Notes under the pieces: model-generated | Databases searched by the model: none | The model's input: the letters and a program-made list of their open reading frames with translations, nothing else | What the model was told of the DNA's origin: nothing | DNA from: Desulfobacterales bacterium | Lineage (GTDB): Bacteria > Desulfobacterota > Desulfobacteria > Desulfobacterales > UBA5852 | Direction: 5' to 3' | Length of the DNA: 36,016 nucleotides | Assembly: GCA_030065275.1 (NCBI GenBank) | Contig: JASJCV010000002.1 | Coordinates: 1-36,016, forward strand | Part shown: positions 1-36,016 of the stretch, piece after piece | Numbering within the stretch: the stretch's first letter is position 1 | How the letters are laid out: each line of letters begins with the position of its first letter | Translations under genes and position numbers: made by a program

Positions 1-258
1 TAGGGCCCTTCGCATTCGGCGGCTTCTCGTTGGCGCCCGATCGCACTCACAACCCACCAACTGGTTTTCCACTTCGACCGCGCCGGGCTGGATGAGATAT
101 CGCCCGATATCCGAAAGGCTGTACTCCATCACCTTATTCGGCTTGGCCTTGATGCCGAGGGTCGCCACGTCAAACTCGGTGTAGGCTCCCGGTGTTATAA
201 TCCAAACCGAATCGGGCATAATCTCCATCGACTCTCGTACAGGGGCCAGATTCGCCAT
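1..258 (-). CDS. Hypothetical protein, 3' end cut by window edge
   Basis: An open frame of 86 codons starts at an ATG (256-258) and runs off the left edge without a stop. An in-frame stop lies just upstream of the ATG. The first 70 or so residues look like ordinary protein (for example VWIITPGAYTEFDVATLG and SDIGRYLIQPGAVEVENQ). The last dozen residues before the edge are Arg-rich, so a frame change near the edge is possible. No clear Shine-Dalgarno precedes the ATG; Met11 and Met14 are alternatives. It lies downstream of motB on the same strand, after a 161-base gap, so it could be distally co-transcribed. I do not recognise the family. Confidence 0.4.
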   Translation of the reverse strand, partial: MANLAPVRESMEIMPDSVWIITPGAYTEFDVATLGIKAKPNKVMEYSLSDIGRYLIQPGAVEVENQLVGCECDRAPTRSRRMRRAL

Positions 259-419
259 TAACGGGCATCAGCTGGCCGCCCGGTCAGCCCCTCGGTTGCG
301 GGCATTGGCATCTCGCGGCGCTGTGATCGGCCTCGTTTGGGCGCATGTGTGAACAATACCATAGAATCCGGGAATTGAACACGCTGCCCCTGACCCGACA
401 GCGTGCAGCGGTGACGTCC

Positions 420-1205
420 TCAGGAGTCGTTTTTATCGAAGATGGGTTCGACCGGCTGCGGCACAGCGGTCAGAATGATTTCCACCCGCCGATTCTTTTC
501 ACGACCTTCCAGGGTGTCGTTGGTGTGCGTCGGGCGGTATTTGCCGAATCCCATGGTGGATATTCGTTCCGGCGGGATGTCGACCTTGTCGATCATAAAC
601 TCGGCCACCTCGGCGGCACGCGCAATCGAAAGCTTGAGGTTGGTTTCGAAAGGACCGCCGCGAACCGGGACATTGTCCGTATGACCGGCAATGATGATAT
701 CTCCTTCGGTCCCTTTGAGGCGCAGGCCGATCTCCCTCAGGACCGGAATCAAGCGCGGCCGGATGCGCGCCTTGCCCGAATCGAAAGTGGCACCACCCAG
801 AAGGCGGATAATCGTCTGATGACCGTCGACTTCGATTTCGACCTGGTCTTCGAGACCGCGCAGTTTGCCCTCCAGCGCCTCCTTGAGTTCTTCTCCCAGG
901 CTCTCCATGACCTGAGTGGCAATGTACTCCTGCTTGTCGAATTTGGGAACCATGTCCTGGTCAAAACTCAGCGCGACCATCTTGGCTCCGCGCGGGCTCT
1001 CGAACACCCTTTCCTTGCGCTGCACGCCAAATGCCTGGGCCATTGAACCGGCCACCATTTTATATTTTTGCCGATCCATTTCCGAAAAGGAGAGGAGCAG
1101 TACGAAAAAGCACAACAACAGGCTCATGAGATCGCCGAAAGTGACGACCCACTTGGGCGCCCCCTTTTCCTTTTCGGGTCCATTGGCCAAGACGTGATCG
1201 CTCAT
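420..1205 (-). CDS. motB: Flagellar motor stator protein MotB (PomB-like, OmpA C-terminal domain)
   Basis: This 261-residue protein is the peptidoglycan-anchored stator subunit that couples ion flow to flagellar rotation. A single N-terminal membrane helix carries the ion-binding aspartate (Asp25) in TFGDLMSLLLCFFVLLLSFS, followed by EMD. This resembles the sodium-motor PomB helix more than enterobacterial MotB. A plug/linker region follows, then a C-terminal OmpA-like peptidoglycan-binding domain with HTDNVPV, NLKLSIARAAEV and GREKNRRVEI. I chose the ATG at 1203-1205 because it begins two bases after the motA stop; the longer open frame upstream only overlaps motA. The tight spacing implies translational coupling with motA. 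Ion specificity is inferred from helix similarity only. Confidence 0.93.
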   Translation of the reverse strand: MSDHVLANGPEKEKGAPKWVVTFGDLMSLLLCFFVLLLSFSEMDRQKYKMVAGSMAQAFGVQRKERVFESPRGAKMVALSFDQDMVPKFDKQEYIATQVMESLGEELKEALEGKLRGLEDQVEIEVDGHQTIIRLLGGATFDSGKARIRPRLIPVLREIGLRLKGTEGDIIIAGHTDNVPVRGGPFETNLKLSIARAAEVAEFMIDKVDIPPERISTMGFGKYRPTHTNDTLEGREKNRRVEIILTAVPQPVEPIFDKNDS

Positions 1206-1207
1206 GG

Positions 1208-1993
1208 TCAACCGGCTTCTTCCGCGGGCTTGTCCTTGGCTGCGGTGCCGTTGCGGACCTTGGGCGCCAGATAGATTTTTAGGGATTCCTCTAGCACCAT
1301 GGGAGAGAGGGCCTGGTTGATGCCCACCGCCGCTTCGCGGATGATGGACTTGGCCTGTTGCTCTTGCTGGCTGCGGAGCGCCAGTTTGTCCGCGATCGGC
1401 AGGCACACCAGGTTGGCTGCCAATGCGCCGTAAAGTGTGGTCAACAAGGCCACCGCCATGGACGGGCCGATACTGGCCGGGTCATCCATCGAGGCCAGCA
1501 TCTGGACCAGCCCGATGAGGGTGCCGATCATGCCGAACGCCGGGGCCGAATCACCGATGCCCTTGAAGACGCTTTGTCCGGTGGTATGGCGGCTGACCGT
1601 CAGGTTGATGTCCTTGTTGAGCATATCGGCGAGAAGCTGCTCGTCGTAGCCGTCGGACAAATAGCGCAGTGCTTTGGCCATGAAAGGATCGTCGGGGTTC
1701 TCCTGATCGAGAGAGATCAGCCCCTCTTTTTTGGCCATGCGCGCAAAATTGACCATTTTTTTGATGATTTCTTCGGGCGCTTCCAGCTTTACCGAGAAGG
1801 CCTTCATCGCCACCTTGATTGAGTTGAGGACGTCGGCCAGGGTAAATTTGATGCAGGCGGCGGCGAACGACCCGCCCACCACGATCAACAGGCCGGGAAC
1901 GTTGATAAATATGCCGGCACTGCCGCCCAGAAAGATGGCACTCAAGATCAACAGGCTACCGCCGGACAGTCCTATGATTGTTGCCAGATCCAT
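1208..1993 (-). CDS. motA: Flagellar motor stator protein MotA (PomA-like)
   Basis: This is the 261-residue partner of the downstream OmpA-domain stator protein. Four membrane segments are visible: two near the N-terminus (about residues 5-25 and 30-50) and two in the C-terminal half. The third and fourth helices contain the conserved segment PAFGMIGTLIGLVQML and a small-residue-rich MAVALLTTLYGALAANL. A large cytoplasmic loop between helices 2 and 3 would carry the charged residues that contact FliG. The start MDLATIIGLSGG and the following GGSAGIFINVPGLLIVVGGS closely recall sodium-driven PomA. The start has a GAGG ribosome site seven bases upstream. The gene is divergent from a sigma-54 regulator. 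Confidence 0.94.
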   Translation of the reverse strand: MDLATIIGLSGGSLLILSAIFLGGSAGIFINVPGLLIVVGGSFAAACIKFTLADVLNSIKVAMKAFSVKLEAPEEIIKKMVNFARMAKKEGLISLDQENPDDPFMAKALRYLSDGYDEQLLADMLNKDINLTVSRHTTGQSVFKGIGDSAPAFGMIGTLIGLVQMLASMDDPASIGPSMAVALLTTLYGALAANLVCLPIADKLALRSQQEQQAKSIIREAAVGINQALSPMVLEESLKIYLAPKVRNGTAAKDKPAEEAG

Positions 1994-2276
1994 CTTTCCC
2001 TCGTGGTTGCTTTTACGGTTCGTCTCGGCTCGAAGGCTAACGTGTGCACTGCCGCCGTGGCGGCTGCCGCCCGGTCAACGTATCCCGCCGAGAACAGATT
2101 CAAATCAACAATTCGATCGAAGCCGGGCAGTTGCCTCCCGTGACTGTTAGGTGTTTTATCGTCGCTTGAGGAACAAACTTGAGCGCAACCTCGGTGGCGA
2201 AGTCGCTCGACGGAGCACGCCACCGTGCCGGGCGTCCGCTTGAAGCTGTGGCGGGAGCCTGATATAGGTTGCGGTC

Positions 2277-3656
2277 ATGGAGGCTTTGACCGCTGAAAAA
2301 TCATCGATTCTCGTGGTGGACGACGACACCGGACTGCTGGCCAGCATTCATGCCGTCCTCGTGGGCGCCGGTTTTCAGGAACCGATGCTTCTTTCCGAGG
2401 GTGCCCGAACGCTTGAGACCATCGCGCGCGGCAGTTTTCGCCTTGTACTCCTGGACCTGATGATGCCCGACGCGGACGGCATGGCCCTTCTGCGAGAAAT
2501 CAAGGCACAGCACCCGCATCTCGAATGCATCGTCTTTACGGCCATGGACGATGTGGAGACCGCCATCCAGGCCGTGCGGTACGGCGCATACGACTACCTC
2601 GTGAAGGGGCAGAACAACGAGAGGCTGATCATTACCATCAACCGGGCATTGGAGCGTTTTGCCCTGCGTCAGGAGCGGCGTCTCCTGAGCCGCCGCTCGT
2701 CGTTCCGCGACCTCAAGCATCCGGAAGCCTTCGCCGATTTCGTTGCCGCCGACCCTTCCATGGCGGTGGTCTTCCGCCAAGCCGAGGCCGTGGCGCCGAC
2801 CGACTACAGCGTGGTCATCACCGGCGAATCCGGCACGGGCAAGGAGATGCTGGCCCGCGTGCTTCATCGGCTGAGCAATCGTTCAGCGGCCCCCTTCATC
2901 GCGGTTAACATGGCCGCATTCAACCGCGGCCTGTTCGAAGACGAATTTTTCGGTCATATCCGCGGTGCCTATACGCATGCGGTGAGCGCCAAAAAAGGCT
3001 TTCTGGAAGAAGCCCAGGGCGGCACCCTGTTTTTGGATGAGATCACCGAACTGGATCTGGCGCTGCAAGGGAAGCTTCTGCGCGTCATTGAGGAAAAAGA
3101 ACTCTACCGCCTGGGAAGCACGCGCCTGCGCAATATCGACGTGCGATTCATCGCCGCCACCAACCGGGACATCCATCAGGAAATCGATACAGGGGGATTC
3201 CGGGCCGATCTATTCTACCGGCTCAACACCTGCAATATCACGCTGCCACCGTTGCGCTCCCGGCCTCGCGATATTATCCCCCTGGCCGAGCATTTTCTTC
3301 AGATTCATGCGGCTCGCCTGGGGAAATCGATCAAAGGACTGGGCACCGACCTGAAGGCCAGACTCCAGGGGCATGGCTACCCCGGTAATATCCGCGAACT
3401 TCAGAATATCATCGCCGCCGCCGTACTCGTGGAAGAAAGCGACCGCCTTGGCCTGGCATCGGTGGCGACGGCGCTGCCGGCGATGGACCCTACGGTCGCA
3501 GCAGATGGCGAACCGCTGCTGTCGCTGGCGGAGTTGGAGCGGCGCCATATCCGTCGGGTCCTTGACGCATGCCAGGGTGACCGCGCCAAAGCGGCTGAAA
3601 TACTCGAGGTCAATCCTTCCACCGTCTATCGCAAGATCAAGCGCCTGGGACTTTGA
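2277..3656 (+). CDS. Sigma-54-type response regulator (receiver, AAA+, Fis-type HTH) with non-canonical GAFTGA loop
   Basis: This is a 459-residue NtrC-family regulator. The receiver domain (about 10-125) has acidic residues Asp15-17, phospho-acceptor Asp60, Thr88 and Lys110. The AAA+ domain (about 155-385) has Walker A GESGTGKE (183-190), Walker B LFLDEI (251-256) and arginine-finger segment FRADLFYRLN. The C-terminal helix-turn-helix (about 425-459) reads GDRAKAAEILEVNPSTVYRK. The sigma-54-contacting loop is GAYTHA (230-235) instead of GAFTGA, and the preceding segment is also divergent (DEFFGHIR rather than ELFGHEKG). It may therefore activate sigma-54 polymerase poorly or act differently. 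No histidine kinase gene is adjacent. It is divergent from motAB across a 283-base gap, but control of motility is only a guess. Confidence 0.93.
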   Translation: MEALTAEKSSILVVDDDTGLLASIHAVLVGAGFQEPMLLSEGARTLETIARGSFRLVLLDLMMPDADGMALLREIKAQHPHLECIVFTAMDDVETAIQAVRYGAYDYLVKGQNNERLIITINRALERFALRQERRLLSRRSSFRDLKHPEAFADFVAADPSMAVVFRQAEAVAPTDYSVVITGESGTGKEMLARVLHRLSNRSAAPFIAVNMAAFNRGLFEDEFFGHIRGAYTHAVSAKKGFLEEAQGGTLFLDEITELDLALQGKLLRVIEEKELYRLGSTRLRNIDVRFIAATNRDIHQEIDTGGFRADLFYRLNTCNITLPPLRSRPRDIIPLAEHFLQIHAARLGKSIKGLGTDLKARLQGHGYPGNIRELQNIIAAAVLVEESDRLGLASVATALPAMDPTVAADGEPLLSLAELERRHIRRVLDACQGDRAKAAEILEVNPSTVYRKIKRLGL

Positions 3657-4049
3657 AATCCTTTACCGGCACGGGCGCCAACCACCGTACATGCGGATGC
3701 CCGCCGGCCCTGGGGGATCGCTTCGGTCGGTCGGCAAAAGACCCGCCCATGGAAAATCGCCAGCGCGGCGGGCGTCGGCCGAAAAAATCCTTGAACCGTG
3801 TCGCCATGTCCTCTAAGGTTTGATTCACAGCGTGCAGGCCAGGAGGCGGCGACCTGTCGATCGGTATTGTCGGGCGACTCCGCGATTCAATCCGGGCTGT
3901 AACGAACCATCACGCCCTTTCACCTCTGCGGAAAAGAAACCGGACGCGCGGATACGGCGCCCGGCCGGTTTACGGTCAGACACGATTGTCGCCCTAGTTT
4001 TGGCAAACCACCATTGATTTTCTACTCGTCCGATTCAAGGGAGGTGACC
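3657..4049. other. Intergenic region, no gene recognised
   Basis: About 390 bases lie between the response regulator and the ABM-domain gene. Short open frames occur on both strands, but none has a good ribosome site together with protein-like composition. I see no clear terminator or promoter. The last 20 bases contain the strong ribosome-binding site of the next gene. Confidence 0.5.
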
Positions 4050-4385
4050 ATGGCCGTTGAAGTGATTATCCGGCGCACATTCAAGGATGCGGCTCAGGCC
4101 GCCGAACTCGTCCCCCTGATCGTCCAGTTGCGTTCGCTGGCCACGGTTCAAAAGGGCTACATGACCGGGCAGACGCTGCGCTGCATCGATTGTCCGGGAG
4201 AGTATCTGGTCATCAGCACCTGGCATACGGCGGAAGACTGGAACGCCTGGTTTAACAGCGACACCCGCCGCAAGCTGCAGCGCCAAATCGACAACGTGCT
4301 GGGCGAGGAGACCGAATATCGGATTTATGAACCCCTGGTGGGGGGGATTATCCCGGATTTTTCCGTTGGCGCGCGCAGTGAGTAG
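4050..4385 (+). CDS. ABM-fold (antibiotic biosynthesis monooxygenase-like) small protein
   Basis: This 111-residue protein has the pattern of a dimeric alpha-beta barrel of the ABM superfamily: an N-terminal strand VEVIIRRTF, a helix with AELVPLIVQLRSLATVQKGY, a central strand EYLVISTWHTAEDWNAWF and a C-terminal helix and strand. ABM proteins range from small monooxygenases to haem-degrading enzymes and ligand-binding proteins, so substrate and reaction cannot be read here. The ATG at 4050 is preceded by a strong AAGGGAGGTGACC Shine-Dalgarno, which rules out the start 36 bases upstream. It appears monocistronic. Confidence 0.8.
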   Translation: MAVEVIIRRTFKDAAQAAELVPLIVQLRSLATVQKGYMTGQTLRCIDCPGEYLVISTWHTAEDWNAWFNSDTRRKLQRQIDNVLGEETEYRIYEPLVGGIIPDFSVGARSE

Positions 4386-4661
4386 TCATTTCCGTTCGCT
4401 GTCGGAACGGATTCGCATGTGGTTGCGGTGCGCCCCCGCGAAATGGCATCGAACCCAATCCAGGCCGCGCGGGCTGAGGGCGTCCTTCGGCCAACCCAAA
4501 GCCCGGGCGCATTGATTCCCCAACGCCCCGGGGTGGTGCCGCCGGCCCCGCCCGCCGGCATTATCTCGATCGAACGGCACCGGGGTCATCGGGGGTTTGA
4601 CGCGGTGCGATCATTGCGGACATATTGCCACTAGCACGTGACACAATGGGATGGAGAAACA

Positions 4662-5042
4662 ATGAAACGCATTGATACCGCGGTGGCGGTCTGGTCTGTT
4701 CTATCCCTTGCGGCCATGAACCGACAAATCCTGACCTATAGCTGCCTGGCCCGTTTGATCGGCGTGCCCCGAAGCAATCTGGGACGGCTTCTGGAACCAA
4801 TCCAGTCCTACTGTATTCTCAGCAACCTGCCGCCACTGACGAGCATCGTGGTCGAGGAGCGAACGGGTCGTCCGGGGGACGGGTTCATCGCTGCTTCCGA
4901 CCTGCCGCAAGCCCAGGCCGATACGTTGTCCCACGACTGGCTGCAGCAGGCCGTCCCCCACCCCCACGATTTCCGTAAAGCCCTCGACACGCTGCCCAGC
5001 TGCGGGCTAACCCTGGGTGAATTAATGCAGCAGATCAGCTAG
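4662..5042 (+). CDS. Conserved hypothetical protein with putative N-terminal helix-turn-helix
   Basis: This 126-residue protein is not one I can name. The N-terminal third (VWSVLSLAAMNRQILTYSCL then ARLIGVPRSNLGRLLEPI) is helical and resembles a winged-helix or HTH fold. The middle contains LPPLTSIVVEERTGRPGDGF, a pattern I associate with widespread small hypothetical proteins. I chose the ATG at 4662 because GGAG lies seven bases upstream; a GTG at 4638 in the same frame is the alternative. The neighbours (ABM protein upstream, a convergent methyltransferase downstream) do not suggest a role. DNA binding is inferred only from the helical pattern. Confidence 0.7.
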   Translation: MKRIDTAVAVWSVLSLAAMNRQILTYSCLARLIGVPRSNLGRLLEPIQSYCILSNLPPLTSIVVEERTGRPGDGFIAASDLPQAQADTLSHDWLQQAVPHPHDFRKALDTLPSCGLTLGELMQQIS

Positions 5043-5144
5043 CCCATCCCTTCGATCCCACGTCCTGGGAATTTGCTGGCCTGCCGCGGCCTCGGCGGGG
5101 GAAGCGAGCGTCCCGGCGCGAATCCCCACGTGTATGCAAACCGT

Positions 5145-5933
5145 TCAGGGCCTGTGTGCCGTCACCAGCAGGCGGTGGCGCATGCAGCCGACATCCGCAT
5201 CGCTCCCGGTTGCGGAGGCGGCCGCGCCTTGGTCGTGCACCCGGGCGCCGACAAAGCCGGCCTGGCGCACAAGCCTCAACAGCGTCTCGCGGTCATATAG
5301 ACGGATGCGATAGTTCATGTCCCGTATCAGCCCCCTTTCCTTGCTCAGCACGAGTTCACGCGCGCAGACGCATTCATCCCGAACTTCGCGCTCGCGGCAG
5401 ACCACAACGTCGCCGTCGATTTCATGCCAGGCGTTGGGGGCGATTCTGGTGCGGATCATCTCGCCATCGGCCACGTCCAGGAGCAGCCGTCCGCCGGGTG
5501 CGATAACCCGGCGGCATTCGGCAAGGAGCTGCCGGTCGTTCACCTGATCGCCCATATAACCGAGCGAGTTTCCCAGAATCAGTCCGTAGTCTGAACTGTT
5601 CGCGTTCAAGGGCAGGCAGCGGGCATCGGCTTGAATGAAATTGGCCGACAATCCCTCCCTTCGGGCCGTTTCCCGTCCGATCTCAAGAAGCGGGCGGGAG
5701 TAGTCCACCAGCGTGCACCGCTTGAAACCGCGGCGGCAGAACTCGAGCGTGTGACGCCCCTGGCCGCCGCATAGATCCAGAAGCCTGGCATCGGGGTGGA
5801 GCGACAGCAGCCGGCTATAGATATCTGTCTCGTACCGGGTGATCTCGGCATTGCCCACCGTGCGCGCATCGGTGATCAGATAGACCTCGTCAAAAAGGGT
5901 CTGCCACCAGTCGGGATCGACGCTGATGGTCAT
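5145..5933 (-). CDS. Class I SAM-dependent methyltransferase
   Basis: This 262-residue protein has a Rossmann-type SAM-binding core. Motif I is LLDLCGGQGRHTLEF (about 51-65), followed by acidic motif II LVDYSRPLLEIGRE, ADARCLPLN (about 102-110), and a motif IV/V region with LGNSLGYMGDQVNDRQLL and VIAPGGRLLLDV. The C-terminal half is beta-rich (REVRDECVCARELVLS) and may form the acceptor pocket. The acceptor is unknown. The start codon overlaps the stop of the upstream ATP-grasp gene by the tetranucleotide ATGA, so the two are translationally coupled. A small-molecule or peptide acceptor made by the ligase upstream is a reasonable inference, not a demonstrated one. Confidence 0.88.
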   Translation of the reverse strand: MTISVDPDWWQTLFDEVYLITDARTVGNAEITRYETDIYSRLLSLHPDARLLDLCGGQGRHTLEFCRRGFKRCTLVDYSRPLLEIGRETARREGLSANFIQADARCLPLNANSSDYGLILGNSLGYMGDQVNDRQLLAECRRVIAPGGRLLLDVADGEMIRTRIAPNAWHEIDGDVVVCREREVRDECVCARELVLSKERGLIRDMNYRIRLYDRETLLRLVRQAGFVGARVHDQGAAASATGSDADVGCMRHRLLVTAHRP

Positions 5934-7321
5934 ACGGCCTCCGGTTCGGCTCCGAAACCAAACAGGCCGTCGGCGGCGAAGATTGCCGGACCGCCCTGCC
6001 ATGGCTGCAGACGCGCGATTTCCAGTTCGTCTTCCTCGATGTCGATGTATTCGTCCAGTTCGCCGGCCTGCCACATTTTCTCAAGTTTGAGACTGTCTTT
6101 CCACATGGCACGACCATAGACGTCCAGCGCATTCAATTGTCCTGCGGTGATGATGCGCGGCCGCAGCGCGATCTTGATCGGTCCCAGCAGGTAGGTGAAC
6201 CTAGCCTTCAGGGCCAGTTCGTTTTGTTCGTCCTCTATGGCTTTGAGTTCGCTGTAGCCGAGGCTGGCGATGGCCCGATTGATTTGGGCGACGGCCTGCC
6301 CCACCCTCTGTTCGGTCTTCAGTACGGCCAGGGGCTGAACCCCCCCTCCGCTGCCGACATTCGTGGGCACGTCGCCGTAACGGCATAAAAAGCCGAAGGT
6401 CTTTTCCGGGCCGATGAGGCAGCGGAAATCGGTCTGGCGGGTGGTCAACTGCACCGTTTCAGCGGCGCGGTCGATTTCCGGCATGGCTTCAGCCCACATG
6501 TTGAGCGGCACTTTCTGCTGCACGATGTAATGCCCCTTTTCGAGCGCCTTGGCAATGGCCGTATCCGCATCATGGGCGCCGCCGCCGACCATCACGCCGA
6601 TGCCGGAATAGCCCCGCTCCGGTTTCAACACCAGATTCGACCAGTTGGAGCGGCACCAGGCAATCAGGTCGCGAATGCTCTCACCGTGGGGGCCATCGGT
6701 GGCACGCTCGAAAAAGCGCCGCGTCCACGGGGTTCGCCGAACGGTTTCCGGCTCGAAACGTTCTGCCAGCACGCCGGTGAAAACCTCGAACATGCTTTTG
6801 ACATTGATCGGCTCCGTGCCGCGCGGATTGAGCACCCGGTTTTCGCCGATGACCTGCATCAGGGGGGACAAATCGTGTTGGCGGTGCAATTTGAGAAAGA
6901 CGTCGTTGTTGAAATCCATGAACACCAGACTGACCGGGCGTCCCCGATGGCAGACGCGGCCGTTGCACGTTTCAAATTCATGCGGGGCCGCCAGTATACC
7001 CGTAACACCATCGACCCGGTCCAGCCGTTCGGCCAGATTGATGTTCTCGGTTACTTCGGCAAGGGTCTCCTCCTCGGCCACCACCGCGATCAATCCTTTA
7101 TTATTGCCCTCGCGCCGGCGAAAAACGTCCAGGAGCATTTCGGTGAAACCGACCACCGGATAGAGCATGGGGTGATCGAAATCGAGGGCCACGCCCGTTG
7201 GATTGAGTTGATTCAACCGGCGCCAGACCACTTTGGCAATTTCCTGGGTGATGCGCTGATAATCCCAGCCGCCGGGGCTGCCCAGATTCCATTCCGAATG
7301 ATAACCGTGAAAAGACGTCAA
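5930..7321 (-). CDS. ATP-grasp domain protein (putative carboxylate-amine/thiol ligase)
   Basis: This 463-residue protein has ATP-grasp hallmarks. The nucleotide-binding strand-loop LVLKPERGYSGIGVMVGG (about 230-247) has Lys233 and a glycine-rich turn. The hinge-like YIVQQKVPL lies at 265-273, TDFRCLIG at 297-304 and RYGDVPTNVGSGGGVQPL at about 314-331 in the metal-binding region. The N-terminal 200 residues (LDFDHPMLYPVVGFTEMLLD and MDFNNDVFLKLH) presumably form the substrate-binding part, as in glutathionylspermidine-synthase-like or permuted ATP-grasp ligases. The family normally activates a carboxylate as acyl phosphate and joins it to an amine or thiol. Substrates are unknown. It is the middle gene of an overlapping trio, sharing ATGA with the genes on both sides. 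Confidence 0.83.
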   Translation of the reverse strand: MTSFHGYHSEWNLGSPGGWDYQRITQEIAKVVWRRLNQLNPTGVALDFDHPMLYPVVGFTEMLLDVFRRREGNNKGLIAVVAEEETLAEVTENINLAERLDRVDGVTGILAAPHEFETCNGRVCHRGRPVSLVFMDFNNDVFLKLHRQHDLSPLMQVIGENRVLNPRGTEPINVKSMFEVFTGVLAERFEPETVRRTPWTRRFFERATDGPHGESIRDLIAWCRSNWSNLVLKPERGYSGIGVMVGGGAHDADTAIAKALEKGHYIVQQKVPLNMWAEAMPEIDRAAETVQLTTRQTDFRCLIGPEKTFGFLCRYGDVPTNVGSGGGVQPLAVLKTEQRVGQAVAQINRAIASLGYSELKAIEDEQNELALKARFTYLLGPIKIALRPRIITAGQLNALDVYGRAMWKDSLKLEKMWQAGELDEYIDIEEDELEIARLQPWQGGPAIFAADGLFGFGAEPEAV

Positions 7322-8886
7322 TGTTCACCTCCTTGCATCAAAAACGTTTCAAGCTGATCGAATTCGATTTCCCCCTGGGCCAGAACCAGACGGGCGAATT
7401 GACTGACCTTGCGGGGGCCCTGGCATCTGCCGAATAGCCGCCGAAACCGCCGTCGCCCGATCGCATAGCTGAGTTGGTAGCCCGGCTTGAGCGCATAGCG
7501 CGCCACGGCGGCCCGGGCCCGTTGCGGCGCCATGCCTTGGGCGCTTAACAGTCCGGTGGCGTCCTCCAAACTCTGGCGGTGAAGGTGAATGTTCAGATCC
7601 ACGCGCCCCCGGAGCGCCCTCCAGAAACGTCGTTTGGCCATGAGCAAACTGTCGGACGGTCCGCTGAAAAACCCCGTGGCAAACATGAGCTCTTCGCTAA
7701 AGCTCGCCCAGCCCTCGTAAAACAGCGGAAATTCCAGGTGACGGCGGACCAATCGCTTGTGATTCCAGCGGCAGGTGTCCAGGAGATGGTGCCCGGGGTA
7801 TGTTTCATGGGCGGTGAGGAGGCGGTAGTCGGCCGGCACGGCGTCCTCGAGGACATAAAAAGTTCCACCGCGAGCCGGATGGCCTGGCGCGGCGCTAAAC
7901 GCGGCCGTGCTGCGTATGGGTGCCATGTAAGGCGGGATGGTTTCAACCCGCACGGGACATTCCCGGGTCAGGCCCGCAGGCATTAATCCCTCATCGGTAC
8001 AATGGGCGGACAGCGCATCGATCGCCCGGCGAAAGGGTCCCCTTGGTCTGCTGTGAGGCCGGGGGCGCTTCAGACCGGCCACCACAGCCCGCCAATCCGC
8101 AGAAGGTTCGATCTCAGCCGCGTGCCGGTGCAGCAAGCGCGTGACGGATTCCATTTCGCGCGTGAGTTCTTCTTCCAACTCGGCTGTGGGGACGCGACAG
8201 CCGATATGTGACGCCGCAATCCGTTCGTAAATCTCGACGGGCAGCCGGAACGACTCCTCCATCGGAATCGATTGAAGATGGGTGTCAAATCGGCCCAGGG
8301 CCATCCGGGCCGAGCGGGTGATTTCGTCCTCGAGCGGCAATCCCCGCAGCCAGGCCGTGAGGCTCTGGGCCATGGCCCGGCCCAATCGATTGAACAGGGC
8401 CGGCACGCCCGCTAGATTGATTTGAGCGCCTTCAAGAAAGGCCGGCACGCCCTTAAGCCGCTGTCTGAAGGGTTCGGCACCCTTGTCGATGGCTTCGGCC
8501 AACCCGATTCCCATGATGCTCAGATAAAACGTCGGTTGCTTGCGATGCGCATTCACCAGGGTTAATTGTTCATGCAGCGTATTCAGCATCCGCCGCATCA
8601 AATGGAGGTCGATGCGGGAATCCCGTGATGGCAAGGTGGGTTCCAGCCCATCCAGGCTTCGCAGCCAGTTCTGACAATGACTTGCGAACGTGTGGATGCT
8701 CTCTGCCGAGAAATCGTCCCAGCGTGACCAATTTGCGGATCCTGGCGGTATTTGGGGAAAGAAATGAAATTCGTCGCTGGCGGTGCACACGGGAAACCGC
8801 CAAGCGATATTCGTCAGGATGTCATCGGCGACCCGCTCGAAATCCTGGTTCGATCGATCGGCTTCAGTTGCTGTCCGTGGTTCCAT
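7318..8886 (-). CDS. DUF885 family protein (putative zinc metallopeptidase)
   Basis: This 522-residue, largely helical protein carries the DUF885 signature HETYPGHHLLDTCRW (about 360-374) and, about 25 residues later, YEGWASFSEELMFATGF. In this family these supply the HE..PGH zinc ligands and a downstream glutamate. The enzyme class is predicted to be a metallo-carboxypeptidase or aminopeptidase. No convincing signal peptide is seen, so it is probably cytoplasmic, whereas many DUF885 proteins are exported. I chose the ATG at 8886; a TTG eight codons upstream is possible, and neither has a strong ribosome site. Its stop overlaps the start of the ATP-grasp gene (ATGA), making it the promoter-proximal gene of a three-gene coupled unit. 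Confidence 0.85.
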   Translation of the reverse strand: MEPRTATEADRSNQDFERVADDILTNIAWRFPVCTASDEFHFFPQIPPGSANWSRWDDFSAESIHTFASHCQNWLRSLDGLEPTLPSRDSRIDLHLMRRMLNTLHEQLTLVNAHRKQPTFYLSIMGIGLAEAIDKGAEPFRQRLKGVPAFLEGAQINLAGVPALFNRLGRAMAQSLTAWLRGLPLEDEITRSARMALGRFDTHLQSIPMEESFRLPVEIYERIAASHIGCRVPTAELEEELTREMESVTRLLHRHAAEIEPSADWRAVVAGLKRPRPHSRPRGPFRRAIDALSAHCTDEGLMPAGLTRECPVRVETIPPYMAPIRSTAAFSAAPGHPARGGTFYVLEDAVPADYRLLTAHETYPGHHLLDTCRWNHKRLVRRHLEFPLFYEGWASFSEELMFATGFFSGPSDSLLMAKRRFWRALRGRVDLNIHLHRQSLEDATGLLSAQGMAPQRARAAVARYALKPGYQLSYAIGRRRFRRLFGRCQGPRKVSQFARLVLAQGEIEFDQLETFLMQGGEH

Positions 8887-9223
8887 CGGGGGCTTCCGGT
8901 GCTGGCGCAACGGGCGCCAGCCGCATCCAGCTGGCTACTTTGTTGACACCCATTTCCTGGTTGGAAGATGTTTTCCTATGCCTCGACACATATATGAATA
9001 TTCGTTCTTGGCCTTCGAACGCCGATTCACTGAAACAATCGTAGTGATTTCTTAGCGTTGAAAAGCGCCGGCGGAAGAGCGGCCCAAAGGCCCAAATTTC
9101 CGGCATCGGAATTGCAGCGTAGCAGGCAAGCTATGGACTGCGTTTCCCCGATGGGGGGTGCGCGCGGTCGAAATCGGGAACTGATGTTGCGTTGATGCTG
9201 AAAGCTGGAAAGAACGCCTCGAA
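8887..9223. other. Divergent intergenic region
   Basis: About 340 bases separate the minus-strand DUF885 trio from the plus-strand zinc-ribbon gene. It must contain the promoter of the trio. A perfect TTGACA occurs on the plus strand at 8943-8948 but has no good -10 partner. A short AT-rich patch with the palindrome GAATATTC occurs near 8997-9004. No coding frame is convincing. Confidence 0.4.
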
Positions 9224-9526
9224 ATGCTCAAAGCCCCGTTTAAACCCAAGCGATGCCCCTGGTGCAATTCAAATTTAGTAGCCCAAATCATTCATGAAAT
9301 CAAATCGCTGACGCCGACGGCCCGAAAGGCGCTCGACGATGGCAAGGCCGTCCTGGGCGTACGCATGGAAGAAGGGGCCAACCCGAAATGGCAGTGCATG
9401 GATTGCGGCGCCCAGATCTACGGCCATGACGCCCGGTCGCACGCGAACATCGATTCGGAATCATTGGGCGTCGTGCCGGCGAGCAAAGCCTTCAGGGGAG
9501 CAAAACCCCGTAAAAAAGAGCATTGA
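9224..9526 (+). CDS. Zinc-ribbon-like small hypothetical protein
   Basis: This 100-residue protein has two CxxC pairs, CPWC (11-14) and CMDC (58-61), spaced as in a zinc ribbon with a long insert. The C-terminus is basic (RGAKPRKKEH). The segment between the pairs (HEIKSLTPTARKALDDGKAV) looks helical. The fold suggests nucleic-acid or protein binding, but nothing more specific can be said. The Shine-Dalgarno upstream of the ATG is weak (GGAAAG some 13 bases away), so the exact start is uncertain. It converges on the PAS-LuxR regulator. Confidence 0.68.
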   Translation: MLKAPFKPKRCPWCNSNLVAQIIHEIKSLTPTARKALDDGKAVLGVRMEEGANPKWQCMDCGAQIYGHDARSHANIDSESLGVVPASKAFRGAKPRKKEH

Positions 9527-9615
9527 ACGCATCCGGTACCGCAGTGAATATCCGCATCAACCATCTCTCGGAAAAACCGACGTCCGGCAAATTATCGCCG
9601 AACGTGTCCCCGCGG

Positions 9616-10917
9616 CTAGCGCGAGAGGAGATATGTGCGCAGATTGGCGTTTTTATGGCGCAGGCCGAGTTTATTGCGGATATTGCGGCGATGCATCTCC
9701 ACGGTGCGGACCGATATGTTCAGAAGTGAAGCGATTTCTTTGGTCTTGCGACCATGTTTGACCAGATTGGCCACTTCGACCTCCGCAGGCGTAAGCTCAA
9801 GATACTGTGTGGCGATATGCCGGGAAAAGGGCGCAATAATCTCCTTGAGATTGGCCTCCAGGATGGCCACATAGGACTTTTGACGTTCATTCAAGCCGCT
9901 GCTTTTTAACCTGTTCAAGAGAGGGTCGGCCAATTGGTGAATGCTGGCGACGACCGTTTCCTCGATCTCGGTCTTGTCCTCCTCGCGAATTTTCACCAAG
10001 GTCCTCAGAGCGGTATTGATTTCTTCCAGGCGGATGTTTTTTTTCTTGAGCTCATTTTCACGGCTTCTCAGAGCGCGCTGTGTCCGCTTTTGCTCGGTGA
10101 TGTCGGTAACCACCGCGAATGTGCCGCAGAACCGGTCATCTTCGTCGTAAAGGGTTTGCGGCGAAAGGATGCTGGTATTCTGGCGGCCGTATCTGTCCGT
10201 CCAGGCGAACTCGTAAGACTGGCCCTCCCCCCTTAAGTTCCCGGTCAGGATGTCTTCGAGCGGCGCAATGGCTTGAGGATCGATAATTTCACGCACATTG
10301 TGTCCCACCAATTCCTCGGCCTGATAGCCGCTCATGGCGGCAAGCCGGTGATTGATGTAGACGATGTCGCCCTCCGCGTTCATCATGGCCAGCCCTTCGG
10401 CCATGGTTTCGACCAGGGTGCGAAATCGCCTCTCGCTGTTGTGCAGGGCGATTTCGGCCTTTTTGCGCTCATCGATCTCGTAAATGGCCGCCGTGGCGCC
10501 GCAGATGCGACCGCCTTGGCGGATATAGCGGATGTCGAAAAGCGCCCACAACTCACCTCCATCCTTGAGCTGAAGCTGGTATTCGACATGCTTGGAGACG
10601 GGCTGGCCGGATCGAATTTTGGCGAACCGGCGCAAATACCGTTCACGGCTGGTAGCCGTCAATAAGTCCGTGGGCTCTAGGCGCATAAACTCTTCGCGGC
10701 TGCAGCCCACACGCTCCAAGACATAATTGTTGACGGCCGTGAAGCAACCTCGATCGAGATCGATTTCAAGCATGCCCACCGGGGCGGTCAAATAAAGCGT
10801 CCGGAAGCGCGACTCGCTGTTTTTGGCGGCCTTAAGCGACTGTTCCAAGCTCCGGTTGATTGCCTCCAATTGTCTGATGCGCGCCTCAAGCCTGGAGGGC
10901 TTTGTTTCAGAAACCAT
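9616..10917 (-). CDS. PAS-PAS-LuxR family transcriptional regulator
   Basis: This is a 433-residue one-component regulator. A short N-terminal coiled coil (about 8-35) precedes PAS domain 1 (about 35-150, with SESRFRTLYLTAPVGMLEID) and PAS domain 2 (about 160-280, with SERRFRTLVETMAEGLAMMN). The second PAS ends in the PAC-like VVTDITEQKR. A second coiled coil (about 280-310) and a helical linker lead to a LuxR-type HTH (about 372-433: LELTPAEVEVANLVKHGRKT, then EIASLLNISVRTVEMHRRNI). There is no kinase domain and no receiver. The PAS domains probably sense a ligand, redox state or light through a cofactor that cannot be read here. No target gene is evident. Confidence 0.9.
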   Translation of the reverse strand: MVSETKPSRLEARIRQLEAINRSLEQSLKAAKNSESRFRTLYLTAPVGMLEIDLDRGCFTAVNNYVLERVGCSREEFMRLEPTDLLTATSRERYLRRFAKIRSGQPVSKHVEYQLQLKDGGELWALFDIRYIRQGGRICGATAAIYEIDERKKAEIALHNSERRFRTLVETMAEGLAMMNAEGDIVYINHRLAAMSGYQAEELVGHNVREIIDPQAIAPLEDILTGNLRGEGQSYEFAWTDRYGRQNTSILSPQTLYDEDDRFCGTFAVVTDITEQKRTQRALRSRENELKKKNIRLEEINTALRTLVKIREEDKTEIEETVVASIHQLADPLLNRLKSSGLNERQKSYVAILEANLKEIIAPFSRHIATQYLELTPAEVEVANLVKHGRKTKEIASLLNISVRTVEMHRRNIRNKLGLRHKNANLRTYLLSR

Positions 10918-11023
10918 AGCGTTGCCCGCGATCGTTGAAGTTGGATGACCCTGTTTCTTGGATCAGGCCCCATAATACTTCAAGGCTGTTATTACAAGCG
11001 GCGCGATAATTCAATCCTGGCGG

Positions 11024-11938
11024 CTAGACGTTCATCCTCCGGAGCCGATGCCGCAACCAGGCCATGCCCAATCGGCCCTTGAGGTTGAAAAGGGGCAGAA
11101 GCCCGTCCAGCCGTTTTTCGATCCAGGGTGTCAGATAACAGATGCGTATGAGTTCATGATACAGGTGTTGGATGTCAGGGGATTCAAAGCGAATCCGATC
11201 GTGGTCATGATTGAGCCCCCATCGGCGGGCGATTCGGTCGGCGGCTCGGGCCCCCTCACGAATAGAGACGACCGTACTCAAGGGACTCACGGGCAGATGT
11301 ACGTCCGACGGTCGATGGTCGAGCGACGCGGCCGCCGCCCCGGAGAGCCTCCGACGCCAGCCTTCGGTGTCGAACGCTCCGGGCCCGCAAGACTTGTCGA
11401 TCGGATGCGTGCCGATTCCGGGCGCCACGGTCCGGGCCTGGCGGCAGGCTTCCGGGCAGCCGGAAAAGAAAAGGGGCCGGATGCCGACGGGCAATAGACT
11501 CGCCGCAAAGAGCTGAATCTCGGGCAGGCATCGACCGTTAACCCGGATGTCGCTCAGCCGGGAGGTCAGGGTATGCGCCAGAAACCCGCCTGTTCCGGAT
11601 GCCGCATGCATGCCCAGAAACATCACGGCGTCAGCCGGCGGCAAGGCCCCCATCCCGGGAACGGGACCCATGTGGTAGCCCGATATCACCCGCACCCTCC
11701 GCGGGAGACGATCCACCAACAGGTTGTATCCGGTGCGGTGAAAGTCCTTGACGGTCAGCGCCGAGACGCCGGCCTTGAGCAGGGCGCGGGCGACGGCCCC
11801 CACATCGGCGGTCATGGCTTCGCAGGCACGGACCCATGCCTTGGTCATAAAGGCGGAGCTTTCGTAATTCCAGCAACCGGAACTGCCCTCGATATCGGCA
11901 ACGATCAACACATGCCGGTAACCGTGGGACGAATCCAT
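11024..11938 (-). CDS. M55 family (DppA-like) D-aminopeptidase
   Basis: This 304-residue protein matches DppA-type M55 zinc aminopeptidases. The N-terminal VADIEGSSG gives the Asp15/Glu17 metal pair. VKDFHRTG, LGMHAASGTGG and VNGRCLPEIQ supply the histidines and glutamate expected for a two-zinc site. The family hydrolyses D-amino-acid dipeptides, for example from peptidoglycan. The C-terminal 50 residues (LTPWIEKRLDGLLPLFNLKG) are unusual for DppA and could be a family-specific tail. I chose the ATG at 11938; an in-frame TTG at 11953 overlaps the stop of the upstream M48 protease gene (TTGA) and has GAGG four bases upstream, so it is a serious alternative. It is probably co-transcribed with the M48 gene. 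Confidence 0.82.
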   Translation of the reverse strand: MDSSHGYRHVLIVADIEGSSGCWNYESSAFMTKAWVRACEAMTADVGAVARALLKAGVSALTVKDFHRTGYNLLVDRLPRRVRVISGYHMGPVPGMGALPPADAVMFLGMHAASGTGGFLAHTLTSRLSDIRVNGRCLPEIQLFAASLLPVGIRPLFFSGCPEACRQARTVAPGIGTHPIDKSCGPGAFDTEGWRRRLSGAAAASLDHRPSDVHLPVSPLSTVVSIREGARAADRIARRWGLNHDHDRIRFESPDIQHLYHELIRICYLTPWIEKRLDGLLPLFNLKGRLGMAWLRHRLRRMNV

Positions 11939-11949
11939 GCGCCGGCCGC

Positions 11950-13212
11950 TCAAGCGGCCTCAGCGACGCGGGCCCGGATCGCCCGGATGCGCGCCATGAC
12001 CGGCGGATGCGAATAATTCAGGAAAACGAAGAATGGGTGGGGGGTCAGATTGGATAGATGGTTCACCGAAAGGGTCTTCAACGCGCTGATCATGGCTTCG
12101 GCGTTCTGCGTTGTATCGACGGCGAAGCGATCGGCACTGAATTCGTTGCGGCGTGAAACGAACGACGCCAGAAGACCTAAAAAGAATTCGACCGGCGTGT
12201 AGAGCAGGCCGAAAAACACCATCCCGGCAGAAACCGAGATCTGGGACATGCCAAAAGCCTCGAAAAGCGCGGGCGCGGAGACACACAGGGAAAGCATGAA
12301 AAACATGAGCCCCGTCTGGAGAACATTGAGAAACAGGCCTGTCAGGAGATGGTGCAATTTGTAGTGCCCCATCTCGTGTCCGATGACGGCAACCAGTTCG
12401 TCGGTGTCGTGACGCTTGACCAGTGTGTCGAAGAGAACGATGCGCTTGTGGCGTCCGAAACCGGTAAAAAAGGCATTGCTCTTGGACGATCGTTTGGAGC
12501 CGTCCATGATAAAAACGTTTTTCAAAGGGAAGTGGATAGAGGCGGCATATCCCATGATCGCGTTTCGCAGGGCATCCTCGCGCAACGGTTCGAAGCGATT
12601 GAAAAGCGGCATGATCCAGGTGGGTGCCAGATATTGCATCACGAGCATGAATACGATCACCACCAGCCACGAATACCACCAGGCATTGCCGCCGGCGGCT
12701 TCGAAAAAAAAGATGACGCCGGCCACAAGCGGCCCTCCCAGCGCCACGCCGAGCACCACACCCTTGATACGGTCGAGAATAAATGTTGCCGGACTCGTGA
12801 GATTGAACCCGTAACGTGTCTCGATGACAAAGGTGGCGTAGATGTTAAATGGCAACGATACGAGGCCCTGGAGCAATACCAGGGCACCGATGTAGACGAC
12901 ACCGGTGGCCACGGTGCCCCACTCCAATCCGCGCACGATGGCATCCAAACCGGGGAATCCGCCGCCAAACCAGAAAGCCAGGATCACCAGGAGATTGAAA
13001 CCGGATGAAAGCCAGCCCAAACGCGTATTGTCGCGCAGATAGCGCTGCGAGCGGCGGTAGCGCCTGTCATCGTAGTAAGGTTTGAATTCATCCGGCGGGC
13101 GGCTTGTCATGGCCTTGAGATTGAAAAGGTCGGCGGTGAAATTGAGCAGGAACTCCAGTATCAGGGCCAGCAGAATGATCCAGGCAACGATGTTCATATC
13201 CAAGGCAAGCAT
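11950..13212 (-). CDS. M48 family metallopeptidase (Ste24/CAAX-protease-like), integral membrane
   Basis: This roughly 420-residue polytopic membrane protease has the zinc motif HEMGH at about 279-283 and the downstream third-ligand region SRRNEFSADRFAV (about 355). A Ste24-type layout is visible: N-terminal helices, the cytoplasmic segment FVIETRYGFNLTSPATF, then NAFFTGFGRHKRIVLFDTLV before the active site. The C-terminal LSNLTPHPFFVFLNYSHPPV is typical of Ste24 homologues. In bacteria such enzymes handle membrane-protein quality control; CAAX processing is a eukaryotic role. The start is uncertain: the ATG at 13212 has GAGG directly adjacent, a TTG lies two codons upstream, and another ATG is at 13197. 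The M55 gene follows within about a dozen bases. Confidence 0.92.
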   Translation of the reverse strand: MLALDMNIVAWIILLALILEFLLNFTADLFNLKAMTSRPPDEFKPYYDDRRYRRSQRYLRDNTRLGWLSSGFNLLVILAFWFGGGFPGLDAIVRGLEWGTVATGVVYIGALVLLQGLVSLPFNIYATFVIETRYGFNLTSPATFILDRIKGVVLGVALGGPLVAGVIFFFEAAGGNAWWYSWLVVIVFMLVMQYLAPTWIMPLFNRFEPLREDALRNAIMGYAASIHFPLKNVFIMDGSKRSSKSNAFFTGFGRHKRIVLFDTLVKRHDTDELVAVIGHEMGHYKLHHLLTGLFLNVLQTGLMFFMLSLCVSAPALFEAFGMSQISVSAGMVFFGLLYTPVEFFLGLLASFVSRRNEFSADRFAVDTTQNAEAMISALKTLSVNHLSNLTPHPFFVFLNYSHPPVMARIRAIRARVAEAA

Positions 13213-13275
13213 CCTCAAACCGCGTCCAAGGGAATCGTTTCATCCATACCAAGGAGAAATGACCAAACACCAATC

Positions 13276-13305
13276 AAAAAGGGCGACCCTAATGGATCGC
13301 CCTTT
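13276..13305 (-). terminator. Rho-independent terminator
   Basis: A nine-base-pair stem (AAAGGGCGA at 13278-13286 with TCGCCCTTT at 13297-13305) encloses a ten-base loop. On the minus strand the stem runs into a five-T tract. It lies about 125 bases beyond the stop of the acyltransferase-hydrolase gene and just before the M48 gene, so it probably separates the two transcripts. Confidence 0.7.
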
Positions 13306-13428
13306 GAGACGAGGAGATTGAAGGAGGTTTTTTTAAAACCACCCAATGTCACATTAAGCCTGACACTGTGGTTGTCAAGTGAACAGCCCCAAAAAGCGGG
13401 AAACACGCGAAAGATCGTGAGGTAAGCT

Positions 13429-15600
13429 TTAATCGATGGCCCCACTGCGGATATCGTCGAGGAAATTGCCGATCACCCGGTGGACTTTGGCCGCACCATC
13501 ACCGAGAAGAATGCCGTGCCGATCGAAATTGAAGAGCATATATTTTTTATCCTCCGAACCGATCAGTTCAAAAACGCGTCGCGACCCACGTGGATCGACC
13601 ACCGGGTCACCGGCGGATTGCACCACCACGGCCGGCACCTGGACATGGTTCAAGCGCTCCTCGACCCGGTCCATGAGCCGCTCCAGTTCGCGAATGCCCG
13701 CGATGGGGTTGCGCGAATAGTTGATGTGCGGATTTTCCGGTTCGTTGGCGATGAATTCCTTGACGGGCCCGCCGGTGCGAATGCGCTTCATCAGGCGGTT
13801 CCATATATCCATGGCGGGCACGAAGCGGGCCGAAAAATCCTGCAAACGCAAAGGCGGACAGACAGCGAATACGCCTCGCACGGACGGCAGGCGCGAGGTC
13901 GTTTCAAGGGCCAGCCCGGCCCCATTTGAAAAACCACCGAGGACCACCCGGCGACAGTGGCAGGCCATCAGGGCGCATCCGGCCTCCACCACCCGAAGCC
14001 ATTCCTGATAGGAGCGTGTGGCCAAGTCCTCTGGGGCCGTGCCGTGCCCGGGAACACGCGGCGCGTAGACCCAGAAGCCCTTGCGCTGAATGAAGCGCGC
14101 CAGCTCGCGGACCTCTTCCGGAGCGGCCATGTAGCCGTGGACCAGTACAACACCCAGGCTCCTGGATCGGCCGCGAAGGAGAAAAGGCCGGCCGATGGAC
14201 GGATCCTTGGATTCGCCCTCGATGCGATAGGTGGCGTAGTCCCGTTCAAAGGCGGCTTCCGCCTGCCCGAGCAGACGACGTGCCAGCCGGCGGCGTGTCG
14301 CAAACCCCGGCTGCCAGGCGATCCGACGCAGACAGCGCTGCAGGGAATTCAACGGTTCGATTTCATTGGCCATCACGCGCACCGGGTTGTCCCTGCGGAT
14401 GCGGTGGAATGCAAACGGACGCGTGAGTCGTTTGGCATCTTTGTACAAAAAGCCATCGCGGGCTGTGACGACACCCGTTTCCCGGGCCAACTCGTAAAAA
14501 TCGCGATAGTTGTCGAATCGGTCATCGGTCAGCAGATGCAGCTGGTCTTCGCGCAGGCTGCGATGCAAATGGAGGTCCGGGGCGGTGAGGCAATGGGCCG
14601 CCGCCAGATAGACCTTGCGCCGCAGGTCGTCCGGACAGAGGCGTTTGGAAGGCGCCAACCGCAGCAAGGAGGCGAAGAGGTGGTCGTGGTTGACCGTGGT
14701 CATGGCGTAGATCGCGTCCATATACCGTTTCATGATCTGCACGGCTTCCCGGCGCATCTGGCTCCGGGAACGGATCTCTTCGTCGAAACCGATCGGCCGT
14801 CCGGACTGGATATCCTGGTTGATGGTCGGACAGCTCAGGCATCGATTGATGGCGATGGGCGCACCAAAGTTCATGTCGACATCCACACCGGATAGAAACA
14901 TCGTGCCTTCGGCCATCAATTCCTCCACCGCACGCTCGGACAGCCCCTCTTTGAAACGCCGCGCCAGCGAGGTCAGCATGTTTTCCCTGGCCCGGATGGG
15001 ATAGTAGGTCAGGTTGACCGGCACGATAAACAGGTTGCGCTCGAGCACGGGCGTAATATCGTCGATGCCGAACTGCCCGATCAACCGTTGGGTCTCGGCG
15101 TGTTCCAAGGCATGCAGATGGCGCAGGCGCTGCCGGTAGAACTCGGTGCGCAGCGCCAGCGTGGCCGCCCCGGTGTGGGGCGGATGCTTGCCACCGGCGT
15201 AGGAAATCATGTGGCGGCCTTTTTCCACCAGCTTTTTGTTCTTGACCATCCGCCCTTCCGGATAGATGACCCAGGCGGCCTCGCCGGTCAGCAGTGTCTT
15301 GACAATCAAGCGGTCACGATCCGGATCCCGGGTGGATACGGCTCCGACCTGGTCGAGATAGTTTCCCAACGGGCCCTTGAACAGACCGAAGTCCGCCAGC
15401 GACCATACCGGGGTGCCGGTCAACCGGTAAATGAAGTAGGGCATCAACAGGGTTTCGATGCGCGTGAAATGGTTGACCACGAAAATCAGGGACGACGACG
15501 AGGGAATGCGCTCGGCACCGTGGGAGCGGATGTTGGCCTTGGAGAGCCAGGAGAACGCTTTGATGGCCAGGCCGGTGGTGCGGTAGGCGAAGGGATTCAT
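13429..15600 (-). CDS. Fusion protein: PlsC-like acyltransferase plus alpha/beta hydrolase
   Basis: This 723-residue protein has two enzymatic parts. Residues about 20-300 resemble glycerolipid acyltransferases (PlsC/LPLAT). NHFTRIE (43-49) takes the place of the usual NHxxxxD box, with Glu49 for Asp, and IYPEGRMVKN (112-121) takes that of the FPEGTRS box. The middle (about 300-470) is helical with no recognised domain. Residues about 480-715 form an alpha/beta hydrolase: oxyanion-region VLVHGYMAAPEEV, nucleophile elbow GFSNG with Ser558, QSAGDPVVDP with Asp665 and FDRHGI with His695, all in the expected order of a monoacylglycerol-lipase/carboxylesterase. The start ATG (15598-15600) lacks a clear Shine-Dalgarno. 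It is probably peripheral to the inner membrane. Remodelling of acyl chains on one lipid is an inference. Confidence 0.88.
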   Translation of the reverse strand: MNPFAYRTTGLAIKAFSWLSKANIRSHGAERIPSSSSLIFVVNHFTRIETLLMPYFIYRLTGTPVWSLADFGLFKGPLGNYLDQVGAVSTRDPDRDRLIVKTLLTGEAAWVIYPEGRMVKNKKLVEKGRHMISYAGGKHPPHTGAATLALRTEFYRQRLRHLHALEHAETQRLIGQFGIDDITPVLERNLFIVPVNLTYYPIRARENMLTSLARRFKEGLSERAVEELMAEGTMFLSGVDVDMNFGAPIAINRCLSCPTINQDIQSGRPIGFDEEIRSRSQMRREAVQIMKRYMDAIYAMTTVNHDHLFASLLRLAPSKRLCPDDLRRKVYLAAAHCLTAPDLHLHRSLREDQLHLLTDDRFDNYRDFYELARETGVVTARDGFLYKDAKRLTRPFAFHRIRRDNPVRVMANEIEPLNSLQRCLRRIAWQPGFATRRRLARRLLGQAEAAFERDYATYRIEGESKDPSIGRPFLLRGRSRSLGVVLVHGYMAAPEEVRELARFIQRKGFWVYAPRVPGHGTAPEDLATRSYQEWLRVVEAGCALMACHCRRVVLGGFSNGAGLALETTSRLPSVRGVFAVCPPLRLQDFSARFVPAMDIWNRLMKRIRTGGPVKEFIANEPENPHINYSRNPIAGIRELERLMDRVEERLNHVQVPAVVVQSAGDPVVDPRGSRRVFELIGSEDKKYMLFNFDRHGILLGDGAAKVHRVIGNFLDDIRSGAID

Positions 15601-15683
15601 ACAGGAAGTATAGAAAATTCAGCACGATCAATCAATACGCCGGCCATCCGGCATCGAGCGGGGAGAAGGCCGCCGCGGGCAAG

Positions 15684-15712
15684 TTGACACGATCCACAAT
15701 TACCGTTAATTT
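15684..15712 (+). promoter_or_regulatory. Candidate sigma-70 promoter of the ferredoxin-mnmA-mtaB operon
   Basis: A perfect -35 TTGACA (15684-15689) is followed after 17 bases by TAATTT (15707-15712), a three-of-six -10 match. It would give a leader of about 85 bases before the GTG start of the NIL-ferredoxin. The -10 is weak, so this is only a candidate. Confidence 0.38.
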
Positions 15713-15802
15713 CGATGGCTGTATGTGTGCCTCAAGCGCGGCGGCATAATCTCTGTGCCGTCGTCAGGGCATCAACCATCGGGCGCAGGGGAGACCGAAA
15801 GG

Positions 15803-16234
15803 GTGTACTCCAAAATTCTGATGCTGCGTTTTTCGGCCAAGGTTTCCCAGAAACCGGTCGTATGCTACCTCACCAAACGTTTCGATTTGACCTTTAATAT
15901 TCTCAACGCCACCATTTTGCCCCGCAAGGAAGGGGTCATGGTCCTCGAGCTGTCCGGTGAGCGTAAACAGTTCCGCGAGGGCGTCAAGTTCCTCAAATCG
16001 CAGGGCATTGATGTCCAGAATGCCGGCCAGGAAATCAAACGGCTCAAACCCAAATGCACCCACTGCGGTGCCTGCACGGCCGTGTGCCCGACCGGCGCAC
16101 TGGATATCGAGCGGCCGTCGATGAATGTCAACTTCGACCAGCGCAAATGCAGTCTGTGCGAATTGTGCATCCCCGCCTGCCCATCACGCGCAATGACCGT
16201 CCGACCGATCAACAAGATCTTTTTCGAGGAATGA
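15803..16234 (+). CDS. NIL-domain 4Fe-4S ferredoxin
   Basis: This 143-residue protein has an N-terminal NIL domain (about 1-75; VCYLTKRFDLTFNILNATIL, then PRKEGVMVLELSG) and a C-terminal two-cluster ferredoxin domain. The cluster motifs are CTHCGACTAVCPTGAL and CSLCELCIPACPSRAM, with four cysteines each. I chose the GTG at 15803 because GGGGAG lies nine bases upstream and homologues begin at this point; the frame extends further upstream without protein-like sequence. NIL-ferredoxins of related type support sulfide-to-homocysteine sulfur incorporation in anaerobes. Here the gene overlaps mnmA by ATGA, which suggests it delivers electrons or sulfur for tRNA thiolation. That role is inferred from position only. 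Confidence 0.92.
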   Translation: MYSKILMLRFSAKVSQKPVVCYLTKRFDLTFNILNATILPRKEGVMVLELSGERKQFREGVKFLKSQGIDVQNAGQEIKRLKPKCTHCGACTAVCPTGALDIERPSMNVNFDQRKCSLCELCIPACPSRAMTVRPINKIFFEE

Positions 16235-17280
16235 CCGTCGCGGCCGTAGCCATCAGCGGAGGGGTCGATTCACTGGTCAGCGCCTTTCTGCTCCGCTCCG
16301 CCGGGCACGATGTCATCGGATTGCACTTCCTGAACGGTTTTGAACATCCTCCCGACGTCGGGGCTGCCGAGCACCCGATCCACCGCATCGGTGCCCAACT
16401 GGAGATTCCGATCCACGTCGTCGATCTGGCCGACCTTTTCAGGCGCTCGGTCGTGGCCTACTTCACGGACGCCTACCGGGCCGGCCGCACCCCCAATCCG
16501 TGCCTCTTCTGCAACCCGTTGATCAAATTCGATCAATTGTGGGCGCACGCGGCACGCCTTGGGGCCGATTTTCTGGCCACCGGGCACTATGCGCGCATCC
16601 GCCAGTCGCCCGACGGTCATTTTCATCTTCTGCGCGGCGCGGATCCCCTCAAGGACCAGTCTTATTTCCTGGCGCGACTACGTCCATCCCAGCTGGCCAG
16701 GACACGCTTCCCGCTGGGTGACCTTCACAAGGCGGAAACGCAGCGCCTGGCGACCGCCCACGGTCTTCACCCGGTATCGTCGGGTGAAAGTCAGGATGTC
16801 TGTTTCATCCGTGAGCAAACCTACGGCCGGTTCCTCGAGGATTACGCCGGACTGGCCCCCTCCCCCGGCCCCATCGTCGACACGGACGGCCGCGAAATCG
16901 GAAGGCATCAGGGACTTCACCTGTTCACCGTCGGTCAACGTCGGGGGATCGACTGCCCGGCGGCGGCGCCTTATTATGTCATTCGAATCGAACCGGAAGA
17001 AAACCGCCTGGTGGTGGGTTTCCAAGAAGCACTCGAGCGCCGTGAATGCGAAGTGGAAGCCGTCAACTGGATCAACCCGCCGCCCCGATTTCCGGCGGAC
17101 GTCCGCGTGAAAATCCGATACCGGCATTCAGCGCAGGCCGCGACTCTCAAACCAACCGCTTCGGGACAAAGGGTGGCCGTCCGGTTCAGCGCGCCCCAAA
17201 AGGCCATTGCGCCCGGCCAGGGGGCCGTATTCTACGACGGCGATGAAGTTCTGGGCGGTGGATGGATCGCTTCGCCATGA
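16231..17280 (+). CDS. mnmA: tRNA 2-thiouridylase MnmA
   Basis: This 349-residue enzyme makes 2-thiouridine at wobble position 34 of tRNA for Lys, Glu and Gln. The ATP-pyrophosphatase P-loop is AISGGVDSLVSAFLL near the N-terminus. The catalytic cysteine segment is TPNPCLFCNPLIKFD (about 88-102), and the second cysteine is in SGESQDVCFI. The central tRNA-binding part includes ATGHYARI and KDQSYFLARL, and a C-terminal beta-barrel follows (HLFTVGQRRGI, APGQGAVFYDGDEVLGGGWI). It is slightly shorter than typical 360-380-residue homologues. The ATG overlaps the ferredoxin stop and its own stop overlaps the start of mtaB, both as ATGA, so the three genes are translationally coupled. Confidence 0.94.
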   Translation: MTVAAVAISGGVDSLVSAFLLRSAGHDVIGLHFLNGFEHPPDVGAAEHPIHRIGAQLEIPIHVVDLADLFRRSVVAYFTDAYRAGRTPNPCLFCNPLIKFDQLWAHAARLGADFLATGHYARIRQSPDGHFHLLRGADPLKDQSYFLARLRPSQLARTRFPLGDLHKAETQRLATAHGLHPVSSGESQDVCFIREQTYGRFLEDYAGLAPSPGPIVDTDGREIGRHQGLHLFTVGQRRGIDCPAAAPYYVIRIEPEENRLVVGFQEALERRECEVEAVNWINPPPRFPADVRVKIRYRHSAQAATLKPTASGQRVAVRFSAPQKAIAPGQGAVFYDGDEVLGGGWIASP

Positions 17281-18599
17281 AATTCCTGATCACCACCCTG
17301 GGCTGCAAGGTGAATCAGTTTGAATCGGACGCCATTGCCCAGGCGCTTGAATCCCATGGCTGGCGGCGGGCCGCCCCAGACGATCAGGCCGAGGTCTGCA
17401 TCGTCAACACCTGCACGGTGACGGGCAAGGCCTCGATGCAGTCGCGCCAATTGATCCGTCAATTCAGGCGACGGGCGCCGGACGCGCGGATCATCGTCAC
17501 CGGCTGCTATGCGCAGACCGCCCCCGAGGAGATCGAAAAGATCGGCGGGGTCGACGACATCATCGGACATTTCGACAAATCCGAGATCCCGCGCCTGATC
17601 GTCGCGTCGCTTGCGAACACGCCGCGTCAGACGCGACGGCGGGTTCGAAACATCCGGACCGCCGAACGGTTCAGTCTGCCGCCGGCGCCCGCTTATGGCC
17701 AACGTACGCGGCCGTACTTGAAAATCCAGGACGGTTGCAACCGATTCTGCACTTACTGCATCGTTCCCCACGCCCGTGGTCCCAGCCGCAGCATGCCTTT
17801 CGAGACCGTGCTGGCGTGCCTGGCGGACCTGGACCGCAACGGTTATCGAGAGGCTGTTCTCACCGGCATCCATTTGGGGGCCTACGGTCAGGACCTCGAT
17901 CCGCCCACCAGCCTGAACGACCTGCTCCACGCGATCGAATTACGGCGGCCCCTTCATCGCCTGCGCCTGAGTTCGATCGAGCCGGACGAAGTCGACAGTG
18001 CCCTTGTAGACCATCTGGCCGCTTCCCATCTGATTTGCCCTCACTTGCACCTGCCCCTGCAGAGCGGCGACGATCGGATTCTCGCGCGCATGCATCGTCC
18101 CTACAGCCGGGCAGACTTTGCCCGGACGGTGGCCCGCATCAACACGGCCGTGCCCCGCTGTGCCATCGGCGCCGACATTCTGGTCGGTTTTCCGGGTGAA
18201 GACCAAGCCGCCTTTGAACGCACCTTCGAACTGGTTGCCGACCTGCCTCTGGCCTACCTTCACGTTTTTCCCTTCTCCCCCCGCCCCGGCACGCCGGCCT
18301 ATCATTTTCCTGACCGTGTTCCGGACGCAACGGTTAAGCAACGCACCGCCGACCTGCGGGCGTTGGGTCACGAGAAAAAACGCGCTTTCGTCCAGACCGG
18401 CATGACATCCTTTCACGAGGTTCTGGTCGAGAACAAACGCGATCGACGAACGGGCTGGCTTAAAGGCCTGACCGCCAATTATATTCCCACCCTGATCGAG
18501 GGCGACGACCGTCTCATGAACCGAATCGTCACCATTGAACCGCAGGAAGTGCTGCCTGACGGGCGCCTTAAAGGGTGTGTTTCAAAATCTATTTATTAA
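17277..18599 (+). CDS. mtaB: tRNA (N6-L-threonylcarbamoyladenosine-C2)-methylthiotransferase MtaB
   Basis: This 440-residue radical-SAM enzyme adds a methylthio group to t6A37 of tRNAs that read ANN codons. The N-terminal UPF0004 domain begins FLITTLGCKVNQFESDAIAQ and has NTCTVT and GCYAQ cysteines for one 4Fe-4S cluster. The radical-SAM domain has the cluster motif CNRFCTYCIVP and the segment LRLSSIEPDEV. A C-terminal TRAM-like region (about 375-440) ends the protein. The GCKVNQ start is diagnostic of the MtaB branch rather than MiaB or RimO. The ATG overlaps the mnmA stop. The last few residues are encoded where the DNA turns abruptly AT-rich. Confidence 0.93.
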   Translation: MKFLITTLGCKVNQFESDAIAQALESHGWRRAAPDDQAEVCIVNTCTVTGKASMQSRQLIRQFRRRAPDARIIVTGCYAQTAPEEIEKIGGVDDIIGHFDKSEIPRLIVASLANTPRQTRRRVRNIRTAERFSLPPAPAYGQRTRPYLKIQDGCNRFCTYCIVPHARGPSRSMPFETVLACLADLDRNGYREAVLTGIHLGAYGQDLDPPTSLNDLLHAIELRRPLHRLRLSSIEPDEVDSALVDHLAASHLICPHLHLPLQSGDDRILARMHRPYSRADFARTVARINTAVPRCAIGADILVGFPGEDQAAFERTFELVADLPLAYLHVFPFSPRPGTPAYHFPDRVPDATVKQRTADLRALGHEKKRAFVQTGMTSFHEVLVENKRDRRTGWLKGLTANYIPTLIEGDDRLMNRIVTIEPQEVLPDGRLKGCVSKSIY

Positions 18600-18665
18600 A
18601 GCTTTAATTTAGTTATTAGATTCTATTTATCTGTTATAATATGTTTTACGAATATATTTTCTATG
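18593..18665. other. AT-rich patch with 12-base palindrome at the mtaB 3' end
   Basis: About 70 bases of strongly AT-rich sequence interrupt GC-rich DNA. They begin inside the last codons of mtaB and include the perfect palindrome TTAAAGCTTTAA (18596-18607), which contains the mtaB stop. It sits between convergent genes and could act as a bidirectional termination zone or be a scar of an insertion. No gene is seen in it. Confidence 0.5.
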
Positions 18666-18739
18666 GGTGGTTGTCTGCTCCACCTGCCGCGTGAGGCATC
18701 GTGAAAGCGAAATGACGTGGATTCGCTCCCGCATTCCGA

Positions 18740-21199
18740 TCAGTTTAAATTCAATCCCCTGAACCGCAGGATCACCACCAATCCGACGGCATAGAAGCCA
18801 AGCGCCAGCTTCATGATAAACGCATACCCGGTTTGGGTTGCCAGCAGCGGGACGGCGATAGCACCCAGGACGGTGGCGCATCCATTGATCCCCCAGGCCC
18901 AGGGAACCAGCCCTGAGCGCTTGGCGGTCAACGTGACGATCCCCAGAGGAAAGGCCATACCCATGGGCACCGCCAGGGGCAGAACCAGCGCGAGGGCCAC
19001 AATCAACTTCAACATCAGCGCATCACCACTGAATCGATGGATCAGGGCGTTCATGGCAGCAAAGGCCAACCAACCGATGACGATAACGGCCACCAGGGCC
19101 AAAGGCAGCAATTTCGGTGCGGACACGCCCCGTGCCAACGCGGCGTCGGCGCCGATGCTTCCGCCCCCCGCGCCAACTAAAAAGCCGGCCAGGGCCAGGG
19201 CCGCCGCCATTAGCGGGTGGTGAAGAAACATTGAAAGGCGCTGGATGAAGACCATCTCCACGAAGATGAAGCCCCCCCCGATGGCCGTGAAATAAAGCAG
19301 TGTCGTGACCCTGCGGGCGCTTTCATCGACCCCGGTGCCATGTTGCCGTCGCTGCCACCACACCGGCAAACCGATGAGGACGAGGCTTAAAGCGGCGGCC
19401 TGGATCAGGGTGGCCAGCAGGAGCGGATAGCCCCAATCCATCAGGGCGATACCGCCCGAATGGCGCAGGGAGGCAATTTCGGGCGAACTCTTCCAGCGAA
19501 AATAATGATCGAAAAAAGGGCGGTCGTCCGTCGGCGGACTTAGTTCGTATTTGTACCGGGCGATGAATTCGCCGCGCTTCTCGCCCGCCAGTTCGCGTGT
19601 CCCTTCGGCAAACATGGGGCGGGCGAGCACGCTGTACCGATTGGCTTCCTCCGGGTGAAGGTCGCTCAAGTAGACCAGATCGAAAGCCCATTGTCGGCAG
19701 AAACGCCGGACAGCCTGCTTTTCACGGGGGCGAAGGGGTGATCTACCCACCAGCACGACCGCTGTGCGCCAGTTCCGGATCACCGCCAGATGTTCCTTCG
19801 GCTGCGAAACGCCCTGCCCTTCCAGCATCCGCCAGGCCGTAACAAAGGCTTTGAGGCCGCCGCGGGGCGGCAGACGGGTCCAGAGCGGAGCGACGATCAA
19901 TCCGTCATTTTCCAGATGACCCCACAGCTGCGCCAGACCTTCAACGGTCCAAAGCGCGTTTTCCCCAAACGTCGCCATTTCGCTGCCGCCCGCCATCGGC
20001 AGTTGGATGAGATCGAACACCCCTGCAGCGGATTGCAGATAGGCGCGTACCGTCGTGCTGTGATAGCGCACCGCCCCCTGCATACGATCGAACCCGCTGA
20101 ATGCCTGCAGCCGTCCTTTCAAAAGCCGCGCATAGAGGGGGTGGGCGTCCACCGCTTCGACACTTTGGGCACCAAAGGCGCGGGCCCTGAGGATATCCTG
20201 CCCGCCGCCGGCACCGGCGACAAGGACCCGTCGGGCATTGGGTCGTAGCACCAACCCAACGCTGGGTGTACACTGTTTCAGATAGTCCGCTGTTCGCGGC
20301 TGGGCGTTGAAGCGATCGATGACCGTCATTGCCTGGCCGTCGACAAAGAAAGCCATCTGGTCGGGAAGGGGCGCGTCACTGTTCAGACTCAGCCCGGGGG
20401 CATGACGAAATGGAACTTCGGGGTTGGCCACCACCGTAAACCACCCCATGGGGTGATGGCCTTCATAAATGATTCGAGCGCCAGGGACCCTGAGGGTTTG
20501 GGCCAGCGGTTTGTACGGATTAACAGCGGCCCGACTCCGGGGCGCGACCTTCATCCCCGACACGACGACCAATCCCAAGGCGGCCAACAGGGCGATAGCG
20601 GTCCGGCCGTCAATCTTGCGCCAGTGCCAGGAGGCGGCGGCGACGGCCGCAACGGCACAGGCGGCAACAATGCAGAGGGACGTCTGCGGCGGCAGATGGA
20701 ACAACACACCGACCGTCAACCCGGCTCCTGCGCCGGCGCCCGCGAGGTCCGCGGCATAGACTCGGGATATTCGTCGGTCGTAGTGGTGCAGCATGGCCCC
20801 GAGACCGATCGCCGCCAATAAAAAGGGGATGAGCAGGAGCACGTAGATGCCGGCCAGATAACCCCATTGACGGGGGCTCCACAGAAATGCCAGCGCATTG
20901 AAAGGCAGTCGCTGGGCGGCGGCGAAGCAGAGCACACTGGTCAGGCTGAAACCGATGGCGCCGAACGCAAACACGACGCGCAATCGGCCGGCGCTGAACC
21001 TTCCTGTCATGGCCAGGAGGGTGCCGCTGGTACCGTAACCCAGCAGCGCAATACTGATCATCATAAAGGCGAAGTGGTGCCAGTGAACGATGGCAAAAAG
21101 ACGCATGAGCAGCAGTTCATAGGCCAGAACAGCCGCCGCCAGCAAGGCCATCCCCAGGAGAGGGGGCGATGCCTCTGGTTCATGCGCTGATGCGCTCAT
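18740..21199 (-). CDS. Multi-pass membrane protein with spermidine-synthase-like domain
   Basis: This 819-residue protein has about six or seven hydrophobic segments in residues 10-225 and at least six more in 610-815, flanking a soluble domain (about 230-600). The soluble part contains a Rossmann SAM-type motif VLVAGAGGGQDILRARAFGA (about 335-354) followed by VEAVDAHPLYARL, as in spermidine synthases. The usual catalytic aspartate region reads FDLIQLPMAGG and lacks the expected Asp, so polyamine synthesis is doubtful. SPPTDDRPFFDHYF follows, as in other membrane-bound SpeE-like proteins of unknown function. The start has GAGG five bases upstream, and the gene begins 12 bases after pcm, so it is probably in the Ni-SOD operon. 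Transport or an electron/polyamine-related role cannot be decided. Confidence 0.85.
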   Translation of the reverse strand: MSASAHEPEASPPLLGMALLAAAVLAYELLLMRLFAIVHWHHFAFMMISIALLGYGTSGTLLAMTGRFSAGRLRVVFAFGAIGFSLTSVLCFAAAQRLPFNALAFLWSPRQWGYLAGIYVLLLIPFLLAAIGLGAMLHHYDRRISRVYAADLAGAGAGAGLTVGVLFHLPPQTSLCIVAACAVAAVAAASWHWRKIDGRTAIALLAALGLVVVSGMKVAPRSRAAVNPYKPLAQTLRVPGARIIYEGHHPMGWFTVVANPEVPFRHAPGLSLNSDAPLPDQMAFFVDGQAMTVIDRFNAQPRTADYLKQCTPSVGLVLRPNARRVLVAGAGGGQDILRARAFGAQSVEAVDAHPLYARLLKGRLQAFSGFDRMQGAVRYHSTTVRAYLQSAAGVFDLIQLPMAGGSEMATFGENALWTVEGLAQLWGHLENDGLIVAPLWTRLPPRGGLKAFVTAWRMLEGQGVSQPKEHLAVIRNWRTAVVLVGRSPLRPREKQAVRRFCRQWAFDLVYLSDLHPEEANRYSVLARPMFAEGTRELAGEKRGEFIARYKYELSPPTDDRPFFDHYFRWKSSPEIASLRHSGGIALMDWGYPLLLATLIQAAALSLVLIGLPVWWQRRQHGTGVDESARRVTTLLYFTAIGGGFIFVEMVFIQRLSMFLHHPLMAAALALAGFLVGAGGGSIGADAALARGVSAPKLLPLALVAVIVIGWLAFAAMNALIHRFSGDALMLKLIVALALVLPLAVPMGMAFPLGIVTLTAKRSGLVPWAWGINGCATVLGAIAVPLLATQTGYAFIMKLALGFYAVGLVVILRFRGLNLN

Positions 21200-21211
21200 G
21201 CCGACCTCGCG

Positions 21212-22012
21212 TCAGTGTTCACCGGTGAGGGGCACGAAACGCACCGGCAGAATTTGTCGCGTCTGCACATTTCCCTCGAGACTTTTGGTGATGAGCAAGA
21301 GAAATTGAACGCCGAAGCGATGACCGACCGGAATGACCATCCGTCCGCCGTTTTTCAACTGGCGCACCAGGGGCGGCGGCACATGGTCGGCAGCGGCCGT
21401 GACGATGATGCCGTCGAAGGGGGCCGCTTCCGGCCAGCCATAATAGCCATCCCCCTGGCGCGACTGAACGCGAACGTATCCCAATTGTTTGAATCGCGCC
21501 TGCGCCTCACGGAAGAGTTCCGGGATGATTTCGATGGTGCGAACGCTCGCTCCGATATCGGCCAGGATGGCCGCCTGATATCCCGATCCGGTTCCCACCT
21601 CGAGGACGGCATCTCCGGGTTGGATCTCCAGCAGGTCGGTCATGAGCGCGACGATGTAGGGCTGGGATATGGTTTGGCCGTGGCCGATGGGGAGCGGCCG
21701 ATTTTCGTAGGCCGCCGCCATGACCTCTTGGGGTACGAAAGCGTGACGGGGGACCCGTTCCATGGCGGCAAGCACTTCATCGCGCAGCGTCTTGCGGCCG
21801 ATGTAGGCGCGCGTGGCGATGACGTCTTCGCGAATAGCCGCCACCATCTGCCGGCGCGGGATCTCCCAATCACCGGCCGGGACCGCAACGATTGCTGCAG
21901 TCCCGTTCGCGACCAGGACCAATGCCAGCATGAGAAGCACCGAAAACGGCCGTCGCATTGGCCGCCATCCGACAGGCAACGCATCGGGCCCCTTTGTCCG
22001 TTTCGCCTGCAT
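21212..22012 (-). CDS. pcm: Protein-L-isoaspartate O-methyltransferase with export-type N-terminus
   Basis: This 266-residue enzyme methylates L-isoaspartyl residues in damaged proteins so that they can revert. Family motifs are present: RHAFVPQEVMAAAYENRPLP, GHGQTISQPYIVALMTDLL, the SAM loop VLEVGTGSGYQAAILA, GDGYYGWPEAAPFDGIIVTA and NGGRMVIPVG. Ahead of the catalytic domain is a hydrophobic segment RRPFSVLLMLALVLVANGTA (about 20-39), typical of a signal peptide or anchor and absent from cytoplasmic PIMTs. The protein may thus act in the periplasm. Two starts are possible: ATG at 22012 (used here, with AGG six bases upstream) and ATG at 21958, which would give a more compact signal peptide. 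It follows sodN after five bases. Confidence 0.9.
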   Translation of the reverse strand: MQAKRTKGPDALPVGWRPMRRPFSVLLMLALVLVANGTAAIVAVPAGDWEIPRRQMVAAIREDVIATRAYIGRKTLRDEVLAAMERVPRHAFVPQEVMAAAYENRPLPIGHGQTISQPYIVALMTDLLEIQPGDAVLEVGTGSGYQAAILADIGASVRTIEIIPELFREAQARFKQLGYVRVQSRQGDGYYGWPEAAPFDGIIVTAAADHVPPPLVRQLKNGGRMVIPVGHRFGVQFLLLITKSLEGNVQTRQILPVRFVPLTGEH

Positions 22013-22017
22013 CGGGC

Positions 22018-22455
22018 CTATTTAAAATAGAGCGTATCGAAAGTTTGCAGCAATTCGCGCAGCTCGGCGACGTATTTCAGATCCGTCGTCTGTTTGCACT
22101 TCATGGCCGCAATCAGCATTTGGTGGAGCACAGCAATTTTGCGGTCATATTGCGCGTCATCCGGCTTGATCCGCTGGGTCATGAAGTACTGCGTCACGAT
22201 GGTCTGAATTTCCGTGGCATGGGTTTCCTTGTTCATAACCCAGCGCACCAGTTGGTTGTAATTGACCCGATCGGATTTTTGCAGCTCCAGAATCTGCTTG
22301 GTCGATTTTTCGATCGTGCCGATGTGCTCGGCGATCAACGCCGCACGGGCCCTGTCATCGTAGATGCCGCAGGGGATTTCACAATGGGCCTGCGCGGGCG
22401 GGGCCAAGATGACGGCAAGCGCTAGAGCGACTGTAAAGATCACAGCATGTTTCAT
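22018..22455 (-). CDS. sodN: Nickel superoxide dismutase with Sec signal peptide
   Basis: This 145-residue precursor starts with a clear signal peptide (residues 1-23, hydrophobic core ending APPAQA). It is directly followed by the nickel hook HCEIPCGIY, which matches the Ni-SOD HCxxPCxxY signature: His1, Cys2 and Cys6 bind nickel and Tyr9 lines the channel. The mature chain of 122 residues has the all-helical profile and length of Ni-SOD (about 117). In Ni-SOD the N-terminal His amine and side chain are nickel ligands, so precise proteolysis is essential. Here cleavage after Ala23 by signal peptidase would expose it. No sodX-type peptidase gene lies nearby. The ribosome site AAAAGGAGGACCGT is strong. 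The enzyme would dismutate superoxide in the periplasm. Confidence 0.93.
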   Translation of the reverse strand: MKHAVIFTVALALAVILAPPAQAHCEIPCGIYDDRARAALIAEHIGTIEKSTKQILELQKSDRVNYNQLVRWVMNKETHATEIQTIVTQYFMTQRIKPDDAQYDRKIAVLHQMLIAAMKCKQTTDLKYVAELRELLQTFDTLYFK

Positions 22456-22495
22456 ACGGTCCTCCTTTTGATGGCAGTTGGCAGAGATAAAATGA

Positions 22496-22525
22496 ATTAC
22501 AAATTGATCCTGTGGTTAATATCAA
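22496..22525 (-). promoter_or_regulatory. Candidate sigma-70 promoter of sodN, overlapped by an inverted repeat
   Basis: On the minus strand TTGATA (22520-22525) and TGTAAT (22496-22501) are separated by 18 bases, each a five-of-six match to consensus. The expected start is about 34 bases before the sodN ATG. The inverted halves TTGAT (22504-22508) and ATCAA (22521-22525), 12 bases apart, lie across the spacer and -35 and could be an operator. FNR/CRP sites use similar halves with closer spacing. Confidence 0.45.
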
Positions 22526-22707
22526 GAAAGGTAAATCACGGTGGTTCAAATATCCAGAGGTATGGCCGTGTTTGCATCCCCGCCCCCGCTGTGGCGGTCC
22601 GTTGGGTCCGGCCGCACCACGGGCTTGGCATCGCCGGGCCTTTCTGGTAGAACGATTGAAAGCCTGTCATCTCTTCTCTTCCATTCCCTGGATCCAAGGA
22701 GTGAACA

Positions 22708-23055
22708 ATGGCCACGATCTTCACTAAAATCATCGAAAAAGAAATTCCCGCGGATATCGTTTACCAGGATGATCACATAACCGCCTTTCGCGATATCAAT
22801 CCCCAGGCGCCGGTTCATATTCTGATCGTCCCCAACAAGGAAATCCCCACGGTCAACGATATCGAACCAAGCGACGAAACCCTGGTGGGCAAAATGTTTT
22901 CGGCGGCCAAGAAAATTGCGGCCGATGAGGGTGTGGCCGAAAATGGATATCGCCTCCTGATCAACTGCAACCGTGACGGCGGCCAGGAGGTCTTCCATCT
23001 GCACATGCACCTGTTTGGCGGCCGCCCCCTGGGCCCCATGCTATTGCGCCGTTAG
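22708..23055 (+). CDS. HIT family protein (HINT-like nucleoside phosphoramidase/hydrolase)
   Basis: This 115-residue protein has the histidine-triad motif HLHMHLFGG near its C-terminus (about 97-105). The classical start [20 protein letters not shown], the strand [19 protein letters not shown] and [18 protein letters not shown] all match the HINT branch, which hydrolyses AMP-lysine and similar nucleotide phosphoramidates. The length is normal for the branch. AAGGAG six bases before the ATG supports the start. It is divergent from sodN. The physiological substrate is unknown in most bacteria. Confidence 0.94.
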
Positions 23056-23121
23056 GTCGCGGACATAGGTTACAGACGCGAGGAACGTTTGGCGTTGAAG
23101 CGGGTGCGCCGACCGTGAGGT

Positions 23122-23150
23122 TTGACAAAATTAGCATAATGGCCTAGTAA
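23122..23150 (+). promoter_or_regulatory. Candidate sigma-70 promoter of the DUF3842-cooT pair
   Basis: A perfect TTGACA (23122-23127) is followed after 17 bases by TAGTAA (23145-23150), a weak -10. The predicted leader before the GTG at 23277 would be about 120 bases, with no recognised riboswitch. Confidence 0.35.
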
Positions 23151-23276
23151 CTGTCTGTCACCATCGTCACGAAGACCGATGATGCACCGATCCCTGCAGA
23201 CGGTTTGCCACGATAAACCCATCACGCCCTTGAAGGGACAGGGTTGTTCGTGGTTTTTCATTTGGAGACCAACCCC

Positions 23277-23705
23277 GTGCACAGGCAGCAGATTTGTATC
23301 GTTGATGGTCAGGGCGGCGGTATTGGCGCCAACCTGATCAAATATCTGCGAGAATTCCACGGCGAGCGCTACGAGCTTCTGGCCCTGGGCACCAACGTCA
23401 TTGCCACCTCCCAGATGATGAAAGCCGGAGCCAACCGCGGGGCTTCAGGAGAAAATGCCGTCATCCACACGGTCGCCCGGGCCGACGTGATCATCGGTAC
23501 GATTGCCATCACCTGGGCCAACGCCATGCTGGGTGAGGTAACACCCGCCATGGCCGCCGCCATCACCTCAAGTCCGGCGCCCAAGATTCTGCTTCCCCTT
23601 TTCCATGAAAATATCACCTTCGTGTGCGTGGGCACCGATCCCCTGCCCCATATGGTCAAAACAATCGTCGAAGAAGTCATAACGGAGGTATTACCGCATG
23701 TGTGA
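23277..23705 (+). CDS. DUF3842 family protein
   Basis: This 142-residue protein begins ICIVDGQGGGIGANLIKYL, a glycine-rich nucleotide-binding-like loop. It continues with LLALGTNVIATSQMMKAGAN, RGASGENAVIH, ADVIIGTIAI and AMLGEVTPAMAAAI, which form the DUF3842 pattern seen in anaerobes. The function is unknown. I chose the GTG at 23277 since GGAG lies nine bases upstream and homologues begin here; a TTG at 23244 is possible. Its last eight bases overlap the start of the CooT-like gene, which indicates coupled translation and a shared role, perhaps in nickel or metallocofactor handling. Confidence 0.85.
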   Translation: MHRQQICIVDGQGGGIGANLIKYLREFHGERYELLALGTNVIATSQMMKAGANRGASGENAVIHTVARADVIIGTIAITWANAMLGEVTPAMAAAITSSPAPKILLPLFHENITFVCVGTDPLPHMVKTIVEEVITEVLPHV

Positions 23706-23892
23706 AGCGAATGCCTATCTATATCACGCCGGTCGGGAAGAGCTGATTCTCGAATCCGTCGACGTCGTTCAACCGGAAGCCGATGACCATTATCGTCTGA
23801 TCAACATCTTCAACGAACAAAAAATCGTCAAAGGCCGCATCCGATCCATGCGTCTGGTGGAGCACAAAATACTATTCGAGGCCCTGCCGTAG
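23698..23892 (+). CDS. CooT family nickel-binding protein
   Basis: This 64-residue protein matches CooT: an N-terminal Met-Cys-Glu-Ala-Asn start, in which Cys2 is the nickel ligand of characterised CooT, then YLYHAGREELILESVDVVQP, YRLINIFNEQKIVKGRIRSM and LVEHKILFE. CooT is a small dimeric protein with an SH3-like fold linked to nickel delivery for carbon monoxide dehydrogenase in Rhodospirillum. Many anaerobes carry it without cooF/S next door, as here. The ribosome site GGAGGT lies eight bases before the ATG, inside the DUF3842 gene. The nearest nickel enzyme in the window is the Ni-SOD about 1.2 kb away on the other strand. Confidence 0.88.
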   Translation: MCEANAYLYHAGREELILESVDVVQPEADDHYRLINIFNEQKIVKGRIRSMRLVEHKILFEALP

Positions 23893-24059
23893 ACAGCGGC
23901 CGGGCGGCTCCTGAACGCCCAATCCCGTAATTTTCATGCAGGAATATCGGACGTACCGCAAGTTCCATCGCCCGGCCGTGGCTCTCCGCCCGGATCGGCC
24001 TGCGACGGCGGATTAAGGCCTGAGCCTATGGACAACATATCGAACAAAGGAAAAAACAT

Positions 24060-24749
24060 ATGGGTTTCCCAATCAGGCCATTATTTCTGATCGCATTCTT
24101 GTTCTGGATCGCCCCGCCAGTGACGGCGGCTGGAATCGATGGTCCGGCCACCATCGAAGTCGTCGGCCGGGGAGATGTATCGCAACGGCCCGATCGGGCC
24201 ATTTTGCGCCTGGCCATCGAATCCAATGCCGCTGACGCTAACGAGGCGATACGCCAGAATGCCGCCCAGGCCGAAAAACTGATCAGTCGGCTCAAAAAGA
24301 TGATGACGCCCGACGACAGGATCGCGACCACCCAATTTCAACTCCACCCGGTTTACAGCCAGAAGGCGCGCATCACTCCCTCCAGTTACCGGGTCAACAA
24401 TACGGTCCAACTGGAAACAGGCCAGTTGGATCGCCTGGGCGCGTTTATCGATGCGGCCGCACAAGCGGGCAGCGTTCGCATCGGACAGTTGCAATTTCAC
24501 CATTCCCGCCAGGGTGCCCTCGCCCGCAAGGCCGCGGCCCTGGCTGTTGCCGATGCCCGCCGCATCGCCGATGAGCTGGCCCGGGCGGCCGGTGTGAAAA
24601 TCGTACGGTTGCACCAGTTGCGCTACACCGGGAACCATCACCCGGCGCCCATGCGGGCCGAAATGGCCATGGCCGCCGCGCCAACGCCCATCGAGATCGG
24701 TGATTTGAAGATCACAGAGCGGGTCGTGACGGTCTTTATCGTTGAATGA
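24060..24749 (+). CDS. SIMPL domain-containing periplasmic protein (DUF541)
   Basis: This 229-residue protein has a signal peptide (about 1-23, core LFLIAFLFWIAPPVTA) and then a SIMPL/DUF541 domain. Family features are the start ATIEVVGRGDVSQRPDRAIL, the heptad-like helix NEAIRQNAAQAEKLISRLKK, IATTQFQLHPVYSQ, a long segment YRVNNTVQLETGQLDRLGAF and the C-terminal ITERVVTVFIVE. The related E. coli protein YggE is linked to oxidative-stress tolerance and similar proteins form ring-like oligomers. The exact role is unknown. AAAGGA precedes the ATG. It converges on a HELVH protein gene and sits close to the Ni-SOD and CooT genes. Confidence 0.9.
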   Translation: MGFPIRPLFLIAFLFWIAPPVTAAGIDGPATIEVVGRGDVSQRPDRAILRLAIESNAADANEAIRQNAAQAEKLISRLKKMMTPDDRIATTQFQLHPVYSQKARITPSSYRVNNTVQLETGQLDRLGAFIDAAAQAGSVRIGQLQFHHSRQGALARKAAALAVADARRIADELARAAGVKIVRLHQLRYTGNHHPAPMRAEMAMAAAPTPIEIGDLKITERVVTVFIVE

Positions 24750-24779
24750 CATCCGGGGAGATGGTTTGTCCGCGCCGAA

Positions 24780-25292
24780 TCAGTCGCGGCCAGCCCTGAT
24801 ACTCAGGCGGCGGGCCTCTTTTTCCAGCGCTGAATCACGATAGCCATCAACCAGACAGTCCCGGATATATTGCTGCAGAAAAGCGCGCCGTCCCAAACGT
24901 TCATACTGGTGGACGTGGACCAGTTCATGCCGTACCACCACCGGATCGGCAGCGACAGCGCTGCAAAGAAATATGCCGTGGCCTGCTGTAAGGGCCACCG
25001 GATCGGCCAGCGCCACCCGGCTGAACCGTGCAATGCCCTTCAAGAGCCAACCGGCCGGCAGCGGTATATGGGCAACGACCAGGATCCGGACACGGCCTGA
25101 ATCCTTAAGCCCGATATTACGGGCGGACGCAAATTCCGCCCGGGTCAGCGGGCGGCCTTCGCGCCGAATTCTTTCCTCCTGCCGCTGAATCCAATGATGG
25201 ACCGGCGGCGTCAGGATGACGGCCGCCAATCGAGCCGCCGCCGCTCGCCAATTCGGTGGGCGGGGCTGAATTCTGGTCGCATTGTCTAGCAC
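24780..25292 (-). CDS. HExxH-type putative metallopeptidase-like protein
   Basis: This 170-residue protein contains VVVRHELVHVHQYERLGRRA (HELVH at 122-126, extra His128) and a downstream LEKEARRLS with Glu157 or Glu159 as a possible third ligand. The layout recalls small zincin-like domains of the DUF4157 type, where an HEL..HV.Q motif is common. No signal peptide is obvious, though residues 17-30 are moderately hydrophobic. The start is GTG at 25292 with GAGG four bases upstream; there is no better in-frame ATG. The function is unknown and catalysis is not assured. Confidence 0.75.
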   Translation of the reverse strand: MLDNATRIQPRPPNWRAAAARLAAVILTPPVHHWIQRQEERIRREGRPLTRAEFASARNIGLKDSGRVRILVVAHIPLPAGWLLKGIARFSRVALADPVALTAGHGIFLCSAVAADPVVVRHELVHVHQYERLGRRAFLQQYIRDCLVDGYRDSALEKEARRLSIRAGRD

Positions 25293-25564
25293 GTGTCCTC
25301 ATTGCTACCGGCATCGCCCCATCGGCCGGAATGGACCCGGCACCGCCGGGGCGTCGGATTGGCGGAAGGGTTCGGTCGGGATGATCCGGCCGCGCGTCTT
25401 TGTACTTCTCTTCTTATCGTACCGAACGCGGGGCCGGACACTTGAATTTCAGCCGCGGCATTCAATCGGGCATGTTGGTCCTGGTTGACGCGGCGGCAAA
25501 ACAGCGTCTTGATTTCCGGCCCGATTCCGAAACGACGGGCCCCGGTGGTGATAACGATGGGCTT

Positions 25565-26464
25565 TCAGCGCCGTCGTACGGCCAGAAAGATGCCGGCGAC
25601 GATCAGGAGCATGCCGATCCCATGAAACCACCGGAGTTGTTCGCCCAGGAAAATGAGCGCCATGGTGCCGCCGAAGACCGGCATAAGATACAGAAAAAGA
25701 CCGGCCCGGTTGGCCCCGATCAACTCGACCCCGCGATTGAAGCACAGGAACGAGCAGATCGAAGGGAAGACGGCCACGTAAGCCACCGAGGCGATCGTCA
25801 GTCCGTCCCAGCGGACGGCCCGCTGGTAGAGGGTTTCCCAGATGTACACGGGCAGCAGCATCATCGTGCCGAGGATAAATGTTACCGCCACGAAACTCAA
25901 GGGGTGCATGGGCGGGCGTTTGCGCAGCAAAACGGAATAACCGGCATAGGCCAGAACGGCCGTAAAAATGATGACATCGCCGGGATTGAAGGCCAGGGAG
26001 CGCAACGTTTGGGGATCGCCCCGGACGATGATGGTGACGGCGCCGAGCAAGGCGAAACCGACGCCCACCGCCTGGCGCACGGAGATCCGGTCCCGGAAAA
26101 GGACGAATGACAGGGCCACGATCATGACGGGCATCATGGTCTGCATCAGGAAAGCATTCAAGGCGATGGTGAACTGGAGACCGGCGTAGACCAGTGTGTT
26201 GAAGATGGCGACGCCCAGGGCAGCAAGCAGGAGGATGATGGCCGGATGCCGCCGGATGACGGCCCAGTCGCGCCGAATCCAAGGCAGGGCCGGCCAGACC
26301 ACCAGGAGAGTGGCGATGGCCCATCGCCAGAAGGCCAGGCCGATGGGCGGCACTTCGGTGCGCACGGCTCGTCCCAGAACAAAGTTGCCGGACCAGAACA
26401 GGACCGCCAGGGTCAGCAGCAGATGGGGCGAGTTGTTAAGGCGTGAAAGCAGCGCGCGATCCAT
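25565..26464 (-). CDS. EamA/DMT family transporter
   Basis: This 299-residue protein has about ten hydrophobic helices in two EamA repeats (about 13-148 and 160-297). Typical segments are LAVLFWSGNFVLGRAV in helix 1, MMPVMIVALSFVLFRDRISV at the end of repeat one and LYLMPVFGGTMALIFLGEQL in repeat two. Drug/metabolite transporters of this class export amino acids, metabolites or drugs. The substrate cannot be read from sequence. AAGGA seven bases before the ATG supports the start. The gap of 137 bases to the upstream TMEM175-like gene leaves co-transcription open. Confidence 0.92.
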   Translation of the reverse strand: MDRALLSRLNNSPHLLLTLAVLFWSGNFVLGRAVRTEVPPIGLAFWRWAIATLLVVWPALPWIRRDWAVIRRHPAIILLLAALGVAIFNTLVYAGLQFTIALNAFLMQTMMPVMIVALSFVLFRDRISVRQAVGVGFALLGAVTIIVRGDPQTLRSLAFNPGDVIIFTAVLAYAGYSVLLRKRPPMHPLSFVAVTFILGTMMLLPVYIWETLYQRAVRWDGLTIASVAYVAVFPSICSFLCFNRGVELIGANRAGLFLYLMPVFGGTMALIFLGEQLRWFHGIGMLLIVAGIFLAVRRR

Positions 26465-26601
26465 CGCGCTTCCTTAACATCACATCCCCCACAAGTAAAC
26501 GTTGGAGGTCTTCGCTGCGATGGCGGTGGGATTGGTGCCGCCGGCGCCGCGGACCGGACCGCATCGGTGTCGATCCTCAACGCCGTTCGGGAACGGGGCG
26601 A

Positions 26602-27240
26602 TCAGGCGTCTTCGGTGCCGCGCTTCCACCGACCCAGCAAGCGGGCCACCAGCGGGTAGGATAGCCAGGCCAGATCCCAGTAAAGACGCCCGGTAAAGGC
26701 GAAGGGGATGGTGATCAAGGCGGTCACAGGTTCGGCCAAAAAGGCCAGCTGAAGATTCCGGGCCTCGTCGTCATGGATACGATCGGACAGCAAACGGCGC
26801 TTATGGCAGGCATAGCGCCAGCTCCCCGCGGCCGCCAGCCCCACCATGCCGGCCATGGCGCTCTGCAGCGCCAACGCGTAGGGATCGTCCGGGAAATCGA
26901 TCCCCACACCGATCGCGTAGAGATAGAGCAGCAGGAAAAAAACCTGGCCGAGTGCCAGGATGGTATGACGATTGTCGGTCCGGGCCAGATTGCCGAAAAG
27001 GGCGTTGCTCTGAACCCAGTAGAGCACCACCAGGATCGTACCGATCAAGGCCAGGCCCAGGCCCTGCTTGTGGGCGTCCAGAAAACCCCAGATGGAGGCT
27101 CCCGTCCATTGCATTTCACTGGGATAGGGCAGCGCAAGCACCATGACGACCAGCACGATGGCAAAAACCGCGTCGACCAGCGTTCCCAGACGCTTCAATT
27201 GCCGGGTTTCGCGCTCTTGAATGGCGTTGGCTTTATTCAC
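26602..27240 (-). CDS. TMEM175/DUF1211-like integral membrane protein
   Basis: This 212-residue protein has six hydrophobic segments. The first, RLGTLVDAVFAIVLVVMVLA, resembles the signature helix of the TMEM175 potassium channel family, but LVD replaces the usual FSD triad. Later segments include GQVFFLLLYLYAIGVGI and AFLAEPVTALITIPFAF. Bacterial TMEM175 proteins form tetrameric potassium-permeable channels; the altered triad makes channel activity uncertain. I chose the GTG at 27240, with GGAG seven bases upstream, because the longer frame from 27294 translates an upstream hairpin into Cys-rich nonsense. Confidence 0.75.
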   Translation of the reverse strand: MNKANAIQERETRQLKRLGTLVDAVFAIVLVVMVLALPYPSEMQWTGASIWGFLDAHKQGLGLALIGTILVVLYWVQSNALFGNLARTDNRHTILALGQVFFLLLYLYAIGVGIDFPDDPYALALQSAMAGMVGLAAAGSWRYACHKRRLLSDRIHDDEARNLQLAFLAEPVTALITIPFAFTGRLYWDLAWLSYPLVARLLGRWKRGTEDA

Positions 27241-27255
27241 CGTCCAGCTCCAACA

Positions 27256-27288
27256 GCAAAGGCTGTATGCGCCGCACACAGCCTTTGC
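27256..27288 (-). terminator. Long perfect hairpin between mipA-like and TMEM175-like genes
   Basis: Eleven-base arms (GCAAAGGCTGT at 27256-27266 and ACAGCCTTTGC at 27278-27288) pair perfectly around an 11-base loop that itself contains TGC/GCA complementarity. It lies about 36 bases past the mipA-like stop and 16 bases before the GTG of the next gene. There is no T tract on the minus strand, so it may be an attenuating or mRNA-stabilising structure rather than a classical terminator. Confidence 0.55.
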
Positions 27289-27323
27289 TTGCATTCTGAT
27301 CGAATGGTGAAACCCGCGTTGAT

Positions 27324-28106
27324 TTAGAAGTGATAGGTGATCATGACGCCGCCCACGGCCTGGGTTTCACTGCCCTCGTCCACCACCGGGCTGTCGTCGT
27401 CGGCATCCCCGACCAGCTGCGAGATGCCGCCGATCACGTGCAGGTTCCAGGCGCCCGTGAAGTTCCAGGTATAGTTGGCGTTGAGCCCGACCTCGTAGAT
27501 GCCGCTATCCGCATCGTAGGTATCCAGTCCACTCCGCCTGGCATCCCGGCCGTCGATACCGAAATACGAACTCATGAAGTCCCCATCGCCAAACCCGGCA
27601 AAACCTTCCAGGCCGATGCGCATGGTCTGGAGAAAGCCCGTCCCCCAGCCGGCGGCGACACGCGTCAACTGCCCGTCGTTGCCGTCGGCCACGTCCCACA
27701 TCGTCTCGACCCGTGCGCTCCACCTGCCATAATCCTCGGTGGGGTACTCGATTCCCAGGAAACCACCCATCATGAAGGAGGTGTCCACATCTTCCAGATC
27801 ATCCACCTTGTCGTTGTCCACGTCGTCGCGCTCGCCGATGTATTCACCCACGAAGCCGCCCTTGAAGGTCGGATGCGGGATCAGGTTGGCCTTGACGCGG
27901 TTTCCCACGACATGGATGTTCATGTGATTGTCGAAATCGACCGTAAAAAAAGGCAGCGGCGCCGCTTCGTAATCGTCCGAGCCGATATAGTCCGGCGCGA
28001 CGGCCACACCACCACCCACACCCCAGTCCGCGGCATGCACGGCCGGCCAACCAGCGGTAAGCATCAGTATCCCAGTCAATACGATCATAATCAGTCTGCG
28101 ATTCAT
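27324..28106 (-). CDS. MipA/OmpV family outer-membrane protein
   Basis: This 260-residue protein has a signal peptide (about 1-25, ending PAVHA) and a beta-barrel profile ending in aromatic GGVMITYHF, the usual outer-membrane insertion signal. Family features are GVGGGVAVAPDYIGSDDYEA near the mature N-terminus, the acidic loop RDDVDNDKVDDLEDVD (about 93-108) and alternating strands such as GGFLGIEYPTEDYGRW. MipA/OmpV proteins serve as scaffolds for murein enzymes or as solute channels; the role here is unknown. AGGAGAACCGCG precedes the ATG. A TATAAT element lies about 50 bases upstream. Confidence 0.9.
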   Translation of the reverse strand: MNRRLIMIVLTGILMLTAGWPAVHAADWGVGGGVAVAPDYIGSDDYEAAPLPFFTVDFDNHMNIHVVGNRVKANLIPHPTFKGGFVGEYIGERDDVDNDKVDDLEDVDTSFMMGGFLGIEYPTEDYGRWSARVETMWDVADGNDGQLTRVAAGWGTGFLQTMRIGLEGFAGFGDGDFMSSYFGIDGRDARRSGLDTYDADSGIYEVGLNANYTWNFTGAWNLHVIGGISQLVGDADDDSPVVDEGSETQAVGGVMITYHF

Positions 28107-28590
28107 CGCGGTTCTCCTGCTAAACGTTTGGTGCGCCCGAAAAGCTAGAGCGGATATTATAGATCGATGTCGTCATGCCTGCAGATGATCGATCATCCGG
28201 GGATATTCACAAAGTTTTTCGGATCCATTAGTTGATGCGTCGATCCGGGAGCCAATTCGTTGCGGATGTGGTCAATCCGTCTGAGATCCGTTCCGTGAGA
28301 TCCCCTACCGGTCGGATTGCCTTAGCAAATATCACGAGACAATTCAATGCTTTTGGAAAATACCGCTGCCGGAGCTGCAATAGGAAGATAAACGATCGCC
28401 AATCACTTAGGGAGACAGCCGATCGACACAGACCATAGACGATGGAGGTGCGGTTTGAACCCGATGGAGGCTTGCCGGCTGGCAGCTTAGGGATTGGGGG
28501 CCGGTTCTTTAGGGACGGACCCTCCGCGCAGGGCGTGGGGTACCCGTTTTGTACGCGCATCATTTGAAGCCCCGGGACGCGCCGTACGGC
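28107..28590. other. Intergenic region without a convincing gene
   Basis: About 480 bases lie between ilvN and the mipA-like gene, both on the minus strand. Overlapping open frames run on both strands (28228-28563 minus, 28232-28438 plus). Neither has a good ribosome site and neither looks like a family I know. The right part (about 28440-28560) contains GC-rich runs such as GGGATTGGGGGCCGG. It may hold a decayed element, but I cannot show this. The mipA promoter is at its left end. Confidence 0.4.
28156..28161 (-). promoter_or_regulatory. Candidate -10 element of the mipA-like gene
   Basis: A perfect TATAAT on the minus strand lies about 50 bases before the ATG. The position 17 bases further upstream (CTGCAG) matches a -35 poorly, so an activator or another sigma factor may be involved. 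Confidence 0.35.
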
Positions 28591-29076
28591 CTATTTTTCC
28601 AGAGCCGTGAATCCAGAGCGTGCTGTTTCGACAACCCGCTCCCGGCCGACGGTTGCGGTGAAATCGTCGATCATCTGGGAAGTGCCGGCCACTTGAACGA
28701 TATAAAGGGCTTGGCTCTGGCGATCAAGGATATCAAAATTGAATCTGGCCTTGAGCTCTTCGATGAGGTTCTCGTCCGCTTCGAATTTGATGATGGCCAC
28801 CTCCCTCCAGAAACTGCGGTCGGAGTGCAGTTCGCGCGCGGAAATGACCTCGGTCATTTTTTCGATCTGCCGCAGGACCTGGAGAACCTTCGCATCATCA
28901 TCCTCGCGCAGGGTCAGGACCACGCGGCTGATACCGGGTTGCAGGGTTTTGCAGGCCGTGACGGTTTCGACGTTATACATCTTACGGCGGATCAACATGA
29001 AGATCTTGTTGAGCACGCCGGGGCGGTTGATGGCAAACAGCAGGATGGCGCGTCGCTTCATCGGCGCTGCATTCAT
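28591..29076 (-). CDS. ilvN: Acetolactate synthase small (regulatory) subunit
   Basis: This 161-residue protein carries an N-terminal ACT domain (about 9-85: RAILLFAINRPGVLNKIFML, VVLTLREDDDAKVLQVLRQI) and a C-terminal regulatory domain (REVAIIKFEADENLIEELKA, LYIVQVAGTSQMIDDFTATV). The ACT domain normally binds valine for feedback inhibition and activates the catalytic subunit. The length is that of the IlvN/IlvH family. GGAGGAGAAA directly before the ATG is an excellent ribosome site. It lies 129 bases downstream of ilvB on the same strand and is probably co-transcribed with it. Confidence 0.93.
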   Translation of the reverse strand: MNAAPMKRRAILLFAINRPGVLNKIFMLIRRKMYNVETVTACKTLQPGISRVVLTLREDDDAKVLQVLRQIEKMTEVISARELHSDRSFWREVAIIKFEADENLIEELKARFNFDILDRQSQALYIVQVAGTSQMIDDFTATVGRERVVETARSGFTALEK

Positions 29077-29205
29077 TTTCTCCTCCGTCGTCTTTAATCT
29101 CAGTCAGATCGATGCGTCGGTAAAAGCGTATGGCGTGCATCTCCCGCGGCGTGTGCCGGGGGTTCCCCTGCATCAACTCAAAGCGAATGCGGGACGGGCG
29201 GCCCG

Positions 29206-30939
29206 CTATCGATTACCAGGCGGGGTGACGATCATGTCCGCGATACCGCCGCCGGACGGCACCATGGGCAGAACGATTTCGCTCGGGTCGCACAAGAACT
29301 CCAGCATGTAGGCGCCTGGATGCCCGGCCGCCGTCTCGAGTGCGGTCTTAACATCCTCCACATCTGTAACCCGGCGATGCGGAATACCGTAGGCTCCCGC
29401 AATGGCCCCGAAGTCGGGATTTTTCATGGGTGTCCCGGCATAGCGGCCGTCATAGAAAAGGGTCTGCCACTGGCGCACCATGCCCAGATAACCGTTGTTC
29501 ATCAGCAGAATCTTAACGTCGATATCGTGCTCCATGATGGTGCCCAGCTCCTGGATGTTCATCTGGAATCCGCCGTCACCGCTGACCGACCAGACCTGCT
29601 CGTCCGGACGGGCCAATTTGACACCGATGGACATCGGCAAGGCGCACCCCATCGTGCCGGCACCGCCGGAGGTGAACCAGCTGTTGGGCGTCTGGAAATT
29701 GTAGAAACGCGCCATGATCATCTGGTGCTGACCCACGTCGGAAACGATAATGTCGCGGCCTCGGGTCACCTCCGACAAGCGGCGGGTGACGGTCTTCATG
29801 AGCAGCTGGCCCTCTCGCCCCACCCCGCCGTCGATCTCCTTCTCGATGGTGTCGGCGATCTCTTGCCTGAAACCGTCGATCTGTGCAAACCAACGCTGTC
29901 TCGGCTTGGGGGTCAGTTCGGGCGCCCGGAGCCAGAATTTAAGCGCCTCGGCGACATCGGCATTGATATCCACCGACGTGCGCACGTTTTTGTCGATCTC
30001 GGAGGGATCGATCTCCACGTGGATGACTTTGGCGTCACATGCGAAGCTCTCCAGGTTGCCGGTGACACGGTCGTCGAAACGCATGCCCAGGGAAATAATC
30101 AAATCGGCATTCAGCAGGGCACGGTTCGCCTCGACGGTGCCGTGCATTCCGACCATGCCCAGACTGAGCGGATGGTCCACCGGCATGGACGAAAGCCCGT
30201 GAAGCGTGAACGCTATGGGAATGTTGGCCTTTTCGGCCAGCGCCCGCAGGCGACCGCCGCCATTGGCGTTGATGATGCCGTGTCCACACAAAATGATGGG
30301 GCGCTCGCTGTGGTTGATGAGTTCGACGGCATCGCGGAGACGCTGTCGGTCGGGCAAAGGCGAGTAGTAGAAGCCGGGAAGGTCCGGCTCGTAGCTCTCG
30401 GGATCGAAGCGATAGCCCGCGTCGGCTTCCTGGATTTGAATGTCTTTGGGAATATCCACCACGACCGGTCCGCCCCGTCCCGTCGTAGCGACATAAAGCG
30501 CTTCATGCAGGGTTTCTTCGATTTCACCCACCTTCAAAGGCATATAGGTTTGCTTGGCCAGCGGCAGCATGACCCCGACGACATCGCTTTCCTGGAAGGC
30601 GTCGGTGGCGATCACACCGGTGGGCACCTGCCCCGTTATGGCCAGAAGGGGAACGGAGTCCATGCCGGCATCGGCAATCCCGGTCACCAGATTCATGGCA
30701 CCGGGGCCGGAAGTGGCCAGGCAAACGCCGATCTGCGGTCGGGCCAAACCGATCGAAGCGCGCGAAAGGCCCATGGCCATGAAGGCCGCCCCCTGCTCGT
30801 GCCGTGACATGATGAAATCGAAGCATTGCTGTTTTTCCATTTCGTCGAAAACCGGCATGATCGCACCGCCGGTGTAGCCGAAGATATAGCGAACCCCTGT
30901 GTCGCGCAGTGCCTTGAGGACCAGCTCTTTGCCTTGCAT
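29206..30939 (-). CDS. ilvB: Acetolactate synthase large (catalytic) subunit
   Basis: This 577-residue ThDP-dependent enzyme condenses pyruvate with pyruvate or 2-oxobutyrate, the first common step of valine, leucine and isoleucine synthesis. The ThDP-activating glutamate is in SRHEQGAAFMAMGL (Glu48). The FAD-domain region includes MRFDDRVTGNLESF. The C-terminal ThDP/Mg motif is VSGDGGFQMNIQEL with NNGYLG, followed by the family-diagnostic MVRQWQTLFYDGRYAGT that distinguishes biosynthetic AHAS from other ThDP enzymes. The start MQGKELVLKALRDTGV is preceded by AAAGG nine bases upstream. It is divergent from leuCD, and the small subunit gene follows. Confidence 0.95.
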   Translation of the reverse strand: MQGKELVLKALRDTGVRYIFGYTGGAIMPVFDEMEKQQCFDFIMSRHEQGAAFMAMGLSRASIGLARPQIGVCLATSGPGAMNLVTGIADAGMDSVPLLAITGQVPTGVIATDAFQESDVVGVMLPLAKQTYMPLKVGEIEETLHEALYVATTGRGGPVVVDIPKDIQIQEADAGYRFDPESYEPDLPGFYYSPLPDRQRLRDAVELINHSERPIILCGHGIINANGGGRLRALAEKANIPIAFTLHGLSSMPVDHPLSLGMVGMHGTVEANRALLNADLIISLGMRFDDRVTGNLESFACDAKVIHVEIDPSEIDKNVRTSVDINADVAEALKFWLRAPELTPKPRQRWFAQIDGFRQEIADTIEKEIDGGVGREGQLLMKTVTRRLSEVTRGRDIIVSDVGQHQMIMARFYNFQTPNSWFTSGGAGTMGCALPMSIGVKLARPDEQVWSVSGDGGFQMNIQELGTIMEHDIDVKILLMNNGYLGMVRQWQTLFYDGRYAGTPMKNPDFGAIAGAYGIPHRRVTDVEDVKTALETAAGHPGAYMLEFLCDPSEIVLPMVPSGGGIADMIVTPPGNR

Positions 30940-31001
30940 GGTGTCAGACCTTTCTTTTCGTTGAGCATGCGGTTTGTCGAAGCCTACGCGGCATCGTATG
31001 G

Positions 31002-31017
31002 CCGCTGCTCACAGCGG
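31002..31017 (-). promoter_or_regulatory. Small hairpin in the ilvB upstream region
   Basis: CCGCTG and CAGCGG pair around a CTCA tetraloop about 63 bases before the ilvB start. A run of seven T lies just upstream of it on the minus strand, not downstream, so it is not a classical attenuator. I saw no leader peptide rich in branched-chain codons. A role in ilvB regulation is speculative. Confidence 0.22.
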
Positions 31018-31201
31018 GCAAAAAAACGGTAGAGTAAGTACTATAATCGCTTTTGGGCGAAAGGCCACATCGCGGATTTAAAAACTTGACGCCGTCGGTC
31101 ATCATAGGCATTTTACCTCCGGGTTACAGGCATCTGCCGACATTATCAACCGTTTAGGCTTCTTGGGCTACTCTCAACCGACATAATCAAGGGCGTTCGA
31201 C

Positions 31202-32611
31202 ATGGGAATAACTTTGTTCGACAAAATCTGGTCGGCGCACGTGGTGCGCGACCTGCCGGACGGGACGTCGCTGCTCTACATCGACCGCCACCTGGTACAT
31301 GAGGTCACCAGTCCCCAGGCCTTCGAAGGCCTGCGCCTGGCCGGTCGCCGTATCCGCCGCCCCGAGCTGACCTTCGCGACCATGGACCACAACGTTCCCA
31401 CCACGCCCGACCGGCTCGACATCGCCGACCCCGTATCGCGCGCCCAGATGGAGGCCCTCAAGGCCAACTGCGACGAGTTTGGCATTCCTTTATACGGCCT
31501 GGGCGACGAACGCCAGGGCATCGTTCACGTGATCGGACCCGAACTCGGCTTGACCCTGCCTGGTCTCACCATCGTCTGCGGAGATTCGCACACTTCGACC
31601 CACGGCGCTTTCGGGGCCCTGGCCTTTGGTATCGGCACTTCCGAAGTTGAACACGTCCTCGTTACCCAGACCCTGGTGCAGCGCAAACCCGGATCATTCC
31701 GTGTCGAATTCACCGGGCGTCCCGGACCGCATATATTCTCCAAGGATATGGTGCTGAGGATGATCGGGTTGATCGGAACGGCCGGCGGCACTGGATACGT
31801 CCTCGAATACGGCGGAGAAGCCGTGCGCGCCCTATCCATGGAAGCCCGCATGTCGATTTGCAATATGAGCATCGAGGCCGGGGCGCGCGCCGGCATGATC
31901 GCGCCGGACGAGACCACGTTTGACTATGTTGCCCGTGAAAAACGCCCTTTTGCCCCCGGGGAGGAAGACTTCGAGCGTGCGCTCTCCCACTGGCGCTCGC
32001 TTCCCAGCGACGACGATGCGCTCTACGACCGCACCCTGACCATCGACACCGCCGCCCTCGCCCCCCAGGTCACCTGGGGTACCAATCCCGGCATGGTGAT
32101 CGACGTCGACCAGGTCATACCCGAACCGGACGACCTGCCCGGCTACAGCCGTGAAGACGTTACCAAGGCGCTCGACTACATGGGCCTTTCGCCCGGCACG
32201 CGGTTGACCGACGTGGATGTCGACGTGGTCTTTATCGGCAGTTGCACCAACTCCCGGATCGAGGACCTGCGCCAGGCCGCCGCCGTTCTGGATGGCCGTC
32301 GTAAAGCCGAACATGTCGAGCTGCTGGTGGTTCCGGGGTCGGAGCAGGTCCGGCGGCAGGCGGAAGCCGAGGGCCTGGATCGCATTTTCAAGGATGCCGG
32401 GGCCCAGTGGCGCTTCGCCGGCTGCAGCATGTGCCTGGGCATGAACCCGGACCAGCTCCGTCCGCAGCAGCGTTGCGCCTCCACCTCGAACCGCAATTTC
32501 GAGGGGCGGCAGGGCAAGGGCGGCCGCACGCATCTCGTCAGCCCGGAAATGGCCGCTGCCGCTGCTGTGGCCGGTCGTTTCGTGGATATACGCACCTGGC
32601 TGGAATCCTGA
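31202..32611 (+). CDS. leuC: 3-isopropylmalate dehydratase large subunit (long, enterobacterial type)
   Basis: This 469-residue aconitase-family enzyme isomerises 2-isopropylmalate to 3-isopropylmalate for leucine synthesis. It matches E. coli LeuC closely along its length: [70 protein letters not shown] and [16 protein letters not shown]. The 4Fe-4S cluster cysteines are in [14 protein letters not shown] and GCSMCLGMN. The C-terminal [20 protein letters not shown] is complete. AAGGG about nine bases before the ATG supports the start. leuD follows after 47 bases. Many Desulfobacterota carry a shorter archaeal-type LeuC, so this version stands out. Confidence 0.95.
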
Positions 32612-32658
32612 AGCGCCAGCGTTCGATGCAGGGCTTCAACAATCCATGAGGAATCGCC

Positions 32659-33291
32659 ATGACGCCGTTCACCAAACACAGGGGCATTGTCGCGACGCTC
32701 AGCCGCGCCAACGTGGATACCGACGCCATAATCCCCAAGCAGTTTCTTAAATCGATCAAACGCACCGGCTACGGCCCCAACGCCTTTTTTGACTGGCGCT
32801 ACACGGCCGACGGCCAACCCGACCCCAAGTTCGAACTCAACCAGGACCGCTTCGCCGGCCGCTCCATATTGGCGACACGTAACAATTTCGGGTGCGGTTC
32901 CAGCCGCGAGCATGCGGTCTGGGCGCTGGCGCAGGACGGCTATCGGGTCATCATCGCGCCCTGGGTGGAGCGGGACGGCAAACGCCTGCCCGGCTTCGCC
33001 GATATCTTTCGAAGCAACACCACCAAGAACGGCATCCTGGCGATTGAATTGCCGGAAACGGATGTCGACACCATCTTCGCGTCGGTCGCTGAGCATCATG
33101 GTCTGGAGGCGACGGTGGATCTGACATCCCAGCAGCTGATTCTGCACAGCCCGGAACCGGCCGTCTTCCACTTTGACATCGAGACCAGCGCCAAGGACCA
33201 ACTTCTCAAGGGGCTCGATGGCATCGATCTGACCCTCGCCCATGCGGATGCCATCGACCGCTTTGAGCGCGATCACGAAACCTGGCTGTAA
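32659..33291 (+). CDS. leuD: 3-isopropylmalate dehydratase small subunit (long type)
   Basis: This 210-residue swivelling domain partners LeuC. The substrate-recognition loop ANVDTDAIIPKQFLKSIKRT and the active-site segment NFGCGSSREHAVWAL (76-90) are present, followed by GYRVIIAPWVERDGKRLPGF, IFRSNTTKNGIL and the extra C-terminal portion found only in the roughly 200-residue enterobacterial type. An insertion ERDGKRLPG lies after the IIAP strand. GAGG seven bases before the ATG supports the start. It converges on ilvD. Confidence 0.95.
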   Translation: MTPFTKHRGIVATLSRANVDTDAIIPKQFLKSIKRTGYGPNAFFDWRYTADGQPDPKFELNQDRFAGRSILATRNNFGCGSSREHAVWALAQDGYRVIIAPWVERDGKRLPGFADIFRSNTTKNGILAIELPETDVDTIFASVAEHHGLEATVDLTSQQLILHSPEPAVFHFDIETSAKDQLLKGLDGIDLTLAHADAIDRFERDHETWL

Positions 33292-33344
33292 CTATTCGCA
33301 GCACGGGCGCGTCCCGAAGATTGGCAGCTGCTCCCCCCCCGGGA

Positions 33345-35027
33345 TCATTTCCCGTCCGTGACGCAACCTTCCGCGGCTGACGCCACGTTGCGAATGTATT
33401 TGTAGAGCGTGCCGCGATCGGCTTTGTAGGGCGGAGCGGTCCATTCACGCCGCCGCCGGGCCATTTCGCCGTCGGTGAGTTCAACGTCGATGCGGTTGCC
33501 CGCGGCATCGACGGTCACACGATCGCCGTCCTGAACCAGAGCGATGGGACCGCCCTCCTGGGCTTCCGGGGTGATATGCCCGACGATAAAGCCGTGCGAT
33601 CCGCCGGAGAAACGGCCGTCAGTCAACAAAGCCACGTCGGCGCCCAGCCCCGCCCCCATGATGGCCGAGGTGGGGGTCAACATCTCCGGCATCCCGGGGC
33701 CGCCCTTGGGGCCTTCGTAGCGGATGATGACGACAACGCCTTTGTCGATACGCCCCTGCTCCAGCGCCTCCAGCATGGCTTCCTCGGAATCAAAGACCCT
33801 GGCCGGGCCCTGAAAGCGACGTCCTTCCTTGCCTGTTATCTTGGCCACAGCGCCCTCGGGGGCCAGATTGCCTCTCAGGATTTGGATATGGCCGTTGGTC
33901 TGGATAGGGTTTTCCAGGGGGCGGATGATGGCCTGCTCGGCGGAAAGCCCTGCGACGTCCGCCAGATTTTCCTCGAGCGTGCGGCCGGTAACCGTCAGGC
34001 AGTCGCCTTCCAGCAGCCCTTGCTCCAGCAGATATTTCATCAGGGCTGGAAGCCCCCCCACACGGTCGAGATCCTCCTGGACAAAACGCCCACTGGGCTT
34101 CATGTCGGCCAACAGCGGCACCCGGTCGCTCACCGCCTGAAAGTCGTCCAGATCGAGCGGCACGCGGGCCGCCCGGGCCATGGCAATGAGATGCAGAACG
34201 GCATTGGTGGAGCCGCCCAGCACCGTGATCACCACCATGGCATTTTCAAAAGCCTGCCGGGTCATGATGTCCCGCGGTTTGATGTCGGCTTCCAGCAACC
34301 GGCGGATGGCCCGCCCCGCACGGCGACACTCGTCGAGCTTTTCCTCCGATTCCGCGGGCCGGCTGGCGCTGAAAGGCAGCGCCATGCCCATGGCCTCGAT
34401 GGCCGACGCCATGGTGTTGGCGGTGTACATGCCGCCGCAGGCCCCGGCGCCCGGACAGCTGCGGCGCACGATCGCACGGCGCCGGTCCTCGTCGATCCTG
34501 CCGGCCAGGTATTCTCCGTAACTTTGAAACGCCGAAACGATATCCAGGGACTGGCCGTCGAGCTCGCCGGCCCGGATGGTGCCGCCGTAAACCATCAGCG
34601 CCGGGCGGTTGACCCGTGCCATGGCGATCAGGCAGCCGGGCATGTTCTTGTCGCACCCCGGCAAAGAGATGTTGGCGTCGTACCACTGGGCCCGCATGAC
34701 GGTTTCGATGGAATCGGCGATCAGATCGCGCGACGGCAATGAATAGCTCATCCCTTCGGTGCCCATCGAGATACCGTCGCTGACGCCAACGGTGTTGAAG
34801 CGCAGCCCCACCATACCGACCGCGTCAACACTTTGCTTGACCGCCGCCGCCAGATGGTCGAGGTGCATATTGCAGGGGTTGCCCTCATACCAGACGCTGC
34901 TGATGCCGACCTGGGCTTTACCCATATCCGCCTCTTCGAGGCCGGCCGCATAGAGCATGGCCTGGGAAGCCCCCTGGGATTTGGGTTGGGTGATGCGGGC
35001 GCTGTAGCGATTCAGCTTGGATGACAT
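33345..35027 (-). CDS. ilvD: Dihydroxy-acid dehydratase
   Basis: This 560-residue Fe-S dehydratase makes 2-oxoisovalerate and 2-oxo-3-methylvalerate in valine and isoleucine synthesis. Cluster cysteines are visible in [29 protein letters not shown] and [20 protein letters not shown]. Other hallmarks are [56 protein letters not shown] and [19 protein letters not shown]. The length is normal for the family. AAGGAAA before the ATG supports the start. It is oriented against leuD, with 53 bases between their stops. ilvC, leuA and leuB, needed to complete the pathway, are not in the window. Confidence 0.96.
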
Positions 35028-35432
35028 GCGGATTTCCTTTCGCTTGCGACGCCCCTAGTCGGCGCGATGGATCGGGGTCCCAAACAGTCCAACGCGACAT
35101 TGGCGTTGCGACTGCTGCCGTAAACCAGATGCACCGCTGTTCGGCCCGCCGCGTTCAATTCGGAGGGGGTGGCACTAAGCATCGGGGTCGCCAGAGATTG
35201 TCAAAGGCATAGACGCACATACCGCTTGCTTGCAAACGTGATTGACGATTAAGAACCTTCATGCGATACCGTTTTATCCAGGGCTTTCTGGGCATGCAGG
35301 CTTTTGCCAACACTTACGGCGGCATTCGCGCGTCGATCATCGTAAACGTTAAAATGGCACGATTAATGCTATTCTTGCGATCAACAGGTCGCATTAATAC
35401 CATTCACCATAACAACTAGCTTGAGGTTGACA
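35028..35432. other. Divergent regulatory region between ilvD and the PilZ gene
   Basis: About 405 bases lie between ilvD (minus) and the PilZ gene (plus). The right part is more AT-rich than its surroundings and contains the sigma-54 promoter at 35354-35370. A TTGACG at about 35242 on the plus strand has no convincing -10. I see no coding frame. Confidence 0.5.
35354..35370 (+). promoter_or_regulatory. Sigma-54 (RpoN) promoter of the PilZ gene
   Basis: The sequence TGGCACGATTAATGCT matches the -24/-12 consensus TGGCACG-N4-TTGCA/T with the obligatory GG-N10-GC spacing and one deviation (A for T before TGC). Transcription would start near 35381, about 50 bases before the PilZ ATG. Confidence 0.68.
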
Positions 35433-35717
35433 ATGACATCCGAGGGAAGAAATAACGGCCGCGAAAACGATCGACGGAATGAAAGCCGTATGCCCTACCC
35501 CACCGCCATGAGATACCGCAGCGGCACCGCTGCCGGTCTGGGAACGGTTGTCGACATCAGCTCCCAGGGCATGTTTTTTGAGTCGCCGACACGATTGAAT
35601 ACGGGCGACCGGCTTCGCATCGACTTTCAATTCCGCAACAGCCATGCGGCAATGGAAATATGCGGTGAGATCACCCGCACGACGCCATCGGGCGCCGGGG
35701 TCCGCTTCCTGTGGTAA
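35433..35717 (+). CDS. Small PilZ domain protein
   Basis: This 94-residue protein has the PilZ pattern: an N-terminal arginine-rich segment (RENDRRNESRMPYPTAMRYR), then VVDISSQGMFFESPTRLNTG, DRLRIDFQF and the C-terminal strand ICGEITRTTPSGAGVRFLW. Canonical c-di-GMP binding uses RxxxR plus D/NxSxxG; here the second motif reads DISSQG, and arginines upstream could supply the first (for example RENDR or RRNESR). The affinity is not certain. I chose the ATG at 35433, which has GAGG six bases upstream, over the TTG at 35421. It is monocistronic behind a sigma-54 promoter, as is common for motility or surface genes in this group. Confidence 0.87.
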   Translation: MTSEGRNNGRENDRRNESRMPYPTAMRYRSGTAAGLGTVVDISSQGMFFESPTRLNTGDRLRIDFQFRNSHAAMEICGEITRTTPSGAGVRFLW

Positions 35718-35919
35718 TCCTTTGAGCTCCAATCAACCCAGCCTGCCCGACCGTTTGATATAAAGCGAACCGGCGCATCCCGGCCCATTCTTTTTCGCCG
35801 TCGAAGCGCCGTTCCTGCCCCTGCGCTCGGGACGGGCTTCATTGCTCTGCGGGTTGATTTTGCCGACGGTGGGAGGCAGCGGCGCGTTCAGAGATACCGC
35901 TGGTGCCAAAACAATGGGG

Positions 35920-35939
35920 TCCTGACGGGTATGTCAGGA
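35920..35939 (-). terminator. Hairpin at the 3' end of the right-edge gene
   Basis: TCCTGAC (35920-35926) and GTCAGGA (35933-35939) form a seven-base-pair stem with a six-base loop that overlaps the stop codon of the minus-strand gene. The minus strand continues with CCCCATTGTTTTGG, an interrupted T-rich stretch, so termination here is likely but not classical. Confidence 0.45.
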
Positions 35940-36016
35940 TGGCGTTAGCCAGTCCAAAGCCTCGTTGTAATCGGTAAAGACCTCGTATTGGAAACCCATG
36001 ATCACGAGGCAGGCCT
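35934..36016 (-). CDS. C-terminal end of an unidentified protein, cut by window edge
   Basis: The last 26 codons before a TGA (35934-35936) read ACLVIMGFQYEVFTDYNEAL followed by DWLTPS. This pattern of a beta strand followed by an F..YNEALDWL helix resembles the C-terminus of STAS/SpoIIAA-like or other small alpha-beta domain proteins. Composition and the stop-overlapping hairpin support a real gene end. The function cannot be judged from this fragment. Confidence 0.5.
   Translation of the reverse strand, partial: ACLVIMGFQYEVFTDYNEALDWLTPS

Follow-up and report, generated by a model that had tools for sequence, protein, structure and literature searches.

The window (the whole 36,016-nt stretch of DNA analysed here) carries three overlapping genes on the minus strand, in the order DUF885 – ATP-grasp – methyltransferase; all features described below lie on this strand. 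The first gene (7318–8886) has an ATG start and encodes a DUF885 zinc metallopeptidase of 522 aa (PF05960, E=2.5e-47), the second (5930–7321) a predicted amide-type, circularly permuted ATP-grasp ligase of 463 aa, an assignment based on hhalign, a rotation test, AlphaFold and Foldseek, and the third (5145–5933) a class I SAM-dependent small-molecule methyltransferase of 262 aa (PF13649, Methyltransf_25, 3.6e-16). These open reading frames and their coordinates agree with the initial annotation, which had also described an ATGA overlap at both junctions. Such an overlap is present between the ATP-grasp and methyltransferase genes, where the TGA stop of one shares ATGA (5930–5933) with the ATG start of the other, but the DUF885/ATP-grasp overlap is TTGA (7318–7321), joining the DUF885 TGA stop to a TTG start. 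The ATP-grasp gene is preceded by a strong ribosome-binding site, AAGGAGGTGA (7325–7334), located within the 3' end of the DUF885 gene, and the methyltransferase gene by a strong GGAGG (5938–5942). Since both downstream genes thus have strong ribosome-binding sites of their own, the proposal that the three products are made in fixed ratio does not follow from the overlaps. The spacing between ATP-grasp and methyltransferase genes is −4 in 34 of 61 loci, while that of DUF885 to the rest of the cassette varies among loci.

No Rfam match to a riboswitch or other RNA was found in the window. A role in anti-phage defence was considered and rejected, PADLOC returning only a generic methyltransferase-domain match, as was plasmid spread of the cassette, for which no match was found.

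Conservation of the gene set

Gene order was compared in 85 related loci. DUF885 lies ahead of the ligase in 73 of the 74 contigs with room for it, and the methyltransferase comes after the ligase in at least 70 of 73; the three-gene order is kept down to 43–50% ligase identity. Some of these sequences come from bins labelled Aquificota, Aminicenantes and Spirochaetota, phylum labels that are possibly binning errors. Presence and absence follow the same pattern in 49 genomes of the same taxonomic order: all three proteins occur in every ligase-bearing genome (30/30), while DUF885 and the cassette-type methyltransferase are both missing from every genome that lacks the ligase (19/19). Gene order in the 85 loci and co-occurrence in the 49 genomes together exclude chance linkage. 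The three genes are therefore a functional unit that many sulfate-reducing bacteria have inherited as a set, and the earlier suggestion that they act together is borne out; the scattering among relatives that had been named as evidence against it was not seen, the genes remaining linked.

In two genomes (G522 and G455) the cassette is split, yet DUF885 and the ligase are retained in the same genome. An apparent gene fusion in another (G745, an 866 aa frame) was discarded, because in that frame a run of N marking an assembly gap adjoins TonB receptor-like sequence. Stand-alone ligase paralogues accompanied by neither DUF885 nor the methyltransferase also exist (L093, L095, L098 and L104), thus the ligase is evidently able to work in other settings.

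No conserved flanking genes were found around the cassette, most loci having unrelated flanks. At the Desulfospira joergensenii locus (L022), DUF885 is directly preceded on its own strand by a dipeptide/oligopeptide ABC transporter, as might be expected if DUF885 digested imported peptides and the other two enzymes recycled or detoxified the fragments. We regard such scavenging as very unlikely, however, as the transporter is present at this locus only. The flanks also bear on a graspetide-like RiPP pathway with a ribosomal precursor peptide, some graspetide loci being known to combine an ATP-grasp enzyme, a UbiE-like methyltransferase and a zincin peptidase (PMC8939145). A screen of all 20–150 aa open reading frames within 1.5 kb of the cassette found no conserved candidate precursor; the largest clusters, of five loci each, look like spurious frames over a conserved downstream gene and were rejected. 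The lack of conserved flanks and of a precursor within 1.5 kb makes a RiPP unlikely, and the ligase is moreover of a permuted type with no NCBIfam match above cut-off, so that we give this reading hardly any credence.

The ATP-grasp ligase and its permutation

No Pfam match above cut-off was found for the middle protein. Its identity as an ATP-grasp enzyme, as initially annotated, is instead indicated by alignment of the residues then quoted (Lys233, TDFR and TNVGSGGG) to the ATP-grasp site and by a predicted structure with the ATP-grasp fold. All of these residues are present as quoted and do not vary among 62 homologues, and the same holds for those of an N-terminal ExN metal-binding motif. 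The complete predicted site comprises the ExN motif EWNLGSPGG (residues 10–18, 7268–7294; E10, N12 and G18 invariant in 62/62), the nucleotide-binding Lys233 in LVLKPxRGYSG (6623–6625; 62/62), which aligns with LVLKP of the relatives, the DFR motif (residues 298–300, 6422–6430; D298 and R300, 62/62) and TNVGSGGG (residues 320–327, 6341–6364; T320, N321, G323 and G325–327, 62/62), which aligns with their NVAQxGG. The equivalences of these site residues (K233, D298, R300, N321 and G325–327, with E10 and N12) are taken from profile alignments, which together with the structural model identify the protein as an ATP-grasp ligase with a complete set of predicted site residues.

Profile comparison also indicates a circular permutation of the ligase with respect to its nearest relatives: the protein starts at the ExN motif and carries at its C-terminus a helical domain (residues 335–463, 5933–6319) that is N-terminal in those proteins. 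Alignment to distant relatives (hhalign 99.8%) begins with N12 on the N of their ExN, and the C-terminal helical domain separately matches their N-terminus (hhalign 95.2%, E=2.5e-8, compared with E>0.2 for column-shuffled controls). When the sequence is rotated at residue 335–346, a full-length match to the relatives is regained. Neither the N-terminal metal motif nor the permutation had been noticed in the initial annotation. We know of no earlier report of this cut-point, although a prior mention of the operon is possible.

The AlphaFold model of the ligase (pLDDT 88.3, pTM 0.87) has ATP-grasp proteins as its top Foldseek matches. The nearest folds are homoglutathione synthetase and human glutathione synthetase (TM-scores of only 0.37–0.44 to glutathione synthetases), followed by RimK, E. 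coli GshB, YjfC, YgiC and glutathionylspermidine synthetase; LysX/ArgX is also among the matches. Because these nearest folds are mostly amide-forming ligases, we infer amide-bond chemistry and do not retain the ester or thioester products that had been considered alongside it.

A proposed pathway

The methyltransferase contains the motif I sequence LLDLCGGQGRH, in which D53, G57 and G59 are invariant. Its profile best matches, among sequences of solved structures, NmbA (9ri2; E=2.2e-30 over 230 columns), with GSMT at about 1e-16. Foldseek comparison of the AlphaFold model (pLDDT 92.1) recovered the class I Rossmann fold and matched both N- and C-methyltransferases: near folds include the N-methyltransferases CypM, CcbJ, NmbA, CgnL, GSMT and TylM1, while several of the top folds are C-methyltransferases (PsmD, SgMT and SeMT) and NmbA ranks only 23rd by structure. 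The modelled fold is of the small-molecule type. As several top folds are C-methyltransferases, N-methylation is not certain; an amine nitrogen is the most likely position.

NmbA is the bacillithiol N-methyltransferase and acts on the cysteine nitrogen (PMC12719100), which would fit a cassette product in the form of a low-molecular-weight thiol related to N-methyl-bacillithiol. One stand-alone ligase paralogue (L104) has a glutaredoxin-like/thioredoxin reductase-like fusion 49 bp upstream of it, which is in line with such a product. However, the bacillithiol pathway is absent, the ligase BshC being found in 0 of 49 genomes (it was detected in the positive control, Bacillus subtilis), and gamma-glutamylcysteine synthetase, searched for as the GshA-type GCS2 family, is rare (4/49, unlinked to the cassette). 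Given also the low structural rank of NmbA, we consider a thiol product highly improbable.

The peptidase scores 163.1 bits against PF05960 (cut-off 32.4), and its HExxPGH and EGW motifs are invariant in 54 homologues. In the metallopeptidase motif HETYPGHH (residues 360–367, 7786–7809), H360, E361, G365 and H366 are present in 54/54 and H367 in 50/54; the same motif appears in the alignment to 3o0y, which with 3iuk is a relative in the PDB. No signal peptide was seen. DUF885 is the least conserved member of the cassette (median identity 33% compared to 64% for the ligase), which together with its variable spacing makes an accessory role possible. Trimming or release of a peptide, as previously suggested, is one of several possibilities.

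We propose that the cassette is, on balance probably, a self-contained pathway in the cytosol for the synthesis and turnover of an N-methylated, amide-linked metabolite. Here the ATP-grasp enzyme would activate a carboxylate with ATP and join it to an amine. The resulting dipeptide-like or amino acid-amine conjugate would then be methylated by the methyltransferase, most likely on an amine nitrogen; the zinc peptidase would cut the conjugate, either for turnover or for release of a finished part. The amide chemistry, the N-methylation, the order in which the enzymes act and the function given to the peptidase are inferred in this model. The gene set is compatible with the modified peptide or amino-acid conjugate originally envisaged as the product.

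The same three activities are exactly those needed for a route in which the ligase adds a carrier amino acid, the methyltransferase modifies the carried molecule and DUF885 removes the carrier, comparable to gamma-glutamyl and LysW pathways. The LysX/ArgX fold among the ligase matches and the strict co-occurrence of all three genes fit this arrangement, but carrier pathways usually include a carrier protein or additional modifying enzymes, none of which is conserved nearby, and we think it unlikely.

Returning to the N-methylated conjugate, we see about an even chance that the cassette is a dedicated three-enzyme route, widespread in Desulfobacterota, to an undescribed metabolite of this kind, built around a ligase whose cut-point we have not found described. 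If so, widespread marine sulfate reducers and animal symbionts make a small molecule that has so far not been described, from a gene set short enough for direct expression and assay. Through the co-occurrence, DUF885, whose name still marks the family as one of unknown function, gains a defined pathway partner. The ligase adds one more circular arrangement to those of the ATP-grasp fold, of use in tracing ligase evolution, and is a possible amide-forming biocatalyst.

Comparison with known systems

One of the closest known families is CP_ATPgrasp_2 (PF14403), which likewise has ExN ahead of the nucleotide-binding Lys. The rotated ligase together with intermediate relatives shows full-length profile similarity to it (97.9%, E=5e-13, 418 columns), in which EWNLGSPGG aligns to the ENxxxPxG motif. 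This similarity appears only via the bridging relatives: direct comparison was not significant without them, and rotation alone gave no rise. The cassette ligase is also below the Pfam cut-off (best E 0.0015 among 37 members) and has different gene partners, and its helical domain is C-terminal whereas the order in CP_ATPgrasp_2 is helical domain-ExN-Lys-GG.

Eukaryotic-type glutathione and homoglutathione synthetases (2hgs, 3kal), the best structural matches, are also circularly permuted ATP-grasp enzymes, but share only 12–14% identity with the ligase at a TM of about 0.4, the ligase having no Pfam match, and the GshA-type GCS2 of glutathione biosynthesis is missing in nearly all cassette carriers. 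For the E. coli ATP-grasp ligases YjfC, YgiC and GspS, we know of no cassette with DUF885 or a methyltransferase; they resemble the cassette ligase in structure but give no sequence match. YjfC and YgiC are reported as peptide-spermidine ligases in a title cited by PMC12568646.

RimK/RimB and RloABC are operons of an ATP-grasp ligase and a peptidase (PMC12239564), and RimK is related in fold to the cassette ligase. By analogy, the cassette might write and erase a protein modification, the ligase adding amino acids, DUF885 trimming them and the methyltransferase capping the tail. The known systems, however, have an aspartic (retropepsin-like) peptidase and no methyltransferase, whereas the RimB-type peptidase is absent here and its place taken by zinc-dependent DUF885; the methyltransferase matches small-molecule types and not protein methyltransferases, and other close ligase folds are those of enzymes with small peptides and amines as substrates. 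A protein substrate is thus quite unlikely, and a small amide-linked metabolite is the reading we prefer. The NAGGN osmolyte trio consists of an ATP-grasp/GNAT enzyme, AsnO and an M42 peptidase. The cassette enzymes belong to different families, an NCBIfam scan of the three proteins giving no match to the NAGGN ligase, amidotransferase or peptidase families, but the NAGGN operon follows a similar logic, combining a ligase with a modifying enzyme and a peptidase.

A conserved three-gene unit

Three minus-strand ORFs occupy 5145–8886, at the coordinates originally proposed for them. They encode a DUF885 peptidase (8886–7318; PF05960, Pfam E = 2.5e-47), an ATP-grasp-like protein (7321–5930; no Pfam match above threshold), here called the ligase, and a methyltransferase (5933–5145; Methyltransf_25, Pfam E = 3.6e-16); an NCBIfam search with all three proteins returned nothing above cut-off. 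The initial annotation placed an ATGA overlap at both junctions, which is correct for ligase/methyltransferase, but DUF885 and the ligase overlap by TTGA, the ligase starting at TTG. As each downstream gene has a strong ribosome-binding site of its own, translational coupling is plausible, while the fixed product ratio also suggested there is not implied.

Scanning a single genome from each species yielded 69 ligase loci, chiefly in Desulfobacterota, nearly all flanked by DUF885 upstream and by the methyltransferase downstream. A further 16 ligase orthologues, with identity down to 43%, came from a phylum-wide draw, and 14 of them belong to a full triad. Of the resulting 85 loci, 74 have a contig long enough to judge the upstream side, and 73 of these have DUF885 there; the methyltransferase is found on the downstream side in 70 of 73. 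At L088, counted among the three exceptions, the methyltransferase gene is in fact present but was overlooked through overlapping stop-to-stop frames. Any flanking gene family is shared by at most six loci, and so the conserved unit is these three genes.

Elsewhere on the cassette strand of the window, genes for an M55 D-aminopeptidase-like protein (11024–11953) and an M48 CAAX-protease (11950–13218) overlap by four bases, and the order M48, M55, PAS-LuxR, cassette is kept only in the closest relative (L002). The same strand encodes a 723-aa protein whose N-terminal acyltransferase is followed by an alpha/beta-hydrolase domain at the C-terminus (13429–15600) and, adjoining PCMT and nickel superoxide dismutase genes (18740–22455), an 819-aa polytopic membrane protein without a Pfam match, its middle spermidine-synthase-like by eye.

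Presence and absence were compared in 49 genomes of the order (35 genera), which are related and thus do not represent 49 independent events. DUF885 above cut-off and the methyltransferase subfamily (E < 1e-20) were each found in all 30 genomes with the ligase and in none of the 19 without it. The three proteins show correlated pairwise distances (r = 0.60–0.76; 0/2000 permutations as high), for which shared vertical descent alone could be sufficient.

In genome G522 the cassette is split in two, each part with its own ligase copy: one copy accompanies DUF885, the other the methyltransferase. In G455 DUF885 is intact and the adjoining ligase copy (L099, 7239–7904) is a degenerating paralogue, having lost its central part through an in-frame deletion of profile positions 127–365. 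DUF885 thus persists with the ligase and methyltransferase even when unlinked. Other ligase paralogues stand alone (L093, L095, L098 and L104), the last (7111–9798) lying 49 bp downstream of an apparent glutaredoxin-like/thioredoxin reductase-like fusion; at L094 (8131–10105) the end of a paralogue meets a convergent gene for a MATCAP (PF08014) carboxypeptidase-like peptidase.

Permutation of the ligase

The ATP-grasp residues initially singled out (Lys233, TDFR, TNVGSGGG) proved well conserved, with K233, D298, R300, N321 and the TNVGSGGG glycines invariant in 62 homologues, as are N-terminal E10 and N12. Profile alignment with distant relatives from the phylum search (L083–L086, 28–31% identity; 99.8%, E = 2.4e-28) begins at the asparagine of the relatives' ExN motif. 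Rotating the ligase at residue 335–346 extended this match from 312 to 435 columns and lowered E from 8e-29 to 6.4e-36, and the ligase's C-terminal 129 residues alone match the relatives' N-terminus (95.2%, E = 2.5e-8; column-shuffled controls, E > 0.2). The cassette ligase profile alone has no match to the circularly permuted ATP-grasp family PF14403, which a combined profile of rotated ligase and relatives matches over 418 columns (97.9%, E = 5e-13). The chain is thus cut elsewhere than in the relatives, with the metal-binding strand first and the helical domain last. The distant circularly permuted relative at L083 is followed by two genes that are TldD/TldE-like by eye (9462–13707), and the host's own genome encodes a separate 863-aa CP_ATPgrasp_2 protein (L114, contig C264, 1219–3810).

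The best Foldseek matches of the ligase AlphaFold model (pLDDT 88.3, pTM 0.87) are eukaryotic-type glutathione and homoglutathione synthetases, RimK and E. coli GshB, with YjfC, YgiC, LysX and glutathionylspermidine synthetase lower. TM-scores to glutathione synthetases are low (0.37–0.44), as expected from distance and permutation. Amide-forming ligases predominate among the matches, which also include synapsins and an inositol kinase.

Partner enzymes and candidate pathway

The best profile match of METHYLTRANSFERASE, the cassette methyltransferase, is NmbA (9ri2, E = 2.2e-30), which transfers a methyl group to the cysteine nitrogen of bacillithiol (PMC12719100); glycine/sarcosine N-methyltransferase follows at about 1e-16. 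Its predicted model (pLDDT 92.1) resembles the N-methyltransferases CypM, CcbJ, NmbA, CgnL, GSMT and TylM1, but also indole C-methyltransferases, so that N-methylation of a small molecule is likely, not proven. A link to bacillithiol was rejected, since none of the 49 genomes has BshC.

DUF885, whose family is assigned to a zinc-peptidase clan (PMC12572635), has retained both HExxPGH and the EGW region across 54 homologues, features shared with the solved lipoprotein 3o0y. The cassette protein has no evident signal peptide and is thus taken as cytosolic.

Most simply, the cassette would encode a small cytosolic pathway in which an amide-linked metabolite is ligated, methylated and hydrolysed; DUF885 may either degrade the product or free it from a carrier, the sequence fitting both. 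Rivals to this model are a RimK/RimB-like writer/eraser system, a protect-modify-release scheme and a low-molecular-weight thiol product. Peptide scavenging, a further rival, would suit Desulfospira joergensenii DSM 10085 (L022), where the genes of a complete dipeptide/oligopeptide ABC transporter (848–6410) immediately precede DUF885 and run into its start, but the transporter is upstream in this species only. A RiPP pathway, the last rival, is disfavoured because no conserved small ORF was found near the cassette.

Among the open-access papers searched, only 13 of which mention DUF885, we found none joining DUF885, ATP-grasp and methyltransferase; a 2009 survey of ATP-grasp/peptidase operons was not covered. 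Since ATP-grasp/peptidase operons are already known as a kind, we rate the combination of DUF885, ATP-grasp and methyltransferase as a new variant of them.
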